Assembly: GCF_004795855.1 (NCBI RefSeq)
Contig: NZ_CP039252.1
Coordinates: 2,852,001 to 2,916,000 of the forward strand
Reading direction: 5' to 3'
Length of the DNA: 64,000 bases
DNA from: Hydrogenophaga sp. PAMC20947
GTDB lineage: Bacteria > Pseudomonadota > Gammaproteobacteria > Burkholderiales > Burkholderiaceae_C
Position numbers and translations under genes: made by a program
The notes under the pieces: generated by a model
What the model saw: only the letters and a program-made list of their open reading frames with translations
What the model was told of the DNA's origin: nothing
The model's database searches: none
In this document: positions 1 to 64,000 of the stretch, one piece after another
Numbering within the stretch: the stretch's first letter is position 1
Layout of the letters: each line of letters opens with the position of its first letter

Positions 1-387
1 GCCTACATCGCACCCGGCGGGCACCACCTGCGCATCGACCGCAGTGGATCCAACTATGTCGCCGTGATCGAAGACACCGAGCCCGTGAACCGGCACCGCC
101 CCTCTGTTGAGGTGCTGTTCAAGTCTGCAGCCCATGTCCTGGGGCCCAATGCGATTGGCATCATGCTCACCGGCATGGGCGGCGACGGTGCGCAGGCCAT
201 GCGTGAAATGAAAGATGCCGGCAGCTACAACTACGTGCAAGACGAAGCCTCTTGCGTCGTCTTCGGCATGCCCCGCATGGCCATCCAGGCGGGCGCTGCC
301 CACGAAATCCTGCCCCTCACCCAGATCGCAAACGCCGTTCTCAACCGCCTGGCCAGTTCGCCAGCAGGCGTACGCCACCGCATTTGA
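1..387 (+). CDS. cheB: Chemotaxis protein-glutamate methylesterase CheB, C-terminal part (5' end outside window)
   Basis: The reading frame is open from the first base and ends at a TGA. It encodes about 128 residues of the CheB catalytic domain, which removes methyl groups from (and deamidates) chemoreceptor glutamates in the cytoplasm. Visible CheB signatures are PGGHHLRI near the start and TGMGGDG, which carries the catalytic aspartate. QDEASCVVFGMP follows, as in the family. The receiver domain and the Ser/His catalytic residues lie upstream of the window. The gene is presumably the last of a chemotaxis cluster. The 155 nt that follow show no gene. Confidence 0.93.
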   Translation, partial: AYIAPGGHHLRIDRSGSNYVAVIEDTEPVNRHRPSVEVLFKSAAHVLGPNAIGIMLTGMGGDGAQAMREMKDAGSYNYVQDEASCVVFGMPRMAIQAGAAHEILPLTQIANAVLNRLASSPAGVRHRI

Positions 388-542
388 AGGGGCCTCCTGG
401 CGTGACGCCGCAACCTTCGGCCGTCGGGGCTGCGACCCACGTTCGCCGTGAAGGTCTCTGAAAATTGTGGGGGCTCAGAGCGCCTTGGCATCCTCTGAAA
501 CAAACCTGCACCGGAACCAGGCGACCGGACCGCCGCAACCGA

Positions 543-1217
543 TCACACCGTCTGATTCAGGCGGGTCCCGGTCTCAATAGCACCCCAGACGCTGGCGCCC
601 TGGTCGTTGTAAGTGACCGGCTCGCTGGCGATGCGGTCTGCGAGCGGCGCGGGGGCATCTGCCGCTGGTTGGGGCGTTTGCGATCGGGTGACCACAGGCG
701 CCCCCTCAGCGGTCACAGCCCGGGATGATCCCGGGAGCGCAACAGCTGCGTCCAGGCTCGCTCCTTGAGACACGTTCCCCACGCCCGCATCGCGTCCCAG
801 AATCGCATCCACCACCGCCGCACTGGCTTTCCACACGGTGGACAACACCTCTTGCAGCTGCGGTTGCTGTGCGGCCTTTTCTTCGGCCTGCACCTGCGCC
901 TCTCGAGCCTGCTTTTGAGCCAGCGCCGCATCAGCCACCGAGCTTGTTTCACCTCGCTGACCCCCTTCGGGCTGCTCCCGCGGCAGTATGGGTGCAGCCA
1001 TGGCTTGCGGCATGACCTTGTCTGTGGACGCACGTCTGTCCTGGGGGGTGTCTGGCGCGGTGCCAGCTCGGCCTTCGCGCCCGGATCCGAAGCCAGACGC
1101 CTGATCGCGGGTTTGGCTCTGCACGGGCGCAACAGCACCCACCGGCGTGACAGGCGACACCGCGGGCGAAGGAGACAAAGGCCAATGAACCGGCTGACTG
1201 GTTGTAACGCTCAACAT
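543..1217 (-). CDS. Hypothetical Ala/Gln/Pro-rich protein
   Basis: A 224-residue frame starts at an ATG preceded by AAGGGG, a plausible ribosome binding site. The sequence is low-complexity: a Pro/Val/Ser-rich first 40 residues, a basic/acidic middle, then a Gln/Ala/Lys-rich probable helix around residues 95-125 (QKQAREAQVQAEEKAAQQPQ). There is no signal peptide, membrane segment or motif I recognise. It lies convergent to the cheB end, so it might be a flagellar/chemotaxis accessory protein, but that is only positional. The good start site and intact frame argue that it is real. Confidence 0.6.
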   Translation of the reverse strand: MLSVTTSQPVHWPLSPSPAVSPVTPVGAVAPVQSQTRDQASGFGSGREGRAGTAPDTPQDRRASTDKVMPQAMAAPILPREQPEGGQRGETSSVADAALAQKQAREAQVQAEEKAAQQPQLQEVLSTVWKASAAVVDAILGRDAGVGNVSQGASLDAAVALPGSSRAVTAEGAPVVTRSQTPQPAADAPAPLADRIASEPVTYNDQGASVWGAIETGTRLNQTV

Positions 1218-1401
1218 GACAAACCCCTTAAAACGGGAGCAACGGAAGCTGACATCTCCGCTGTTCTAAAGGATTGATCGGCCTTTGAAGCCCAGACTTG
1301 AGGGGTTTTTACCCCCCAATTCTGAAAATCATTCAAAAAGCACCGTATCGGCGCCATCGGAAACACCAGGCCCGCTCACTGAAGGCGGTCTGGAAGTCAC
1401 C

Positions 1402-1866
1402 TCACTCGCTCTCGCCTTCGTCAGTGGTGTCTTCGTCATCGGGCACCCTCACGAGGGTCACGGGCACCGGCGAGTGCTGCACCATGGCCTGCGACACGGC
1501 GCCCATCACCGCCGCCCGCAAGCCGCCGCCGCGCGTGCTCATGATCACGGCTTCACACCCGTGGCGCTCAATGATGTCCACCAGCACATGCGCCGGGTCC
1601 CCACTGCCCACTTCTTGCTCTACCGGCACACCCGCAGCCTTCAGGCGCTGCACCGCACTGCGCATCAGGTCGTTCCCAGCACCGGTGCTGACTTCTTGCA
1701 GCACCGCTGGATCGTGGGCGACCACCATCTCATACAGGTTGGCGCCTTCTTGCACATTGGCGACCAGAAAGCGGGCCTTGAGCCCAGCCTCCACTAGGCG
1801 CACCGCGTGCTGCACGGCCAGCAAGGCCTGCTCGGAGCCATCAACGGGAATGAGAATTTTGATCAT
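1402..1866 (-). CDS. Universal stress protein, UspA family
   Basis: A 154-residue single-domain Usp protein. The N-terminal strand MIKILIPVDGSEQALLAVQHAVRLV is typical of the family (shown here only as its first segment, residues 1-25, with D9 and S11 in the nucleotide-binding position). The segment STRGGGLRAAVMGAVSQ corresponds to the ATP-binding G-2X-G-9X-G(S/T) loop, followed by the usual HSPVPVTLV strand. AAGGA lies 8-9 nt before the ATG. Usp proteins bind ATP or AMP and help survival under stress or growth arrest. The C-terminus ends in an acidic tail (DDEDTTDEGESE), slightly longer than usual. It is a separate transcription unit from the response regulator downstream. Confidence 0.9.
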   Translation of the reverse strand: MIKILIPVDGSEQALLAVQHAVRLVEAGLKARFLVANVQEGANLYEMVVAHDPAVLQEVSTGAGNDLMRSAVQRLKAAGVPVEQEVGSGDPAHVLVDIIERHGCEAVIMSTRGGGLRAAVMGAVSQAMVQHSPVPVTLVRVPDDEDTTDEGESE

Positions 1867-1951
1867 GGTTTTGTTTTCCTTGTTCTGATTGGTCTGATTT
1901 ATGGGGCAACAGTGGCACCTGTGAGCACCCAGATCCTGGCATCAACGATGC

Positions 1952-2386
1952 TCATGGGTTGGGTCGTTCATTGAGTACACACCAGTAAAGCTCAATCTGG
2001 TCCGCCACTTCCATGAATTTGCTGAAGCTCACCGGCTTCTCAATATAAGAATTCACACCCAGATCGTAAGCCTCTTTGAGATCGCGGTCTTCGCGAGACG
2101 ATGTGAGGATCACCACGGGGATGCGCCGAAACTGCGCGTGTGCCTTGAGCGCGCGCAACACCTCGAGCCCATTGATTTTTGGCAGATTGATGTCCAGCAG
2201 GATCACCGCGGGCCAGGGCTCTCCCGCCGCCCACCGGTCCATGAATGCCAGGGCTTCTTCGCCATCACGGGCCACCTGGATGTCGTTGGCGAACCTCTTT
2301 TTCCGAAACGCACGCAACGATAGATCCAGATCGACTGGATTGTCTTCCACCAGAAGAATGGGGGGCAACACTGGCGAGCTGGTCAT
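1952..2386 (-). CDS. Single-domain response regulator, CheY/Rcp1-like
   Basis: 144 residues with only a receiver domain. ILLVEDNPVDLDL supplies the acidic pocket, VILLDINLPKINGLEVL carries the phospho-acceptor Asp, VILTSS the conserved Thr/Ser, and IEKPVSFSKF the conserved Lys. Its ATG overlaps the stop codon of the upstream PAS histidine kinase by 4 nt, so the two are translationally coupled and almost certainly partners. Receivers of this type with the NPVDLDL start usually pair with phytochrome-like soluble kinases. With no output domain it probably acts by protein interaction or in a phosphorelay. Confidence 0.92.
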   Translation of the reverse strand: MTSSPVLPPILLVEDNPVDLDLSLRAFRKKRFANDIQVARDGEEALAFMDRWAAGEPWPAVILLDINLPKINGLEVLRALKAHAQFRRIPVVILTSSREDRDLKEAYDLGVNSYIEKPVSFSKFMEVADQIELYWCVLNERPNP

Positions 2387-4425
2387 GCGGAAAACTCCAG
2401 GAAAAAGGTCGCACCGTGTCCCGGCTCGCTTTCGGCCCAGACCCGCCCCCCCATGCGCTGCACGGCCTTGGCCACCAGTGCAAGCCCCACGCCGGTGCCT
2501 GGAAATTCTTCGCTCCGGTGCAGGCGCTGGAAAATGCCGAAGATGCGATCGTGGTATTTCATGTCAAAGCCCACGCCGTTGTCACGCACCCAGATCCGGA
2601 TGTGTTCATCCTCACGACCCGCCCCGACCTCCACGCTGGGGTGCTCGCTGGCCGCGCAGAACTTGATCGCGTTTCCAATCAGGTTGCGCAGCACCAGCGC
2701 CATGCCATCGGCGTCAACGGCCAGGTTCAACGAACCCACATCCACGCGAACGGCCACACTGGCGGCCTCAATATCGAGCTGGTAACCCGCCACCACTTTG
2801 TCCACCAAGGGTCGCAATGCCTGGGACTGCGCACTCATGGCCCGGCGCTCCAGATGCGCGTAGTCGAGCAGGTCGGCGATCAGTTCGCCCATCTGCTCAA
2901 CACCGCTCCGAATGCGAGCGACAAATTGCTGCCCTTCCGCGTCCAGCTGCTCGCCGTACTCTTCCATCAGCAACTGGCTGTAGCCATCGATGCCGCGCAA
3001 CGGTGCTTTCAAATCGTGAGACACGGTGTAGGTGAACGCCTCCAGCTCCTGATTGGCGATCCGCAATTCCTCGGTTCGCTGGCTCACGCGGTGCTCCAGC
3101 TCCTGATTCAAGGCCTTCAAACGCGCTTCGGCGTGCACCGTCGCGGTGATGTCTTGTAGCGTGCCGATGTGAAGCGGCTTGAGCCCCTGCGCCTGGCGAT
3201 CGATCGTGCGCACCGTGCGGCCCAGCCATCGCATGGGGCCCAACGCCGGGTCGGTGCGAAACACCAGCTCGCCCACAGGCAATCCGGCACGGTTGCGGGC
3301 CATGTCCGCGGCGACCAGTGCGCGGTCTTCCGGGTGCAACTGCGCCAGGTAGACCTCGTCCGTGGGCAATTGATCTGCGGGCTCCAGACCGATGTTGCGG
3401 AACAGCTGGGCCGAAATGCGCGTCTGCCCCGTTTCGCTGTCACCCGACCAGCTGCCCAGCTGGACCAGGGCTTCCGCCTGCTCCAGCATGGCCTTGTAAT
3501 CCTGGGCCTGGGCTTCGGCGTCCAGGCGCTCGGTGACGTCCTGGACCGTGGTGAACATGTGCTTCAACCGACCATCCGCATGCTTCACCGCACGCACCGA
3601 TATATCGGTGTGTACCGCTGAGCCATCGGGCCGCAAAAACCGTTTGCGCATGGTGTAGGCATTGGATGCGCCGCTCACCATGCCTTCAAAGAGGGCCACG
3701 TTGGCCTGCAGATCGTCGGGATGGGTGATGTCAGACCAGCTGGACTGCAACAGGGTCTCCCGGGGGTATCCCAGGATTTTGCACAAACGGTCGTTGACGT
3801 GCAGCCAGCGCTTGTCGGCTGGCGAACTGATGGCCATGCCAATGAAGGGCAGATCGTAGAACAGGCGCAACAGCTCGGTCTGTTCGACATGCGCGGCCTC
3901 TGCCTCTTTCTGATCGGTGATGTCCAGCAAGATGCCACTCAAGCCCACCACCTCGCCCTGCGCATTGCGCTCCAGGTTGGTGCGGTCGTCGATCCAGGCC
4001 CAGTGGCCGTCGGCTCGGCGCAAGCGGTATTCCTGACGGTATTCGTCTGGCCCCATCGCAAAACGGTTGGCAGCTTCTTTGTTGACGCGGGGCTCATCGT
4101 CTGGGTGGATGAGGTCGTTGTACCGGAAACGGCCTTCGGTAAAGTCCCCGGGCGAATAGCCCCATTGCGCCACCCGCGCCCCGACAAACATCACCGGCCA
4201 ACCCGGTGCATTGCGCCACTCGATCACGACCAGTGACGATCGATTGACCAATTGAGTCAGCCGATCCAGGTGGGCCTGACTGGCTTGCAGGCGTTCAGCC
4301 ATGTGGTCAGCGTCATGGCTTTGGTGGCCCGGCCCATCCCGTCCGGCGGGCTGTGCACCGGTATTCGCTGGCTCCGACCCGATGGCGGACACGCTACGGG
4401 TCGCATGGCTTTCGCGCCCGTTCAT
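2383..4425 (-). CDS. Soluble multi-PAS sensor histidine kinase
   Basis: About 680 residues from the chosen ATG, which has GGGAG 5 nt upstream; an in-frame GTG 36 nt earlier has no such site. The order is three PAS/PAC-like domains (first ends LLDITDQKEAE, second ends TVQDVTERLDAEA, third ends TLQDITATVHAEA), a coiled coil (residues after ARLKALNQELEHRVSQ), a HisKA domain with the phospho-acceptor in TVSHDLKAPLRGIDGY, and a HATPase with N box NLIGNAIKF, DNGVGFD and GTGVGLAL. No transmembrane segment is seen, so it senses something in the cytoplasm. SHDLKAPLRGIDGYS is typical of phytochrome-type kinases, but no GAF/PHY domain is present. It is coupled to the receiver protein downstream. Confidence 0.92.
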   Translation of the reverse strand: MNGRESHATRSVSAIGSEPANTGAQPAGRDGPGHQSHDADHMAERLQASQAHLDRLTQLVNRSSLVVIEWRNAPGWPVMFVGARVAQWGYSPGDFTEGRFRYNDLIHPDDEPRVNKEAANRFAMGPDEYRQEYRLRRADGHWAWIDDRTNLERNAQGEVVGLSGILLDITDQKEAEAAHVEQTELLRLFYDLPFIGMAISSPADKRWLHVNDRLCKILGYPRETLLQSSWSDITHPDDLQANVALFEGMVSGASNAYTMRKRFLRPDGSAVHTDISVRAVKHADGRLKHMFTTVQDVTERLDAEAQAQDYKAMLEQAEALVQLGSWSGDSETGQTRISAQLFRNIGLEPADQLPTDEVYLAQLHPEDRALVAADMARNRAGLPVGELVFRTDPALGPMRWLGRTVRTIDRQAQGLKPLHIGTLQDITATVHAEARLKALNQELEHRVSQRTEELRIANQELEAFTYTVSHDLKAPLRGIDGYSQLLMEEYGEQLDAEGQQFVARIRSGVEQMGELIADLLDYAHLERRAMSAQSQALRPLVDKVVAGYQLDIEAASVAVRVDVGSLNLAVDADGMALVLRNLIGNAIKFCAASEHPSVEVGAGREDEHIRIWVRDNGVGFDMKYHDRIFGIFQRLHRSEEFPGTGVGLALVAKAVQRMGGRVWAESEPGHGATFFLEFSA

Positions 4426-4964
4426 CGCAGCTCCCGGGTTGGCGCCATGGGAGGCAAGCACTCGAGATGCAGGCCAAAAGTCCGAAAAAATGGCGTTCCA
4501 GCCGCAAGGCCAGACTCAGGCGGATCCACAACGATGCTGCGGCGTTTCCATACCGCCCTGGCGCGCTCGGGTGCGCGCAGAAACCCGGTCGACCCCCCAT
4601 TGGACATGCATACCTTTCTCATGGAACCGAATTTCACGACGCCCGCACTTGCTTTCGATCAACCAACGCAACACATGCGCACAACTTGATGGGTACCTTC
4701 CGGTTTCTACCCTTCGCTGCAGCGCGCATGAAAAATGCTCGGGAGCAACGCCCCCTGCTGCCATTGTGTCCGAATTGGGGCCGCCTTTTCGCATCGCCCG
4801 CGAAAGTTGAGTGTGCGGGTGTGAATCCCAAGGAAAACGCATCGGGTGGCTGCCCCAGAGACCGACCACCGGCATGACTTGCATGGGAAATCCGGATGCG
4901 CCTGGCAACCATGGGGCCACCGAGAGGCGGGTCAGAACCGGCAGGAAAACGCCGCGGCCAAGCG
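4426..4964. other. Gene-free interval of about 540 nt
   Basis: This lies between the start of the PAS kinase gene and the stop of the BaeR-like regulator, both leftward. Short frames exist on both strands, but none has a good start site, family motif or normal composition. It should hold the promoter of the PAS kinase operon (near 4430-4550). I see no convincing terminator, RNA gene or repeat. Confidence 0.5.
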
Positions 4965-5681
4965 CTACAACACGGGGAGCCCTTGGCCAGAGGCGACCGG
5001 TGCGTCAAAGCGATAGCCCACGCCATACACCGACACGATGCCATCAAAAGACGAATCCACCGCCTGCACTTTTCGGCGCAGGTTCTTCACATGGCTGTCC
5101 ACGGCGCGGTCGCTCACGTCCCGCTCATCGGCATGCAACGTATCGAGCAATTGGGAGCGCGAGAAGACGCGCCCCGGGCGGCCGAGCAGCAGGCGAAACA
5201 TGCGGAACTCCAGCAAGGTCAGACCCAGCGTGTGGCCGCGCCAGTCCACCCTCAGCTTCTCATCGTCCACGACCCAGAGTGCAGGCTGCCGGTTCAACCG
5301 GCCTTGCGAACGGCGCAACAAGGCCTGTACCCGAGCCATCACTTCGCGGGGGCTGAAAGGCTTGCAAACATAGTCATCGGCGCCGGTTTCCAGCCCCAGC
5401 AAACGGTCCAGCTCGTCGATCCGCGCGGTGAGCATGATGATGGGCACGTCGGAAAACGTGCGGATCGAACGGCACACCTCGACACCATCGAGCCCGGGCA
5501 GCATCACATCGAGCACCACCAGAGACGGCCGGCAAGCCGTCACCTGCTGCAGGGCCGCCGCCCCATCCGCCAACACGAGCGACTCCAGCCCTTCCCGCTT
5601 CAGGTAATCCTGTAACAGGCGGGCGATCTTGGGGTCGTCCTCCACCACCAGGACATAAGCGTCGGGTGTCACATGAATCAT
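4965..5681 (-). CDS. OmpR/BaeR-type DNA-binding response regulator
   Basis: 238 residues. The receiver domain has VLVVEDDPKIARLL, phospho-acceptor Asp in LVVLDVMLPGLDGVEV, and the switch Thr and Lys in IIMLTARIDELDRLLG and DDYVCKPFSPREV. A winged helix follows, with LTLLEFRMFRLLL, GRVFSRSQLLD, and VDSHVKNLRRK followed by VSVYGVGYRFD. CKP(F/Y)SPREV and DRLLGLE are shared with E. coli BaeR and with the second system at 39.7-40.4 kb. The ATG overlaps the end of its partner... the kinase gene stop lies at 5678-5680, inside the first codons, giving a 4-nt overlap and coupling. It is transcribed after the kinase. Confidence 0.93.
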   Translation of the reverse strand: MIHVTPDAYVLVVEDDPKIARLLQDYLKREGLESLVLADGAAALQQVTACRPSLVVLDVMLPGLDGVEVCRSIRTFSDVPIIMLTARIDELDRLLGLETGADDYVCKPFSPREVMARVQALLRRSQGRLNRQPALWVVDDEKLRVDWRGHTLGLTLLEFRMFRLLLGRPGRVFSRSQLLDTLHADERDVSDRAVDSHVKNLRRKVQAVDSSFDGIVSVYGVGYRFDAPVASGQGLPVL

Positions 5682-7228
5682 GATGATCGCTCCGGTTGTG
5701 CAGGCAGGGACACCTGCAATTGCATGCCGCCCAGCGGCGAGGGCTTCGCCGTGATCCGTCCGCCATGCGCCTTGGCAATGGCCGCGCAGATGGCCAGGCC
5801 GAGCCCACTGCCACCATTGTGACGGCTGCGTGCGCTGTCGGCCCGGTACAGGGGGTCGAACAGCCGGGCCAGATCGGCTGGCGCCACGCCCGGTGCACTG
5901 TCATCCAGGCGGATGTGGACCACGCCATCGCTTGCCCACAACCGCACCTCGACCCGACCGGGGGCATCGGTGTAGCGCAAACTGTTGTGCAGCAGGTTGC
6001 TCAACAACTGTGCCATTCGAGCGGTATCCCAGCACACGGCAATGGCTTCCTCGGCCGGATCCACCCAGGCCAGTTGCAACCCGGCTTCCTCCATCAGGCG
6101 TTCATGCCGCTTGAGGATTTGTTGCACGAGCTGAACGGCGTCTTCCGGCGCAAAGTTGCACGACAAGGCTTGAAGATCGGCCATGGCCAGGAGGTGCAGG
6201 TCTTCAACCAGGAGCCCCAGGCGCAGCACATCTTCTTTCAGCGAGATCACCGCGGCCAGATCCAGCGGGCGCACACCGTCTTCCATCGCCTCCAGTTCGC
6301 CGCGCAGCACTGTCAGCGGTGTTCTGAGTTCGTGGGACAGATCGGCGAGCCAGCGACGGCGCGAACCTTCCATGCGTTGCAGGCTTTCGGCCATGGTGTT
6401 GACATTGCGCACCACATCGCCAATTTCATCACTGCGGTCCACCGGTATGCGCACCGCCAACTCGCCTTGGGCAATGCGGGCGGTCGCGTGCTGCACCGCC
6501 ACCAACGGGCGCGCCCACTGCCGCGCGAGCCAGGCGGCAACACCCAATGCCAGCAGCAGCAGGACCGATGCCACCACCGCGATGCCGGTGTACTGGGTGC
6601 GTAAAAACTGCGATTCCTGGGCCTCGGGCGCCCGTTGCCGAGGCCGGAACCGGACCCACACCCGGACCACGCCATCGACCCGCACTGGGCGCTCCACCAC
6701 GCCGGGTTCATCGCGCTCGATGCGCGGGCCAACCCAGTGATCGCCATTGGGACGGACCAGCGCCACGCGCGAGCCGAACGCCTCGCTGGAGCCCGGTGGT
6801 GGACCAGAACGGGGGGGCAACAAACCACTCCCCTCAGGGGGTGAAAAACCGGGACGCCGGGGCAACATGCCCTCGCTGTCCGGAGGTGGTGAATCCTGCC
6901 CAGCGTCGCTGGGCTTGGCCACCGAGCCCTCTTCTTCGGCCAGGGTGCGCAGCAGTGCCCGCATGTCGGGTGCGTTGAATGGAGCGGAAGCATCCGACGC
7001 CACCTGAGCGGACAGGCGGGAAGTCACCAGAGCGGTGAATCTGTCCAGCCGCTCGAGATCACGGGTTTGCAGATAGGCGCTGAAACCTTCACGAAGGTGC
7101 CAGGCGGTGAGACCGCCCATCGACAAGACACTCAACGCCACAGCCCCGAGCAACCAGAAAGAAAGTGTGTAAGCAATACGGGCGCGCATGAGGGTAAGGA
7201 GTGTGCCGGCCAATTGTGGAGGAGCCAT
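5678..7228 (-). CDS. BaeS-like membrane sensor histidine kinase with Pro-rich periplasmic insert
   Basis: About 516 residues if started at 7228 (MAPPQLAG); MRARIAYTL at 7189 is an equally likely start, and neither has a strong ribosome site. The order is TM1 (FWLLGAVALSVLSMGG), a periplasmic region of roughly 160 residues, TM2 (VVASVLLLLALGVAAWLA), HAMP, HisKA with [16 protein letters not shown], and HATPase with NLLHNSLRYTD and GGSGLGLAI. The periplasmic part contains an unusual stretch rich in Pro, Gly and Ser (near residues 105-155 from the 7228 start) with repeats such as PPPDSEG, PPEGSG and PPPGSSE. The next genes upstream are divergent and encode exported proteins, a possible target set. 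Confidence 0.9.
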   Translation of the reverse strand: MAPPQLAGTLLTLMRARIAYTLSFWLLGAVALSVLSMGGLTAWHLREGFSAYLQTRDLERLDRFTALVTSRLSAQVASDASAPFNAPDMRALLRTLAEEEGSVAKPSDAGQDSPPPDSEGMLPRRPGFSPPEGSGLLPPRSGPPPGSSEAFGSRVALVRPNGDHWVGPRIERDEPGVVERPVRVDGVVRVWVRFRPRQRAPEAQESQFLRTQYTGIAVVASVLLLLALGVAAWLARQWARPLVAVQHATARIAQGELAVRIPVDRSDEIGDVVRNVNTMAESLQRMEGSRRRWLADLSHELRTPLTVLRGELEAMEDGVRPLDLAAVISLKEDVLRLGLLVEDLHLLAMADLQALSCNFAPEDAVQLVQQILKRHERLMEEAGLQLAWVDPAEEAIAVCWDTARMAQLLSNLLHNSLRYTDAPGRVEVRLWASDGVVHIRLDDSAPGVAPADLARLFDPLYRADSARSRHNGGSGLGLAICAAIAKAHGGRITAKPSPLGGMQLQVSLPAQPERSS

Positions 7229-7313
7229 GGAGGCATCCCCGCACTTCTTCCATATTCTCACCCCAAGATCTGGATTCCCTGGGCACACGCCCAACAACCC
7301 GAGACCTTCTGTC

Positions 7314-7583
7314 ATGAACGTACCCACACTCCTCCGCTCGACCCGCCAATGGGTTGCCCCCCTGTTGATCGCCTTGAGCGCCACCGGCGCATGGGCTCAA
7401 GGCCAGCCAAAGGACGGCCCTCCCGGCGGCGGCGAAGGTCGTCCCCCAGCCGAAGCGATGGCAGCGTGCAAATCGGCTCAGTCGGGCGGCTCTTGCACCT
7501 TCTCCGGCAAGCAGGGCACTGTGACGGGTACGTGCGGCGGACCCGAAGGCAAGCCCCTGGCTTGTATTCCGGCGTCCAAATAA
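7314..7583 (+). CDS. Small secreted cysteine-containing protein
   Basis: 89 residues from the ATG at 7314. Residues 1-28 form a signal peptide (STRQWVAPLLIALSATGAWA, cleavage probably after AWA). The mature part is about 60 residues, Gly/Pro-rich at first (QPKDGPPGGGEGRPPAEA), then four cysteines in AACKSAQSGGSCTF, GTCGGP and LACIPASK, suggesting two disulfides in the periplasm. It resembles small periplasmic proteins found beside YHYH or metal-responsive genes, but I know no function for it. It lies 52 nt before the first YHYH gene in the same direction and is probably co-transcribed. It is divergent from the BaeS-like kinase. Confidence 0.75.
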   Translation: MNVPTLLRSTRQWVAPLLIALSATGAWAQGQPKDGPPGGGEGRPPAEAMAACKSAQSGGSCTFSGKQGTVTGTCGGPEGKPLACIPASK

Positions 7584-7635
7584 CAGCACCACTGGTGCCG
7601 TCGGTGCCACCGCAGCCCCTTCTGAGACACATTCC

Positions 7636-8607
7636 ATGAAAATTTCAGCCCCTTCAAACCAGGCACCCAGAACGTGGCGCCAGCAAGCGGCGCTGCTCGC
7701 GGTGGTGGCCCCCGCCCTCGCGGCGTCCCTCGTCGCCTGTGGCGGCGGCAGCGACAGCACCACCACAGCGGGCGCAAGCTACGACACCGCCGGTGTGCAG
7801 TGTGGCTACAGTTACAGCGGCTACAACAGCTCCGCGTCGGTACAAAAAACCAGCACCGCCAGCTGGACCTGCTCCAGCACAACGCGCACGCTTGCGGCCA
7901 ACGGCATTCCCGACCACACGGTGGGCACCTTTCCCAACTCGGACAACCCCAACACCATCAGCGCCCAGTCGGTTTCGGCCAGCTACACGCTGACCCCCGT
8001 CGTCAGTTCGGCCAGCACAACCCTCGGCGGCCCCCGCGGCGCCACGGGCTACATCCTCAACGGCATCAAGATCGACGCCGGCACCAACGGCACCTGTGAC
8101 GACAGCGGCTCCAATTGCGATCTGGGCAATGGTGGCACCGGCCAATGGCGCGTTGAAGCCCTGGGCCAGAGCTCGTTCAAATTCGGCACCGACAGCAACA
8201 ATGCCCACGTCCAGCCAGACGGGGCCTACCACTACCACGGCATGCCCGAAGGCTTTGTGAGCTTGCAAGGCAAGGGGTCCGCCATGACCCTGGTCGGCTG
8301 GGCCGCCGATGGCTTCCCGATTTACGCGCGCTACGGTTACAGCGATCCGGAAGACGCCACCTCGGCGATCAGGGTCATGCAAGGCAGCTATGCGCTCAAG
8401 AGCACGCCAGACACCAGCCGCCCGTCCACAGCGCTCTACCCCATGGGTGCGTTCACCCAGGACTACGCCTACGTGGAAGGCCAGGGCGATCTGGACGAAT
8501 GCAACGGCCGCACCGGCGTCACCCCCGAGTTCCCACAAGGCACCTACCACTACTTTGCGACGGACAGCTATCCGTTTCTGCAGCGCTGTGTGAAAGGCTC
8601 GGTGTAA
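7636..8607 (+). CDS. YHYH-domain lipoprotein (copy 1)
   Basis: 323 residues. The signal sequence ends in a lipobox-like SLVACGGGSDS, so the mature protein is probably an envelope lipoprotein. The YHYH domain fills the rest: DAGTNGTCDDSGSNC, TDSNNAHVQPDGAYHYHGMPEG (motif centred on YHYH), GWAADGFPIYARYGY, and DLDECNGRTGVTPEFPQG leading to TYHYFATDSYPFLQRC. The His- and Asp-rich motifs suggest metal binding, but the biochemical function of the family is not established to my knowledge. A paralogue follows the next gene. Together with the HupE-like protein between them they form a compact YHYH-HupE-YHYH unit. Confidence 0.9.
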   Translation: MKISAPSNQAPRTWRQQAALLAVVAPALAASLVACGGGSDSTTTAGASYDTAGVQCGYSYSGYNSSASVQKTSTASWTCSSTTRTLAANGIPDHTVGTFPNSDNPNTISAQSVSASYTLTPVVSSASTTLGGPRGATGYILNGIKIDAGTNGTCDDSGSNCDLGNGGTGQWRVEALGQSSFKFGTDSNNAHVQPDGAYHYHGMPEGFVSLQGKGSAMTLVGWAADGFPIYARYGYSDPEDATSAIRVMQGSYALKSTPDTSRPSTALYPMGAFTQDYAYVEGQGDLDECNGRTGVTPEFPQGTYHYFATDSYPFLQRCVKGSV

Positions 8608-8648
8608 GCGCGCTCGCGCCCCACACCCCGCCATCCCGCCCCTCGACC

Positions 8649-8667
8649 ACCCCCGTGGCGGGGGTTT
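8649..8667 (+). terminator. Short GC hairpin with T-run between YHYH copy 1 and hupE-like gene
   Basis: ACCCCC (8649-8654), a five-base loop and GGGGGT (8660-8665) followed by TT. The stem is perfect but the T-run is only three bases, so this may be a weak terminator or attenuator rather than a full stop. It would separate expression of the YHYH lipoprotein from the membrane protein downstream. Confidence 0.35.
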
Positions 8668-8683
8668 GCATGTTGACCCCACT

Positions 8684-9811
8684 ATGAACGCACCCCAAAA
8701 CCGCCGAAGCATCGTCGCAGGCCTGATGGTTCTGCTGCTCTGGCTGGCCTGTCTGCCCCAGGCCCAGGCCCACCTGATGGTGGCCCAGCGCGGCACGATC
8801 AACATCGTGAACGATGGCGCCTTCATGGTTTTGTCGTTGCCGGTGACCGCATTCAAAGGTGTCGATGACGACGCCGATGGCGCCATGAGCCCATCCGAGC
8901 TGTCGCGCCATGGCACACGCATCGAACAGCAGATCCAGCTGGGTGCACAGCTGCTCGCCAACGAAAAGCCCTTGCCCCTGCAAGGCGTCATGGTGCAACT
9001 GTCCCACACGGACGAGGCCGAATCCGCCGCCGCTTCACAGCTCATCGTGCTGGGTCGATTCCAGCTTCCAGAGGCGACACCCAACCTGCGCTTCCGACTG
9101 CGCCTGTTCGGTACAGGTGCCGACGAGCAGTCCCAAGCCATCACGGTGAGCCAGGGCGACTCCGCGCAGCGCATGGTGCTCTCGGTACAACATGAAGTGG
9201 GCGAGGTGCTGCCCTCGGGCTGGAGCACCTTCGCTCAATACATTCAAGAGGGCATGAACCATGTGCTGGGCGGCTGGGATCACCTGCTGTTCCTGGTGGT
9301 GGTGATCGCGTCCGGATGGCGCCTGCGGGCCATCGCCCTGGCGCTCACCGCCTTCACCGTCGGGCACGCCATCACCCTGCTTGCGGTGGCGTTTGGCCAG
9401 GTTTCGGTGTCACCCGCTCTGGTGGAACCCGCCATCGCGGCGACCATTGTGGCCATGGCGGTATTTGACCGCTGGAACGACCACCGCATTAGAGCCGGCC
9501 GCAAGGCGTGGCCAGAGGGCCTGCGCCTGGGGCTGATCTTCGGCTGCGCCATGATCCACGGCCTCGGCCTGGCCAGCGCCCTGGTCGACCTGGGCCTGGA
9601 CAGCACACACCGCCTGTGGAGTCTGGCTGGCTTCAATGTCGGCATCGAAGCGGCCCAGCTGCTGGTCGCAGGTGGTTGTGGCTTGTTGCTGTGGGCGTGG
9701 CAGCGCTCCGGCGGAGCTGCTCTCATCGTGCCGGCGCAGCGCCTGGCTTCGCTGGCCGCTGCGCTGGCGGGCGTGGTCTGGTTCTTCGAACGCGTGGCCA
9801 TCCTGGCCTGA
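8684..9811 (+). CDS. HupE/UreJ-like membrane protein with EF-hand-type loop
   Basis: 375 residues from the ATG at 8684. A signal peptide (residues 10-30, ends QAQA) precedes an exported domain of about 150 residues, then about six hydrophobic helices typical of HupE/UreJ_2 proteins (GWDHLLFLVVVIASG, LTAFTVGHAITLLAV, FGCAMIHGLGLASAL, the last carrying conserved His). HupE/UreJ relatives are nickel or cobalt permeases or urease/hydrogenase accessories. The exported domain contains DDDADGAMSPSE, which fits the canonical 12-residue calcium EF-hand loop (D1, D3, D5, G6, E12). No hydrogenase or urease genes are near. Its neighbours are YHYH lipoproteins on both sides, so a metal-handling role is possible but unproven. 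Confidence 0.88.
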   Translation: MNAPQNRRSIVAGLMVLLLWLACLPQAQAHLMVAQRGTINIVNDGAFMVLSLPVTAFKGVDDDADGAMSPSELSRHGTRIEQQIQLGAQLLANEKPLPLQGVMVQLSHTDEAESAAASQLIVLGRFQLPEATPNLRFRLRLFGTGADEQSQAITVSQGDSAQRMVLSVQHEVGEVLPSGWSTFAQYIQEGMNHVLGGWDHLLFLVVVIASGWRLRAIALALTAFTVGHAITLLAVAFGQVSVSPALVEPAIAATIVAMAVFDRWNDHRIRAGRKAWPEGLRLGLIFGCAMIHGLGLASALVDLGLDSTHRLWSLAGFNVGIEAAQLLVAGGCGLLLWAWQRSGGAALIVPAQRLASLAAALAGVVWFFERVAILA

Positions 9812-9876
9812 GCACGCCAACGGCGCAACGCGCGCGCCCGTTTCTTTCCCCGTTTTTACTGATCCGAAAGCAATCC

Positions 9877-10920
9877 ATGTTGAACATCCCCTTTCCGCGT
9901 TTGGCCGTGAGCGGCTGCGTTCTGTTGCTGGCCGCCTGTGTGAACCGAAACGGCCAGGAGGTCACACAAGGTGCCGACGCAACGCCCACCGCCGGCGTGG
10001 CCTGCGAATGGAACCAGTCCATCAAGAACGACTCGCCGTCTGTCCGGGCCACCAGCAAGGCACACTGGTCTTGCACCGGCACGGAACGCCGCCTGAGCGC
10101 CAACGGTTTGCCCGATCACGCTGCGGGCACTTTCCCCAACCCGGACAACCCCAACACCATCAGCGCACAGGACATCGCCGCCACCTTCACGCTGGCGCCC
10201 GTCAAAACCCAAGCGGCCACCCGCCTCGGCGGCCCCCGGGGGGTGATCGGCTTTGTGCTCAACGGCGTGAAGATCGACGCCGGGACCAACGGCGGATGCA
10301 ACGACGCGGGCTCCGAATGCGACCAGGGGCGGCCCAGCGGCCAGTGGCGCATGGAGGCCTTGGGCATCACCAACTTCCGCTTTGGCACCGACAGCAACAA
10401 CGCCCACGTACAACCCAACGGTGAGTACCACTACCACGGCATGCCCGAGGGTTTCATCGCGTTGCAAAACAAGGGCCAGGCCATGACCCTGATCGGCTGG
10501 GCCGCCGACGGCTTCCCGATCTATGCGCGTTGGGGCTACAGCTCAGCCACCGATGCCGCGTCTCCAACCCGTGCGATGCAGGGCAGCTATGGCATCAAGT
10601 CGCAGCCCGACGCCTCGCGCCCTCCGGTGTCGACTTTTCCGATGGGCACGTTCATGCAGGACTACGAATACGTTGAGGGTCTGGGCGATCTCGACGAATG
10701 CAACGGGCGCACCGGCGTCACACCCGAATTCCCCCAAGGGATCTATCACTACTTTGCGACCGACAGCTATCCGTACCTTCAACGTTGCGTCAAAGGTGCG
10801 CTGACGGTGTCGGAACGGCCTCGCGGTGGCCCACCGCCACAAGGCCGAAATCAACAAGGCCTTACCGATCCGATGGCACCGACACCACGGACAAGCCGTT
10901 CGGTCGCCCCGCTGGTCTGA
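9877..10920 (+). CDS. YHYH-domain lipoprotein (copy 2)
   Basis: 347 residues from the ATG at 9877. The signal peptide ends VLLLAACVNRNG, a clear lipobox (LAAC). It is paralogous to the protein at 7636 throughout: GLPDHAAGTFPNPDNPNTIS, DAGTNGGCNDAGSECDQ, NAHVQPNGEYHYHGMPEG, GWAADGFPIYARWGY, DLDECNGRTGVTPEFPQG. It differs by a basic, Pro/Gly-rich tail of about 45 residues after the last conserved CVKG that copy 1 lacks (copy 1 stops at CVKGSV). The tail may be unfolded or a DNA-level extension after loss of the ancestral stop. It lies 65 nt after the HupE-like gene and probably belongs to the same unit. Confidence 0.9.
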   Translation: MLNIPFPRLAVSGCVLLLAACVNRNGQEVTQGADATPTAGVACEWNQSIKNDSPSVRATSKAHWSCTGTERRLSANGLPDHAAGTFPNPDNPNTISAQDIAATFTLAPVKTQAATRLGGPRGVIGFVLNGVKIDAGTNGGCNDAGSECDQGRPSGQWRMEALGITNFRFGTDSNNAHVQPNGEYHYHGMPEGFIALQNKGQAMTLIGWAADGFPIYARWGYSSATDAASPTRAMQGSYGIKSQPDASRPPVSTFPMGTFMQDYEYVEGLGDLDECNGRTGVTPEFPQGIYHYFATDSYPYLQRCVKGALTVSERPRGGPPPQGRNQQGLTDPMAPTPRTSRSVAPLV

Positions 10921-11160
10921 ACAACTGCCCGCCCCAGCAGGCTTCATTTTTGGTGGAATACGCGGGTCTCTGCCAGCGATAGCCCGAGAGGATGGGCACG
11001 CGACAGTCCCACCCGAACCTGGTGCGTTCTGGGTGCGCTGACAAATGAGGGCCACTCAGCCATTTCCAGGCTGGCGTGGCTGGCCTTGCGTTCTGATCCG
11101 CCAAGGTCTTCTCCAGGCCCTCGAGGTACGCACGGACCAGAGACGCAGCCACATCAATCC

Positions 11161-11197
11161 AAAAAAATGGGTTGGCGGATCCTTGATCCGCCAACCC
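11161..11197 (-). terminator. Strong rho-independent terminator of the FAH-tctCBA operon
   Basis: A perfect 13-bp inverted repeat, GGGTTGGCGGATC (11169-11181) and GATCCGCCAACCC (11185-11197) with a CTT loop, is flanked on the left by seven A, which become a U-run after the hairpin on the minus strand. It lies 20 nt beyond the tctA stop. This is the clearest intrinsic terminator in the window. Confidence 0.9.
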
Positions 11198-11216
11198 TCA
11201 AACTCCACTCGACATC

Positions 11217-12731
11217 TCAATCTTCTTCGGCAAATGCCTCTTCTCTTTTGCGCTTGATCGAAGGCAAGGACACCACGGCCACCAGGGCTGCGGCCGCCAA
11301 CAGCAGTCCCAGGGAAATCGGCCGAGTCGCAAACGTGCTCCAGTCGCCTCGGGCGAGCAACAAGGCACGCCGCAGGTTTTCTTCCATCATCGGCCCCAGA
11401 ATGAAACCCAGCAGCAAGGGCGCGGGTTCGCAGTCCAGCTTGTAAAAAATGAACCCCACCAGGGCGAATCCGGCCGCGACAAAAATGTCCCAGTTGTTGT
11501 TGTTCAAGGTGTACAGCCCAATGGCGCAAAAAACCACGATAGCCGGGAACAGGAACCGGTATGGCACGGTCAGCAGCTTGATCCAGAGCCCGATCAAGGG
11601 CAGGTTCAACACGATCAACATGGCGTTGCCGATCCACATCGAAGCGATCAAGCCCCAGAACAGCTCGGGGTTGCTCGTCATAACCTGAGGACCCGGCTGG
11701 ATGCCCTTGATGGTCATGGCACCGATCATCAAGGCCATGACGGCATTGGACGGAATGCCCAAGGTCAACATGGGAATGAACGAGGTTTGTGAGCCTGCGT
11801 TATTGGCGCTCTCAGGGCCAGCCACGCCTTGAATGGCCCCCTGGCCAAACGGCACACGGGGGTTTCGAACCAGCTTCTTTTCCAGCGAATAGCTCGCAAA
11901 TGAAGAGAGCAAGGCACCGCCGCCGGGCAACACGCCCAACACCGAGCCCAGGGCCGTTCCACGCAGTACAGACGGAAAGGCGTCCTTGAAGTCTTCCTTG
12001 GTGGGCCACAGGCCTTTGACGTCTTTGGTGAACACCTCCCGCTCTTCCGCCGGCTGGCTGAGGTTGCGGATGATCTCGGCGAATCCGAACACGCCCATGG
12101 CGATGGCCACAAAATCAAGGCCGTCGGTCAGCTCGGGGATGTCAAAGCTGTAGCGTGCCACGCCCGACATCACATCGGTGTTGATCTGACCCAGCAACAG
12201 ACCCAGCAGGATCATGGCGATGGCCTTCAGGAGCGATCCGGAAGCCAGCACCACGGCACCCACCAGGCCCAGCACCATCAAGGAGAAGTACTCGGCAGGG
12301 CCAAACTTGAAGGCGAGCTCAATCAGCGGCGGAGCGAAAGCGGCGATGACCAGCGTGGCCACGCACCCTGCAAAGAAGGACCCCAGCCCGGCAACCGCCA
12401 GAGCCGCGCCCGCACGCCCCTTTCGGGCCATCTGATAACCATCAATGGCCGTGACCACCGACGACGTTTCCCCCGGCAGGTTGATCAAAATGGCGGTGGT
12501 GGAGCCGCCGTATTGCGCGCCGTAGTAGATCCCCGACAACATGATGAGTGCAGGGGTTGCGTCCAGCGCATAAACGCTGGGCAGCAACATGGCGATGGTG
12601 GACAAAGGCCCGAGCCCCGGCAGCACGCCAATCAAGGTGCCGAGGAAGACCCCGACCAGCGCATAAAGAACGTTCTCCAGTGACAGAGCGACCGACAGGC
12701 CCAGTCCCAGGTTGTTGATAAGGTCTTGCAT
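11217..12731 (-). CDS. tctA: Tripartite tricarboxylate transporter, large permease TctA
   Basis: 504 residues, a typical length for TctA, with about 12 transmembrane helices. The family hallmarks GVFLGTLIGVLPGLGPLST and TLGIPSNAVMALMIGAMT are present. It forms the channel of a secondary, ion-driven carrier fed by a periplasmic TctC protein. It starts 10 nt after tctB, with tctC just upstream, so tctC-tctB-tctA form one leftward unit that ends at the terminator at 11161-11197. The operon begins with an FAH-family hydrolase, so the substrate is probably an organic or aromatic acid rather than citrate. Confidence 0.95.
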   Translation of the reverse strand: MQDLINNLGLGLSVALSLENVLYALVGVFLGTLIGVLPGLGPLSTIAMLLPSVYALDATPALIMLSGIYYGAQYGGSTTAILINLPGETSSVVTAIDGYQMARKGRAGAALAVAGLGSFFAGCVATLVIAAFAPPLIELAFKFGPAEYFSLMVLGLVGAVVLASGSLLKAIAMILLGLLLGQINTDVMSGVARYSFDIPELTDGLDFVAIAMGVFGFAEIIRNLSQPAEEREVFTKDVKGLWPTKEDFKDAFPSVLRGTALGSVLGVLPGGGALLSSFASYSLEKKLVRNPRVPFGQGAIQGVAGPESANNAGSQTSFIPMLTLGIPSNAVMALMIGAMTIKGIQPGPQVMTSNPELFWGLIASMWIGNAMLIVLNLPLIGLWIKLLTVPYRFLFPAIVVFCAIGLYTLNNNNWDIFVAAGFALVGFIFYKLDCEPAPLLLGFILGPMMEENLRRALLLARGDWSTFATRPISLGLLLAAAALVAVVSLPSIKRKREEAFAEED

Positions 12732-12741
12732 GACGATGACT

Positions 12742-13203
12742 TCAGGTGAGGAAACGGGGCCACAAAGGAATGATGAGGTTCAACCCCATCACAAACACTG
12801 CCCAGCTACCCAACGTGAGCACGGTGGCATTCAGCAAGACATCGCGAAGGCGAAACTCGTCCCCTGCCAGCGCGGTCGTGAACACCAGCAGCGGAAGTGC
12901 CACAAACAGGCCAAGGCTCGGCAAGGTGAACCCAAACAACACGACCGAACCGATGACCACGAGCAAGGGTCTCCAGGCCACGCGCTCAATGTCACCAGAG
13001 CTGTCGGACCGGTAGACCAGGGATTTCAGCAAGATAACCAGACCCAGCACCGCGGTCAGGATGCCCAGGCCAAAAGGAAAGGACCCTGGCCCTGGCCGCA
13101 CCTCGTTGCCAAAGCTGTAGTTCGTCGCACCCCAGGCGAAGCCCACGCCCACAGCCAAGAACATGACGCCGGACCAGAAGTCTTTTTGGTGGCCGATTCG
13201 CAT
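12742..13203 (-). CDS. tctB: Tripartite tricarboxylate transporter, small permease TctB
   Basis: 153 residues with four predicted membrane helices (FWSGVMFLAVGVGFAWGA; GLGILTAVLGLVILLKSL; PLLVVIGSVVLFGFTL; LLNATVLTLGSWAVFVMG). The PGPGSFPFGLGI motif is typical of TctB. It pairs with TctA directly downstream. The 138-nt gap to tctC contains a hairpin (see 13255-13271), which fits the common pattern of a highly expressed binding protein and weaker permease genes. Confidence 0.93.
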   Translation of the reverse strand: MRIGHQKDFWSGVMFLAVGVGFAWGATNYSFGNEVRPGPGSFPFGLGILTAVLGLVILLKSLVYRSDSSGDIERVAWRPLLVVIGSVVLFGFTLPSLGLFVALPLLVFTTALAGDEFRLRDVLLNATVLTLGSWAVFVMGLNLIIPLWPRFLT

Positions 13204-13254
13204 ACGCTGTCTCCATCTGAATGGCCTCAGGCACTCGCGCGCAGCGAAGCCTGC

Positions 13255-13271
13255 GCCTGACCGTGTCAGGC
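13255..13271 (-). promoter_or_regulatory. Intercistronic hairpin between tctC and tctB
   Basis: GCCTGAC (13255-13261) and GTCAGGC (13265-13271) form a perfect 7-bp stem with a 3-base loop in the untranslated gap between tctC and tctB. No U-run follows on the minus strand, so an RNA-stabilising or partial attenuation element is more likely than a terminator. This is inference from the fold. Confidence 0.4.
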
Positions 13272-13341
13272 ACCGAGCCTTGTTTACTCAAAAGAAGTCC
13301 ACAGGGCGCGGAGCCCGCCACCGTGTGCCTTCAACGCGCCA

Positions 13342-14322
13342 TCACCGCCCGATAGCAGCACCCAGGCTGGTGATCACGGGCTTCCACTTGGCCGCTTCGG
13401 CCTTCACGTAGGCACCCGCGGCCACATCACCAATGTGCAGATCGGCGAACATGCCCTGCTCTTCCAGGCTGGCATTCATTGCGGGCGCGCCCATGACCGC
13501 CGTGGTGGCGTCTGCCAACGCCTTCATGATGGGTGCGGGCAGGTTGCGGGGCACCGCGACCACGTTCCACAGCATCGCTTCAAAGGGCGCCGACATCTCC
13601 GCCGATTCGGCGATGGTCATGACGTCTGGCGCCATGGACAGACGCTTGGCGGTGGCCACACCCACGATGCGCAGCTTGCCGCTGCGGTGCAGGGGCAACA
13701 AGCCTCCCAAGGTGCCGACGGCCATGTCGATCTGGCCACCCATCAGGTCTTGCAGCGCGGGGCCTGTGCCCTTGTAGGGAATGTGTGTGATGTCGGCGCC
13801 AGTCATCTGTTTGAAACGTTCGGTGGCCACGTGCAGCAGCGTGCCGGTGCCGGGCGAACCGTAGTTCAGCTTGCCCGGCTTTTCCTTGGCCAGGGCCACA
13901 AGGCCTTTGAGCGTCTTGGGCATGGCAGGCGAGACCGCCAGGGCCACCGGCGCGCCGCCCAGCACACCCACATAGTCAAAATCGTCCGTGGCGCTGTAGC
14001 GCGGGTTGGGCTCGATCAGGTTGTAGAGCGCATGCGTCGAAGCCGTGGCGAACAACAGGGTATAGCCATCGGCTGCACTGTTCTTCACATCCAGGCTGCC
14101 AATCGCGCCCGATGCACCCGCTTTGTTCTCAACCACCACGGTCTGGCCGAGTTGTTTGCCGAGCGCGTCAGCATACAAGCGGGCAAAGCTGTCGGTGGGT
14201 CCGCCAGGCGGGAAAGGAACCACCATGCGCACGGTGCGCGACGGGTAGGCTTGGGCTTGCGCAGGCAACCAGGTGAATAGGGTTGTCGCACCGGCGGCTT
14301 GGATGAAATGGCGTCTTTGCAT
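13342..14322 (-). CDS. tctC: Bug/TctC family periplasmic solute-binding protein
   Basis: 326 residues. A Tat/Sec-like signal (MQRRHFIQAAGATTLFTWLP, ends AQA) precedes the Bug fold: YPSRTVRMVVPFPPGGPTD (carboxylate-binding loop), VVENKAGASGAIG, YGSPGTGTLLHV and IPYKGTGPALQDL. Bug proteins bind carboxylated ligands and deliver them to TctAB or act in signalling. It is encoded directly upstream of tctB and tctA, so it is the cognate receptor. A second Bug protein occurs at 18011, far from any tctAB. The ligand cannot be named from sequence. Confidence 0.93.
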   Translation of the reverse strand: MQRRHFIQAAGATTLFTWLPAQAQAYPSRTVRMVVPFPPGGPTDSFARLYADALGKQLGQTVVVENKAGASGAIGSLDVKNSAADGYTLLFATASTHALYNLIEPNPRYSATDDFDYVGVLGGAPVALAVSPAMPKTLKGLVALAKEKPGKLNYGSPGTGTLLHVATERFKQMTGADITHIPYKGTGPALQDLMGGQIDMAVGTLGGLLPLHRSGKLRIVGVATAKRLSMAPDVMTIAESAEMSAPFEAMLWNVVAVPRNLPAPIMKALADATTAVMGAPAMNASLEEQGMFADLHIGDVAAGAYVKAEAAKWKPVITSLGAAIGR

Positions 14323-14347
14323 GGTTTGCTCCTGTGATGGCCTGCTT

Positions 14348-14836
14348 TTAAAGCTGGCTCTGGTTCCAATCCGGAGCGGCTGCTTCCGGTTCGCTTTTCA
14401 GTCCTGCGGCTTGAATGGCCGTGATGGCGCAGAACTCGTCCTTGTCCGAGGTGTCGCCGCTGATGCCCACCGCGCCCACCGCGAAGCCGCCGGCGTCCAG
14501 GATCAACACACCACCCGGAACCGGGATGAACTGGCCTTGGGCCGCTGCGGCCAAGGCGCTCTGAAATGCTGGACGTGCAGCGAGTCGGTCGCGGATCATC
14601 CGGGTCGACATGCCCATGCCCAAGGCGGCAGCGGCCTTGCCGCGGGCGATATCAAAACGCAACATGCCACAGCCGTCTTCGCGTTGAAAGGCCACGAGGT
14701 GCGCACCGACATCCAGGACGGCCACCGCCAGCGGTTGCATGTTGTGTGCACGGCCCGTGGCCAGCGCGGTTTCAATGATGGTGTTGGCCTGGCTCAGGGA
14801 AAGGCTGACTTGAAGAGGACACAAGGTTTCAGACAT
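14348..14836 (-). CDS. HbpS/GlcG-like (heme-binding family) protein
   Basis: 162 residues from the ATG at 14836. It has the GlcG/HbpS fold: LSLSQANTIIETAL, LAVAVLDVGAHLVAFQREDG, RGKAAAALGMGMSTR, FIPVPGGVLILDAGGFAVGAVGISGDTSDKDE (first half VPGGVLILDAGGF). Members are found beside oxidative catabolic genes and in heme sensing, but usually have no proven enzymatic role. No signal peptide is seen, so it is probably cytosolic. It lies between the FAH gene (68 nt upstream) and tctC (25 nt downstream) and is surely in the same operon. Confidence 0.85.
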   Translation of the reverse strand: MSETLCPLQVSLSLSQANTIIETALATGRAHNMQPLAVAVLDVGAHLVAFQREDGCGMLRFDIARGKAAAALGMGMSTRMIRDRLAARPAFQSALAAAAQGQFIPVPGGVLILDAGGFAVGAVGISGDTSDKDEFCAITAIQAAGLKSEPEAAAPDWNQSQL

Positions 14837-14904
14837 GCAGGAACTCCTGTCGGGGTGGGCTCGGGGACCGGTGGATGTGTGTAGGTTGCGCGGGCTGCGT
14901 GGGG

Positions 14905-15765
14905 TTACGCGACCACCTCGTTGGCCAGAATGCCGATGCCGTCGATCTCGATCTCGATGCGGTCGCCCGCCTTCATCCACACTGGCGGCGTGCGCGCATA
15001 ACCCACCCCACCCGGCGTGCCCATCACCACCACATCACCCGGCTCCAGGGTCAGCGACTCCGACAACAAGGCAATCGTGCGCGCAACGCCAAAGGCCATG
15101 TCGCCCGTGTTCGCGCTCTGCATCACCTGCCCGTTCAGGCGCGACTCGATGCGCACACCCGAGCAACCCGCTGGCAGCTCGTCGGGCGTGACCATGCAGG
15201 GACCAAAGGCGCCCGTGGCATCAAAGTTTTTGCCGATGGTCCACTGCGCCGTCTTGCGCTGGTAATCGCGCAGCGTGGCGTCGTTGAAGCAGGCGTAGGC
15301 AAAGACCGATTTCAAAGCGTCGTCTTGCGAGACAAAGCGCGTGCGCCGCCCGATCACCACAGCCAGCTCTGCCTCGAAATCCAGCTTGTCCGAGACCTTG
15401 GGCACTTGCAGCGGCGCGCCGTGGGCCAACAAGGAAGTGGCACAGCGCAGGAAGATGGAGGGGTAGTCGCCAATGGTGTTGCCACCTTCTTTGGCGTGGT
15501 CGATGTAGTTCACCCCCAGGCAGATCACCTTGCCCGGGCGGGGCACGCAGGGCAGCAGACTCACCTCGGCCAGCGGCAGCGATGTGGCCTGGGCCGCCCG
15601 CTGGGGCAGCTCAGCCAGCAGCGCGGGCCAGCCCGCTTCGTCGGCCAGCAAGGCCATCAGCGAGCGGGGCACATCAGCGCCCATCGCTTCGCTGGGCACC
15701 ACAGCCCCATCGCGCAATACGCCCCAGTTCGGGCCTTCGGGGGTTTCAAAACTGACCAGTCGCAT
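14905..15765 (-). CDS. Fumarylacetoacetate hydrolase family protein (copy 1)
   Basis: 286 residues. Typical FAH C-terminal fold: VICLGVNYIDHAKE, DFEAELAVVIGR (Glu/Glu metal ligands), FGPCMVTPDEL, MVFG-type VARTIALLSES and PGDVVVMGTPGGVG. The family hydrolyses or decarboxylates acylpyruvate-like products of aromatic ring cleavage using a divalent metal. It is the first gene of a leftward operon that continues into HbpS-like and tctCBA. A nearly identical copy lies exactly 10,176 nt away at 25081-25941. I see only two residue differences (E7D near the start, A/S in the last ten residues). Confidence 0.93.
   Translation of the reverse strand: MRLVSFETPEGPNWGVLRDGAVVPSEAMGADVPRSLMALLADEAGWPALLAELPQRAAQATSLPLAEVSLLPCVPRPGKVICLGVNYIDHAKEGGNTIGDYPSIFLRCATSLLAHGAPLQVPKVSDKLDFEAELAVVIGRRTRFVSQDDALKSVFAYACFNDATLRDYQRKTAQWTIGKNFDATGAFGPCMVTPDELPAGCSGVRIESRLNGQVMQSANTGDMAFGVARTIALLSESLTLEPGDVVVMGTPGGVGYARTPPVWMKAGDRIEIEIDGIGILANEVVA
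14905..15765. repeat. Gene-length direct repeat, left copy (right copy 25081-25941)
   Basis: The whole FAH-family coding region is repeated in the same orientation at an offset of 10,176 nt with only scattered single-base changes (for example aacgccaaag/cacgccaaag and ccgattt/ccgactt). Similarity ends almost exactly at the start and stop codons; flanking DNA differs. Such long direct repeats can recombine and delete or amplify the 10.2 kb between them. Confidence 0.93.
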
Positions 15766-15860
15766 CGCGGTTCCTTTGGCGGGGAAATAGGTAGGTGGAG
15801 ATGGCGCTCGGTGAACAGTGACAAAAAGCCCACAACACCCAGCGTTGTATTGGGAAGTGA

Positions 15861-15895
15861 GCTTAAACGATTATTTATGTTTTAATCGATTTAAG
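15861..15895. promoter_or_regulatory. Putative GntR operator in the FAH1 / rutE-like divergent promoter
   Basis: In an otherwise GC-rich region, an AT-rich inverted repeat has left arm TTAAACGATTA (15863-15873) and right arm TAATCGATTTAA (15883-15894). The first 16 bases after GC, TTAAACGATTATTTAT, are almost the same as those at 26038. The core TAATCGATTT resembles the perfect TAATCGATTA palindrome in front of the GntR gene. It lies 96 nt upstream of the FAH ATG and 28 nt upstream of the rutE-like ATG, so it could control both. Binding by the GntR protein is inference. Confidence 0.7.
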
Positions 15896-15922
15896 TCAGC
15901 TAACTTCGTTGGTATATACCCT

Positions 15923-16510
15923 ATGACAGAATTCAATCATTTAATCGAATCGCTTTTTGAAGAGGCCCGATCCCACGCCCACTGGCTGGCCGAACCCGTC
16001 AGCGAGACGCTGTTGCGCTCTTTGTACGAACGCGCCAAATGGGGCCCCACCTCCATGAACAGCCAACCCATGCGGCTCCAGTTTGTGGTGAGCCAGGCCG
16101 CCAAACAGAAACTGGTTGAATGCATCAACGTGCCCAACCGGCCCAAAGCCCTGGGAGCGCCTGTGACGGTGATCGTGGGGCAGGACCTGTCGTTTCCAGA
16201 AACCCTGGCCACCCAGTTCCCCCACAAGACCGACGCCTTGAGCTACTACGAGGGCAAGCCCGAACTGGTGGCGTCCACCGCCCTGCGCAACAGCAGCCTG
16301 CAAGGGGGTTACCTGATCATGGCCGCGCGGTCGCTGGGGCTGGACTGTGGTCCGATGTCGGGCTTCGACAACGCGGCGGTCGACCGGGCCTTCTGGGCAG
16401 GGACCACCGTAAAAACCAACTTCCTGTGCAATCTGGGCCACGGCGACCCGGCTTCGCTGCACCCGCGGGGTCCGCGTCTCTCTTTTGATCAGGTCTGCCG
16501 GTTCGTCTGA
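15923..16510 (+). CDS. RutE-like nitroreductase family protein (putative malonic semialdehyde reductase)
   Basis: 195 residues, matching the 196 of E. coli RutE. RutE-type motifs are AKWGPTSMNSQPMR (FMN-binding), GPMSGFDNAAVDRAFW and TNFLCNLGHGDP with PRLSFDQ. Known relatives are FMN-dependent reductases acting on malonic semialdehyde (3-hydroxypropionate formation) in uracil degradation. No other rut gene is visible, so the substrate may be different. It is read divergently from FAH copy 1, with a shared AT-rich operator between, and is followed by the GntR gene. Malonate-linked chemistry is notable because the mdc operon lies in the same island. Confidence 0.85.
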   Translation: MTEFNHLIESLFEEARSHAHWLAEPVSETLLRSLYERAKWGPTSMNSQPMRLQFVVSQAAKQKLVECINVPNRPKALGAPVTVIVGQDLSFPETLATQFPHKTDALSYYEGKPELVASTALRNSSLQGGYLIMAARSLGLDCGPMSGFDNAAVDRAFWAGTTVKTNFLCNLGHGDPASLHPRGPRLSFDQVCRFV

Positions 16511-16556
16511 CAGGCCCAGCCGCCCTACGAGGCTCGAAGGGCACTCCAAGGGCACA

Positions 16557-16567
16557 TAATCGATTAA
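16557..16567. promoter_or_regulatory. Putative auto-operator of the GntR gene
   Basis: TAATCGATTAA, containing the perfect 10-bp palindrome TAATCGATTA, ends 17 nt before the GntR start codon. The half-site (A/T)AATCG recurs in both FAH promoter elements. Its position over the expected promoter or leader suggests negative autoregulation, usual for FCD-type GntR regulators. Confidence 0.7.
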
Positions 16568-16584
16568 CAGATATCATCCGCACC

Positions 16585-17307
16585 ATGGCACGCAAAAACG
16601 CACTCACCGAAGTTTCTGCCCGTGGCGGCACCACGGCAACCCGCGCGAGCGCGGTGTACGAACAGCTGCGTTCTGACATTGCCCACGGTGTGCTCGAGCC
16701 GGGCAGCAAGCTGCGTGTTGAGGCCATGAGCACCCGGTACAACGTTGGGGCCAGCCCCATACGGGAAGCCCTCAGCCGTTTGTCTTCCGAAGGTCTGGTT
16801 AGCCGAACAGACCTGCGTGGATTCAGCGTGGCCGGCTTGAACTGGGATGAACTGCCCATCCTCACGCACAACCGCGTGCAGCTGGAAAGCATCGCGTTGA
16901 GTGAGTCCATCGAACACCGCGACCAGGCCATGGAGGACGAGCTGGTCTTGCTGGTCCACAAGCTATCGCGCACGCCCCGTTCGCTGTCCGAAGAGCAGTT
17001 CGTCACCAACCCGGCGTGGGAAGCTTTGCATTTCGAGTTTCACCGTGCCTTGTTGTCGCGATGCCCTTCGCGCTGGATGCGCTCCTTCTGCGACAGCCTC
17101 GCCGACGAAGCCTACCGGTTCCGCCAGGTGGCAGCCGGCAAGACCTTCAGCTCACGCAACGAACACGCGGAGCACCAGGCCATTTTTGAAGCGGTGATCG
17201 AAGGTCGAAAGGAAGAGGCGGTGCGCCTGTTGACCGATCACTACACGCGCACAACGACCGTGATCGAGTCACAGGTGAAGGAAAGCGCCGACGCTGCACC
17301 GGTCTGA
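16585..17307 (+). CDS. GntR family transcriptional regulator, FCD (FadR-type) subfamily
   Basis: 240 residues. The N-terminal winged helix contains VYEQLRSDIAHGVLEPGSKLRVEAM (first part VYEQLRSDIAHGVLEPG) and VGASPIREALSRLSSEGLV, the classical GntR signature. The FCD ligand domain follows with ESIALSESIEHRD, FHRALLSRC, and EHQAIFEAVIEGRKEEA, including the His residues that bind a metal in many FCD proteins. Ligands in the family are organic acids. It sits centrally between the two operons that share its likely operator. MdcY, the repressor of malonate decarboxylase genes in Acinetobacter, is also an FCD-GntR protein, which makes control of the mdc operon plausible. Confidence 0.92.
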   Translation: MARKNALTEVSARGGTTATRASAVYEQLRSDIAHGVLEPGSKLRVEAMSTRYNVGASPIREALSRLSSEGLVSRTDLRGFSVAGLNWDELPILTHNRVQLESIALSESIEHRDQAMEDELVLLVHKLSRTPRSLSEEQFVTNPAWEALHFEFHRALLSRCPSRWMRSFCDSLADEAYRFRQVAAGKTFSSRNEHAEHQAIFEAVIEGRKEEAVRLLTDHYTRTTTVIESQVKESADAAPV

Positions 17308-17384
17308 CCCGGCCGTACTGCGCTCCCGCCCTTCACGGGAATGACAGGGCCGCCCGCCGGGCAGACCTTGTTAATCACCCCGAA

Positions 17385-18014
17385 TCAGGCGCCGTCCACT
17401 GCGGCCAGCAGCGGCGGCAAGGCAGGGTCAAACTGCCCGTCGATCAAGACAAACAGGATGCGGCAGGGTTTGCCAGACCGGTTGGCCCAGGCGTGGTTGG
17501 TGCCCCGCTCCACGGCGAAATCGCCGGTGCGCATCAGCACCTCTTCCTGGTCCAGAACCAGCGTGATTTCGCCTTCCAGAATCAGGCAATAGTCAACGGT
17601 TTGCGTCCGGTGGATCAGCGGATGTTTGGCCTTGCCGGTGCGGTTGGTCGAAGCCGCATCGGTGCCAAATGCACCCCATGCCTCTCGCGTGCCTGCGGCA
17701 TCGAGCTTCTCCAGCCACTCGCCTTCCGGGCCAAATTCGACGATGCGCACCACCGTGCCGCTCTTCGGCGGCTCCAGCTTGATGGAGCGGCTGGTCGTGG
17801 GGTCAACATCGTTGCCTACAAAGGCTGGCATCTCCTGGGTCATCCAGAGCTCGGTGGCGCAAAAACCCACCCGGCGGGGGTTGGTTCTCACCACCGGCGC
17901 GGCGCCGTCTTCGCTCACGATGGACCGCCCCTGGCTGTCGTGCCCGGTGACGATGCGTCGAACCACCCCCTGACCAGCGGGAACTGGGGACTTCTGTGCA
18001 GAAACTTCGCTCAT
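17385..18014 (-). CDS. Cupin-domain protein
   Basis: 209 residues from the ATG at 18014, which overlaps the Bug gene stop by 4 nt. A single cupin barrel occupies the C-terminal half: HRTQTVDYCLILEGEITLVLD and MRTGDFAVERGTNHAWANRS, with HPLIHRT supplying further possible metal ligands. Small cupins of this type in catabolic operons are often dioxygenases, isomerases or lack known activity; the substrate is unknown. It is the last gene of the ten-gene operon that starts with FAH copy 2 and is convergent with the GntR gene. Confidence 0.85.
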   Translation of the reverse strand: MSEVSAQKSPVPAGQGVVRRIVTGHDSQGRSIVSEDGAAPVVRTNPRRVGFCATELWMTQEMPAFVGNDVDPTTSRSIKLEPPKSGTVVRIVEFGPEGEWLEKLDAAGTREAWGAFGTDAASTNRTGKAKHPLIHRTQTVDYCLILEGEITLVLDQEEVLMRTGDFAVERGTNHAWANRSGKPCRILFVLIDGQFDPALPPLLAAVDGA

Positions 18015-18988
18015 TGCGGGGACACTCCAGTCTGTTTGATGATGCCACCCCATTTGGTGACTTCCTTGCCGAGGTAGCTGCCGAATTCGGCCGATGAACC
18101 TGCTTTGGCATCCAGCCCAGCGGCGGCCAGTCGTTCGCGGTACTGCGGTTTGGCCAAAGCTTCATTCACGATGCCGTTGATGCGCGTGGCAATGTCAGCC
18201 GGTAACTTGGCGGGGCCAAACAGACCCACCCAGGTGTAGTCCTCAAAGCCCGGGAACCCGGACTCGGCGACGGTGGGCACATCCGGCAACGAAGGGTTGC
18301 GCTTCAGGCTGGTGACGGCCAGGCCTTTGACCATGCCGCTGCGCACCAGCGGAATCGCCGGCGGCAAGGCCACGCTGGCGACCTGCACCTGGTTGGCGGC
18401 GGTAGCCTGCAGGGCCGGGGCGGCGCCCTGGTACGGAATGTGGGTGGCGTCCAGCCCGCCCAGCACCCGCAACACGTTGTCGCCGGTCAGGTGGGGCGTG
18501 CTGCCGATGCCGGCTGAGCCATAGGACACGCTCTTGCCTTTGTACAGTTGCAGAAACGCCTTCAGGTTGGGGGCCGGCTCGCTGGAATGGGCCACCAGGA
18601 TGTTGGGGCTGTCGGCGATCAGACTCACGGGCGTGAAATCCTGAAGCACATTGAACCCCGGATCTTTGTAGAGCGTCTGGTTGACCGCGATCGAACTCGT
18701 GGTCACCAGCAGGGTGTAGCCATCGGCCGCATCCTTGGCGACAAGACGCGCCGCGATGTTGCCCCCTGCCCCGCCCTTGTTTTCGACCACCACCTGCTGA
18801 CCCAGTTTCTCTTGCAGCGCCTGGGCGACGATGCGTCCAGCGATGTCGGCCGGGCCGCCTGGCGCAAACGCCACGACGATGCGGATCGGTTTGGTGGGCC
18901 AAGTCTGTGCCTGAACCATGGGGGCCTGCAATGCCGTGCCGAGCACGAACACACCGCCTAAAGCCTGCACTATGCGTCTGCGTTTCAT
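18011..18988 (-). CDS. Bug/TctC family periplasmic solute-binding protein (orphan)
   Basis: 325 residues from the ATG at 18988. Signal peptide RRRIVQALGGVFVLGTALQA ends near QAQT. Bug motifs: WPTKPIRIVVAFAPGGPAD, VVENKGGAGGNIA, YGSAGIGSTPHL, IPYQGAAPALQ and LPDVPTVAESGFPGFE. No tctA or tctB lies near, so it may serve the TctAB pair at 11.2-13.2 kb, work with another carrier, or act as a sensor as some Bug proteins do. It is co-transcribed with the cupin (4-nt overlap) and the MBL protein. Confidence 0.92.
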   Translation of the reverse strand: MKRRRIVQALGGVFVLGTALQAPMVQAQTWPTKPIRIVVAFAPGGPADIAGRIVAQALQEKLGQQVVVENKGGAGGNIAARLVAKDAADGYTLLVTTSSIAVNQTLYKDPGFNVLQDFTPVSLIADSPNILVAHSSEPAPNLKAFLQLYKGKSVSYGSAGIGSTPHLTGDNVLRVLGGLDATHIPYQGAAPALQATAANQVQVASVALPPAIPLVRSGMVKGLAVTSLKRNPSLPDVPTVAESGFPGFEDYTWVGLFGPAKLPADIATRINGIVNEALAKPQYRERLAAAGLDAKAGSSAEFGSYLGKEVTKWGGIIKQTGVSPQ

Positions 18989-19067
18989 GTCAATTCCTGG
19001 TTGTTGCCCCGCTTCTGGACCTGAAACACCAGATGGCGCGGGTGCAACCATCTGGCAGGAAGCTCAT

Positions 19068-20048
19068 TCAGGGATGGCGTGAAGAAAGAGGGATCACCTG
19101 GTCCCGCTCCAGACGGAAAGCCATCAGGTCTTCTCCGATCAATAGCGGCCCTGAATAAGTTTTGCGGGCCAGCTCCAGCACCGTCGCTTCGTTCACAGCA
19201 GGCACCGCGGGTGTTCCAAGCAGAACAAAGTGGTAGAAAACGGCCAGCCGGGGCTTCACACGGCTGAACACGGTCCCGGCCTCTTCGGGTGAGGTGTGGT
19301 GTTCCATGATCACTTTGAAGGCTGGCAGCTTCAGAAGCTCAGGTCGGGCCGCCGCCACCTGGTGGATCAAGAGATCGGTGCCAGCGGCTTTGTCGATGAG
19401 GTTCTCGCTGAAGCGCGTGTCCCCCGACACCGTGACCGATCGACCCTCAAAATCAACACGGTAAGCAAATGCGGGTTGCAACAGTTCACCGTGGTCGACT
19501 TCGATCGCCGTCACTTTGAGCCCGCCAGCGTCGAACACCACACCGGGCTTCAGTTCGGTGACATTCGACCCAATGGCCTTGGCGTCCAGCCCTTGATCAG
19601 CGATGCGGGCCTTGATGTCCCAGTCAAAAGCTTGGGCCAGGCCACTCATCAGGTTCTGCGTTCCCACAGGGCCATAAACCACCAAAGGCCCCTTTCGCTG
19701 TGCATAACCCGCCTCCAGCCAGCCGGTGAGCCAAAGGTCGGGCAGGCCCACGATGTGATCGGAGTGCAAGTGGGTCAAAAGCACCGCATCCACCTGGCCC
19801 AGGCGCAACCCGGCCTGCATCAACCGCTGTGTGACGCCTCGGCCCGCGTCGATCAGCAAGCGCTTGCCGCCTGCCTGAATCAGTACACCCGGTCCAAAGC
19901 GCCGCATCACCGGAGCCGGACTGCCCGTGCCAAGAAGCGTGACGCGAAATTCGTCTGCAGCTGCCGGCTGGGCGTGCGCTTGAGCCAGAACGGCGGTGTG
20001 CGATGACAACACCACCAATGAAATGAGAGCCAGCAAAATGCGTTTCAT
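19068..20048 (-). CDS. Exported MBL-fold metallo-hydrolase
   Basis: 326 residues from the ATG at 20048. Signal peptide (MKRILLALISLVVLSSHTAV, ends LAQA). The metallo-beta-lactamase fold shows VTLLGTGSPAPVMRRFG, the zinc motif LLTHLHSDHIVG, SVTVSGDTRFSEN and IMEHHTSPEEAG, an arrangement like RNase Z/arylsulfatase-type MBL enzymes. The signal peptide places it in the periplasm, so it probably hydrolyses an ester, lactone or sulfate of the imported substrate. It belongs to the FAH2 operon, between OsmC and Bug genes. Confidence 0.9.
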   Translation of the reverse strand: MKRILLALISLVVLSSHTAVLAQAHAQPAAADEFRVTLLGTGSPAPVMRRFGPGVLIQAGGKRLLIDAGRGVTQRLMQAGLRLGQVDAVLLTHLHSDHIVGLPDLWLTGWLEAGYAQRKGPLVVYGPVGTQNLMSGLAQAFDWDIKARIADQGLDAKAIGSNVTELKPGVVFDAGGLKVTAIEVDHGELLQPAFAYRVDFEGRSVTVSGDTRFSENLIDKAAGTDLLIHQVAAARPELLKLPAFKVIMEHHTSPEEAGTVFSRVKPRLAVFYHFVLLGTPAVPAVNEATVLELARKTYSGPLLIGEDLMAFRLERDQVIPLSSRHP

Positions 20049-20124
20049 AGATGTCTCCGGAGAAGGACGATCAAGCAAGGCACAGCGCAATCGTGATGGG
20101 TACGCGACGAGAGAAAACGATGGT

Positions 20125-20589
20125 TCAGATAGGAGTGGTGGTCCAGAGTTCGGTCAGCTGTGTGCCTGACGCGCGCACCAGCTTGGCGATCGGACAGAAC
20201 ATGGCGAGCTCACGTTGAAGTTGTTCCATTTGTTCGGGGGTGGCGTCGGTGGCCACATCGATGTGCAGCGTCATCGCCGGGAAGGGCACGGCCACCTCTT
20301 CCACCAGCGTCACGCCACGTCGGTCAAAGTCGGCCTCCAGGCGCAGGCTCATGGCACCGAACGTGATGCCCATCCGGTGCGCGATCTTGTGGCTGATCAC
20401 GCTGGTGCAACCCACCAGGGCAGCGGCAAAGGTTTCGGTTGGGCTGAAACCCAGGTTGGTGCCACCCCGTTCGGTGGGTTCGTCGATGGTGGTCGACAGG
20501 TCGCGCACGGTGACATCGGTTCGGGCGTGTGAAATCACCTCGCCTTGCATCCGCATCTTGATGGTGGTTTTGGGTCGGATATTGACCAT
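20125..20589 (-). CDS. OsmC family protein
   Basis: 154 residues. Both redox cysteines are in the expected places: ALVGCTSVISHKIA and AMFCPIAKLVR. GGTNLGFSPTETFAAAL matches the family. OsmC/Ohr proteins are thiol peroxidases for organic hydroperoxides; in catabolic operons they may protect against peroxides or act as hydrolases. It lies in the FAH2 operon 31 nt downstream of the YCII gene. Confidence 0.88.
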   Translation of the reverse strand: MVNIRPKTTIKMRMQGEVISHARTDVTVRDLSTTIDEPTERGGTNLGFSPTETFAAALVGCTSVISHKIAHRMGITFGAMSLRLEADFDRRGVTLVEEVAVPFPAMTLHIDVATDATPEQMEQLQRELAMFCPIAKLVRASGTQLTELWTTTPI

Positions 20590-20620
20590 GTGTGTACTCC
20601 GTAGAAGTGATGTGATGGTT

Positions 20621-21013
20621 TCAGGTGACGGTGCGAAAAGGCTCGGAATAGCGCACGGTCACGGTGTAGGAGCCCTCGTTGAGAAGCCACGGCCTGACCA
20701 GAAAAGTCCGCGCGCCGCTGCGGTGCATGGGGTCGGCTTCGGCCAGCGCCCGGGCTTCTTGCATCGAAGCCGCCCGCACAATGACCATGCCTTCACCGCT
20801 CCACTCCGTTTCGCTGTCGTTGGCGAAAGGGCCTGCGCCGAACGTGATGCCACGGGCCTCCAGGTCTTTCTGGTACCGCAGGTGTTCTGCAAGGTGCTCA
20901 CGCACCGCGTCCAGCCCGTTGGCGGGTTTCGTGAAGATCACATACAAGGGCTTGGCCAGCACCCCTTTGGCGGTAACGTGGTTGATGTGTTCTTGCCAGC
21001 TGTTTTGGCTCAT
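20621..21013 (-). CDS. YCII-domain protein
   Basis: 130 residues, a ferredoxin-like YciI fold with LYVIFTKPANGLDAVREHLAEHL (start LYVIFTKPANGLD), FGAGPFANDS, GMVIVRAASMQEARALAEADP and MHRSGARTFLVRPW. The conserved His (EHL) and Asp (ADP) pair, proposed as catalytic in the family, is present. Relatives include small ring-cleavage or dehalogenating enzymes, for example of the chlorohydroxyquinol type, but the activity here is unknown. It sits in an operon with an intradiol dioxygenase, which fits an accessory catabolic role. Confidence 0.82.
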   Translation of the reverse strand: MSQNSWQEHINHVTAKGVLAKPLYVIFTKPANGLDAVREHLAEHLRYQKDLEARGITFGAGPFANDSETEWSGEGMVIVRAASMQEARALAEADPMHRSGARTFLVRPWLLNEGSYTVTVRYSEPFRTVT

Positions 21014-21103
21014 GATGGGACTCCGTGCGGAACGTTCAGGAAAGCAGGATGCTCGGGCGCTGGTGCGGCGCGAAACCCCACAACAAAATGCGAAGCCTTG
21101 GCC

Positions 21104-22423
21104 TCATAAAAAAGCCAGACTGATCTGCGGAAAGGCAATCAACAGGGCCAGCACCACCAGCATCACCGCGGCAAAGGGCAAGGCCCCCATGAACACATCG
21201 TTCAAGGTGATGGAGGGGTCGTCGATGGTGGCCTTGATGACAAAACAAGAAATGCCAAAGGGCGGCGTGAGCAAGCCGATCTCAGCGCCCACCACTGTGA
21301 TGATCCCGAACCAGATCAGGTTGATGCCAAAGGGCTCCAGCGCGGGGAGAAACAAGGGCACCACGATCAGGATGATGGAGGCCGTGTCAATGATGGTGCC
21401 CAGCAGCAACAGCAAAGTCACATACAGCAGCATGAATGAGGTCAACGACATGTTCACCCCACCCAGCCATTCGCCAAACAGGGTGGGCAGGCCGGCGATG
21501 CCCATCATGCGGCTGTAGATGGACGCTGCAATGATGAGAAACAGGATATTGGCGGTGATGTGCCCGGTGTCGACCAGCGCACCCCAGATGGCCTTGAAAT
21601 TCAAGCGACCCTTGACCGCGCCAATGATTGCCGCCACCACGGTGCCCGCTGCGCCCGACTCCACCGGGGTCAGGATGCCGCCATAAATGCCGCCCAATAC
21701 AACGGAAACCAGCAGCAACACGGGGCCCAGCTTCGCGGCGCCCTCCTTGAGCACAATGCTGAGCGGCGGGCGTTTGTGGCCCGAGAGTTCACCCCCCACA
21801 AAACCGGAGGCAAACCGGACCATCAACAGAATAGCGACGCAGTATGCAACCGACAGCAGCACACCAGGCAAGACGCCGGCCAGGAACATGGCGCCAACCG
21901 ATTGCTCTGTGACCACCGCGTAAATGATCAACATCGTGCTGGGCGGAATGATCATGCCCAGCACCGAGCTGCCCGCCACAATGCCCACCGCGAAGCGCTT
22001 GCCATAGCGGTAACGCACCATCTCCGGTATCGCCACCTTGGCAAACACGGAGGCCGATGCAATGGACGAACCGGTCACCGCCGCAAAGATGGCATTGGCC
22101 GCCACGGTGGCCAGCCCCAAGCCACCACGCACCTCTTTGAAGAGCGTGTTGCCGAAGTCGTAAACATCTCGCCCCAGGCCACAGCGGCTGACCACCAGCC
22201 CCATCATGACAAAGAGGGGAACCGTCGCAAACGCCTCATCAGTAACCGAATCGGCCATGGCCAGCGACAGCAAATTGAAAGCGACGTCGACGTTGCCCTT
22301 GAGCAGCCAGACACCCAGGAAAGACACCATACCCAAGGCGATCGCGATGTGGGTACCCGCGTAGATAAGCACCACGATCGCCACCACCGAAGCCAATCCG
22401 ACATTGACGCTGCTGAATTCCAT
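21104..22423 (-). CDS. dctM: TRAP transporter large permease, DctM type
   Basis: 439 residues from the ATG at 22423 (an in-frame TTG one codon earlier is less likely). Around 12 membrane helices; typical DctM stretches are AGSSVLGMIIPPSTMLIIYAV and GAEIGLLTPPFGIS. With DctQ and DctP it forms a sodium-driven carrier for organic acids. It follows dctQ at 93 nt and precedes YCII at 90 nt. Confidence 0.93.
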   Translation of the reverse strand: MEFSSVNVGLASVVAIVVLIYAGTHIAIALGMVSFLGVWLLKGNVDVAFNLLSLAMADSVTDEAFATVPLFVMMGLVVSRCGLGRDVYDFGNTLFKEVRGGLGLATVAANAIFAAVTGSSIASASVFAKVAIPEMVRYRYGKRFAVGIVAGSSVLGMIIPPSTMLIIYAVVTEQSVGAMFLAGVLPGVLLSVAYCVAILLMVRFASGFVGGELSGHKRPPLSIVLKEGAAKLGPVLLLVSVVLGGIYGGILTPVESGAAGTVVAAIIGAVKGRLNFKAIWGALVDTGHITANILFLIIAASIYSRMMGIAGLPTLFGEWLGGVNMSLTSFMLLYVTLLLLLGTIIDTASIILIVVPLFLPALEPFGINLIWFGIITVVGAEIGLLTPPFGISCFVIKATIDDPSITLNDVFMGALPFAAVMLVVLALLIAFPQISLAFL

Positions 22424-22516
22424 CAAGATCTCGATCCAAAGAAGGCGTGGTGCCCGCCGCCATGGGCGGGCACCGGTTTGAAATGGAGGGGAAAGGCCGG
22501 GGAAACTGACGCTGCC

Positions 22517-23044
22517 TCAGGGCGCAGGCGCCCGCCGCCACGCAGCAATGGCTTGTCGGGTGAACTCGATGAAGGTCACGATCAAACCGAGCACGATGAT
22601 GGTTTTGATCGGCCAGACCTTGACCGTGAACACTCCCACATTGCCCATGAACTCGTCGCGTTCGTAGGACTCCAGCAGCAAAGGAACCGAACCCCACAGG
22701 CCCAGCACCATGTAGGCTGCGCCCAAGGCTAGAAACACGGCTTCCATGCGCCATGCCAGGCGCGGGCGCTTGGCATGCAGCAGGGTCAGGAACGAATCCG
22801 CCCGCGTCAACCGGTGCGTCCGGACCGCGTCGGCCAGCTGGAGAAAAACGATGCCGATGATGGAGATCTGGATCAGCTCGGTCACACCCGCAATGGGACT
22901 GGCGAAGAGGCTTCGCCCCATGGCATCGGAAGTGACCAGCAGCACCAGAAACAGGATCCAGAGTGATCCCAGGGCGTTCAGGCCGACCACCAGTCGGTCA
23001 AAAAGCCCCAGGTTTTCCGTTGGGGTAGAGACGGCTTCGCTCAC
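22517..23044 (-). CDS. dctQ: TRAP transporter small permease, DctQ type
   Basis: 175 residues starting at a GTG, chosen because AGGAG lies 5 nt upstream and no ATG is better placed. Four membrane helices, with the DctQ pattern SDAMGRSLFASPIAGVTEL near residues 45-60. It bridges DctM and the binding protein. It starts 24 nt after the dctP stop. Confidence 0.9.
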   Translation of the reverse strand: MSEAVSTPTENLGLFDRLVVGLNALGSLWILFLVLLVTSDAMGRSLFASPIAGVTELIQISIIGIVFLQLADAVRTHRLTRADSFLTLLHAKRPRLAWRMEAVFLALGAAYMVLGLWGSVPLLLESYERDEFMGNVGVFTVKVWPIKTIIVLGLIVTFIEFTRQAIAAWRRAPAP

Positions 23045-23068
23045 AGGCGCTCCTGGTTGGGCGGGTGC

Positions 23069-24157
23069 TTACTCGCGGTCCCACTGCCGCTCGATCGGCT
23101 GCTTGGCGGCGCGCATGGCATCCATGTAGTACTTGAGCATTTCGCTGCCTTGCGCGCCTTCTTTGTCCAGGCCTGCCGCCCACTGCTGGGCCAGATTCGG
23201 CAAGGCCTTGGCCCAGGCTGTGCGCTCTGCCTTGGGCAAGTCATGCACCGTGCCGCCGGCTTTCTTGTAGTCGGCCACGCTGGACGCGCCCTCTTCCTTG
23301 GCCAGCTTGGCCAGCAGGTCGCGGTATTCGATGGCCACGTCTTGCAGGATCTTCTTCACCTCGGCCGGCAGCTTGGCCCAGACGTCGGCATTGACCGTGA
23401 GGACCTTGGTGTTGACCGCTCCGATGTCGGCTTTCAGCATGTTGGGGGCGACTTCGGCCATCTTGAAGGTGGCGGCGGCTTCAGGCCACAACAGGCTGCC
23501 GTCCACCACACCAGTCTGCACCTGGTTGTAGTAGCCCGTCAGCGGGCCTGATACGCCCACGGCGCCCACCGGCTCCAGGTAACGCAAGTTGAATCCCGCA
23601 CCCGCAACTTTGAGCCCCTTCATGCCGGCCAGCGACTTGACCGCGGGCTTGGTGAACACCTGGTAGGTGTCCAGCACCACGGCATTGGTCAGGTAGACCT
23701 GGTTGTAGGAAGCAAACGTCTTTTTGATCGCGGGAAATTTGTCTGCCATCTCGTCGATGGTCTTCGACACCAGCTCTGGATCGTTGGTCACAAACGGCGT
23801 GGCGTAGGCCACGGCCAGGATGTTCATCTTGTCGCCGTAGATGGCGGTGGTCACGATGCCGATGTCGCCCAAGCCCTTCTGGATGCCTTCCAGCACACCA
23901 TTGGGCTTGACGATCTGGCCTGCCCAGGCCTGGTTCCAGCGGATCTTGTACTTGTTGTCCTTGGCCAGCCGCTTGTCGACTTCCGGAATGTAGAACTCGA
24001 TGAACTCCTTGATCCAGAGCGATTTCGGCGGGTAACCGTCCACCGCCGTGAGGTTGATGGTGGTCTGGGCAACTGCCGGCATGCTGGTGGCGGCCAGGGC
24101 CACCAACAATGCGGCCAAGGGCTGGCGAAGGGACACGGGTTTCGGGTAGCGCTTCAT
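23069..24157 (-). CDS. dctP: TRAP transporter substrate-binding protein, DctP type
   Basis: 362 residues. A signal peptide (LAALLVALAATSMPAVAQ) is followed by the DctP fold: VDGYPPKSLWIKEFIEFYIP, NGVLEGIQKGLGDIG, FASYNQVYLTNAVV and GYYNQVQTGVVDGSLLWPE. AGGAGA lies 7 nt before the ATG. It binds the ligand in the periplasm, probably an aromatic or hydroxy acid given the downstream dioxygenase context; the ligand cannot be read from sequence. Confidence 0.92.
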   Translation of the reverse strand: MKRYPKPVSLRQPLAALLVALAATSMPAVAQTTINLTAVDGYPPKSLWIKEFIEFYIPEVDKRLAKDNKYKIRWNQAWAGQIVKPNGVLEGIQKGLGDIGIVTTAIYGDKMNILAVAYATPFVTNDPELVSKTIDEMADKFPAIKKTFASYNQVYLTNAVVLDTYQVFTKPAVKSLAGMKGLKVAGAGFNLRYLEPVGAVGVSGPLTGYYNQVQTGVVDGSLLWPEAAATFKMAEVAPNMLKADIGAVNTKVLTVNADVWAKLPAEVKKILQDVAIEYRDLLAKLAKEEGASSVADYKKAGGTVHDLPKAERTAWAKALPNLAQQWAAGLDKEGAQGSEMLKYYMDAMRAAKQPIERQWDRE

Positions 24158-24214
24158 GGTCTGTCTCCTGGTTTTTTTAGGCGAGTGGACTCGCCGGGGG
24201 CGAACGTCGATGGG

Positions 24215-25084
24215 TCAGGTCTGTTGGGCGGGGGCCAGGCGCAGCTCGATGCGCATGACCAGACACTCTTTGCAAGTCAAGCCGTGGCGTTGGCACAGGG
24301 CTTCGTCTTCGGTGGGCTCAAACTGGCCCACCAGCGCTTCGCGCACGCCAAAAACGGCGTCGTTGTCGAGGTAGGCGTCGTCGGCATCAAAGAGTTCGGT
24401 CACCAGGCTTCTGTAACCGGGCGCGGACACGATCACATGGCCATGGGCCGAACGCCATGAGCTTCGCTGCGCGGGCTCAACGAGGTCGTGCCAAACCGGT
24501 CCATCGGTCGGAATCTGGTAAGGCACCGGGCGGATCGTCGCCATCTCGAAACACCCGTTGCCATCTACCTTGAGCTGGCAGCGCAAGTTGTCGGTGGGTT
24601 GCGCGTCATCGACCTGCCAGTAAAGACCGTTGGCGGCGTTTTGCCAGTAATCCAGCGAGGCCTGTGGCAGTGGCCTGCCAGCGGTGTCACACACCCGCCC
24701 GAGGTAGATGACGCGCTGCCCGGCGTTGTCGCTGACCAGGTTGGCCGGGTTGTCCAGCCAGGGTGACCCGACCGTGTGGAAGGGGCCGAGCACACTGCCC
24801 GGCGTGGCCCCCGGCACACTGGCCATCAGATCCACCAGACTGGAGATGCCCAGCACGTCCGAGAGCAAGGAGAACTCGCTGCGGCTGTCGCTGCTGATGT
24901 CGGCGCAGCGGTGCAAAAAAGCCAGGGCACCTCGCCACTCTTCGTGCGTCAGCGTCACCTCTTTGGCGTAGGTGTGCAGGGCCAGCACCAGCTTCTGCAC
25001 CAGCTCACGGCGGCGCGCGTCGGGCAAGCCTTCAAAGCTGCTGGCCGCGATGGTGGTGAGATTGTCGAGGTTCACATTTCTCAT
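24215..25084 (-). CDS. Intradiol ring-cleavage dioxygenase (hydroxyquinol/catechol 1,2-dioxygenase family)
   Basis: 289 residues. An N-terminal helical dimerisation domain (residues 1-95) with EFSLLSDVLGISSLVD typical of catechol/hydroxyquinol dioxygenases precedes the catalytic barrel. Expected Fe(III) ligands are visible: Tyr in NGLYWQ, Tyr in RPVPYQIPTDGP, and the two His in SAHGHVIVSAPGY (usual pattern HIH). The length and the TPGSVLGPFHTVGSP loop fit hydroxyquinol-type enzymes. It cleaves an ortho-diphenol between the hydroxyls. The gene overlaps the FAH copy 2 stop by 4 nt, so ring cleavage and the hydrolase are coupled. Confidence 0.9.
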   Translation of the reverse strand: MRNVNLDNLTTIAASSFEGLPDARRRELVQKLVLALHTYAKEVTLTHEEWRGALAFLHRCADISSDSRSEFSLLSDVLGISSLVDLMASVPGATPGSVLGPFHTVGSPWLDNPANLVSDNAGQRVIYLGRVCDTAGRPLPQASLDYWQNAANGLYWQVDDAQPTDNLRCQLKVDGNGCFEMATIRPVPYQIPTDGPVWHDLVEPAQRSSWRSAHGHVIVSAPGYRSLVTELFDADDAYLDNDAVFGVREALVGQFEPTEDEALCQRHGLTCKECLVMRIELRLAPAQQT

Positions 25085-25941
25085 GCGACCACCTCATTGG
25101 AAAGGATGCCGATGCCGTCGATCTCGATCTCGATGCGGTCGCCCGCCTTCATCCACACTGGCGGCGTGCGCGCATAACCCACCCCACCCGGCGTGCCCAT
25201 CACCACCACATCACCCGGCTCCAGGGTCAGCGACTCCGACAACAAGGCAATCGTGCGCGCCACGCCAAAGGCCATATCGCCCGTGTTCGCGCTCTGCATC
25301 ACCTGCCCGTTCAGGCGCGACTCGATGCGCACACCCGAGCAACCCGCTGGCAGCTCGTCGGGCGTGACCATGCAGGGACCAAAGGCGCCCGTGGCATCAA
25401 AGTTTTTGCCGATGGTCCACTGCGCCGTCTTGCGCTGGTAATCGCGCAGCGTGGCGTCGTTGAAGCAGGCGTAGGCAAAGACCGACTTCAAAGCGTCGTC
25501 TTGCGAGACAAAGCGCGTGCGCCGCCCGATCACCACAGCCAGCTCTGCCTCGAAATCCAGCTTGTCCGAGACCTTGGGCACTTGCAGCGGCGCGCCGTGG
25601 GCCAACAAGGAAGTGGCACAGCGCAGGAAGATGGAGGGGTAGTCGCCAATGGTGTTGCCACCTTCTTTGGCGTGGTCGATGTAGTTCACCCCCAGGCAGA
25701 TCACCTTGCCCGGGCGGGGCACGCAGGGCAGCAGACTCACCTCGGCCAGCGGCAGCGATGTGGCCTGGGCCGCCCGCTGGGGCAGCTCAGCCAGCAGCGC
25801 GGGCCAGCCCGCTTCGTCGGCCAGCAAGGCCATCAGCGAGCGGGGCACATCAGCGCCCATCGCTTCGCTGGGCACCACAGCCCCATCGCGCAATACGCCC
25901 CAGTTCGGGCCTTCGGGGGTGTCAAAACTGACGAGTCGCAT
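25081..25941 (-). CDS. Fumarylacetoacetate hydrolase family protein (copy 2)
   Basis: 286 residues from the ATG at 25941, almost identical to the protein at 14905-15765, with the same motifs VICLGVNYIDHAKE, DFEAELAVVIGR and GTPGGVG. The frame stays open upstream for 31 codons but the homology begins at MRLVSFDTPEGP, and this is the start chosen. It leads a ten-gene operon (FAH2, intradiol dioxygenase, dctPQM, YCII, OsmC, MBL, Bug, cupin). The likely role is hydrolysis of the ring-cleavage product made by the next gene. Confidence 0.93.
   Translation of the reverse strand: MRLVSFDTPEGPNWGVLRDGAVVPSEAMGADVPRSLMALLADEAGWPALLAELPQRAAQATSLPLAEVSLLPCVPRPGKVICLGVNYIDHAKEGGNTIGDYPSIFLRCATSLLAHGAPLQVPKVSDKLDFEAELAVVIGRRTRFVSQDDALKSVFAYACFNDATLRDYQRKTAQWTIGKNFDATGAFGPCMVTPDELPAGCSGVRIESRLNGQVMQSANTGDMAFGVARTIALLSESLTLEPGDVVVMGTPGGVGYARTPPVWMKAGDRIEIEIDGIGILSNEVVA
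25081..25941. repeat. Gene-length direct repeat, right copy (left copy 14905-15765)
   Basis: Near-identical to the left copy over its full length; see that entry. Sequences upstream of the start codon differ until the shared AT-rich operator element at 26036, so the promoter element and the coding region are separately conserved. Confidence 0.93.
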
Positions 25942-26035
25942 CGGTTTTCCTTGTCCAGATTGGAGGGCGGGCTGTGAGGCAGTCAATGGGTCGAGTGGTC
26001 CCATCAGCAGAATCGATTTCATGTTCCGAAACAAA

Positions 26036-26079
26036 GCTTAAACGATTATTTGTGTTTTAATTGTTTTAATCGCTTAAAC
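26036..26079. promoter_or_regulatory. Putative GntR operator in the FAH2 / mdc divergent promoter
   Basis: Left arm TTAAACGATTA (26038-26048) and right arm TAATCGCTTAA (26067-26077) form an inverted repeat with one mismatch. GCTTAAACGATTATTT followed by GTGTTTTAAT is nearly the same as the FAH1 element, which has ATGTTTTAAT. The spacing between arm centres is about 28 nt here and 19-20 nt at FAH1, differing by close to one helical turn. The 267-nt gap separates the FAH2 operon from mdcA, so both operons may be controlled here. A further AATCGATTT occurs at 26011-26019. Confidence 0.72.
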
Positions 26080-26208
26080 AGAGGGTGGTACTTTCCCCTA
26101 GTAGAAAGAGACACCCTCGACAGGCCTTGTGCTGCCGCTGTCGCCCACCCTTGGGGGCTCCGTGTGTGTACCTGGCCTCATTTGTGGAACCTGTTGAGCA
26201 GCACCCCG

Positions 26209-27897
26209 ATGACACCCCAGCCCACGTCTCCATCTCCCGTCTGGAACCAGCGCAGCGCGCGGCGTCAGGCCCGGCTTGCCCGGGCCCAGGAGGCCCTGGG
26301 CGCCCAGCTCAAAGGCCGACAAGTGGCGGCCACATCGATCCAGCACCTGCTGAATGCCGTGCTGGAGCCCGGTGATCGGGTCTGCCTCGAGGGCAACAAC
26401 CAGAAGCAGGCCGATTTTCTGGCCAAGGCGCTGCTACAGGTGGACGTGGAGCGCGTGCACGACCTGCACATGGTCCAGTCGGTGCTGTCCCTGCCCGAAC
26501 ACCTGGACGTGTTTGAACGTGGCATCGCCAGCAAACTGGACTTTTCTTTCTCTGGGCCGCAAAGCACCCGTCTGGCACGGCTGGTCTCACAGGGACGGCT
26601 GCAGATCGGCGCCATCCACACCTACCTGGAGCTGTTCGCCCGCTACTTCGTGGATCTGACACCCCAGGTCTCGCTGATCGCCGCGCACAGCGCCGATGCC
26701 CACGGCAACCTCTACACAGGCCCCAACACCGAAGACACCCCCGCCATCGTGGAAGCCACCGCCTTCAGCGGCGGCATCGTGATCGCGCAGGTCAACGAAT
26801 GGGTGGATGTCGTACCACGCGTGGACATTCCGGGCGACTGGGTGGACTTCGTGGTGGTCGCGCCGACGCCCAATGTGATCGAACCCCTGTTCACGCGCGA
26901 CCCGGCGCAGATCAGCGAGATCCAGGTGTTGATGGCCATGATGGCGATCAAGGGCATTTACGCTGAATACGGTGTACAGCGGCTCAACCACGGTATCGGT
27001 TTTGACACCGCCGCCATCGAGTTGCTGTTGCCCACCTATGGCGAATCGTTGGGGCTCAAAGGCAAGATCTGTCAGCACTGGGCGCTGAACCCGCACCCCG
27101 CCCTGATCCCCGCCATCGAGGCCGGCTGGGTACAGTCGGTGCACTCCTTCGGCTCTGAGCTGGGCATGGAAGACTACGTGCGGGCACGGTCCGACGTGTT
27201 CTTCACCGGGCCCGACGGTTCCCTGCGCAGCAACCGCGCTTTGTGCCAGGCCGCCGGCCACTACGCCTGCGACCTGTTCATCGGATCCACCTTGCAAATG
27301 GACCTGGCGGGCAACAGTTCCACCGCCACGCTGGGCCGCATCGCCGGCTTTGGCGGGGCGCCCAACATGGGCGCCGACGCCCGCGGACGTCGCCATGCCA
27401 GCCCCGCCTGGCTCAAGGCCGGCGCCCAGGCACGTCAAGGCCTCAGCGGTGCGGCCGGCACGCCACGGGGACAAAAACTGGTGGTGCAGATGGTCGAGAC
27501 TTTTCGCGAGCACATGCAGCCCGCCTTCGTCGAGCACCTCGACGCCTGGACCCTGGCCGAGCAAGCCGGCATGGCTCTGCCCCCCATCATGATTTATGGC
27601 GACGACGTCAGCCATGTGCTGACCGAAGAAGGCATCGCCAACCTGCTGCTGTGCCGCACCGACGAAGAGCGCGCACAGGCCATCCGGGGCGTGGCCGGAT
27701 TCACACCGGTTGGCCTCGCACGGGACCGCCGCATGGTGGAAAACCTGCGCGACCGGGGTGTGATCCAGCGACCCGAAGACCTGGGCATCGATGCCCGCGA
27801 TGCCACACGCAACCTGCTGGCCGCCCGAAGCATGCGCGACCTGGTGCGCGCCAGCGGCGGCCTGTACCGCCCACCCAGCCGCTTCCGAAACTGGTGA
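26209..27897 (+). CDS. mdcA: Malonate decarboxylase alpha subunit (acetyl-S-ACP:malonate ACP transferase)
   Basis: 562 residues, close to the usual 550 of MdcA. It transfers the acyl carrier protein from acetate to malonate in the biotin-independent malonate decarboxylase. Family features are NAVLEPGDRVCLEGNNQKQ, AAHSADAHGNLYTGPNTEDT, QVNEWVDVVPRVDIPGDW, FFTGPDGSLRSNRALCQAAG and RIAGFGGAPNMGADARGRRH. The ATG at 26209 gives the expected N-terminus; only a weak ribosome site is visible. First gene of mdcACDEGBH, all rightward and tightly packed. Confidence 0.95.
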   Translation: MTPQPTSPSPVWNQRSARRQARLARAQEALGAQLKGRQVAATSIQHLLNAVLEPGDRVCLEGNNQKQADFLAKALLQVDVERVHDLHMVQSVLSLPEHLDVFERGIASKLDFSFSGPQSTRLARLVSQGRLQIGAIHTYLELFARYFVDLTPQVSLIAAHSADAHGNLYTGPNTEDTPAIVEATAFSGGIVIAQVNEWVDVVPRVDIPGDWVDFVVVAPTPNVIEPLFTRDPAQISEIQVLMAMMAIKGIYAEYGVQRLNHGIGFDTAAIELLLPTYGESLGLKGKICQHWALNPHPALIPAIEAGWVQSVHSFGSELGMEDYVRARSDVFFTGPDGSLRSNRALCQAAGHYACDLFIGSTLQMDLAGNSSTATLGRIAGFGGAPNMGADARGRRHASPAWLKAGAQARQGLSGAAGTPRGQKLVVQMVETFREHMQPAFVEHLDAWTLAEQAGMALPPIMIYGDDVSHVLTEEGIANLLLCRTDEERAQAIRGVAGFTPVGLARDRRMVENLRDRGVIQRPEDLGIDARDATRNLLAARSMRDLVRASGGLYRPPSRFRNW

Positions 27898-27911
27898 GAG
27901 ACGCCACAACC

Positions 27912-28244
27912 ATGAACACATCCACTTCTCTGGAAACACTGCACTTCCAGCTGCCGGGTCACCAGGCAACGCCCCCTTTTCGCCCGTTTCTGGTGGGGGT
28001 GGTGGGCTCGGGCAACCTGGAAGTGCTGTTCGAAGCCCGGCCCGGCTCGGGCCACTGCAGCTTCGCAGTTCAGACCTCGGCCCGGGGGTTTGAAGCCATC
28101 TGGACAGCCGTGCTGCAAGACTTTCAGGAACGCAGCGGGCTGAGCGATCTGCACATTTCCATTCACGACATGGGGGCCACGCCGGCCATTGTCAGCTTGC
28201 GCCTTCAGCAAGGGGTTGCCCAGCTGAAAGAGGGGACACCATGA
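27912..28244 (+). CDS. mdcC: Malonate decarboxylase delta subunit (acyl carrier protein)
   Basis: 110 residues. The segment VVGSGNLEVL carries the serine (S33) that in this family is linked to 2'-(5''-triphosphoribosyl)-3'-dephospho-CoA (installed by MdcB and MdcG, encoded downstream). It carries the malonyl or acetyl thioester between subunits. Its stop overlaps the mdcD ATG. Confidence 0.92.
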   Translation: MNTSTSLETLHFQLPGHQATPPFRPFLVGVVGSGNLEVLFEARPGSGHCSFAVQTSARGFEAIWTAVLQDFQERSGLSDLHISIHDMGATPAIVSLRLQQGVAQLKEGTP

Positions 28245-29149
28245 GCGCCATCAGTTGGGCCGAAAGCAGCGCACGCCAGCGCATCCAGCGGCTGCTCGAC
28301 CCCCACAGCTTTCACGAATGGCTGCCGCCCGAGGAGCGCCTGACCAGCCCCCATCTGGCCCAGCTCGGCGTGCCAGCGGCGTTCGACGACGGTGTCGCCA
28401 TCGGCCGCGGGCAACTGGACGGAAAAACCGTGTTCATTGCCGCTCAGGAAGGTGAATTCATGGGCGGAGGGGTCGGAGAGATTCATGGCGCCAAGCTTGT
28501 GGGCCTGCTCAAACGGGCCGAGCTGGATCGCCCTGAGGCGGTCTTGCTGCTGGTGGATTCCGGCGGTGTGCGCCTGCACGAAGCCAACGCTGGCCTGATC
28601 GCCGTGTCCGAAGTGATGCGGGCTGTGCTCGACACACGGGCCAGCGGGGTTCCGGTGATCGTGCTCATCGGCAGCCGCAACGGTTGTTTTGGCGGCATGG
28701 GCATCGTGGTGCGCTGCGCCGACCACATCATCATGAGCGACATCGGCCGCCTGGCCATGTCGGGGCCCGAAGTGATCGAAGCTTCCCATGGCGTGGAAGA
28801 GTTCGACTCGCGGGACCGCGCGCTGGTCTGGCGCACAACGGGCGGCAAACACCGCTGGCTGTGTGGTGACTGCGATCAGCTGGTGGAAGACGGTGTCGGG
28901 CCGTTCCGCGCCGCCACCCTCAAAGCCATGGCAGCGCTGCCCCGCTCATGCCCCACCACATTCGCTTCGCTTCAGGCTGAACACGCCCTGCTCAGCGCGC
29001 GGCAGGCCCAAGCACCGGCCGACGGTGAGGCGATCAGCCTGTGGTCCAGCATGGGCTTGCCAAATGCCGACCGCATTCCCGACCTGAGCGTGCACGAAGT
29101 CCTGACGTTGCGTGCCCGGACCATCCCCCTTCTGGAGACAAGCACATGA
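28241..29149 (+). CDS. mdcD: Malonate decarboxylase beta subunit
   Basis: 302 residues with a carboxyltransferase (crotonase-like) fold. GGGVGEIHGAKLVG, LLLVDSGGVRLHEANAG and GCFGGMGIVVRCAD form the acyl-CoA/oxyanion sites typical of MdcD. With MdcE it decarboxylates the malonyl-S-ACP. It overlaps mdcC by 4 nt and its stop overlaps the mdcE start. Confidence 0.95.
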   Translation: MSAISWAESSARQRIQRLLDPHSFHEWLPPEERLTSPHLAQLGVPAAFDDGVAIGRGQLDGKTVFIAAQEGEFMGGGVGEIHGAKLVGLLKRAELDRPEAVLLLVDSGGVRLHEANAGLIAVSEVMRAVLDTRASGVPVIVLIGSRNGCFGGMGIVVRCADHIIMSDIGRLAMSGPEVIEASHGVEEFDSRDRALVWRTTGGKHRWLCGDCDQLVEDGVGPFRAATLKAMAALPRSCPTTFASLQAEHALLSARQAQAPADGEAISLWSSMGLPNADRIPDLSVHEVLTLRARTIPLLETST

Positions 29150-29847
29150 TCTGGCAGACACTGGTCAGCACCCTGTTTGGTGATCAACACACCGTCACGG
29201 CCCAAGGCAACTTCCTGCAGGGCGAAGCCCAGCTGGACGGCGCGACCCTCACCGTCGTCGGCACCACCGACCACGCACCCATTGGCGTGGAACTCGCCCT
29301 CGCGCAAGCCCAGGTGATTCTGGACACGCTCCAGCACCATCCCCAACGCACGCTTTTGCTGCTCATCGACACCCAGGGCCAGATGCTGCGCCGGCGCGAC
29401 GAACTGCTCGGCATCAACCGCGCCATGGCCCACCTCGGCTGCTGCATCGATCTGGCCCGCCGCACGGGGCACTGCGTCATTGGCCTGGTCTACGACCAGG
29501 CGCTGTCAGGTGGCTTCATCACCTCCGGCCTGATCGCCGATGCGTGTTATGCCTTGCCCGAGGCCGAGATACGGGTCATGCGCATCCCAGCCATGGCCCG
29601 CATCACCAAAATCAACGCGGAGCGCCTCACCGCGTTGTCTCTGGACAACCCCGTCTTCGCGCCGGGAGTGGACAACTACGTCGCCATGGGAGGCATCCGG
29701 GCGCTCTGGCCGGACGACCTCAAAAACCGCTTGCGCGAAGCCATCGAGCACAGCCCATGTGACGACGTGCGCGCCCAGGACGGGGAGCGCAGGGGTGGAC
29801 GCCGGTGTTCTGCCGACATCGTCCGGCGGGTACTGCACGCAGCCTGA
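29146..29847 (+). CDS. mdcE: Malonate decarboxylase gamma subunit
   Basis: 233 residues from the ATG at 29146 (GGAG a few bases upstream), overlapping the mdcD stop. LLLIDTQGQMLRRRDELLG, LVYDQALSGGFITSGLIAD and YALPEAEIRVMRIPAMARI match MdcE. It forms the decarboxylase heterodimer with MdcD. The C-terminus is basic and short compared with some relatives. Confidence 0.94.
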   Translation: MIWQTLVSTLFGDQHTVTAQGNFLQGEAQLDGATLTVVGTTDHAPIGVELALAQAQVILDTLQHHPQRTLLLLIDTQGQMLRRRDELLGINRAMAHLGCCIDLARRTGHCVIGLVYDQALSGGFITSGLIADACYALPEAEIRVMRIPAMARITKINAERLTALSLDNPVFAPGVDNYVAMGGIRALWPDDLKNRLREAIEHSPCDDVRAQDGERRGGRRCSADIVRRVLHAA

Positions 29848-29880
29848 TCCAGTCACGCCGCCCCCCCAAAACCGCAGCGC

Positions 29881-30543
29881 ATGGTCATGCCCTACCTCGT
29901 TCGCCACCGCCTGATTCACCTCCGCAAAGAAACGCTCTGGCAACTCGCAGATCGGGCCACAACGGAACACGAATGCTCGGGTCTCAGGCACTGGGCAGAC
30001 CACCACCTGCCTCTGGTCGTGACGCGTCAGGGCGCTGAAACTCCACCCCACTTGCTGAGCCTTGGCCTGCCCCTGCCCCTGCAATGGGGCCGCCTCAAAC
30101 TGGGTTTTTTGCTGCCCCGGGCAGACGTGGTGGTCTACGCCTCATTCCCGACCCTCACCACGGTCACCCGTTCATTGGCGCAGCATATGCGCCCCCTGGT
30201 GTACGCGCTGCAAAAACACGGGCTGCAAGCCCATGTGCATGGCAGTTATGGCTGGCAGACCCTGTCGGGCCTGACCTATGTGCACGAAGTTTCCGACCTC
30301 GATCTGTTAATCCGCGTGAACGGTGAACGGCAAGCCGACTTGGCCACCGAAGCTTTGTCGGCCTGTGAAACCGATGCACCAAGGCTCGACGGCGAACTCA
30401 TATTCCCCAATGGGGCGGCCGTTGCCTGGCGGGAATGGGCGGCGTGGCGATCGGGGAAAACGCCTCAGTACCTGGTCAAAACCCTGCTGGGCGCGCACCT
30501 GGCCTCCAGCCTCCCGGGTTCGCAAGCCACACTGGCCGCTTGA
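29881..30543 (+). CDS. mdcG: Phosphoribosyl-dephospho-CoA transferase
   Basis: 220 residues from the first of two close ATGs (29881; MPYLVRHRL at 29887 is also possible). It transfers the triphosphoribosyl-dephospho-CoA prosthetic group to the MdcC serine. The nucleotidyltransferase signature is HGSYGWQTLSGLTYVHE then VSDLDLLIRV, with the conserved GS...SDxDL pattern. It follows mdcE after 33 nt and is followed by mdcB after 1 nt. Confidence 0.92.
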   Translation: MVMPYLVRHRLIHLRKETLWQLADRATTEHECSGLRHWADHHLPLVVTRQGAETPPHLLSLGLPLPLQWGRLKLGFLLPRADVVVYASFPTLTTVTRSLAQHMRPLVYALQKHGLQAHVHGSYGWQTLSGLTYVHEVSDLDLLIRVNGERQADLATEALSACETDAPRLDGELIFPNGAAVAWREWAAWRSGKTPQYLVKTLLGAHLASSLPGSQATLAA

Positions 30544-30544
30544 G

Positions 30545-31417
30545 ATGAAGCGCGACGCCATTCCCTGGGCCGAAGCCCACCTGCCCGGCTTCCCACAACA
30601 CGCGAGTGCCACCGCGAGAGCGGCCACCCAGGCACTCCATGACGAACTCGCGCTGTATCCCAAGCCCGGCCTCGTGTCGTTTCAGGACACCGGCAGCCAC
30701 ACCGACATGGATGCCGCCATGTTCTTCCGGAGCCTGAGTTGTCTGCGCCACTACTTCCGCGCAACCACCCTGGCGGGCTCGCGGGGTGCCACATTTGCCG
30801 AGCTCGAAACGCTGGGCATCGCAGCGGAGCAGCGCATGCTGGTGCGCACCCAGGGAGTGAACACCCACCGGGGCGCCATCTTCACCCTGGGCCTGCTCTG
30901 CGCCGGGGCAGGGGCACTTCATGCAGGCTCACGCCCCCGGACCGCTCAACACTTGAGGGAAGAACTTCGGGCCCGTTGGTTTTTGGCCCTCGTTGCCCGG
31001 CTCGGCCGAAAACGCGCCTCGAATGGCCATCGGGCGGCCGAAGCTTTCGGGCTGCAAGGGATCGAGCAAGAAGCAGCGCTCGGCTTTCCCACCCTCTTCG
31101 AAGTCACCGCACCCACCTTGCGAGAGGCCTTGGGCGCCGGACTGGGCCACCCAGCTGCGCAGCTGCAAGCCTTGTTCAAAACGATGGCGGTGCTGGACGA
31201 CACCAACCTGGCACACCGGGGCGGCCTGGCCGGTCTGCGGTGGGCCCAGACGCAGGCCCGGCTGTTTCTGGAGCGGGGCGGGATGCACCAGATCGATGCC
31301 ATCGCCCAGGCCCAAGCCATCCACCGCGCCTTTGTGCACCGCCGCCTGAGCCCAGGCGGCTGCGCCGATGTGTTGTCCGCCGCCTGCTGGCTGGAACGCA
31401 TGGACCTGCTGGCATGA
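30545..31417 (+). CDS. mdcB: Triphosphoribosyl-dephospho-CoA synthase
   Basis: 290 residues. It makes the prosthetic-group precursor from dephospho-CoA and ATP. Conserved CitG/MdcB motifs are ALYPKPGLVSFQDTGSHTDM, GVNTHRGAIFTLGLLCAGAG, ALGFPTLFEV, and LDDTNLAHRGGLAGLRWAQ. Its stop overlaps the mdcH start by 4 nt. The order G-B-H at the operon end differs from Klebsiella (mdcABCDEFGH), but the functions are the same. Confidence 0.93.
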   Translation: MKRDAIPWAEAHLPGFPQHASATARAATQALHDELALYPKPGLVSFQDTGSHTDMDAAMFFRSLSCLRHYFRATTLAGSRGATFAELETLGIAAEQRMLVRTQGVNTHRGAIFTLGLLCAGAGALHAGSRPRTAQHLREELRARWFLALVARLGRKRASNGHRAAEAFGLQGIEQEAALGFPTLFEVTAPTLREALGAGLGHPAAQLQALFKTMAVLDDTNLAHRGGLAGLRWAQTQARLFLERGGMHQIDAIAQAQAIHRAFVHRRLSPGGCADVLSAACWLERMDLLA

Positions 31418-32334
31418 GCCTCGGCTTGTTGTTTCCCGGCCAGGGCACACAACACCCCCAAATGTTGCCCTGGCTCGAAGACCCCGGGCCACACGCCCCT
31501 GTGCTCAAACACATGAGCGCACGCCTCGGCGCAGACTGGCGACAACGCCTGAGCGACCCCACCTGGGCTTTTCAGAACTCGGTGGCCCAGGTACTGCTGA
31601 CGGGGGTCGGCCTCGCCGCGTGGAGCGCCATTCGAGACCAACTGCCCTCCCCACGGGTCGCGGCAGGCTACAGCGTGGGCGAGTTGGCGGCGTTCGGTGC
31701 GGCGGGGGTATTCCCGGTTGAACACGCTCTGGCGTTGGCTGCGGAGCGGGCCACACTCATGGACGAGGCCATGAAAAACCAGCAAACCGGCTTGATCGCC
31801 ATTCATGGTCTGAGCGAACACCAGATCGATGCACTGTGCACCCGCCATGGCGTGTTCCTGGCCATAGACCTCCATGCGTCAGCCTGTGTGATCGGTGGTG
31901 CGCTTTCGGCCTTGAGCAGCGCTGGCTCCGACGCCCGGCGGCTGGGCGCCACCAGCACCCCACTCAACGTACCGTTGGCCTCACACACCCCTTGGCTGGC
32001 ACCGGCCGTCGCAGCGCTTCGCGCGGAACTGGAGCAGCACCCATTTGCCCCCCCCGCTTTCGCGCTCGCCTGCAACATCCACGGCCACACCGAGCACCGG
32101 CCTGACGGCTTGCGGACGGCCCTGGCCGGGCAAATCGCCCAGCCCGTGCAATGGCGAACCTGCATGGCGTCGCTTCAGGAACAGGGCATCACCTGTGTTC
32201 TCGAGGCCGGCCCCGGCACCACACTCTCAGCCCTGTGGAACGCACAGTACCCCGACATCCCGGCCCGATCGCTGGACGAGTTTCAGCACCCCAGCGGCGC
32301 GGTGGCCTGGGTCAGGCGCCACCTCAATCCGTGA
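31414..32334 (+). CDS. mdcH: Malonyl-CoA:ACP transacylase (malonate decarboxylase epsilon subunit)
   Basis: 306 residues. FabD-type fold: LLFPGQGTQHPQML, the active-site Ser in AAGYSVGELAAFGAAGVF, LASHTPWLAP with the catalytic His, and VLEAGPGTTLSAL. It loads the first malonyl group onto the carrier protein to start the catalytic cycle. It is the last gene of the operon. The downstream gene is convergent and a short inverted repeat (CCTGAG/CTCAGG at 32348-32367) lies in the 38-nt gap. No malonate transporter (MdcLM or MadLM) is encoded nearby. Confidence 0.93.
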   Translation: MSLGLLFPGQGTQHPQMLPWLEDPGPHAPVLKHMSARLGADWRQRLSDPTWAFQNSVAQVLLTGVGLAAWSAIRDQLPSPRVAAGYSVGELAAFGAAGVFPVEHALALAAERATLMDEAMKNQQTGLIAIHGLSEHQIDALCTRHGVFLAIDLHASACVIGGALSALSSAGSDARRLGATSTPLNVPLASHTPWLAPAVAALRAELEQHPFAPPAFALACNIHGHTEHRPDGLRTALAGQIAQPVQWRTCMASLQEQGITCVLEAGPGTTLSALWNAQYPDIPARSLDEFQHPSGAVAWVRRHLNP

Positions 32335-32372
32335 GTTGGCCCCGCACCCTGAGCGGATGACCTCAGGCGCCA

Positions 32373-33758
32373 TCAACGGCCGCCGAGCACCTTGAACAGG
32401 GTCAACCGATTGCCCTGTTCGATCAAACGCAAGCCGATCAAGCCTTGCTGCGCGGCATACAGCGAACGCTGGGCGTCCAGCACCGCGGTGGCCGTTTCGG
32501 CCCCCGCTTGCTGTCGCGCCAGCACCAGCCGCAAGGTCTCGGCATAGGCCGCATGCAGCGCGTCTTGCGCCTGCAGCCGCGTTGCCATGCTTTCGCGCAC
32601 GATCAAGGCATCGGCCGTCTCCTTGAACGCCGTCTGGATCGCTTTGTCGTAGTTGGCCAGCAGCACCTGCTGCTGCACCCGGGCCGCTTCTTCTGCCAGC
32701 CGGCTGGCGCCGCCGTCGAAAATTGGCAGGCTCAGCGAAGGCATGAAACTCCACACGCCATTGCCCGCTGAAAACAGACTGCCCACGTCGCTGCTGCTGC
32801 GGCCCACCGCCGTTGTCAGGCTCAGTGTGGGGAAGCGTGCCGCGCGCGCGGCGGCCACATTGGCACGGCCCGCCTGCAATGCTTGCTCGGCGGCCCGCAC
32901 ATCGGGGCGTTGCAGCAACACCGTGGACGACAAGCCGGCGGGCACGTCCACCAGCTGAACCGCGGCGTTGCCCGAGGCCTCACCTGCGTTGGCCACCCGG
33001 ATGACCGGCAACGCCTGTGTCGGGAGCTCCGTGCCCACCAGCAAGCGCAAGCCGCTGAGGTCTTGCTCCACTTGTGCTTGCAGCGTGGCCAGATCGCCCC
33101 GCGCTGTTTCCACGGCGGCCCGAGCAGTGGCCACTTCAAGCGCACTCGCCGCGCCCAGCGTGCGACGGCGCCCGATCAATTCCAGGCTGCGTTCCCGACT
33201 CTGCAGCGTCTTGTCCGTCAGTTCGCGCTTTTGTTGATCCGCGTCCAGCGTCAGCCAGGCCTGGGCCACCGACACCACCAGGCTCGCTTGCACGCTGTCG
33301 CGCGTCTGCTCGCTGGCCAGGAAAGTGGCCAAGGCGGCGCCTTTGAGGCTGCTCAGTCGCCCCCACAAATCCAGCTCCCAGGCGGCAACGCCCAGCGAGG
33401 CGGTGGCGGCCCGCGTGGTGCCCGCCGTGGCGGTGGCGGCGGCTTTCACCGTGGGGCCCATGTCGGCCGATCGAATCCCGTATTGCGCCCGGGTGGCTTC
33501 GATGTTCAACGCCGCCACTCGCAAGTCGCGGTTGTTGAGCAACGACAGCTCCACCGCGGCTTTGAGGGCCGGGTCCACGATCATGTCGCGCCAGGCCAGC
33601 GCAGTCCCCGCAGGGAGCGGCATGGCGCCATCGACTGCCCGGCTGCCCACTGTGGCGGGCACCCGTTGCGACACATCGCCGGCCTGGCCGCCGCCATCCA
33701 CTGCGGCACAGCCACCCAATGCCAGCGCACACGCCAAAGAAACCCAAGTGGCCTTCAT
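32373..33758 (-). CDS. RND efflux outer-membrane lipoprotein, NodT/OprM family
   Basis: 461 residues. Signal with a lipobox ALALGGCAAVDGG, then two OEP domains: DPALKAAVELSLLNNRDLRVA at the N-terminus and LLQRPDVRAAEQALQAGRANV in the second half, both family hallmarks. It forms the outer-membrane exit duct. The start overlaps the RND pump stop by 4 nt. It is the last gene of the adaptor-pump-channel operon and convergent with mdcH. Confidence 0.93.
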   Translation of the reverse strand: MKATWVSLACALALGGCAAVDGGGQAGDVSQRVPATVGSRAVDGAMPLPAGTALAWRDMIVDPALKAAVELSLLNNRDLRVAALNIEATRAQYGIRSADMGPTVKAAATATAGTTRAATASLGVAAWELDLWGRLSSLKGAALATFLASEQTRDSVQASLVVSVAQAWLTLDADQQKRELTDKTLQSRERSLELIGRRRTLGAASALEVATARAAVETARGDLATLQAQVEQDLSGLRLLVGTELPTQALPVIRVANAGEASGNAAVQLVDVPAGLSSTVLLQRPDVRAAEQALQAGRANVAAARAARFPTLSLTTAVGRSSSDVGSLFSAGNGVWSFMPSLSLPIFDGGASRLAEEAARVQQQVLLANYDKAIQTAFKETADALIVRESMATRLQAQDALHAAYAETLRLVLARQQAGAETATAVLDAQRSLYAAQQGLIGLRLIEQGNRLTLFKVLGGR

Positions 33759-36700
33759 GCCGAAACTCCCTGCAAGGCTGCCGCATCGGCACCGCGACGC
33801 CGGTCAAACCAGCGCCGAATCAACACATACAACACCGGCACAAACAACAAGCCCAGCACCGTGGCGCTCAACATGCCACCCAGCACACCCGTGCCAATGG
33901 CCCGACGGCTGCCCGAGCCGGCGCCGGTGGACAAGGCCAGCGGCAACACACCAAACATGAAGGCCAGCGAGGTCATCAGAATGGGCCGCAGCCGCAGCTT
34001 CACAGCATCCAGCGTGGCGGCCACGAGGGTCTCGCCCTGGGCCTGCAACTGCTGCGCGTACTCCACGATCAGGATGGCGTTCTTGGCCGACAGCCCCACC
34101 GTGGTGAGCAGGCCAATCTGGAAATACACATCGTTGGACAAACCCGCCAACCAGGTCGCCGACACCGCTCCGATGACACCCATGGGCACCACCAGCATCA
34201 CCGCGAACGGCACCGACCAGCTCTCGTACAACGCAGCCAGACACAGGAACACAAACAGGATGGACAGGGCATAAAGTGCGGGCGCCTGGGAACCCGACAA
34301 GCGCTCCTGGTAGGACTGCCCCGACCATTCAAATCCAATGCCTTGTCCCACGTCTTGATTCAGTTTCGAGATGATTTCCTCGGCCGCGTCCATGGCGTCA
34401 CCCGAACTGGCGTTCTCGGTCGGTGAGCCCACGATTTCGTAAGACGACAGGCCGTTGTAGCGCTCCAGCTTCGAGGGGCCGCTGCTCCAGTCCACCGAGG
34501 CAAATGTCGACAGCGGCACCATGTCGCCCGCGCGGTTGCGCACCTGCCAGCGCAAGACGTCCTCAGGCTGCATGCGGTAAACCGCATCGCCTTGCATGTA
34601 CACCTTTTTCACACGCGAGGCGTTGATGAAATCGTTGATGTAGGTGCCGCCCAGCGCCGAAGACAAGGTGGCGTTGATGTCTGCGGTGCTCAAACCCAGG
34701 GCCGATGCCTTGTGGTCATCGATGCTCACCTGCAGCTGCGGCGAGGCCGGCACCCCACTGGCGCGCACCCCGGTGACGCGCTCATCCTGGCCGGCCAGCT
34801 CGATGAAACGGTCGCGTGCAGTTTGCAAAGTTTCCTGGCCCAGTCCGCCCAGGTCCTGCAACTGCAGGGTGAAGCCGGCATTGCTGCCCAGTCCGCGCAC
34901 GGCGGGTGGCAATGCCACAAAAACCCGCGCATCGCGCGTCTTGGAGAGCTCGCGGTTGAACCGCTGAGCCAGCGCACCGGCGCTCTGCCCGCTGCCACCG
35001 CGCTCACTCCAGTTCTTGAGGCGGATGAACATGTTGCCAATGGCCTGATCACCCCCCCGGCCGCGCAGCGCAATGAAACCCGCCACCTCGGGTTGTTTGC
35101 CCAGATAGGCTTCAACATCTTTCAAGACGGCAGCCGTGCGGGAGTCCGTAGCGCCCGAAGGCAACTGCACCGTGAGCGACAGCAAACCCTGGTCTTCATC
35201 GGGCAGAAACGATGTGGGCAAGCGGGTAAAGCCGTAGGCCAGACCCGCCACCAGCAAGGCGTAAATCACCATCATGCGCCCGCCCCGGTTCAAGGTCTTG
35301 GAGACCACGTTGCGGTAGCCTTCGCTGCTCTTCAGAAACCCGGTGTTGAACGCCGAGAAGAAGCTCCCCAGTGGCCCTTTGATTTTGGCGTGACCGGCGG
35401 GCGGCAACAGCGAGGCGCACAAGGCGGGCGTCAGCGTCAAGGCCACCAGCACACTCAAGACCATGGCCGAGACGATGGTGATACTGAACTGGCGGTAGAT
35501 CACGCCGGTGGACCCGGTGAAAAACGCCATGGGAACGAACACCGCCGACAACACCAGGGTGATGCCCACCAACGCAGGCGTGATCTGGTCCATGCTTTTG
35601 CGCGTGGCTTCGCGGGGCGACAGGCCCTCTTCAGAAATCAGGCGCTCCACGTTTTCCACCACCACGATGGCATCGTCCACCAGCAAGCCAATGGCCAGCA
35701 CCATGCCGAACATGGTGAGCGTGTTGATCGAATAGCCAAACACCTGAAGCACACCAATGGTGCCCAGCAACACCACCGGCACGGCAATCGCCGGGATCAA
35801 GGTGGCGCGCAGGTTCTGCATGAACAGCGCCATGATCAACACCACCAGCAACATCGCCTCGGCCAGGGCCTTGACCACCTCTTCAATGGAGACCTGTACA
35901 AAAGGCGTGGTGTCGTAGCCGATCTCGGCCTTGATCTGATCGGGGAAAAATGGCGCGAGCTGCGCCAGCTTGGCCTTCACCGCAGCCGACACCGCCAACG
36001 CATTCGAGCCGGAGGCCAGGCGCACCCCCATGCCCGTCGTGGGCTTGCCGTTGTAAGCCCCCTGCACGGTGTAGCTCTCACTGCCCAGCTCGAGGCGGGC
36101 GACATCGCCCAGCGTGACCACCGAACCATCGCTGTTCGCCTTGAGGAACACTTGCTCAAATTCGGCCACGCTGCGCAACTTGCTGCGCGCGGTGATGGTG
36201 GCGTTCAGCTGCTGGCCTTCAACGGCAGGCAAAGACCCTAGCGCACCGGCAGACACCTGGGTGTTCTGCGAGGTCAGTGCAGCGCTGATGTCGCTGGGCA
36301 TCAACGCATACTTTTCCAGAAGCGTCGGGTTCAACCAGATGCGCATGGCGTAGCCGGAACCCAGCGTCACCACCTCGCCCACCCCGTTGATGCGGCTGAT
36401 CTGGTCCACCAGACTCGACGCCACGTAGTCGCCGATGTCGGACGAAGTGATCTTGGGATCGTCAGACGTCAGGCTGGCGATCAACAGAAAGTCCACCCCA
36501 GTCTTGGTCACCGTGACCCCCTGGTTTTGCACAGCCTGGGGCAGTTGCGTCATGGCCTGCTCCAGCTTGTTCTGTACCTGCATCTGCGCCACATCGGGAT
36601 CGGTGCCCGAGATGAAGCTGAGCGACACGGTGGCACTGCCGGTGGAGCTGGAAGACGAGGACATGCTTTGCAACCCGTCGAGCCCGGTCATGCGCTGCTC

Positions 36701-36895
36701 GATGACCTGGGTCACAGAATCTTCCACCGTCTGGGCCGAAGCGCCGCTGTAGTTGGCCTGCACCCGGATGCTGGTGGGAGCGATATCGGGATACTGCTCC
36801 AGCGGCAGCGTGAGCATGGCGAGTGCGCCAGCGAGCATGATCGCAATGGCGATCACCCAGGCAAAAATCGGTCGGTCAATGAAGAAGCGGGCCAT
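33755..36895 (-). CDS. RND multidrug efflux pump, HAE-1 (AcrB/MexB-like) family
   Basis: 1046 residues from the ATG at 36895 (MARFFIDRPIFAWVIAIAI). HAE-1 signatures: FFIDRPIFAWV, GIGLLVDDAIVVVENVER-type proton-relay aspartates (GLLVDDAIVVVENVER), VQVSIEEVVKALAEAMLLV and TVGLSAKNAILIVEYA. Twelve membrane helices and two large periplasmic loops are expected. It exports hydrophobic drugs, bile salts or aromatic compounds by proton antiport. The operon is divergent from baeSR, as expected if BaeR controls it. Confidence 0.95.
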   Translation of the reverse strand: MARFFIDRPIFAWVIAIAIMLAGALAMLTLPLEQYPDIAPTSIRVQANYSGASAQTVEDSVTQVIEQRMTGLDGLQSMSSSSSSTGSATVSLSFISGTDPDVAQMQVQNKLEQAMTQLPQAVQNQGVTVTKTGVDFLLIASLTSDDPKITSSDIGDYVASSLVDQISRINGVGEVVTLGSGYAMRIWLNPTLLEKYALMPSDISAALTSQNTQVSAGALGSLPAVEGQQLNATITARSKLRSVAEFEQVFLKANSDGSVVTLGDVARLELGSESYTVQGAYNGKPTTGMGVRLASGSNALAVSAAVKAKLAQLAPFFPDQIKAEIGYDTTPFVQVSIEEVVKALAEAMLLVVLIMALFMQNLRATLIPAIAVPVVLLGTIGVLQVFGYSINTLTMFGMVLAIGLLVDDAIVVVENVERLISEEGLSPREATRKSMDQITPALVGITLVLSAVFVPMAFFTGSTGVIYRQFSITIVSAMVLSVLVALTLTPALCASLLPPAGHAKIKGPLGSFFSAFNTGFLKSSEGYRNVVSKTLNRGGRMMVIYALLVAGLAYGFTRLPTSFLPDEDQGLLSLTVQLPSGATDSRTAAVLKDVEAYLGKQPEVAGFIALRGRGGDQAIGNMFIRLKNWSERGGSGQSAGALAQRFNRELSKTRDARVFVALPPAVRGLGSNAGFTLQLQDLGGLGQETLQTARDRFIELAGQDERVTGVRASGVPASPQLQVSIDDHKASALGLSTADINATLSSALGGTYINDFINASRVKKVYMQGDAVYRMQPEDVLRWQVRNRAGDMVPLSTFASVDWSSGPSKLERYNGLSSYEIVGSPTENASSGDAMDAAEEIISKLNQDVGQGIGFEWSGQSYQERLSGSQAPALYALSILFVFLCLAALYESWSVPFAVMLVVPMGVIGAVSATWLAGLSNDVYFQIGLLTTVGLSAKNAILIVEYAQQLQAQGETLVAATLDAVKLRLRPILMTSLAFMFGVLPLALSTGAGSGSRRAIGTGVLGGMLSATVLGLLFVPVLYVLIRRWFDRRRGADAAALQGVSA

Positions 36896-36908
36896 GGGTG
36901 CGTTCCAG

Positions 36909-38138
36909 TCAGTGAGCAGCGGCAGGAGCAGCAGGCGCCGCAACAGGCGCGGCATCGGCCTTGGCAGCCCCCATGGGCACGGCATGAACAATCTGGCCGT
37001 TCTTGACCTTGGCCACACCTTCCACCACCAGCCGGTCGCCCGACTTCAAACCCTCGGTCACACGCCACTGGCCGTTGACAGCCGCTGCGGTTTTTACCGC
37101 CCGCTTCTCGATCGATCCGTCTTCCTTCACCACCATGGCACTGGCGTCGCCCCGCGCATTGCGGGTCACCCCCGCCTGGGGCACCAGAATCGCATCAGGG
37201 TCCACCGCCTGGTTCAGACTCACCCGCACATACATGCCGGGCAGCAGCAGGCCGTCGGGGTTGGGCACCTGGGCACGCAAGGTCATGGCACCCGAGCTGG
37301 CGTCCACGGCCACGCCCTGCACCTGCAAGACACCGTCGTGTTCATAACGCGAGCCGTCTTCCAGCGTCAGGCCCACAGCGGTTTCACCTTTTTCCAGTGC
37401 ACCGCTGTCGAGCTGCCTGCGCAGGCGCAGCCAGTCGGCGCTGCTCTGCGCCACATCCACCCAGATCGGGTCGAGCTGCTGCACCGTGGTGAGCGCGGTG
37501 GTCTGGTTGGCCGTCACCAGGGAGCCCCGGGTGACGGTGGAGGTGTCAACCCGGCCCGCGATCGGCGCCACGATGCGCGTGCGGTCCAGGTCGACCTGGG
37601 CATTGACCTGCGTGGCCTTTGCGGCCTGCACCTCGGCCCGAGCCTGCAGCAAGGCGGCCTGGGCATCTTCATTGTCCTGAGGCGTGCTCACCTCGGCCTT
37701 GAGCAAGGCCGCCTGGCGGGCGGCTTTCATCTCGGCTGCCGAGAGCGTGGCCTGGGCCTTGGCGACATTGGCCTGGGCCACGCGCAAGGCGGCTTCGGCA
37801 CTGGTGCTGTCCAGCTGGTACAGCGCTTGGCCCGCCTTGACCAGGCTGCCTTCTTTGAACAGGCGCTCGCGCACCAGCGCCGTCACCTGGGGCCGCACCT
37901 CGGCCGACAGGGCGGCCACCGTGCGCCCGGCCAGCTCGGTCTCCAGCGCCAAAGGTTGCGACACCACCGTCACCACCCCCACCTCCACAGCGGGGGGTGC
38001 CGCACCGGCACCGTCGGCTTTGCCATCGGAACACCCGGCCAGCACCAGGGCAAGGCCCACACACCACAGCGTTGGCCGGGCAAAGGGGACGGGGATTCGT
38101 GGCCCGGGTTGAGATACCCGGTGGGTAGAGGCGGTCAT
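36909..38138 (-). CDS. RND efflux periplasmic adaptor (MFP) lipoprotein
   Basis: 409 residues from the ATG at 38138, chosen because AGGAA lies 5-6 nt upstream. The lipobox LALVLAGCSDGK anchors it to the inner membrane. A biotinyl-lipoyl half (LVRERLFKEGSLVKAGQALYQ start LVRERLFKEGSL), a coiled-coil hairpin (residues 100-170, Ala-rich), IVAPIAGRVDTSTVTRGSLV and a beta-barrel follow, as in AcrA/MexA. It bridges pump and channel. First gene of the efflux operon. Confidence 0.93.
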   Translation of the reverse strand: MTASTHRVSQPGPRIPVPFARPTLWCVGLALVLAGCSDGKADGAGAAPPAVEVGVVTVVSQPLALETELAGRTVAALSAEVRPQVTALVRERLFKEGSLVKAGQALYQLDSTSAEAALRVAQANVAKAQATLSAAEMKAARQAALLKAEVSTPQDNEDAQAALLQARAEVQAAKATQVNAQVDLDRTRIVAPIAGRVDTSTVTRGSLVTANQTTALTTVQQLDPIWVDVAQSSADWLRLRRQLDSGALEKGETAVGLTLEDGSRYEHDGVLQVQGVAVDASSGAMTLRAQVPNPDGLLLPGMYVRVSLNQAVDPDAILVPQAGVTRNARGDASAMVVKEDGSIEKRAVKTAAAVNGQWRVTEGLKSGDRLVVEGVAKVKNGQIVHAVPMGAAKADAAPVAAPAAPAAAH

Positions 38139-38275
38139 GGGGGTTCCTGCGTTCATTCTGAATAACTGCACAAATGGTGCGGTGCAAATATGCAGGGAAA
38201 TTGAAGACCCTCTGGCTCTGAGGTGCCATGGAACCCGGGCTTGGCGACACCGCAGGTGATCGGTTCCAATGCGCT

Positions 38276-39673
38276 ATGCGTTTAGGTATGTCCACCCGCC
38301 TCTTTCTCGCCGTTCTGGCCACATCCGCACTGGCCATCGTGCTGGTGGGGGTGGCCACGCGCCTGAACTTTGAACGGGGGTTTCTGGGCTACCTCAACGA
38401 TCTGTCCACCGAGCGCATGGCCGTGGCACAGCCCCGGCTGGAGCGTGCCTACCTGGAGCACGGCAACTGGGATTTTTTGCGCGAGAACCCCAAGAGCTGG
38501 CACAAGATGCTGCGTCCGCAACCCGAGGACGATCTGCGCGCGCAATCGGTGACCAGCAACATTCTGACTTCCGATCTCACCGGCGCCATGTTGCGCATGA
38601 GCTTGCTGGACCGCCAGAAACAGTGGGTGGGGGGCTTCCCCAGCACGGGCAAGGAAGTGGTGCAAGTGCCGATTCGTGCCCGAGGCGAAACCGTGGGCTG
38701 GTTGACCATGGCCCCGTTTGAATCGGTTGCCGACGGCGGCGACCAGCGATTTCAACAAGGCCAGGCCAAAACCACCGTGGCCATCGCCATCCTGGCCCTG
38801 GGGCTCTCAGCCTTGATTGCGTGGTGGGTCGCTCGCTCCCTGCTCGCGCCCGTTCGCCGCGTGGCCGCCGCCACCCACCGGCTCGCCGCCGGCCACCACG
38901 ACGTCCGCGTGCCGGTGGACAGCCAAGACGAGGTGGGCCAGCTCGCCCGTGATTTCAACCACCTGGCCTTGACCCTGGGGCGCAATGAAAGCCTGCGGCG
39001 CGAATTCATGGCCGACGTGTCGCACGAATTGCGCACCCCCTTGGGCATTCTCAAAGGCGAGCTGGAAGCGCTGGAAGACGGCATCATGCCGTTGAACGGC
39101 GAGTCCGTGGCTTCCCTGCAAGCCGAAGTGGCCCGCATCGGCGGCTTGGTCGAAGACTTGCACGAACTCGCCCTGTCCGATGCCGGGGCCTTGAGCTACC
39201 GCCAGGAGCCCCTGGATCTGGTGCCTTTGCTGCAGCGCGCCGCACAAGCCCACCAGGGTCGCATGCACGCCGCCGGACTGGCGCTGAACCTGTCGCGGCT
39301 TCCGCCGAGCGCCATGGTGTCCGGCGATGCCGCGCGTTTGCACCAACTCATGGACAACCTGTTCGAAAACTGCAGGCGCTATACCGATGCACCCGGCACG
39401 GTCCAGATCACGCTCGAAGGCACCCCCGGCGAATGGCAACTGGCGATCGAAGACAGCGCGCCCGGCGTGCCCGCAGCGATGCAGGACCAGCTCTTTGACC
39501 GCTTTTTCCGGGTCGATGGCTCGCGCAGCCGCGCCACAGGCGGATCCGGGCTGGGGCTCGCGATTTGCAGCAACATCGTGCAGGCCCACGGCGGCCACAT
39601 CACCGCACGCGCGTCGGCCTTGGGTGGCGTGTGTATTTCGGTTCAACTGCCCCGGGAAGCCCCATCCACATGA
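38276..39673 (+). CDS. baeS: Sensor histidine kinase BaeS-like
   Basis: 465 residues from 38276 (38288, MSTRLF, is an alternative; TTTAGG precedes it). Homology to E. coli BaeS is visible along the whole chain: [89 protein letters not shown] and GGSGLGLAI. Two membrane helices flank a periplasmic sensor domain, then HAMP, HisKA, HATPase. It detects envelope stress or antimicrobial compounds. The RND operon is divergent and probably its target. It overlaps baeR by 4 nt. Confidence 0.9.
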
Positions 39674-40365
39674 CCACGGTTCTGATCGTCGAAGACGAGC
39701 CCAAGCTCGCCACGCTGCTGGCCAACTATCTGCGCGCAGCGGAACTGGAGCCGCATCTGGTCTCTGATGGGGCTCTGGCGGTCCAGGCGGTTCACGATCT
39801 CCAACCGTCCATCATCCTGCTCGACCTGATGCTGCCTGGCCGCGATGGCGTCGACATTTGCAAAGAAGTGCGCCTCTTCAGCCGCGCGCCCATCATCATG
39901 CTCACCGCGCGGGTGGAAGAAGTGGACCGCTTGCTCGGGCTGGAAATCGGGGCCGATGATTACCTCTGCAAACCCTACAGCCCGAGGGAAGTGGTGGCGC
40001 GGGTGAAGGCCCAGCTCCGGCGTTCACAATGGCACGCAACCCAGGGGCGCCCAGACAGCCCTGTATCCGAGGCGCCATTGCGCATCGACGAATCGGCCTG
40101 TCGGGCGAGTTGGGGCCACCACGACCTGGATCTGACAACCGCGGAGCTTCGGTTGTTGGGAACGTTGGCCAGGCACCCAGGCCGGGTTTTTTCCAGAGAC
40201 CAGCTGCTGGAGCACCTGCATGACGACGGCCGGGCCGTCACCGACCGCGCCATCGACAGCCACATTCGCAACATTCGAAGAAAGCTCGAACAAGCCAGCG
40301 AGGGCGACAGCCCCATTCGCTCGGTCTATGGTGTGGGTTACGCCTACGAATGGCTGGCGCCCTGA
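39670..40365 (+). CDS. baeR: Response regulator BaeR-like
   Basis: 231 residues from the ATG at 39670, overlapping the baeS stop. Receiver: [78 protein letters not shown], all close to E. coli BaeR. The winged-helix part contains [31 protein letters not shown] and [18 protein letters not shown], then VYGVGYAYE. It likely activates the divergent RND efflux operon. Confidence 0.92.
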
Positions 40366-40424
40366 AGGCCAGCCTGAATGAAACGGGCGCAAGGCCCTGG
40401 TGCGGGCCGGCATGCGACCCATGA

Positions 40425-42185
40425 ATGGACTTCGTTTCCATTGCTACATTAGACAGCGCTATCCACGCCGCACCTCTTCAAGACAATGTCATGCTGACCG
40501 TTCTCCAATCGGGCGCCCTCCTCGGCGGCATCGGCCTCTTTCTGCTCGGCATGTGGCTGATGACCGAAGGGCTTCGCCTGGCCTCGGGCTCCGCCCTGCG
40601 GGAAGTACTGGCGCGGTCCACCCGGACACGTTGGCGCGCGCTCGGGAGCGGCATCATGCTCACGGCTGTGGTTCAGTCATCGAGTGCCGTGACCGTGGCG
40701 GCGATCGGTTTTGTCAATGCCGGCCTGCTGACACTGGGGCAGGTCCTGTGGGTGCTGTTCGGCTCCAACGTGGGCACAACCATCACTGGCTGGCTGGTGG
40801 CCCTGCTGGGCCTGAAGATCAAGATCGACCTGCTGGCGATGCCGCTCATTGGCCTGGGCATGCTGCTGCGCCTGACGGGTGGCAATGCGCGGCGCGGCAG
40901 CATCGGGCTGGCACTGGCAGGATTTGGCGTGCTGTTCCTCGGCATCGACGTGTTGCGCACAGCGTTCACCGATCTGTCGGCGGGCATCACTTTCCCGCAA
41001 ATCGAGGGCTTCTGGGGCATGGTCGCGCATGTGCTGGTCGGCGCACTGCTCACCCTGCTGATGCAATCCTCCAGCGCGGCCACCGCACTGACACTCACGG
41101 CTGCGCAAGGTGGGCTTCTGGGGCTGGAAGCGGCCGCTGCCGTGGTGATCGGCTCCAACATCGGCACGACTGGAACAGCACTCATCGCAGCCATAGGCGC
41201 CACCGCCAACGCGCGCCGCGCGGCCGCCGCTCACGTGTTGTTCAACCTGATGACCGGTGGCGTCGCCTTCCTGACGCTGCCATGGCTTCTGCACGCAACA
41301 CAATGGTTTGGTGGCTGGATCGGTGCACCAGCAGACATCGCCACGGCCCTGGCGCTGTTCCACACCGTGTTCAACTTGCTCGGTGTTCTGCTGATGTGGC
41401 CACTCAGCGACCGCCTGGCGGTATTTCTGCAAGCGCGCTTTCGCTCTGCCGAAGAAGACGAGTCGCGGGCGCGCTACCTCGACACCTCCACCGCTGCCCT
41501 GCCCGCCCTGGCCATCGATGCCCTGAACCGGGAGGTTGCCCGGTACGGAAACATAGCCTTGCGGGCGGCATGCAACGTGGCGCTGCTGCGCACCACGCCC
41601 TCGCGCGAACTGCCACGCGCCCAGCGCACGCTGGCCGCACTGGATTCGAACATCGACGCTTTTGTCATTCAGCTGAACCGGGCAGCGATGACGCAGGAGA
41701 CTGCGTTGCGCCTGGCCAAGGTATTGCGGCGCTCCGACTACTACACCAGCGTGGTGGAACAACTGCCGGCCATCGCTGCTGCCACGGAGAATCTTCCTGC
41801 ACACCTCTTGAACTCTGGCCATTCGATCGTGACCACGGTGGGCCGCCTGCGGGAGGCCGCTGTGGCGCTTTTGCAGCGCCTCGCCTCACAAGACGACGCT
41901 GAAGGCGAAGCAGCGACCAGCAGCGACACCAGCGCCGCTGTAGGAACAGAAACAACCACAAGCACGGACCCGATCGCCAACGCAGAAGCGGACGCGGACA
42001 CGTGGGAAATGCACTACCAGCAGGTCAAGGCGGCCTTGCTCGAGGCCGGCGCACTGGGCACGCTGGCCCCAGCTTCCATGGAACTGCTGCTCCGCTCCAA
42101 CAGTGCGCTGCGCCGCACCGTGCAGCAAGCACTGAAGGCCAGCAAAGTATCCATCATTGACGACAGCCCATTGAACGGCGCTTAG
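40425..42185 (+). CDS. Na/Pi cotransporter family protein (NptA/PNaS type)
   Basis: 586 residues from 40425; an internal ATG at 40491 (MLTVLQSGALLGGIGLFLLG) begins closer to the conserved domain and may be the true start. The family's inverted QSSSA repeats are both present: TAVVQSSSAVTVAAIGFVNA and LMQSSSAATALTLTAAQGG, each near GSNVGTT or GSNIGTT. Eight or so membrane helices are followed by a cytosolic PhoU-like helical tail (residues 350-585) with an acidic/Thr-rich linker near the end. It imports phosphate or regulates phosphate homeostasis with sodium. Confidence 0.9.
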   Translation: MDFVSIATLDSAIHAAPLQDNVMLTVLQSGALLGGIGLFLLGMWLMTEGLRLASGSALREVLARSTRTRWRALGSGIMLTAVVQSSSAVTVAAIGFVNAGLLTLGQVLWVLFGSNVGTTITGWLVALLGLKIKIDLLAMPLIGLGMLLRLTGGNARRGSIGLALAGFGVLFLGIDVLRTAFTDLSAGITFPQIEGFWGMVAHVLVGALLTLLMQSSSAATALTLTAAQGGLLGLEAAAAVVIGSNIGTTGTALIAAIGATANARRAAAAHVLFNLMTGGVAFLTLPWLLHATQWFGGWIGAPADIATALALFHTVFNLLGVLLMWPLSDRLAVFLQARFRSAEEDESRARYLDTSTAALPALAIDALNREVARYGNIALRAACNVALLRTTPSRELPRAQRTLAALDSNIDAFVIQLNRAAMTQETALRLAKVLRRSDYYTSVVEQLPAIAAATENLPAHLLNSGHSIVTTVGRLREAAVALLQRLASQDDAEGEAATSSDTSAAVGTETTTSTDPIANAEADADTWEMHYQQVKAALLEAGALGTLAPASMELLLRSNSALRRTVQQALKASKVSIIDDSPLNGA

Positions 42186-42196
42186 CAGAGCCGCAG

Positions 42197-42229
42197 GCGC
42201 GTTCGTGAACTCGGTTCAAGCGCGCTTTA
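42197..42229 (+). terminator. Possible terminator of the Na/Pi cotransporter gene
   Basis: GCGCG (42197-42201) pairs with CGCGC (42221-42225) around a second small stem TGAAC-TCG-GTTCA, with a bulge, and is followed by TTT. It lies 12 nt past the stop codon. The imperfect stem and short T-run make this tentative. Confidence 0.35.
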
Positions 42230-42318
42230 GTGGCCCGCTGAAGGCAATGGGCTTTGCTTTCAGGCGCTGGCAGGCAAACCCTGGCGGAAAGTGCCCCATG
42301 CGGGGTGGCTCGCTGCGC

Positions 42319-42513
42319 TCACCGCGTGGACGTCACCGCCAATTGAATCGCTTCGCTGAGCACCCGGCGATCGCCCACGTGGTTGGCCAGTATCAAGACC
42401 AGCTTCGCCAGCAAGCGCTGTGCCTGGTCATCTGACAGGTCGCGTTGGGCGCCCACCAGCTCTTCGTAGAAACCATCGGGGTCTTCGATTTGGGTTGTGC
42501 GTATCAGTGCCAT
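42319..42513 (-). CDS. DUF2783 family small protein
   Basis: 64 residues from the ATG at 42513, with AAGGAGA 6 nt upstream. IEDPDGFYEELVGAQRDLSD and LLAKLVLILANHVGD match my recollection of the DUF2783 family, small proteins encoded beside FAD aromatic hydroxylases. Function unknown; possibly a stabilising subunit. It starts 1 nt before the hydroxylase stop, hence the end of the operon VOC-hydroxylase-DUF2783. Confidence 0.8.
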   Translation of the reverse strand: MALIRTTQIEDPDGFYEELVGAQRDLSDDQAQRLLAKLVLILANHVGDRRVLSEAIQLAVTSTR

Positions 42514-42514
42514 G

Positions 42515-44131
42515 TCATTCTCCTTTTTTGGCGATGCAACGCAGCAGTGCCGCCTTGATCTTGGGCACGTCAAAGCTGCGCCAGCGGGCCGCCACGTGCT
42601 GGTCGGGTCTGACAAGATAAACCGTCCCAGGTTGGCCGTCGTACCGCTGGGCCAGCAGGCCTTGGGTGTCCAGCAAATCGGTGCCCACGGTCAATACCCT
42701 GACATCAACCTCGCCCACGCGGACGCTGGTCACCGGTGCAGGCCCAAAACACAGCAAGACGAAGGAGCGCCCCAGCTGGTTGAGCAACCAGCCTGCTGCG
42801 CCGCCCACCTCGATGGGGGCATCGGCACAGTTGGTCCCCGGGCGCATCAAGCCCTTGAATGCGTGCTCCTCGGGCGTGTTCAGCGAAGAGTGCACGTAAG
42901 GCGTGGGTGTGGACAGCCGACCGCTGTTCACAAAGGCCCGTGCGAAAGGCTCACTGCGCGCCAGCTCCAGCACGGCATCGCGCAACGTTCGGCTGGTGGC
43001 GCTCTTGGGCGTGATGAAGTCGGTCGAACGCGTCGAATTGAGCAGGTTGTCGTCCGCTGCAAATGCACGCTCTTCATCGTAGGTGTCCATCAATGCGGCA
43101 GACGCCTGGCCGTCGAGCACCAGCTTGAGCTTCCAGACCAGGTTATCGATGTCTTGCACCCCCGTGTTGGCGCCCCGGGCGCCGAAAGGTGAAACCTGGT
43201 GCGCCGCATCGCCGGCGAACAGCACCCGTCCGTACCGCAGCTTGTCGATGCGTCGGCAGGCGAACTGGTAGACCGACACCCATTCGAGCTCAAATTCAAC
43301 GCCTTCGCCCAGCATGGCCTGAATACGGGGAATCACGTTTTCCGGCTTCTTTTCTTCGACAGGGTCGGCGTCCCAGCCGAGCTGGAAGTCGATGCGCCAG
43401 ACGTTGTCGCATTCCTTGTGAAGCAACACACTCTGGTTGCGGTGAAACGGCGGATCAAACCAGAACCAGCGCTCGGTGGGGAATTCCGCCTTCATGACCA
43501 CATCGGCGATCAGGAAGCGGTCCTGGAAGAACTGTCCGGTGAACTCACCCCCCACCATGCGACGGGTGTCGCTGTTGGCTCCGTCACAGGCGATCACCCA
43601 GTCGGCCTCCATGCGAAAGACCCCATCGGGCGTCTCCACGGTCAGCACGGCGTGATCCTCGTGCTGCGTCAGGCTGATGAGCTTGTGCATCCAGCGCAGG
43701 TCGACGTGCTCAAGCTTGTCGCATGCCTCGACCATGTACTCTTCAAGGTAGTACTGCTGCAAATTGATCATGGCGGGCATCTTGTGCCCTTCTTCGGGCA
43801 GCAAATCGAAGGCGTAGGCCAGCTCGCCTTCGACAAACACTTTGCCAACGTTCCAGCTCACGCCCTTCTTCACCATGCGCTCGCCGACGTTCAATCGGTC
43901 CAGGATCTCCAGCGCGCGTTTGGCGTAGCACACAGCGCGTGAGCCGATGCTCACCGTGTTGTTGTCGTCCAGCACAACGGCCGGAACACCGCGCGCGGCG
44001 CACTCAAGCGCCGCCGCCAGGCCGATCGGCCCAGCGCCAACAATCACCACCGGATGGCGACGCACCGTGCCCGAGCGCTGCTCGTCGCTTTGCCGGTAGG
44101 GAAATTCTGGGTAGCTATAGGTTTTCTGCAT
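42515..44131 (-). CDS. FAD-dependent aromatic hydroxylase, MhpA-like
   Basis: 538 residues from the ATG at 44131. Flavin monooxygenase motifs: VVIVGAGPIGLAAALEC (dinucleotide fold), DWVIACDGANSDTRR (DG motif) and VLFAGDAAHQVSPFGARGAN (GD motif). The longer, thioredoxin-like C-terminal part (residues 370-538) is typical of 3-(3-hydroxyphenyl)propionate hydroxylase-type enzymes. It uses NAD(P)H and O2 to hydroxylate a phenolic acid in the cytosol. The neighbours, a VOC dioxygenase-like protein and a MarR regulator, fit an aromatic pathway. The exact substrate is not visible. Confidence 0.88.
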   Translation of the reverse strand: MQKTYSYPEFPYRQSDEQRSGTVRRHPVVIVGAGPIGLAAALECAARGVPAVVLDDNNTVSIGSRAVCYAKRALEILDRLNVGERMVKKGVSWNVGKVFVEGELAYAFDLLPEEGHKMPAMINLQQYYLEEYMVEACDKLEHVDLRWMHKLISLTQHEDHAVLTVETPDGVFRMEADWVIACDGANSDTRRMVGGEFTGQFFQDRFLIADVVMKAEFPTERWFWFDPPFHRNQSVLLHKECDNVWRIDFQLGWDADPVEEKKPENVIPRIQAMLGEGVEFELEWVSVYQFACRRIDKLRYGRVLFAGDAAHQVSPFGARGANTGVQDIDNLVWKLKLVLDGQASAALMDTYDEERAFAADDNLLNSTRSTDFITPKSATSRTLRDAVLELARSEPFARAFVNSGRLSTPTPYVHSSLNTPEEHAFKGLMRPGTNCADAPIEVGGAAGWLLNQLGRSFVLLCFGPAPVTSVRVGEVDVRVLTVGTDLLDTQGLLAQRYDGQPGTVYLVRPDQHVAARWRSFDVPKIKAALLRCIAKKGE

Positions 44132-44150
44132 GTGTGTTTTCCCCCGGGGC

Positions 44151-44702
44151 TCAGGCTTTCGTGGCGCCAGCGCCGAATTCCGCTGCGTGCATCCAGGCGG
44201 CGTGTTTGGGGGCGCGTTTGGTCTTCGACCACTCTTGCAGCATGTCCCATTTGACATCGTCGAGCTGCTTCATTTGCTCGGGTGTAGCGGTATCCGCCGC
44301 CAGCTCAAGGCGGTGCCCGTTGGGATCGAAGAAGTAGATCGACTTGAAGATCGCGTGGTCGGTGATGCCCACGACCGGAATGCCGCTCGCCTCAAGGCGC
44401 TGCTTGGCCTGCACCAGGTCGTCAACGCTGTCGACTTTCAACGCGATGTGTTGCACCCACTCCGGTGTGTTGGCATCACGGCCCATCGCAGGGGAATTGG
44501 GCACCTCGAAGAAGGCCAGAATGTTGCCGCCGCCTGCGTCGAGAAACAGGTGCATGTACGGATCGGGCGCATGCGTGGACGGAACCTGGTCCTCGGCGAT
44601 GGCGAGCACGAAATCCATGTTCAGGTGTTTCCCATACCAACGCACGGTTTCTTCGGCGTCGATACAGCGGTAAGCCACGTGATGGAAGCGTTGAACTTTC
44701 AT
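44151..44702 (-). CDS. VOC (glyoxalase/extradiol dioxygenase) family protein
   Basis: 183 residues. Metal ligands of the VOC fold are visible as His in FHHVAYRC, His in VQHIALKV and Glu in GHRLELAAD. It may be an extradiol ring-cleavage enzyme or an isomerase acting on the hydroxylase product. It is the first gene of the leftward operon and starts 19 nt upstream of the hydroxylase. A palindromic operator lies 31 nt upstream of its start. Confidence 0.88.
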   Translation of the reverse strand: MKVQRFHHVAYRCIDAEETVRWYGKHLNMDFVLAIAEDQVPSTHAPDPYMHLFLDAGGGNILAFFEVPNSPAMGRDANTPEWVQHIALKVDSVDDLVQAKQRLEASGIPVVGITDHAIFKSIYFFDPNGHRLELAADTATPEQMKQLDDVKWDMLQEWSKTKRAPKHAAWMHAAEFGAGATKA

Positions 44703-44732
44703 GATGTCTCCTGGTCTTGTTTCTCGGAAACC

Positions 44733-44756
44733 ATATCGTAACTCACGTTACTATAT
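44733..44756. promoter_or_regulatory. Palindromic MarR operator between VOC and MarR genes
   Basis: ATAT, C, GTAAC, TCAC, GTTAC, T, ATAT reads as a 24-bp near-perfect inverted repeat (GTAAC 44738-44742, GTTAC 44747-44751). A second copy of the half-site GTTAC with ATAT-like flank occurs at 44851-44865, 30 nt upstream of the marR ATG. The spacing and symmetry fit a dimeric MarR protein; binding is inferred. Confidence 0.75.
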
Positions 44757-44895
44757 TTTGGCAACAATTCCGATTTGGAGCATCAGGAATACCTTGATAC
44801 CTTCAACAGGCGCCACAAATCGTTCGGCCACGGGTCGATTCCTTCTAAATATCATCCGTTACCATAGAGGCAAAGGCAAAACACCCAAGGTTGTC

Positions 44896-45336
44896 ATGGA
44901 TCTCAGCAGCTTCCTCCCCTACCGGATCGCCGTCCTCAGCGAGTCCGTCAGTCAGTGCATCGCCCAGGTCTACCGGGAGCGTTTCGGGCTGTCCCGCGAT
45001 GAATGGCGGGTACTGGCTGCGCTGGCCGATGCCGGCAAGGTAAAAACCTCGACGGTCATCGCCAGCACAACGCTGGAAAAGATGCAGGTCAGCCGCGCGG
45101 TCAGCCGCCTGGAAGGCGATGGTCTGCTTGAGCGCATACCCGATCCCGAAGACGGCCGCGGCTGGCTGCTGCGCCTGCGGCCCGCAGGCCGAGCGTTGCA
45201 CGGCAAGGTGGTACCGATGGTGCAAGCACGCGAGCAGTTCCTGCTGGATGCCCTGGCTCCGCAAGAGCAACAAGCCCTGCACCAGGCGCTGAACAAGCTG
45301 CAAGAGCGGGCGCAGCAGCTCAGCGCGCAAGGTTAG
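44896..45336 (+). CDS. MarR family transcriptional regulator
   Basis: 146 residues from the ATG at 44896; the frame extends upstream but the MarR fold begins here (LSSFLPYRIAVLSESVSQ). The winged helix has LSRDEWRVLAALADAG, STTLEKMQVSRAVSRLEGDGL and IPDPEDGRGWLLRLRPAGR. Divergent from the VOC-hydroxylase operon, it is probably its ligand-responsive repressor, as HpaR- or HcaR-like members are for phenolic-acid operons. Confidence 0.92.
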   Translation: MDLSSFLPYRIAVLSESVSQCIAQVYRERFGLSRDEWRVLAALADAGKVKTSTVIASTTLEKMQVSRAVSRLEGDGLLERIPDPEDGRGWLLRLRPAGRALHGKVVPMVQAREQFLLDALAPQEQQALHQALNKLQERAQQLSAQG

Positions 45337-45561
45337 CGGTGGCTCTGGAAATGCACGCCAAATCGCGCCCCAAATGGGGAAAGTCAGCGGGATCGCAACG
45401 GCCCGCGTTCTGGGGATCGATTCAGACTTGAGCCAGCCGCGCCACTCGGGCAAGGCAGCGCCTCATGAGCGAATTGCGCCGACGAGCCGTCTCATCTGCA
45501 CCGGGTGCAGCTTCCGGGCGCAACGTCAATTTTGCATTCGGTTGCCATGGCGAATGCAGGT

Positions 45562-45768
45562 TCATCCCGGCTTGCCCGCAGGCAAGTCCGCTTCAAAAGC
45601 GTCGAGCGCTTGGCGCAGCGCCTTGAGTATCAAGCGATCCGACAAGGCTTCGTCAACCTCGGGCACATCCCAGTCGAAGATGGAACGGTACTTTTCGATC
45701 AATGCGCTGAGGTCAGAAGCGAGTTGCGCGCGGTGTGCGTCCATTTCCAGTTGTTCGATTTTTGACAT
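45562..45768 (-). CDS. Hypothetical small protein
   Basis: 68 residues, acidic and fully helical in appearance: SKIEQLEMDAHRAQLASDLS, LIEKYRSIFDWDVPEVDEAL, ILKALRQALDAFEADLP. The IEKYRSIFDWDVPEVDEAL core looks structured. No motif or neighbour suggests a function. GAGAAG lies upstream of the ATG. The coding potential is good, and I accept it as real. Confidence 0.65.
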   Translation of the reverse strand: MSKIEQLEMDAHRAQLASDLSALIEKYRSIFDWDVPEVDEALSDRLILKALRQALDAFEADLPAGKPG

Positions 45769-45926
45769 TCAATGCTTCTCGCGTAGGTGGTGCCACCCAG
45801 TCGTGGAGGGCGAGTGCCTGAACAACACCCCTGTAGAGCCCTCGCCTGGGCCGGTCTGTTCGGCGACGCACGCAACCGTTAGCGCATTTCAGTGCACAAC
45901 CCGAACCAGCACAGGCTCGCCAGTCT

Positions 45927-46526
45927 ATGCTCGGGGCCATGAACGATCAAATCAACACCATTCTGAACCAGATGGCCGCGCTTGAAGCGGAACTGCGCAC
46001 TGCCGTCCAAGCTCAGGAGAGCCGAATGTTTTTTCAGATCAAGGGAAAACGCGTCGAATTCGAGCAATCGGTCGGTGAAGCCCACCGGAAACTCAAGACC
46101 AATTTCTTTCGCTGGCTGGTGACCAACCGCCCACAGAACCTGATCACCGGCCCGCTCATCTACGGCATGGTGATTCCATTGCTGCTGATCGACGCCTGCG
46201 TCAGCTTCTACCAGTGGGCCTGCTTCCCCATCTACGGCATCACCAAAGTCCGGCGCAGCGACTACCTTGTGTTTGACCGCCACCACCTCGGCTACCTCAA
46301 CTTCATCGAAAAATTTCACTGTACTTACTGCGAATACGGCAATGGGCTGATGGGCTACATGGCCGAAATTCTGGCCCGCACTGAGCAGTATTTCTGCCCC
46401 ATCAAGCATGCGCACAAGATCCTGGGCACGCATTCGCGCTACAACCGGTTCCTCGACTACGGCGAGGCGGAGGCTTACGAGGCCAAGCTTGAGGCCTATC
46501 GGGTGGCGCTGGGCAAGGTCAAGTAA
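45927..46526 (+). CDS. Conserved hypothetical protein with membrane segment
   Basis: 199 residues (195 from the ATG at 45939, MNDQINTIL). A short amphipathic coiled coil (residues 5-33) precedes QIKGKRVEFEQSVGEAHRK, a hydrophobic stretch (NLITGPLIYGMVIPLLLIDA then CVSFYQWACFPIYGI) and a Cys/His-containing tail with FDRHHLGYLNFIEKFHCTYCEY, HKILGTHSRYNRFLDYGEAE. CTYC and the HH pair could bind metal. Similar proteins occur in other proteobacteria as unknowns. Function not assignable. Confidence 0.75.
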   Translation: MLGAMNDQINTILNQMAALEAELRTAVQAQESRMFFQIKGKRVEFEQSVGEAHRKLKTNFFRWLVTNRPQNLITGPLIYGMVIPLLLIDACVSFYQWACFPIYGITKVRRSDYLVFDRHHLGYLNFIEKFHCTYCEYGNGLMGYMAEILARTEQYFCPIKHAHKILGTHSRYNRFLDYGEAEAYEAKLEAYRVALGKVK

Positions 46527-46724
46527 CGCTGGGGCTCCCGGCGGTCAGCGCGCCGGAACCGCATTGATGGAATGTCGGGCAGGGTGCCGGCGCTCGGAGG
46601 AACACCCGCCCTAAGGCCTGCGTTTGGGCCGTCGTGCTCCGTCAAGACCCAGCGTCAACAGCCTGCGAAAACACCGGTCAGCCAGGCAAGGCGATCGCCA
46701 GACGGGCCTTGCGGCGGCAAGGCC

Positions 46725-48164
46725 TCAAAGGATTTTGAAGGCCGACTTCATGGCTTTTCGGATCATCATTGGCACCTCCCCGGCGGCAAACAAAGTAGCG
46801 ACGAAGGCGAACTGTGTGCGCACCACGCCACGTTCATGGCTGAACGACTTGAAGCCGTAGTGGCCGTGCGCGTTGCCAATACCCGAGTTGTTGATGCCAC
46901 CAAAAGGCAGATTGCCATGCAGGAACTGCATCAGTGCGTGGTTGACGCAAGCGCCGCCGGAAACGGTGTTGGTCAGTACCTGGTCGATATGGGTGTTGTT
47001 GCGGCTGTAGATGTACAGCGCCAGGGGTTTGTGACCCTTGTTGATGTGGGCGATGACTTCGCCGATATCCCGGTAGCCAATGATCGGCAGCAATGGGCCA
47101 AAAATCTCTTCATCCATGATGCGCGACTGGTCGGAGACCTGGTCAAGCAACGTGGGTTGAATGAAGCAATCAGCCTCGCTGACCCCGCCGCCGATCAACG
47201 ACCGCGCGCCTTGGGCATTGGCATCATCGAGCAACGACTTGATACGAGAGGTGTGGCGCGCATTGACCATGTGCGCCAGGTGCGGGCTGTCTTTCTGTTC
47301 GGCCAAACTGCTGCCATAGGCCTTCTTGAGTTGTTGGCGGCAAGCTTCCACCCACGCGTCTTTCACGCTCTCATGCACAAACACATAGTCCGGAGCGATG
47401 CAGGTCTGTCCCGAGTTGGCAAATTTGGCCCACATCACATTGGTGGCCGCCAGTTTGAGGTCGGCACTTTCATCAATGATGGTCGGGCTCTTGCCACCCA
47501 GTTCCAGGGTCACGCTCGTGAGATGCTTGGCCGCCGCGCCCATGACGTACTTGCCGATCGTCGGGCTTCCCGTGAAGAAAATGTGGTCAAACGGCAGCTC
47601 CAGCAACGCCTGCGACACGTCGGCTTCTCCCTCAAATATCGCGACCTCGTCTTCCGCAAACACCTCACGCACCACCTTGCAAATCAGGGCGGACAACTTG
47701 GGCGTCAGCTCTGAGGGTTTCAGAATCGCGGTGTTGCCCGCGGCAATGGCCGAGACCAATGGCCCCAAGGTCAGATTCACGGGGTAGTTGAAAGGCCCGA
47801 TGATCAAGCAGCGACCCCGCGGCGCATATTGCACATGGCTGCGCATGCCCAGCGTCAGCAGGGTCGGCCAGACACGCCGAGGCTTCATCCATTTCTTGAG
47901 GTTTCGAATGGCGTCGTTGGCCTCTACACACACTGGCAGAATTTCGGCCAGATCGACTTCCCCCGGGGGTTTCCTGAAGTCATCGTGAGCGGCGCGGTAC
48001 CAGTCTTCGGTGTGGGCAATCACGGCGTCGCGCAGTTTGCGAATTTTCGCGATGCGCTCCTGCGCGGTTGAGCTGCGCAGGCGCAAGGCCGTCGCAGCCT
48101 GCAGCTCAAACACCACCTGCATGCGGGATGCGCTGAGAGTGGGGTTGTGTGCGTCAATTGACAT
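46725..48164 (-). CDS. Aldehyde dehydrogenase (ALDH3/coniferyl-aldehyde type)
   Basis: 479 residues. GPFNYPVNLTLGPLVSAIAA, FTGSPTIGKYVMGAAAKHL, the catalytic Glu in LELGGKSP and the catalytic Cys in FANSGQTCIAPDYV are present. The C-terminus is long and hydrophobic (FAFVATLFAAGEVPMM), as in ALDH3 fatty-aldehyde or coniferyl-aldehyde enzymes. It oxidises aldehydes with NAD(P). GGAGA lies 5 nt before the ATG. It is a single-gene unit. Confidence 0.9.
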   Translation of the reverse strand: MSIDAHNPTLSASRMQVVFELQAATALRLRSSTAQERIAKIRKLRDAVIAHTEDWYRAAHDDFRKPPGEVDLAEILPVCVEANDAIRNLKKWMKPRRVWPTLLTLGMRSHVQYAPRGRCLIIGPFNYPVNLTLGPLVSAIAAGNTAILKPSELTPKLSALICKVVREVFAEDEVAIFEGEADVSQALLELPFDHIFFTGSPTIGKYVMGAAAKHLTSVTLELGGKSPTIIDESADLKLAATNVMWAKFANSGQTCIAPDYVFVHESVKDAWVEACRQQLKKAYGSSLAEQKDSPHLAHMVNARHTSRIKSLLDDANAQGARSLIGGGVSEADCFIQPTLLDQVSDQSRIMDEEIFGPLLPIIGYRDIGEVIAHINKGHKPLALYIYSRNNTHIDQVLTNTVSGGACVNHALMQFLHGNLPFGGINNSGIGNAHGHYGFKSFSHERGVVRTQFAFVATLFAAGEVPMMIRKAMKSAFKIL

Positions 48165-48382
48165 CGTGTCTCCAGTACTGTTTGTTTCTTGAAATAGTCA
48201 AAGAGGAACCATCATCTGCTCGCATTGTCCACACCTCCGCCAACCGTGGTGTGGACAAAGCACGCAACCACCCGGCTCGGCAACCGAACGCCCACAGGGC
48301 AATCGAAGCGGGCTTCCAACTCAGGTCGGGTTGCGAGGACAGATGCGCGGGCCGGCTGGCAGACCCAAGCCAGTGGCACCGC

Positions 48383-49600
48383 TCAAGCGGCGTCCGTGCG
48401 GTCGGGCAAGGCAACCCCATGCAACCCGAGGCGGCGCGCCAGCCAGCCCAGACTCGGGCCCTGCAGCAACAGCGAGCTCAGCACAACCACAAAGGCGACG
48501 TCAAAGAAGCGGTAGGCGCCCGGCACGCCCGCCAACACGGGGTAGACCGCCAGCACGATGGGAACCCCACCGCGCAGCCCCACCCAGGAAACCATCAACT
48601 GCTGGCGCCAGCCAAAGCCCAGCGGCGTCAGGCAGATCACAACGGCCAGGGGCCTCGCCACCAGCATCAACGCAGCAGCCACCGCCAGCGCTGGCCACGC
48701 CAGACGCAGCATTTCGTGCGGCGTCACCAGCAAACCCAGCAGCAGGAACAGGCCGGCCTGGGCGACCCAGGTGTAGCCGTTGAGCGCAGTCAAAGCCGGC
48801 TTGACGATGGCGCTCACTCGGTGCCCGACGACCAGGCCAAACAAGTAGACAGCGAGGAAGCCCGAACCGTCGAGCAGGCCCGCGATCGCGAACACGGCCA
48901 TGCCGCCGGTGGTCAGCAGCAGGGCGCTCAGGCCATCATGGTCCCGGTCAATCGGCAAGCGCCGCAGCCCAGCAGCAACCAGAGCGCCGCCCGCCAGACC
49001 AGCCACCAGTCCGACACCGGCCTGGCGCGCCAGCAGAGAAGCCAGCCCGGCATCCTGGCCGGCCGGTGCGGTGATCAGCGCGATCATCGCCAGCGTCAGG
49101 AAGACGGCAACCGGGTCATTGAGCCCGGATTCAACCTCGATCGTCGCAGCCAGCCGCCGGGGCAAACGGGCGCCGCTGTTGCGCAACTGGCTGAACACGG
49201 CCGCCGCATCGGTGGAGGCAATCACCGCACCGAGCAGCAGGCCGTTGCGCCAGTCCATGTCCATCGCCCACATCGCAGCCACACCGGCCACCGCGGCCGT
49301 GATCAGCACCCCGACGCTGGCCAGCAACCCGGCCGGCAGCAGGCCGGCGCGGATGCTGGACAGCGGTGTGCGCAAGCCACCGTCGAGCAAGATCATCGCC
49401 AGCGCGATGTTGCCGAGGCCGAGTGCAAGCTTGTGGTTGGCGAACGGCAGCCCCAGCGGTCCGTCGACGCCAGCCAGCATGCCCACCAGCAGAAACACAA
49501 GCAAGTGGGAAAAACCCAGCTTGGCCGAGTACAGGCCAGCGACCAGACCCAAGGCCACCAGCAGGCTCCCGGCGAGCAAGGCGATGTAGAGGCTGCTCAT
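48383..49600 (-). CDS. Cation:proton antiporter (CPA1 family)
   Basis: 405 residues with about 12 membrane helices. Transport-site motifs ASTDAAAVFSQLR and LNDPVAVFLTLAMI are in place, as in NhaP-like and CvrA-like antiporters. There is no long cytoplasmic C-terminal domain; the chain ends with WLARRLGLHGVALPDR, a relative shortness compared with CvrA. It exchanges Na or K for protons. A BON protein follows upstream in the same direction. Confidence 0.9.
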   Translation of the reverse strand: MSSLYIALLAGSLLVALGLVAGLYSAKLGFSHLLVFLLVGMLAGVDGPLGLPFANHKLALGLGNIALAMILLDGGLRTPLSSIRAGLLPAGLLASVGVLITAAVAGVAAMWAMDMDWRNGLLLGAVIASTDAAAVFSQLRNSGARLPRRLAATIEVESGLNDPVAVFLTLAMIALITAPAGQDAGLASLLARQAGVGLVAGLAGGALVAAGLRRLPIDRDHDGLSALLLTTGGMAVFAIAGLLDGSGFLAVYLFGLVVGHRVSAIVKPALTALNGYTWVAQAGLFLLLGLLVTPHEMLRLAWPALAVAAALMLVARPLAVVICLTPLGFGWRQQLMVSWVGLRGGVPIVLAVYPVLAGVPGAYRFFDVAFVVVLSSLLLQGPSLGWLARRLGLHGVALPDRTDAA

Positions 49601-49673
49601 TCAGGCAAACAAACGAATTGGACAACGCTGTGCGCCTGCCCATGCCCGCTCACAAGACAGCGGGTGCAGCGGC

Positions 49674-50150
49674 TCAAGCCCGCACCACCAACTGGTTGTC
49701 GACGCTGATCACGCCCTGAACGCTGGCCGTCAGGCGGTCTGCACGCTCGCGCGCGGATGCGTCGGGCGTCGTGCCCAGCAACTTGACTGCGCCACGGCGG
49801 GTGTCAACGTCGATCTTCAGCGCGGCGAGTTGATCGTCTTTGGCCAGTTCGGCTTTGACACGGACTGTGATTGCGGTGTCTTGCACCTTTGACGCGACCT
49901 TGTCGGTGGCGGATTCGAGTTTGCTGGTCAGCTTCTGTGTGGCCGCCGTGGTGTCAGACGTGGCCTGGGCCATTTCCCGCCGGATATCGACCCTGGCCTC
50001 GTCGGCCTTCTGGCCGAATGTGGCAACAGTGCTCTCGATCTGCTGGCCGACGGTGCGCTCGTCCGCTTTGCTCCAGGCGAGCAGCGCAAGCACGGCAACG
50101 GCGGTCAGCCAATACCTGAACCTGAATCGGCGGTGGGGATGTGAGTTCAT
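49674..50150 (-). CDS. BON-domain exported protein
   Basis: 158 residues. One membrane or signal helix (RYWLTAVAVLALLAWS) is followed by a helical linker (residues 30-85, rich in Ala/Lys/Thr) and a single BON domain (VKAELAKDDQLAALKIDVDTR, VKLLGTTPDASARERADRL, VISVDNQLVV). BON domains bind phospholipids or other proteins in the envelope. It precedes the antiporter in the same direction (73 nt) and may be co-transcribed. Confidence 0.88.
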   Translation of the reverse strand: MNSHPHRRFRFRYWLTAVAVLALLAWSKADERTVGQQIESTVATFGQKADEARVDIRREMAQATSDTTAATQKLTSKLESATDKVASKVQDTAITVRVKAELAKDDQLAALKIDVDTRRGAVKLLGTTPDASARERADRLTASVQGVISVDNQLVVRA

Positions 50151-50446
50151 GGGGGGGAGTTGCCCTTCAGGAGCGGTTGGCGAGAGCGGGATCGGTGGCC
50201 ATCAAGCCAGGCAGGGCAACCATACGATGCGGCGACCACGGCTTGAGTTTGCTCCCGCCGGAATGATCCACTCTAGACGTTGTGGCCGGCGGCGTCTATC
50301 GGAGGGCTGCGCGCCAGCCTGTAGGACAACGGCCCGTCGCGCCACCAAACGTCGACAGGATTTATCGCAAGTAAAGGGGCACTCCGCTGTCAGCAGGACG
50401 CTGCCATTGCCCATCCGACCGGTTCGCTGCCGATGCCCTTCAGACG

Positions 50447-51841
50447 TCAGCCACGGGGGCCCACCATCCGTTCAGCCTGTACCCACGCATCGAAGTCCGA
50501 AGCGCTCAGGTGCCCCGAGGCGATGGCCGCCTCGCGCAGGGACAAACCTTCCTGGTGCGCGCGCTTGGCAATCTCGGCCGCTTTGTCATATCCGATGTGC
50601 GGGTTCAGGGCCGTCACCAGCATCAGCGAACGCTGCACCAGCTCTGCGATGCGGGCTTCGTCCGGCTCGATGCCGCTTGCACAGTGCACCTCGAAGCTGC
50701 GCATGCCATCGGCCAGCAGGCGCAAGCTTTGCAGCAAGTTGTGCGCGATCACAGGCTTGTAGACATTCAGCTCGAAGGCACCCGATGCGCCGGCCAAGCC
50801 GATCGTGACGTCGTTGCCCATGATCTGACAGCAAGCCATCGTCAACGCCTCGCACTGCGTCGGATTCACTTTGCCCGGCATGATCGAGCTGCCCGGCTCG
50901 TTCTGCGGGATGCGCAGTTCGCCCAGTCCGGCGCGTGGGCCTGAGGCCAGCCAGCGCACGTCGTTGGCGATTTTGTTGAGCGCCGCGGCCAGGCCCTTCA
51001 GCGCGCCGTGGGCATGCACGATCGCGTCGTGTGCGGCCAGCGCCTCGAACTTGTTGGGCGCGCTGACCAATGCGGTTCCGCAGGCACGGCTGAGCGCATC
51101 GGCCATGCGCAGACCGAACTCGGGATGCGCGTTGAGGCCCGTGCCGACGGCCGTGCCGCCGATCGCGAGTTCGCGCAGGTGCGGCAGTGTGGTCTCTATA
51201 TGGCGGCGTGCATGGGCCAGCTGAGATGCCCAGCCAGAGATCTCCTGACCGAGCGTCATTGGCGTGGCGTCTTGCAAGTGCGTGCGGCCGATCTTGACGA
51301 TACCGGCAAAGGCCCTGGCTTTGGCCTCCAATGTGGCGTGCAGGCCGTCGAGCGCGGGGAACAGGGCCCCTTCGATCGCCAATACCGCAGCAATGCTCAT
51401 CGCGGTCGGGAACACATCATTGGAGGACTGCCCGCGGTTCACGTCGTCGTTGGGGTGCACGAGGCGTTCGCGACCGATGGGGCCCCCGAGCAGCTGCGAG
51501 GCCCTGTTGGCCAGCACCTCGTTCATGTTCATGTTGCTCTGTGTGCCCGAACCGGTCTGCCAGACAACGAGTGGGAACTCTTCGTCGTGCAGTCCATCGA
51601 GCACCTCACGCACAACTTGTTCGATCGCAGCCGCCTTCGATGCGTCGAGCTCACCCAGCGTGGTGTTGACCTGTGCGGCGGCGCCTTTGACCTGCGCCAA
51701 CGCGCGCAACAATTCCCTGGGCATGCGCTCGCCCGAGATCGAGAAGTGCTCGATCGAGCGCTGTGTCTGCGCACCCCACAGGTGCTCGCCCGGCACTTCG
51801 ATGGGGCCAAAACTGTCGTCTTCGATACGGGTGTTGCTCAT
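50447..51841 (-). CDS. fumC: Class II fumarate hydratase FumC
   Basis: 464 residues from the ATG at 51841, preceded by GGAG at 7 nt, the usual length for FumC. The fumarase/aspartase signature [16 protein letters not shown] is present, along with [19 protein letters not shown] and [16 protein letters not shown]. It interconverts fumarate and malate in the TCA cycle; class II enzymes lack the Fe-S cluster and work under oxidative stress. Confidence 0.96.
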
Positions 51842-52190
51842 GTGGCGCTCCGGCAATCAATGTGCAGACCATCATGCCGCGAAAAATCCGGACAAACCAG
51901 ATGCGCGCCCGTTGCGCTCAAAGTCCCTTGATCCCTGAATGAGCCACCGCCCAAGTCGCACGGCCAACCCACCCGTTCAGATCGTCCGACAGGGCCTGAG
52001 ACTGAGGACACGGCCTATCCACCGATCTGGACGAGCGCCCCCCTTCGCAAGTGGTGGGGGCCCCCCCGGCTTCAAGCTCACCGCGTGGGACCGTGGTTTT
52101 GCCTGGGGCGAAGCAGGCCGCGTCAATAACCTGTCCGTCAACGCCAAGGGGGCCTATCATGGGTCGGCACACCGCCACAGGGAGAAGTCG
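51842..52190. other. Divergent promoter interval fumC / fadE-like
   Basis: 349 nt between two divergent starts. It should contain both promoters. In the right half the frame of the acyl-CoA dehydrogenase is open without a stop but has no good start or family similarity before the ATG at 52191. No clear operator, RNA or repeat was seen. Confidence 0.5.
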
Positions 52191-54326
52191 ATGGGACTCG
52201 CAGACATTCTGGGCCGCACCGCACTCGGCCCGTTTTCCAAAGCCCTGCCAGCCATGGGCGACACCGAGCGCGCTGCGCTGGAAGCCGGCACGGTGGGCTT
52301 CGAAGGCGACCTGTTCGCCGGGCGGCCCGATTTCGACGCTTTGCGCGCGCGCGGGCCGAACCGCCTGAGCAAAGCCGAACAGGCCTTCCTTGACCACGAG
52401 GTGCGCGATCTCTGCGCCATGCTCGATGAATTCGAAATCGATGAGGCGCACGACATGCCCCCAGCGGTGTGGCAGTTCCTGCGCGAGAAGAAGTTCTTCG
52501 GCATGATCATCCCGGTGGAACACGGCGGACTTGGCTTCGGTCACTTCGCCCATGCCACCGTGGTCACGCGCATCTCCACCGTCAATGCCGCCGTCGCCGT
52601 GACGGTGATGGTGCCCAATTCGCTCGGCCCGGCCGAACTGCTGCTGCACTACGGCAGCGACGCGCAAAAACAGCACTACCTGCCCCGCCTGGCCGACGGC
52701 CGCGAGCTGCCGTGTTTTGCCCTGACCTCACCCTACGCCGGATCCGATGCGGCGTCCATCCCCGACATCGGCACGCTCACCGAGGTTGAGATCGATGGCC
52801 AGCGGGTGCGCGGCTTCTCCGTCACCTTCGACAAGCGCTACATCACGCTGGCGCCAGTGGCCACCGTGGTCGGCCTGGCTTTCCACGCCATCGACCCCTC
52901 TCGCCCGGAAGGCGAGCGTGAACTCGGCATCACCTGCGCCCTGATCCCGGTGCCCACCGAGGGCATGGACGTGGGCCGGCGCCATATGCCGATGAATTCC
53001 TCCTTCATGAACGGACCGGTGCGCGGGGTGGATGTGTTCGTGCCAATGGAATGGCTCATCGGTGGCGAAAAACAAGTCGGTCAAGGTTGGCGCATGCTGA
53101 TGGAAAGCCTCGCGGCGGGGCGTGCAATTTCCCTGCCCGCCATGGGTGCGGCGCTGCAGCAGACGACGTTGTTCGTTGTGAACGGCTATGGCCAGATCCG
53201 TGAACAGTTTGGCCTGCCGATCGGCAAGTTCCACGCCGTGGCGGCGCTCATCTCCGAAGTGGCAGTGGATCTCTACGCCAGCGACGCCGCGCGGCGCTAC
53301 ACCGCCGCGGCGCTCGACGCAGATGAGCGCCCGAGCGTGGCCAGTGCGATTCTCAAAGTGCAGCTCACCGAAGCCGGCCGGCGCGCAGTCAACCACGGCA
53401 TGGACATTCTGGGCGGCAAGGCCATCATGCGAGGTCCGAAGAATGTGCTCGGCGTTGCTTACCGCCACGCACCGATCGCGATCACGGTGGAAGGCGCCAA
53501 CATCCTGACCCGCGCCCTGATCATCTTCGGACAGGGCGCCGTGCGCTGCCACCCGCAGGTGCTGAATGAGATGGCGGCGGTCGAACAAAAGGACGCCTCC
53601 GCGCTGGGTACCGCACTGCTGGCGCACGGCGCCCATGTGCTGCGCAACCTGGGGCGCAGCGTGTTCGGCCCGTCGCTACAAGGCCAACCCCCGCCCGAAC
53701 TGCGCGCAGAGGCTTTAAAAATTGCCCGCCTCTCGGCGCAGTTCGCATTGACGGCCGATCTGGCCATGGGCCTGCTCGGCGGCAAGTTGAAACAATTGGA
53801 GCTGCTGTCGGCGCGCTTGGGCGATGTCTTGTCTTGCCTGTACCTGGCATCGGCCAGCGTCTGGCGCTTCGAGGTCGAGGGCGAGCCCAAGATGCTGCCG
53901 GTGGCGCGCGCCGCCATCGATGTTCAACTGGCGCGTGGCGCACGCATCCTGCGCGAACTCCACCACAACCTGCCCTCGCCCGCGCTGGCTTTCGTCGCAC
54001 CGCTGCTGCTGGGCGGCACGCGCAAGCTGCGTCCTTTGAGTGACAAGCGCGCCCTGGCTCTGGCCGAGATGCTGCGCTCCGACCCGGTGTTGATCGCCTG
54101 CCTGTGCCCCGATGTCAGCCGCCCCAAACAAGGCGGTCTGCTCGACCTGATGATGGCCCTCGAACTGGCACGACCGCTGGGCGAGGAACTGGCCGAACTC
54201 AACAAAGTGTTGCGACGCACCCGCTCACTGGAAACCGCCGCCGCTGGCGCCAGCGACCCGGCCGCCGCGCTGGCCTACCTGCAGGCTGCAGACCGGGTGA
54301 TCCAGGTCGACGACTTTTCGCCGTGA
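52191..54326 (+). CDS. fadE: FadE-like acyl-CoA dehydrogenase
   Basis: 711 residues from the ATG at 52191, with GGGAGA upstream. The FadE hallmark LTSPYAGSDAASIPDIG, the active-site region GREL...CFALTSP and QFGLPIGKFHAVAALI are there, with MPMNSSFMNGPVRG as in FadE. E. coli FadE has 814 residues with an N-terminal hydrophobic part; that part is absent here, so the protein is probably soluble or peripherally bound. It catalyses the first beta-oxidation step. No other fad gene is next to it. Confidence 0.9.
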   Translation: MGLADILGRTALGPFSKALPAMGDTERAALEAGTVGFEGDLFAGRPDFDALRARGPNRLSKAEQAFLDHEVRDLCAMLDEFEIDEAHDMPPAVWQFLREKKFFGMIIPVEHGGLGFGHFAHATVVTRISTVNAAVAVTVMVPNSLGPAELLLHYGSDAQKQHYLPRLADGRELPCFALTSPYAGSDAASIPDIGTLTEVEIDGQRVRGFSVTFDKRYITLAPVATVVGLAFHAIDPSRPEGERELGITCALIPVPTEGMDVGRRHMPMNSSFMNGPVRGVDVFVPMEWLIGGEKQVGQGWRMLMESLAAGRAISLPAMGAALQQTTLFVVNGYGQIREQFGLPIGKFHAVAALISEVAVDLYASDAARRYTAAALDADERPSVASAILKVQLTEAGRRAVNHGMDILGGKAIMRGPKNVLGVAYRHAPIAITVEGANILTRALIIFGQGAVRCHPQVLNEMAAVEQKDASALGTALLAHGAHVLRNLGRSVFGPSLQGQPPPELRAEALKIARLSAQFALTADLAMGLLGGKLKQLELLSARLGDVLSCLYLASASVWRFEVEGEPKMLPVARAAIDVQLARGARILRELHHNLPSPALAFVAPLLLGGTRKLRPLSDKRALALAEMLRSDPVLIACLCPDVSRPKQGGLLDLMMALELARPLGEELAELNKVLRRTRSLETAAAGASDPAAALAYLQAADRVIQVDDFSP

Positions 54327-55134
54327 GTGATCCCTCCAGACGCCACTGCGTGATTCGCAGACGTGGAAAGTTCTGCAGTCAGTTTGCCTGCTGATTGCCT
54401 CGGTAACGGCCATGCGGGGTAGATCACGGCGTCGACCGTGATGACGTGGACCGGCGCCGTGCCGATGGACCCAACGGGGCTTTGGGCCAAGCCTGCCCAC
54501 GACACCAGTGACCGTGTCAATGCAGTGGTTCTGTTCAACATTTCAAGCCCCCAAGGCGCTGGTACAAACGCGCCGCCTGCACGGGCGGGTTCGAAGCCTC
54601 GAGCCGATCGCGGTCGGCCGGCGTGGCAGCCAGCGCCAGACCAGGTAGCCCGGCATCAGCCGCTCAAGCAAAGGCACAGGGCGCAGGGCACAAATGCTGT
54701 CGCCATGGGAACGCCGCCGATCGAGTCCACACCGACCCTGACCCTGTCGGGCTGCGAGCAACAGCAGTTCGGCACACGGCCCCAACAAGTCCGTCTCGCC
54801 CAGGCGTTCTCACTTTCGTGTGCTCCGTGCCTTGCACGTGAATCCTCGTTCATCCAGCGGCAAGGGTTTCACGCCGTCGTCAAGGTCTGACACCGAGCTC
54901 GGGCAGTGTCGGTGTCGCAAGCCCTCCCGAAAGCACAACCGCAAACGGGGGCTTCTCCGCCAAACCGAAGAACGGTTCGCAGATCGATCCCGCTCCGTCG
55001 GCGCAAACGAAAAGCGCTTCGCTGTGAGCACCCATTGCCCCCGGAAAACCGGGGAAAAACACCTGGCATGGGTTGTGCAATGAAAGGTCCAGGCGGCGCG
55101 CAAATGACGTGCTTCCCCGCTGATGGAGAGCTTG
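54327..55134. other. Gene-free interval of about 800 nt before the wall-targeting cassette
   Basis: No frame here has a convincing start, motif or normal coding composition on either strand. Two features stand out: a perfect hairpin ATCACGG/CCGTGAT (54423-54442) with a 6-base loop, about 100 nt past fadE, which has no T-run, and CCCCGG-AAAA-CCGGGG (55039-55054) about 80 nt before the first cassette gene. The interval probably contains the promoter of the cassette. It could also hold a decayed gene, but I could not identify one. Confidence 0.45.
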
Positions 55135-55692
55135 ATGAAACACAGTCTTCTCGACCACCGTCCGGTCATCGATGCCTTGGAGGGCCCGCAGCGACTGCCG
55201 TTGCGGCTCGCAAGCCCCGCAGTTGGCAACGAAATGTGGATCGCCACCGAGTTGCTCGAGCACGCCGAGGAAGGCGAGCTGGAGTCCTACCTGACCCAGC
55301 TCGTTGCACGCATCAGCGGACGCCATAGGGCCGCCGATGTGGACACCGCCCTGGCTCGAATCCTGACCCGGGTCGGTCGACCCATGTTGCAACAGCGCAG
55401 CACATTGACCAGGGCCTCATCGGGTCGGGCTTTTGGCATCGAACTCGAAGGCTTGAGTCCCGAAGACCAGGCGTTCGAACTTGCACGCCACTTCGCACGC
55501 TTTGCCACCGACGCCGCGCACCGTGCAGGCCGAGCCCATGGTCCGGCTTCTGCGCAACAGGTGGCGCAGCGTGCGGCGGGCGAAGCGGCGCGGCGTTTCG
55601 CGCCGGGTCTCGCCCCTGTCAGAACGGGCAATCGACCGCTCATGAACCCATTTTTTCGCCGAGGGCGCTCCATCGACGCCCTCAATCCGTAG
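55135..55692 (+). CDS. Small cassette protein A, paralogue with shared C-terminal domain
   Basis: 185 residues from the ATG at 55135, chosen because GGAGAG lies 4-5 nt before it. ATELLEHAEEGELESYLTQL (38-57) lines up with the same segment in proteins B and C. The C-terminal domain (residues 99-160) has AFGIELEGLSPEDQAFELAR, FARFATDAAH and QRAAGEAARRFAPGLAP, and aligns with the 127-187 region of B and 167-226 of C. It lacks the acidic aromatic leader and glycine-zipper core seen in those proteins, having instead a basic stretch. No known domain is recognised. First gene of the cassette. Confidence 0.75.
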   Translation: MKHSLLDHRPVIDALEGPQRLPLRLASPAVGNEMWIATELLEHAEEGELESYLTQLVARISGRHRAADVDTALARILTRVGRPMLQQRSTLTRASSGRAFGIELEGLSPEDQAFELARHFARFATDAAHRAGRAHGPASAQQVAQRAAGEAARRFAPGLAPVRTGNRPLMNPFFRRGRSIDALNP

Positions 55693-55716
55693 TACCTGCC
55701 ACCCAAGGAGTCTGTC

Positions 55717-56373
55717 ATGCATGACATTGATCGCAACCAATTGGAATTCGAAGACGAATCATCCTTTGACGAAGCCGACGAGTTCGAGTCAGACGAGTCG
55801 GAATGGTCTGGCGAGTATGAAAACGATCTCACCGAAGCCGACGAGTACGAGCTGGCCAACGAGCTGCTCAGTGTCGACAGCGAGGAGGAACTCGATCAGT
55901 TTCTCGGCAAGCTCATCAAACGGGTGTCCAAAGGCGCGCGCCGCTTGATCCGGTCTCCCATTGGCCGGGCTGTCGGCGGCGTGCTCAAGGGCGTGGCCAA
56001 AAAGGCCTTGCCCTTTGGCGGCCGCGCACTGGGCGGCATGGTGGGTGGACCGCTCGGCGCCAAGATTGGCAGCGGCGTGGCGTCTGCCGCCGGTCGAGCG
56101 CTGGGCCTGGAATCCGAAATGGAACAGGAAGAACAGGAGTTCGAGGGCGCCAAACAGTTTGTGCGCCTCGCCGCAGACACGGTGAAGAAAGCCGCCGCCG
56201 CCTCCCCTGGTGCCGACCCGCGCGCGGTGGCACAGTCAGCCGCCATCAGCGCCGCACGCAAGCTCGCACCTGGCCTGGTCAAGCAGGCCGGTAGCATGGC
56301 AACTTCGGCCAGCAGTGGTCAAAGTGGGCGATGGGCGCGGCAGGGCAACAAGATCGTGCTCTACGGAGCCTGA
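55717..56373 (+). CDS. Small cassette protein B, acidic leader plus glycine-zipper segment
   Basis: 218 residues, ATG 6 nt after AAGGAG. Residues 1-46 are extremely acidic with regularly spaced aromatics (FEDESSFDEADEFESDE, WSGEY). ANELLSVDSEEELDQFLG (47-64) is followed by a cationic helix (KLIKRVSKGARRLIR) and a Gly/Ala-rich segment (83-130: VGGVLKGVAKKALPFGGR, ALGGMVGGPLGAKIGSGVAS) with GxxxG spacing. The shared C-terminal domain ends in SGRWARQGNKIVLYG. Composition resembles leader-plus-core membrane-active peptides, but no GG cleavage site or immunity gene was identified. Function unknown. Confidence 0.82.
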   Translation: MHDIDRNQLEFEDESSFDEADEFESDESEWSGEYENDLTEADEYELANELLSVDSEEELDQFLGKLIKRVSKGARRLIRSPIGRAVGGVLKGVAKKALPFGGRALGGMVGGPLGAKIGSGVASAAGRALGLESEMEQEEQEFEGAKQFVRLAADTVKKAAAASPGADPRAVAQSAAISAARKLAPGLVKQAGSMATSASSGQSGRWARQGNKIVLYGA

Positions 56374-56387
56374 GGGGGCGGCGCACC

Positions 56388-57677
56388 ATGACACCGTTCG
56401 CTGCCTGGATCCTGGCCCAAGAGGCGCGTGCCTTGATGACGCGGCTTGCGCGCGTGCAGCCCTTTGCGCTGCTCGAGCCGATGGTGCCGGCCGCCGCCTT
56501 GATGCCCCGCGCACAAGTTGCGATCGAGCGCCACCTGGCGCTAGGCCGCCGCGACCTCGAACGCATGGTGCAAGGCTTCCTGGCTTGGTTGCGCGGTGCC
56601 GGGCGTTCGGGCAGTGCCGCGCAGGCCCAAAGACGGTTCACCCACCTGCGCCTGCAATTCAATGCGGCGCTGACGCAATTCGATTTGTTCAGCGACGTGA
56701 TCACCCAGCGCAGCGAGCACGCCTCGGGGGTTTGGTTGTCGGGGCTTGATGTGGTGGCCGCAGACGCGCTAACGCTGCCTGGACGCTACTTCGATCTACC
56801 GCCCATCATCTGCTACCTCGACCGCGGTGCAGGTGCAGCGATTCGCCGCGCACGCACCCGTTTGCCAGGCGGTGGAGAGAACCCGGTGGCCGTGATCCGC
56901 GTGCCGCGCGAACGCATGGTCGGCAGTGGCATCGCTTCGTCGCTGGTGCACGAAGTGGGGCATCAAGCCTCGGCGCTGCTGGACCTGGTGGCCTCACTTC
57001 GCCCTGTGTTGAGAGGCATGCAAGCGGTTGACGGCCCTGACCGCAGTGCCTGGATGCTTTGGGAACGCTGGATTTCCGAGATCGTGGCCGATTTCTGGGC
57101 CATCGCCCGGGTTGGCATTGCTTCGACCCTGGGCTTGATTGCGGTGGTCAGCCTGCCGCGCGCTTTCGTGTTTCGAATGGAGTCCCAGGACCCGCATCCA
57201 GCCCCATGGATTCGCGTGATGCTGAGCTGCGCCATCGGACAGGCGCTGTACCCGCATCCGCAGTGGGCGCGTTTTGCCGCGCTGTGGGAAGCGTTCTACC
57301 CTCCACAGGGCCTGGAAGCTGCGCGCGCGCAGTTGCTGATGCGCTTGCGCGCCACCATGCCGGCGTTTGTAGCGCTGCTGGTGCAGCACCGCCCGCGCTC
57401 GCTGCACGGTCGCCGCCTGGTCGATGTGCTCGCCACCGAAGAGCGCCAACCGCTGCACTTGGCGCGGCTGTACCGCGCCTGGTGCGAAACACCCGCGGCC
57501 ATGTACCGCGCCGCGCCGTCGCTGGTGTTCGCCGTCATTGGCCAGGCGCGTGCCAACGGGCGCATGAGCCCCGAACTTGAGAGCGAGCTGCTGGCGCGCC
57601 TGCTGACCCATTGGGCACTCGAAAGCTCGCTGAAAGGCGCAGCGCAATGCGCAAACGTATCTTCCATTTCCGGTTGA
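56388..57677 (+). CDS. Cassette protein D, predicted zinc metalloprotein (HEVGH)
   Basis: 429 residues from the ATG at 56388, 14 nt after protein B. LVHEVGHQASALLDLV contains an HExxH zinc motif (H188, H192), and SEIVADFWAIARV (E231, D235) gives the downstream Glu expected of gluzincin-type metallopeptidases. An N-terminal basic helical region of about 110 residues precedes it. No signal peptide or membrane helix is seen. I do not recognise the family. It might process the leader of protein B or C, but that is inference. Confidence 0.75.
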   Translation: MTPFAAWILAQEARALMTRLARVQPFALLEPMVPAAALMPRAQVAIERHLALGRRDLERMVQGFLAWLRGAGRSGSAAQAQRRFTHLRLQFNAALTQFDLFSDVITQRSEHASGVWLSGLDVVAADALTLPGRYFDLPPIICYLDRGAGAAIRRARTRLPGGGENPVAVIRVPRERMVGSGIASSLVHEVGHQASALLDLVASLRPVLRGMQAVDGPDRSAWMLWERWISEIVADFWAIARVGIASTLGLIAVVSLPRAFVFRMESQDPHPAPWIRVMLSCAIGQALYPHPQWARFAALWEAFYPPQGLEAARAQLLMRLRATMPAFVALLVQHRPRSLHGRRLVDVLATEERQPLHLARLYRAWCETPAAMYRAAPSLVFAVIGQARANGRMSPELESELLARLLTHWALESSLKGAAQCANVSSISG

Positions 57678-57702
57678 TTTGATGTTCACCAAGGAGAGCA
57701 AC

Positions 57703-59832
57703 ATGATTGTCAAGACCACTGATTCAAAAAACACCCGCAAGGGTTCGATCGCTGTCACCGTGGCTGACGCCGGTGGCGAGGGAGCCCCCATGAGCGGCGC
57801 CTGGGTGAGCCTCTACGCCACAGCCGTTGGCAGTGGCGGTGGCGGTGAAAGCAAGGCGGCGGCCAAAGTCAAGACATGGACACCGGACGAAGCACTGTGG
57901 TTGTCCAGCGAGCGAACGGATGGTGGGGGGCGGGTCCGCTTCACCGAGCTCGATCCCGCAACATACTTCGTGAAGTACGAACACCACCCAGAGACCAGCG
58001 CACAGTGTGTGCATGTCGAGGCGGGTTGCGAAGAGTCGCTGTGCTTGCGCCTGCCCCTGAATGCGCGTCTGGAGGTCGTTTTCATGAATCCCGACTGCCA
58101 GGAAATCGCCTGCCCACACCCCAGGGTCGGTGACCATGCTTGCGCAACGCTGGAGTTCAATGACTCCAACGTACTGACAGAGCACCTGAGCGTGCAGTGG
58201 GGGCCGGGTATGCGGCCCGTTCGAAAAGAGAAACTGGTCGCTACGAAGCCGATCAAGAGCACCGGGGATCAGAAGGTCCAGGCGGCCATAGGTTTCTCGC
58301 TGGTGGGCCCCTTGCCCGGGGGACAAGCCGGCGGCCAGATGGCCGAGATGGCCTTTGAGGAAGCGTACGAAGCAGACGATCGCGGGCCTTCGCCCATCAA
58401 CGGAAGCCTGAACGTCTCATTGGCGCGCTCCGAGTCGGCGCCCACGCCAGACCTGCAACTGTGGGGGGCGATACGCGCAAGCACCGAAGCACTGTCGTTC
58501 GACAATTACATGCGCTTCATGGACCGGCTTTTCTGCTCCGACGGCCCGTCCAAACCAACCCAGGCCGAAACGAAAGCCAAAAACACCTATACGAACTTGT
58601 TGGGAAAGCGCTACCTGCCCTTCTCCGACACCGACGCCTACCGCGTGCTCAAGGTGGCGACCGAGGCCTTCGTGATGGTCAACTGCGGCGTGTTCACCGA
58701 CTTCGCCAACGGGGAGGGGCACGCCCAGCTGCTGGGCATCAACAATGACGACCTGCGTCGGCGCGACTTGCCCAACCTGGGTCCCGAGCCATACCTTGAG
58801 AACGTCGATGGCATCAACATGCTGCCCTACCTGGCCATCATCAAGAGCAAGCTGCCCGAAGTGTCCTTCAACAAGGCCCCCAGCAGCTTTGGGCGCCCCA
58901 GCAATGCCGAAATGGATCTGTGCGATGTTTTCGTGCAGGAGAAACTGAGCAACCCTTGCCTGCTCGAACTGATCTGGTCTTACTGGCACGAAGAAGGCAT
59001 GCAGGTGCAGACGATGAACGCCATCACCCGGCGCTTTCAGAACGTGCGCGGCACACGCCAACCCGACCCGCTCGTGAACGTGGAAGTCAATCCCTTGCGC
59101 CCGTTGAACAACCTGCTGTGGGGCTACATTCAGGACGAACAACACCGCTTGACCGTGGCGCGACGCAACGGCGAGTACGACCACCACTACGGCTTGCGAC
59201 TGGAGGGGCGCGCGGTGCAAGACTTCCGGCCCGCCGATTCGCGTTCGAAGTTCATCGAGGCCTTCCACCACCTGTTGCGCCTGTGCACCGTGTTCTACAA
59301 GCAGGACGACAACACCACCATGAAGGCCGATGCTTTCGGGGTGCTCAATGCACTGAAAGAGGTGCACCTGATCCTGTCGCAAGGGGCGCACAGCCAGTTC
59401 GGGGACATGCCACCGACCGCACGCATCGAGATGCTGATCCAGCAATGGTTGCTCTCGCGCGCCGAGTTCCGGGAGTTCCTGCCGACGCGGGTGATGGTGG
59501 CCTACCCCGAGCCCTGGATGGACCGGGTCGATGCCATGAAAAAACTGCAGGGCTGGACCGACACCAGCGTGGTGCACTTTCACAACCTGGCCGTCTTTGG
59601 CGAACAGCTGCTGCTGTCGATTCGCTACGGCGCCTGGAGCACGGTCTATGAGCCCAACCACGCCTTCAACTTTGCACGTTTCTGGCGGCCGCAGGTACAG
59701 GGTTATATCCATGCCTACCGTGCCGCCACAGGCGCCGAACTGGGTGGCGAGACGGTGGAGACGCGGGTCGACTCGACCATACCTTCGGTGTTGCTGAAAC
59801 AGCGAATGGAGGCGCAGCGGCGGAGTGCCTGA
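57703..59832 (+). CDS. Cassette protein E, 709-residue protein with N-terminal Ig-like domain
   Basis: ATG at 57703 has AAGGAG 6 nt upstream, so this start is preferred to 57679. Residues 14-120 look like a carboxypeptidase-regulatory/prealbumin-type beta sandwich (GSIAVTVADAGG, SGAWVSLYAT, TDGGGRVRFTELDPATYFVK). Seven or more cysteines occur in the first 170 residues (C102, C109, C114, C132, C137). The rest, about 550 residues, is soluble and rich in aromatic and charged residues (PYLAIIKSKLPEVSFN, LLWGYIQDEQHRLTVARRNG, YDHHYGLRLEGRAVQDF) with no family I can name. It lies in the middle of the cassette, between D and F. Confidence 0.8.
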   Translation: MIVKTTDSKNTRKGSIAVTVADAGGEGAPMSGAWVSLYATAVGSGGGGESKAAAKVKTWTPDEALWLSSERTDGGGRVRFTELDPATYFVKYEHHPETSAQCVHVEAGCEESLCLRLPLNARLEVVFMNPDCQEIACPHPRVGDHACATLEFNDSNVLTEHLSVQWGPGMRPVRKEKLVATKPIKSTGDQKVQAAIGFSLVGPLPGGQAGGQMAEMAFEEAYEADDRGPSPINGSLNVSLARSESAPTPDLQLWGAIRASTEALSFDNYMRFMDRLFCSDGPSKPTQAETKAKNTYTNLLGKRYLPFSDTDAYRVLKVATEAFVMVNCGVFTDFANGEGHAQLLGINNDDLRRRDLPNLGPEPYLENVDGINMLPYLAIIKSKLPEVSFNKAPSSFGRPSNAEMDLCDVFVQEKLSNPCLLELIWSYWHEEGMQVQTMNAITRRFQNVRGTRQPDPLVNVEVNPLRPLNNLLWGYIQDEQHRLTVARRNGEYDHHYGLRLEGRAVQDFRPADSRSKFIEAFHHLLRLCTVFYKQDDNTTMKADAFGVLNALKEVHLILSQGAHSQFGDMPPTARIEMLIQQWLLSRAEFREFLPTRVMVAYPEPWMDRVDAMKKLQGWTDTSVVHFHNLAVFGEQLLLSIRYGAWSTVYEPNHAFNFARFWRPQVQGYIHAYRAATGAELGGETVETRVDSTIPSVLLKQRMEAQRRSA

Positions 59833-59844
59833 CGTGAAACCACC

Positions 59845-60918
59845 ATGCTTGATTTCACCTCGTCGCTCTACCTGGGTCTGCACCATGGCAGCACAACACT
59901 CGATCCGTGGGACTCGCTCAGCCTCGGGCGTCCAGCGGCGCTGGACGAGGCTCCCGAAGCGAGAGTCGCTGCCCATGAACTGGCCCGGCTGGTGGGTTGC
60001 GCCGATGGCACGCTGTTGCCATCGACCTTCCACCTCTTTTGGGACCTGCTCGGTGTGCTGAGCCGAGAACAGATCGAGATTTTCATGGACGCTTCGACCT
60101 ACCCGATTGCCCGCTGGGGTGCCGAGCACTGGGCCACCAAGGGCGTGCCGCTGCACACCTTTGCGCGCCACGACCCAAAATCCCTGGAGCGCTTGATGGC
60201 ACGCCGGCATGGCTGCCGACCCGTGGTGCTCTGCGATGGCATGAGCCCCGGCAGCAACAGCCAGCCACCGTTGGCGGCCTACGCCGGCCTGGCAAATTCA
60301 CAGGGTGGCTGGCTGGTGATCGACGACACCCAGGCTCTGGGTGTCTATGGACAGCGGCCTTCAGCGGGCGCTCCTTACGGGGTTGGAGGCGGCGGCTCGC
60401 TGCTGCAGCAAGGGTTGGCTGGCCATCACATGGTGGTGGGGGCCTCGCTCGCCAAGGGCTTTGGTGTGCCAGTGGCCTTGCTCGCTGGCAGCGCTGTGCT
60501 GTTGCGGCGCTTCTTGCGCAACAGCGCAAGCCGCGAACACATGAGTCCGCCCTCACTGCCGGTTGTCCTGGCCGCACGGCAGGCGTTGGTGGTGAACGCC
60601 CACCATGGCGAACACCTGCGTTTGCGGCTGTGGCGCGCCGTGCGGCGGCTGCGCAGCGGTCTGGCTGCGCTGGGCATCGCCACCCGCGGCGGCGACTTCC
60701 CAGTGCAGACGCTGATCACCCCGCCAGGCGCTGTTGTGCCACTGCTGCACACCCTTCTGTTGCACGCCGGCGTTCGCACCGTGCTGCACCGCGATAGCGG
60801 TGGCGGTAGCGGCGCGCAATTGAGCTTTCTGCTTCGCGCCGATCACAGCGCGGCACATATCGACCAGGCGGTGATGCGATTGGCACACGCGTGGAACACA
60901 GCCCTGGAGCCGGCGTGA
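59845..60918 (+). CDS. Cassette protein F, BioF/alpha-oxoamine-synthase-like PLP enzyme
   Basis: 357 residues. It aligns by eye with 8-amino-7-oxononanoate synthase (BioF): FTSSLYLGLHH for the nYLGL start, VVLCDGMSPGSNSQPPLAAY, GGWLVIDDTQALGVYG (Asp contacting the PLP ring), and GASLAKGFGVPVALLAG with the Schiff-base Lys at K204. MSPPS matches the TSMPP region after it. Alpha-oxoamine synthases condense an amino acid with an acyl-CoA; here the substrate is unknown. A BioF paralogue in a peptidoglycan/peptide cassette is unusual. It lies 12 nt past protein E. Confidence 0.82.
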   Translation: MLDFTSSLYLGLHHGSTTLDPWDSLSLGRPAALDEAPEARVAAHELARLVGCADGTLLPSTFHLFWDLLGVLSREQIEIFMDASTYPIARWGAEHWATKGVPLHTFARHDPKSLERLMARRHGCRPVVLCDGMSPGSNSQPPLAAYAGLANSQGGWLVIDDTQALGVYGQRPSAGAPYGVGGGGSLLQQGLAGHHMVVGASLAKGFGVPVALLAGSAVLLRRFLRNSASREHMSPPSLPVVLAARQALVVNAHHGEHLRLRLWRAVRRLRSGLAALGIATRGGDFPVQTLITPPGAVVPLLHTLLLHAGVRTVLHRDSGGGSGAQLSFLLRADHSAAHIDQAVMRLAHAWNTALEPA

Positions 60919-60975
60919 AAACACCGCGTTCAAGCTGGCGCACCTTCGTTTCAACCTTTTCACCAGGAGAACACC

Positions 60976-61719
60976 ATGCACAAGATGACCTGCCAATGCC
61001 CCCAGTGCAACGCCAGCACCCGGGCCGAGTTCGAAACCTTCTCTTTTGACCTATCGCCTCAAAGTGAATTTGAGGAAGAAGACGAAGCCGCAGACGAGGC
61101 TTCAAACCCCTTTGGTCAGCAATACCAAGGGGAATATGAAAGCGAGTTTGAAGGCGAATACGAATACGAAGACGAAGGCGCGGCCAGCTTTGGTTCGCGC
61201 GATGCCGAGAGCCCGTTCAGCGAGGACGAAGAGGCCGAGTTGGCGATGGAGCTGCTCTCGGTGTCCAGCGACGCAGAGCTGGACGAGTTCTTGGGCAAGA
61301 TGTTCAAGAAGATCGGCAGGGGCCTCAAGAAAATCGCGCGGCCACTGGGTGGCGCGCTCAAGGGTTTGGCAAAGAAGGCGCTGCCATTTGTGGGCGGTGC
61401 GCTGGGTTCGTTCATTCCCATCCCCGGCGTCGGTACCGCCGTGGGCACCGCGTTGGGCAGCGCGGTGGGCAATGCACTCGAAGCCGAGTTCGGTGAACTC
61501 GATGCCGACGAACAAGAGTTTGAGATGGCGCGCAGGTTCGTCCGAATCGCGGGCACTGCCGCGCAGCAGGCCGCGGCCGCCGGGGCGTCTACCGACCCCA
61601 GGCGTGCAGTGCAGGCGGCCGTCGCCCATGCCGCGCGTCGGCATGTGCCGGGCCTGGATCGAGGGGGCCGGAGCGGGCGGTGGGTCCGACGTGGCAACAC
61701 GATCGTCGTCGGTCTCTAA
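60976..61719 (+). CDS. Small cassette protein C, acidic leader plus glycine-zipper segment
   Basis: 247 residues; AGGAGA lies upstream of the ATG. It is the paralogue of protein B. The start has a Cys cluster (CQCPQC, residues 6-11), then a leader with acidic and aromatic residues (FETFSFD; GEYESEFEGEYEYEDEG). AMELLSVSSDAELDEFLGKM (90-109) is followed by a cationic helix and a Gly-rich core (LKGLAKKALPFVGGALG; IPIPGVGTAVGTALGSAVG, residues 128-165). The common C-terminal domain (residues 167-226) ends with SGRWVRRGNTIVVG, near-identical to B. The stop is 19 nt before the next gene. Confidence 0.82.
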   Translation: MHKMTCQCPQCNASTRAEFETFSFDLSPQSEFEEEDEAADEASNPFGQQYQGEYESEFEGEYEYEDEGAASFGSRDAESPFSEDEEAELAMELLSVSSDAELDEFLGKMFKKIGRGLKKIARPLGGALKGLAKKALPFVGGALGSFIPIPGVGTAVGTALGSAVGNALEAEFGELDADEQEFEMARRFVRIAGTAAQQAAAAGASTDPRRAVQAAVAHAARRHVPGLDRGGRSGRWVRRGNTIVVGL

Positions 61720-61738
61720 CCGCCCAGGGAGAACTTTC

Positions 61739-62495
61739 ATGAACCACGCTGTTTTTGAGTTTCTGCCGTTCGAGCCCGGGGGCGAATACCCACCCGAAGC
61801 CGAATCCTCTGCCTGGGAAACCGAGAAACGCCGAGGCCGCGGTGCTTCGCGCAGTGGTTCAAAGCCGCGGCGCAACGCTTCGCGTTTTTCGTCAAAGGCC
61901 ATGGTGCGGTCAACAGCACGCTCGAGGCCGAGACCACCGAGCCGGAACACGCAGCGGCCTCGGTCCCGCCTGGGTGCACCGGCAGCGCCCTGCGTGTGCC
62001 CGGCCCACGGCACGGAGTACGTGCGCTGGGTGCAAAGTGCGCTGAACCAGGTGGCGTCGACCAACCTGACGGTCACCGGTGTGATGACCGCGACCACGCG
62101 CAACGCCTTGCGCCGCTTCCAAAGCAGCAAGGGCTTGCCGGTTGATGGCATCGCCGGGCCAGACGTTGAACAGGCGCTGCGCGATGCGCGCCAGCCGGCC
62201 GACAGCGGGCCGCCAACCGAGGCGCTGGCGTCAGACCAGGGCGAGGTCTACGAATTTGAAACACTGGCGCTTGAAACGCCCACCAGCAGGCCAACACTGC
62301 GCCTTGGCTCGCGCGGTTCGGCGGTGGCCGATCTGCAGCGCAGGTTGGGGGCCGCCGGGTTCAGCGCGGGCGCAGCCGATGGCATCTTCGGCGCCAACAC
62401 CGGTGCGGCCGTGCATGCCTTTCAACGCGCGCGGGGGCTGGGGGCGGATGGCGTTGCCGGGTCCATGACCTGGGGCGCCTTGCTCGGCGGAATGC
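61739..62495. repeat. Tandem gene duplication, first copy (second copy 63189-63957)
   Basis: The leader, basic linker and both PG-binding domains are repeated 1450 nt downstream at high identity; the offset becomes 1462 nt after a 12-nt (4-codon) insertion before the second PG-binding domain. After about 62495 the copies diverge, so the M74 domain of the first copy is not seen within the second copy inside the window. Confidence 0.85.
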
Positions 62496-63070
62496 CGAGC
62501 GGTCCAGCCGTTCCAAGCGGCGCCGGGGCACGCTTTGGCCCCGTCCCCGAGGTGAACACGTTGCTCCCAAAAACCGGTGCCGGATTTGTCGGCGTGAAGA
62601 GTGAGAGCCGACGATTCGGTTTGTCCGAAACCATCGAGGCACTGAAACAGGTCGGGCAACGTTGGCAATCTCGCTATCCATCCGGGCCGCTGGTTCAGAT
62701 ATCAGATATCGGCAAGCAAGGCGGTGGAGCGCTCAAGCCGCACAGCTCTCACAGAATGGGAATTGATGTCGACATTCGATTCATCCGGAACGATGGAAAT
62801 CTCGGTTCTGTCAACCCGTTGATACGTTCAGAAGCGCCATTTTTCGACCGTGCGCGCACACAAGATCTTGTCAATATCATCCGGGCCAATGGCGTACTGA
62901 AAGTCCACAAACTCTGGGTGAACCAGCGCATAGGCCTGAGCGGAATCGATGGCGACAACATTCACAACAACCACATGCACGTGCGGTTTTGCGTTCCGTC
63001 CCGTCTCAACCTCAGCCAGACGAAGAAGGCTGCAAAAATTTCAGCCAAAGGCACCTATTCAAGTTGTTGA
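61739..63070 (+). CDS. Cassette protein H: double peptidoglycan-binding protein with M74 (MepA-like) endopeptidase domain
   Basis: 443 residues from the ATG at 61739 (GGGAGA upstream); the frame is open further upstream but that part overlaps protein C. The leader FEFLPFEPGGEYPPEAESSA is followed by a basic Arg/Ser/Pro region (29-78), a PG_binding_1 domain (92-150: YVRWVQSALNQV, LPVDGIAGPDVEQAL), the linker EVYEFETLALE, a second PG_binding_1 (186-250) and a C-terminal M74 domain (275-420). KPHSSHRMGIDVDI (H338, D345) and NNHMHVRF (H414) match the MepA zinc ligands. It is predicted to cleave murein cross-bridges. No classical signal peptide was found. Confidence 0.87.
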   Translation: MNHAVFEFLPFEPGGEYPPEAESSAWETEKRRGRGASRSGSKPRRNASRFSSKAMVRSTARSRPRPPSRNTQRPRSRLGAPAAPCVCPAHGTEYVRWVQSALNQVASTNLTVTGVMTATTRNALRRFQSSKGLPVDGIAGPDVEQALRDARQPADSGPPTEALASDQGEVYEFETLALETPTSRPTLRLGSRGSAVADLQRRLGAAGFSAGAADGIFGANTGAAVHAFQRARGLGADGVAGSMTWGALLGGMPSGPAVPSGAGARFGPVPEVNTLLPKTGAGFVGVKSESRRFGLSETIEALKQVGQRWQSRYPSGPLVQISDIGKQGGGALKPHSSHRMGIDVDIRFIRNDGNLGSVNPLIRSEAPFFDRARTQDLVNIIRANGVLKVHKLWVNQRIGLSGIDGDNIHNNHMHVRFCVPSRLNLSQTKKAAKISAKGTYSSC

Positions 63071-63188
63071 TGAAGTGGCCGTCGTCACCAACTTGCGGGC
63101 CTGACACCCCTCGCGCCATCCGGGGCACCAACGCCGTCGGAGGCCAGTGATCTACCCAACGCTATCAACAGCACACCGGAGAGACATC

Positions 63189-63957
63189 ATGAACCACGCT
63201 GAATTCGAACTTGTGCCCTTCGCGCCTGACATCGGGTACGAATACGAAGAGGAAGGCGACACCTGGGAAACGGAGCGGCAGCGTGGCCGCGCCGCACCAC
63301 GGGGGCGTTCGACGCCTTCGCGTGGCACCTCGCGCAATGCGCCAAAGGCCGGTTCGCGATCGGCGGCACGGTCGAAGCCGAGGCCGCCGAGCCGGAACGC
63401 GCGGCGACCTCGGTCACGCTTGGGCGCGCCCGCAGCGCCCTGCGTGTGTCCGGCCCACGGCACTGAATACGTGCGCTGGGTGCAAAGCGCGCTGAACCAG
63501 GTGGCGCAGGCGAGCCTGCCAGTCACCGGTGTGATGACCGCGACCACGCGCAATGCCTTGCGCCGGTTCCAACGCAGCAAGGGGTTGCCGGTTGATGGCA
63601 TCGCAGGGCCAGACGTTGAACAAGCGCTGCGCGATGCGCGCCAGCCGGCCGACAACGGGGCGCCAACCGATGAGCCGGCGCCGGATCAAGGCGAGGTTTT
63701 TGAATTTGAAACGCTGGAGCTTGAGGCGCCCACCAGCATGGCCACCGCCAGGCCAACGCTGCGCCGAGGGTCGCGCGGATCGGCCGTGGCCGATCTGCAG
63801 CGCCGCTTGGGGGTGACCGGGTTCAGCGCAGGCCCGGCCGACGGCATCTTTGGTTCCAACACCGATGCCGCAGTCCGTGCCTTCCAGCGCGCGCGGGGTC
63901 TTGGCGTGGACGGCATCGTTGGTTCAAACACCTGGGGCGCCTTGTTGGGCAGAGCGC
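63189..63957. repeat. Tandem gene duplication, second copy (first copy 61739-62495)
   Basis: See first copy. The frame is maintained through the repeat, with substitutions mostly at third positions (for example GTGTGCCCGGCC/GTGTGTCCGGCC), so both copies appear to be under selection as proteins. Confidence 0.85.
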
Positions 63958-64000
63958 CCAGCAGGCCGCCAAGCCCGGGCGGTGGTGGTTCATCGACGGC
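63189..64000 (+). CDS. Cassette protein I: double peptidoglycan-binding protein (3' end outside window)
   Basis: 270 codons are visible and the frame is still open at the end. MNHAEFELVPFAPDIGYEYE matches the start of protein H, including the acidic aromatic leader and the following basic region (RGRGAAPRGRSTP). Two PG_binding_1 domains follow at the same spacing, with the linker EVFEFETLELE. The C-terminal domain (after about residue 260) is cut off; it begins RPPSPGGGGSS. It could carry a different catalytic domain. ATG 63189 is preceded by GAGA. Confidence 0.85.
   Translation, partial: MNHAEFELVPFAPDIGYEYEEEGDTWETERQRGRAAPRGRSTPSRGTSRNAPKAGSRSAARSKPRPPSRNARRPRSRLGAPAAPCVCPAHGTEYVRWVQSALNQVAQASLPVTGVMTATTRNALRRFQRSKGLPVDGIAGPDVEQALRDARQPADNGAPTDEPAPDQGEVFEFETLELEAPTSMATARPTLRRGSRGSAVADLQRRLGVTGFSAGPADGIFGSNTDAAVRAFQRARGLGVDGIVGSNTWGALLGRAPSRPPSPGGGGSST

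Follow-up and report, generated by a model that had tools for sequence, protein, structure and literature searches.

A conserved, unnamed bacterial operon that looks like a wall-directed weapon or wall-lysis system with leader-tagged cargo

A locus of Hydrogenophaga sp. PAMC20947 belongs to an unnamed conserved gene cluster that makes tagged proteins predicted to bind and cut the cell wall, and it looks like a weapon or a wall-lysis system of a new kind. The operon joins wall hydrolases to a core that is conserved and that, among the systems tested, has no match. Sequence analysis shows its gene set and gene order, a common leader, variable cargo, the promoter type, a zinc-peptidase motif, and a patchy distribution. 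The explanation that we prefer, and to which we would give roughly an even chance, is a sigma-54-controlled accessory operon combining leader-tagged cargo, mostly wall-binding hydrolases, with a conserved core that handles it.

Results

Layout of the locus

The window, i.e., the whole 64-kb stretch of DNA analysed, contains all eight closely spaced genes proposed in an earlier sequence-only reading. Seven ATG starts lie at 55135, 55717, 56388, 57703, 59845, 60976, and 61739, with intergenic gaps of 12–57 bases, and an eighth gene begins at 63189, following the seventh after 118 bases. The cassette continues past 64 kb, where that reading had proposed to look for its end, with the end of the second cargo gene and then a leader-only ORF, the amidohydrolase AMH, and S54, a convergent sigma-54 activator; the extension added further genes but no recognisable immunity gene or secretion apparatus. 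The gene order is A, B, HEX, IG709, BIOF, C, two wall peptidases, leader-only ORF, AMH, and S54:

55064..55079, + strand: candidate sigma-54 (-24/-12) promoter TGGCATGGGTTGTGCA, 10/12 consensus positions, ~55 bases upstream of A
55135..55692, + strand: A, Z-family protein lacking both the acidic leader and the glycine-rich hairpin
55717..56373, + strand: B, Z-family protein with MHDIDR start, acidic leader, glycine-rich hairpin, and C-terminal GRWxRxG
56388..57677, + strand: HEX, predicted zinc peptidase, HExxH protein
57703..59832, + strand: IG709, CnaB-type Ig domains and a conserved helical region of ~470 residues, no known family
59845..60918, + strand: BIOF, divergent protein of BioF/AOS type that retains DDTQ and SLAK motifs
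60976..61719, + strand: C, Z-family protein with MHxxxCxCxxC start, acidic leader, glycine-rich hairpin, and C-terminal GRWxRxG
61739..63070, + strand: cargo 1, leader FEFLPF, two PG_binding_1 domains, and M74-like endopeptidase (SSHRMGIDVD ... HMHV)
63189..64496 (window ends at 64000), + strand: cargo 2, leader FELVPF, two PG_binding_1 domains, and M15/VanY-like domain (SVHGTGRALD ... HVHV)
64537-64848, beyond the window: leader-only ORF
64863-65639, beyond the window: AMH, amidohydrolase
65587-66948, beyond the window, convergent: S54, sigma-54 activator

Conservation of gene order and distribution

We collected 81 IG709 loci (80 fetched and the PAMC20947 locus), 59 of them with full context. 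All six core families were found in 51 of these 59, with the same order and strand in 51/51. In a survey of 369 genomes of the class, which was not anchored on the locus, HEX, IG709, and Z all had their strong hits in the same four genomes; exact co-occurrence is broken by weak single matches outside these four (HEX in G301, Z in G265). The loci occur in records of six phyla, outside Pseudomonadota mainly in metagenome-assembled genomes. The mixture of enzyme types could suggest that unrelated genes became neighbours by chance, which is scarcely credible given the conserved order, the coinciding strong carriers, and the six phyla; the 51/51 order and the four coinciding carriers of 369 genomes rule it out. 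Both observations strongly support the earlier proposal of a single unit, for which absence of co-occurrence in other genomes had been set beforehand as the refuting outcome; that outcome did not occur.

As judged from sequence searches, the distribution of the operon is very patchy: HEX was found in 5/369 genomes of the class and in 1/67 of the genus, PAMC20947 alone. BIOF and AMH are missing from some loci. Because the only close relative with both flanks (G377) has them megabases apart, no empty insertion site could be demonstrated. Carriers include Nitrosomonas, Nitrospira, Accumulibacter, Janthinobacterium/Massilia, rhizobial plasmids, and others, in which the operon, if its cargo is delivered, would represent a new route of antagonism or export.

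The conserved core

The paralogy proposed for A, B, and C, here termed the Z family, was confirmed by pairwise homology and by the convergence of separately seeded profiles. B and C share 46% identity over 183 amino acids (E 1e-38), A and B 33% (E 6e-10), and A and C 24% (E 3e-4); profiles seeded from each of the three retrieved an identical set of 189 ORFs in 76/81 loci. There are 1581 relatives of C at E 0.001, and nearly all among the matches listed have neither a Pfam family nor a functional name. No solved structure with sequence similarity to Z was found in the PDB at E up to 1, and matches of C to PHROGs were weak (E 1e-4). In eight loci, a PG-binding cargo shares its polypeptide with a Z domain that matches strongly (203–250 bits). 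The acidic aromatic leader that B and C had been thought to share with the PG-binding proteins resolved into separate features: B and C carry long acidic segments, and the cargo carries a short FE-x(1-3)-P-F/L leader.

HEX retains the HEVGH motif from which a metalloprotein had been proposed. Residues H188, E189, H192, E231, and D235 are invariant in 48 aligned sequences, including two at 21 and 25% identity, and provide the HExxH with a downstream Glu ligand in an ExxAD-like context that characterises gluzincins, which is how we read these residues. HEX is a predicted zinc peptidase. Set against M48-type gluzincins such as BepA, it has no Pfam match and no relative by sequence among solved structures (PDB, E up to 1), and its structural Z score falls within what the tool rates as unspecific. 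Helical bundles lead the list of its structural neighbours (VIA-align), matching residues 1–111, which we also read as unspecific. More distant relatives with HEX homologues occur at loci L091 and L095. The Z-like protein of L091 gave only a weak match in an hhalign test of homology (E 0.014, probability 3%).

The N-terminal domains of the 709-residue protein are Ig-like, as had been noticed. IG709 has 3065 relatives at E 0.001, nearly all of those listed without Pfam family or functional name, and its structure model has low confidence across the helical region. Against PDB sequences (E up to 1), it gave five weak Ig-like or pilin-type matches and one antibody match at chance level. A 375-residue neighbour protein in L091 likewise has 1724 relatives at E 0.001, those listed nearly all without family or name, and its family gave a single PDB match at E 0.6 (E up to 1). 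Homology between this protein and the helical region of IG709 was not significant (hhalign E 0.16 and 0.18).

BIOF keeps DDTQ and the lysine of SLAK in at least 97% of 71 aligned members, motifs that we take to be those of the PLP site and that BioF/CqsA-type alpha-oxoamine synthases have in common with it. The proposed BioF-like PLP enzyme thus stands as a BioF/AOS-type protein, but a divergent one: its score does not exceed 46 bits, far under the cut-offs of at least 338 set for the nine curated NCBIfam subfamily models listed, and it has no Pfam match.

Exchangeable cargo behind a common leader

The region between BIOF and AMH holds exchangeable cargo genes, whose products often have an N-terminal FE-x-x-P-F/L leader. 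The strict leader, a motif defined after inspection of these same sequences, is present in 39/103 cargo-region ORFs versus 0/558 flanking ORFs, and a looser form in 44/103 versus 10/558. The other 64/103, some of which are spurious ORFs, have no leader or a degenerate one, and the strict form is present in only 35/81 loci. Domains over Pfam cut-offs comprise M74, Amidase_2, Muramidase, Trypsin_2, Beta-lactamase2, OmpA, papain C1, and NlpC/P60, and an M15-like peptidase is also among the cargo types. Among 40 scanned cargo-region ORFs, six matched GIY-YIG and one HNH, every match being under the Pfam cut-off, and ten had no Pfam match. For some cargo (M20 peptidase, OmpA-like), toxicity is not evident.

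The two cargo genes of PAMC20947 had been called tandem copies, which holds for their first ~250 residues (76% identical) but not for their catalytic parts. Cargo 1 matches M74 (PF03411) at 42.6 bits against a gathering score of 25, over model positions 15–89 of 240, and has His/Asp motifs that we read as the M74 metal motifs. In cargo 2, we find SxHxxGxxxD...HxH, presumably an M15/VanY-like motif, and Extensin-like_C under threshold (21.7 versus 25.4 bits); we use the label 'M15/VanY-like' because the motif is there but the Pfam match is under cut-off. Both wall peptidases have no evident hydrophobic signal peptide, and their PHROGs matches are mainly endolysin-type families. Neither an immunity gene in the cassette nor an export channel or secretion apparatus in the operon was recognised, and clustering of neighbour ORFs for immunity genes yielded mostly antisense artefacts or spurious ORFs among the clusters listed.

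Sigma-54 control

S54 contains PF00158 at 193.6 bits together with the GAFTGA loop expected of a sigma-54 activator; in 63 aligned members, the G, A, T, G, and A of this loop are conserved in at least 97% and the F in at least 80%. In relatives, the region ahead of the operon is enriched in sigma-54-type promoters, with a score of at least 11/12 in 15/37 less redundant loci versus 0.17% of 1718 control windows. The site of PAMC20947 alone is not significant, since the window has eight sites of equal score on both strands. Control by sigma-54 is the best reading of these sequence data.

Sigma-54 control is suited to a starvation-type programme. The cell might respond to a sigma-54 signal by loosening its own wall, as in cysts, aggregates, or altruistic lysis with release of matrix or products, the core holding the tagged hydrolases inactive until Z opens the membrane. 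That both cargo proteins of this operon are wall peptidases without evident hydrophobic signal peptides, with neither an immunity gene nor a secretion apparatus recognised, would fit such a role. Cargo that varies among lineages and includes trypsin, papain, and sub-threshold nucleases fits conflict better than housekeeping, and the patchy distribution is unlike that of a core developmental programme. We regard a self-directed role in lysis, wall remodelling, or development as possible but less likely, at perhaps one chance in four.

Discussion

A possible mechanism

In the preferred explanation, the FExxPF leader would mark cargo for the core of HEX, IG709, BIOF, and AMH. HEX might trim or release cargo or Z, and the Z proteins, through their glycine-rich hydrophobic hairpin and fixed C-terminal motif, could carry or insert cargo at the membrane. 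The cargo would then breach the walls of other bacterial cells, and in some lineages a nuclease or protease may follow behind it. Of the antibacterial and developmental roles suggested earlier, we favour the antibacterial one because of the variability of the cargo, with wall hydrolases, proteases, and sub-threshold nucleases, many of them behind a common leader; the analysis recognised neither an immunity gene nor an export channel nor a target. The missing leader in many ORFs, the unrecognised immunity gene and channel, the sub-threshold nuclease matches, the cargo of no evident toxicity, the definition of the leader motif from these same sequences, the weak hits in G301 and G265, and the loci without BIOF or AMH count against this explanation.

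A bolder view, which we hold only tentatively, is a new class of bacterial protein delivery spread over several phyla. The leader would direct cargo to a core with a dedicated zinc peptidase and a CnaB/helical scaffold, Z would carry it out and into neighbours, and the PLP enzyme and the amidohydrolase would make or attach a small-molecule part for crossing. The HEX relatives in L091 and L095 would then make this operon one branch of a wider superfamily.

The hairpin in Z, cargo without evident signal peptides, and the lack of a recognised channel would also suit a colicin-like weapon, as would the joining of cargo and Z in one polypeptide in the eight loci. Z would be a lysis or pore component, some cells would burst and free active cargo, and HEX and IG709 would only process or hold it. 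The core is larger and more conserved than bacteriocin lysis modules are known to be, and no immunity gene was recognised; we think this unlikely. The leader, the zinc site, and S54 offer direct handles for tests.

Comparison with known systems

The impression that no named system has this composition held within one open-access library, to which it is confined: judged by titles and the openings of abstracts, no description of such a system was found there, most subscription journals and all preprints lying outside. A phage origin is not supported by searches with HEX, which had no match in 50,697 phage records and gave nine pattern stretches in viral contigs, none confirmed. Anti-phage defence was rejected because PADLOC core matches were lacking at E 0.01 except for S54 (RtcR models and mad8, via the activator domain) and, weakly, B (LeoBC, E 0.004).

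Wall hydrolases and nucleases that lack signal peptides are among the cargo of type VI secretion; the ten proteins of this operon contain no T6SS domain. TssK (PF05936) is absent from 3/8 carriers searched, the complete genome of PAMC20947 among them, and present in 5/8; Baseplate_J (PF04865) is absent from 7/8 carriers, again including PAMC20947, and present in 1/8. Delivery by T6SS or extracellular contractile injection systems (eCIS) is thus unlikely in PAMC20947. For eCIS with DUF4157-linked toxins, 68 predicted toxins with peptidoglycan-binding domains have been reported (PMC11297309). Our cargo resembles eCIS cargo in having no evident signal peptide but differs in that no DUF4157 hit was found in the ten proteins.

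There is also a likeness to polymorphic toxin systems, which, according to Zhang et al. 2012 (PMC3482391), pair a constant N-terminal part with C-terminal domains that can be swapped, among them peptidases, nucleases, and wall hydrolases. The same account describes a zincin domain as a mark of toxins delivered by PVC, and PVC toxins without adjacent immunity genes. In these terms, the zincin is a domain there and a separate protein, HEX, without a Pfam hit here; no immunity gene was recognised, and none of the trafficking domains (T2/T5/T6/T7SS, PVC, TcdB/TcaC) exceeded its Pfam cut-off in the ten proteins or in 40 cargo-region ORFs, PT-VENN in L071 being just under it (19.9 versus 20.3 bits). 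The cargo itself has the constant N-terminal region followed by varying effector domains, although the leader is not universal, and the operon might work like a polymorphic toxin system with a delivery route of its own, its export and target being the inferred parts of this picture.

Cassette organization

The wall-targeting cassette proposed by the sequence-only reading is present in the window, and we confirmed and extended it: the unit and its gene order are established in the complete, single-contig genome (4.85 Mb; window at 2852001-2916000), and its coordinates, read with 40 kb of sequence on either side of and past the window end, run further than first described, to the end of the sigma-54 activator gene (S54) at 66948.

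Features of the cassette in Hydrogenophaga sp. PAMC20947
55135-55692, plus strand: A, Z family
55717-56373, plus strand: B, Z family
56388-57677, plus strand: HEX, HExxH protein
57703-59832, plus strand: IG709, 709-residue protein
59845-60918, plus strand: BIOF, divergent BioF/AOS-type protein
60976-61719, plus strand: C, Z family
61739-63070, plus strand: cargo 1
63189-64496, plus strand, running past the window end: cargo 2
64537-64848 (L002:11538-11849), outside the window: leader-only ORF, ~100 codons, begins MKELEFEFVPF
64863-65639, outside the window: AMH, amidohydrolase
65587-66948, outside the window, facing AMH: S54, sigma-54 activator

Beyond S54, a small ribosome-hibernation-factor-like protein and ABC transporter genes were read by eye. 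As far as position 63070, cassette G+C is 63.6%, the same as in the whole window (63.5%).

Variable cargo and its leader

The genes between BIOF and AMH, here termed cargo, vary by locus. We scanned 40 of the 65 clusters built from 103 cargo-region ORFs of at least 150 aa; apart from PG_binding_1, the domains that passed their Pfam cut-offs included Amidase_2, Muramidase, Trypsin_2, papain C1, NlpC/P60, OmpA, Beta-lactamase2, and M20. GIY-YIG (six of the 40 ORFs) and HNH (one) matched just under the cut-offs, and ten scanned ORFs had no Pfam match. One PG-binding cargo protein from an Acidobacteria MAG (L079:14211-15716) has a Beta-lactamase2-type C-terminal domain.

Cargo ORFs frequently bear a leader, strictly defined as FE-x(1-3)-P-[FL] at most 32 residues from a Met in the first half of the ORF. 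With the motif derived from these same sequences, related loci counted separately, and the ORF sets chosen by different rules (the 103 include spurious ORFs), the strict form was found in 39/103 cargo-region ORFs vs 0/558 flanking ORFs, with at least one such ORF in 35 of the 81 IG709-carrying loci, and a looser form in 44/103 (two plainly spurious) vs 10/558.

The eighth gene had been read as a tandem copy of the seventh. This holds for the first 250 residues, comprising the leader and two PG-binding domains, which are 76% common to cargo 1 and cargo 2; the proteins then diverge, and their catalytic parts are M74-like and M15/VanY-like, respectively. Both contain what we take to be metal-type motifs, and no hydrophobic signal peptide was seen on inspection of either N-terminus. 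The genome has no third copy of such cargo. No domain is evident by eye behind the leader of the leader-only ORF, which, judging by its sequence, seems to be what is left of a third cargo gene and as such would fit cargo turnover.

Core proteins

Among ten PAMC20947 proteins, Pfam matches above cut-offs were limited to PG_binding_1, Peptidase_M74, Amidohydro_2, sigma-54 with overlapping AAA models, and a marginal PG_binding_3 in cargo 2. A, B, C, IG709, and HEX, a predicted zinc peptidase with the HExxH catalytic motif, reached no family cut-off in Pfam and NCBIfam searches; sub-threshold matches were to glycine zippers (B and C) and an Ig-like domain (IG709). BIOF weakly matched the BioF/serine palmitoyltransferase/CqsA group (at most 46 bits vs cut-offs of at least 338), and DDTQ and SLAK are kept across 71 aligned members.

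Scoring 8000 candidates for each protein gave, at E <=0.001, 3065 relatives for IG709 and 1581 for C. Several public IG709 relatives (e.g. P0013, P0054, P0080) are labelled '8-amino-7-oxononanoate synthase', apparently a naming error because PAMC20947 IG709 gave no such domain match. IG709 residues 10-230 are modelled, mostly confidently, as beta-sandwich domains resembling a CnaB pilin (8bdw, TM 0.73 to target), and the last ~470 residues, the conserved part, are predicted to be mostly helical in a region where the structure model lacks confidence.

Profiles seeded separately from A, B, and C retrieved an identical set of 189 ORFs with three recurring types: A-type, B-type (MHDIDR-like motif, 60/189), and C-type (MHxxxCxCxxC-like motif, 31/189). 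A GRWxRxG-like C-terminal motif occurs in 137; in 119 of these, its end is exactly 8 residues from the stop. PAMC20947 B and C combine an acidic leader (net charge -19 over the first 80 residues) with a glycine-rich hydrophobic hairpin. Cargo and Z proteins are tied together by single ORFs matching both PG-cargo (297-350 bits) and Z (203-250 bits) profiles in eight loci, seven titled Nitrosomonas, and by a PG-binding cargo protein in L050 that bears a C-type leader.

Regulation

A sigma-54-type (-24/-12) site precedes the first Z gene in 31/69 loci at >=11/12 consensus positions (0.4 expected from dinucleotide shuffles) and in 47/69 at >=10/12 (2.9 expected). With close relatives removed, the values were 15/37 loci vs 0.17% and 25/37 vs 4.6% of 1718 other windows from the same loci. 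The PAMC20947 candidate site scores 10/12, which by itself is not significant. The linked S54 retains GAFTGA, and we infer that it acts on this operon promoter. In a Massilia locus, a protein of many HHPSLA repeats lies between AMH and S54 (L007:15371-15946).

Distant relatives

Two more remote loci contain a homologue of HEX. They also encode acidic-leader hydrophobic proteins that look Z-like by eye and were not matched by the Z profile.

Variant loci
L091 (G301), 3895-11530, minus strand: HEX homologue, 777-aa Z-like protein (by eye), 375-aa protein, M23-like wall peptidase (by eye)
L095 (Paraburkholderia sp. PGU19 plasmid), 9487-18949: in a row, two Z-like proteins (by eye), diverged HEX, 658-aa and 392-aa proteins, M20-like peptidase (by eye), AMH (profile match)

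The M23-like wall-peptidase part in L091 has an acidic leader (by eye). The 375-aa protein has 1724 relatives, including Streptomyces, Nitrosococcus, and a Hodarchaeota MAG, and its homology to IG709 is not significant. PLSDB gives a predicted beta-lactamase match for the L095 plasmid as well, but at 102 bases (1549-1650) it is much too short to be a gene.

In several Nitrospira/Nitrosomonas loci, AMH is preceded by an M20-family peptidase gene; the example at L059:7182-8639, which belongs to a seven-ORF cluster, has the M20 Pfam match. Because several loci have the gene in this position and L095 has a similar one, the core may include it as an optional component.

Proposed mechanism and comparison with known systems

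IG709 and HEX might handle the cargo, guided by its leader, while Z proteins would act on the membrane and the cargo would cut the walls of neighbouring cells; BIOF and AMH could, as a guess, provide a small molecule or modification. The antibacterial or developmental secreted system first suggested is plausible, though unproven. Because TssK (T6SS baseplate marker) and Baseplate_J (eCIS/phage-tail marker) are absent from this genome, delivery of its cargo by a T6SS or contractile tail is unlikely, and the cargo has to take another route or be freed by lysis.

No published description was found in the open-access literature searched; one elsewhere would weaken novelty. We rate the system as new in kind because its core has no known family and the two delivery systems tested, T6SS and eCIS, fail a defining feature here. 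Set beside published accounts of polymorphic toxin systems (PMC3482391) and eCIS with DUF4157-linked toxins (PMC11297309), its likeness to known systems lies in cargo of a known toxin-like kind.
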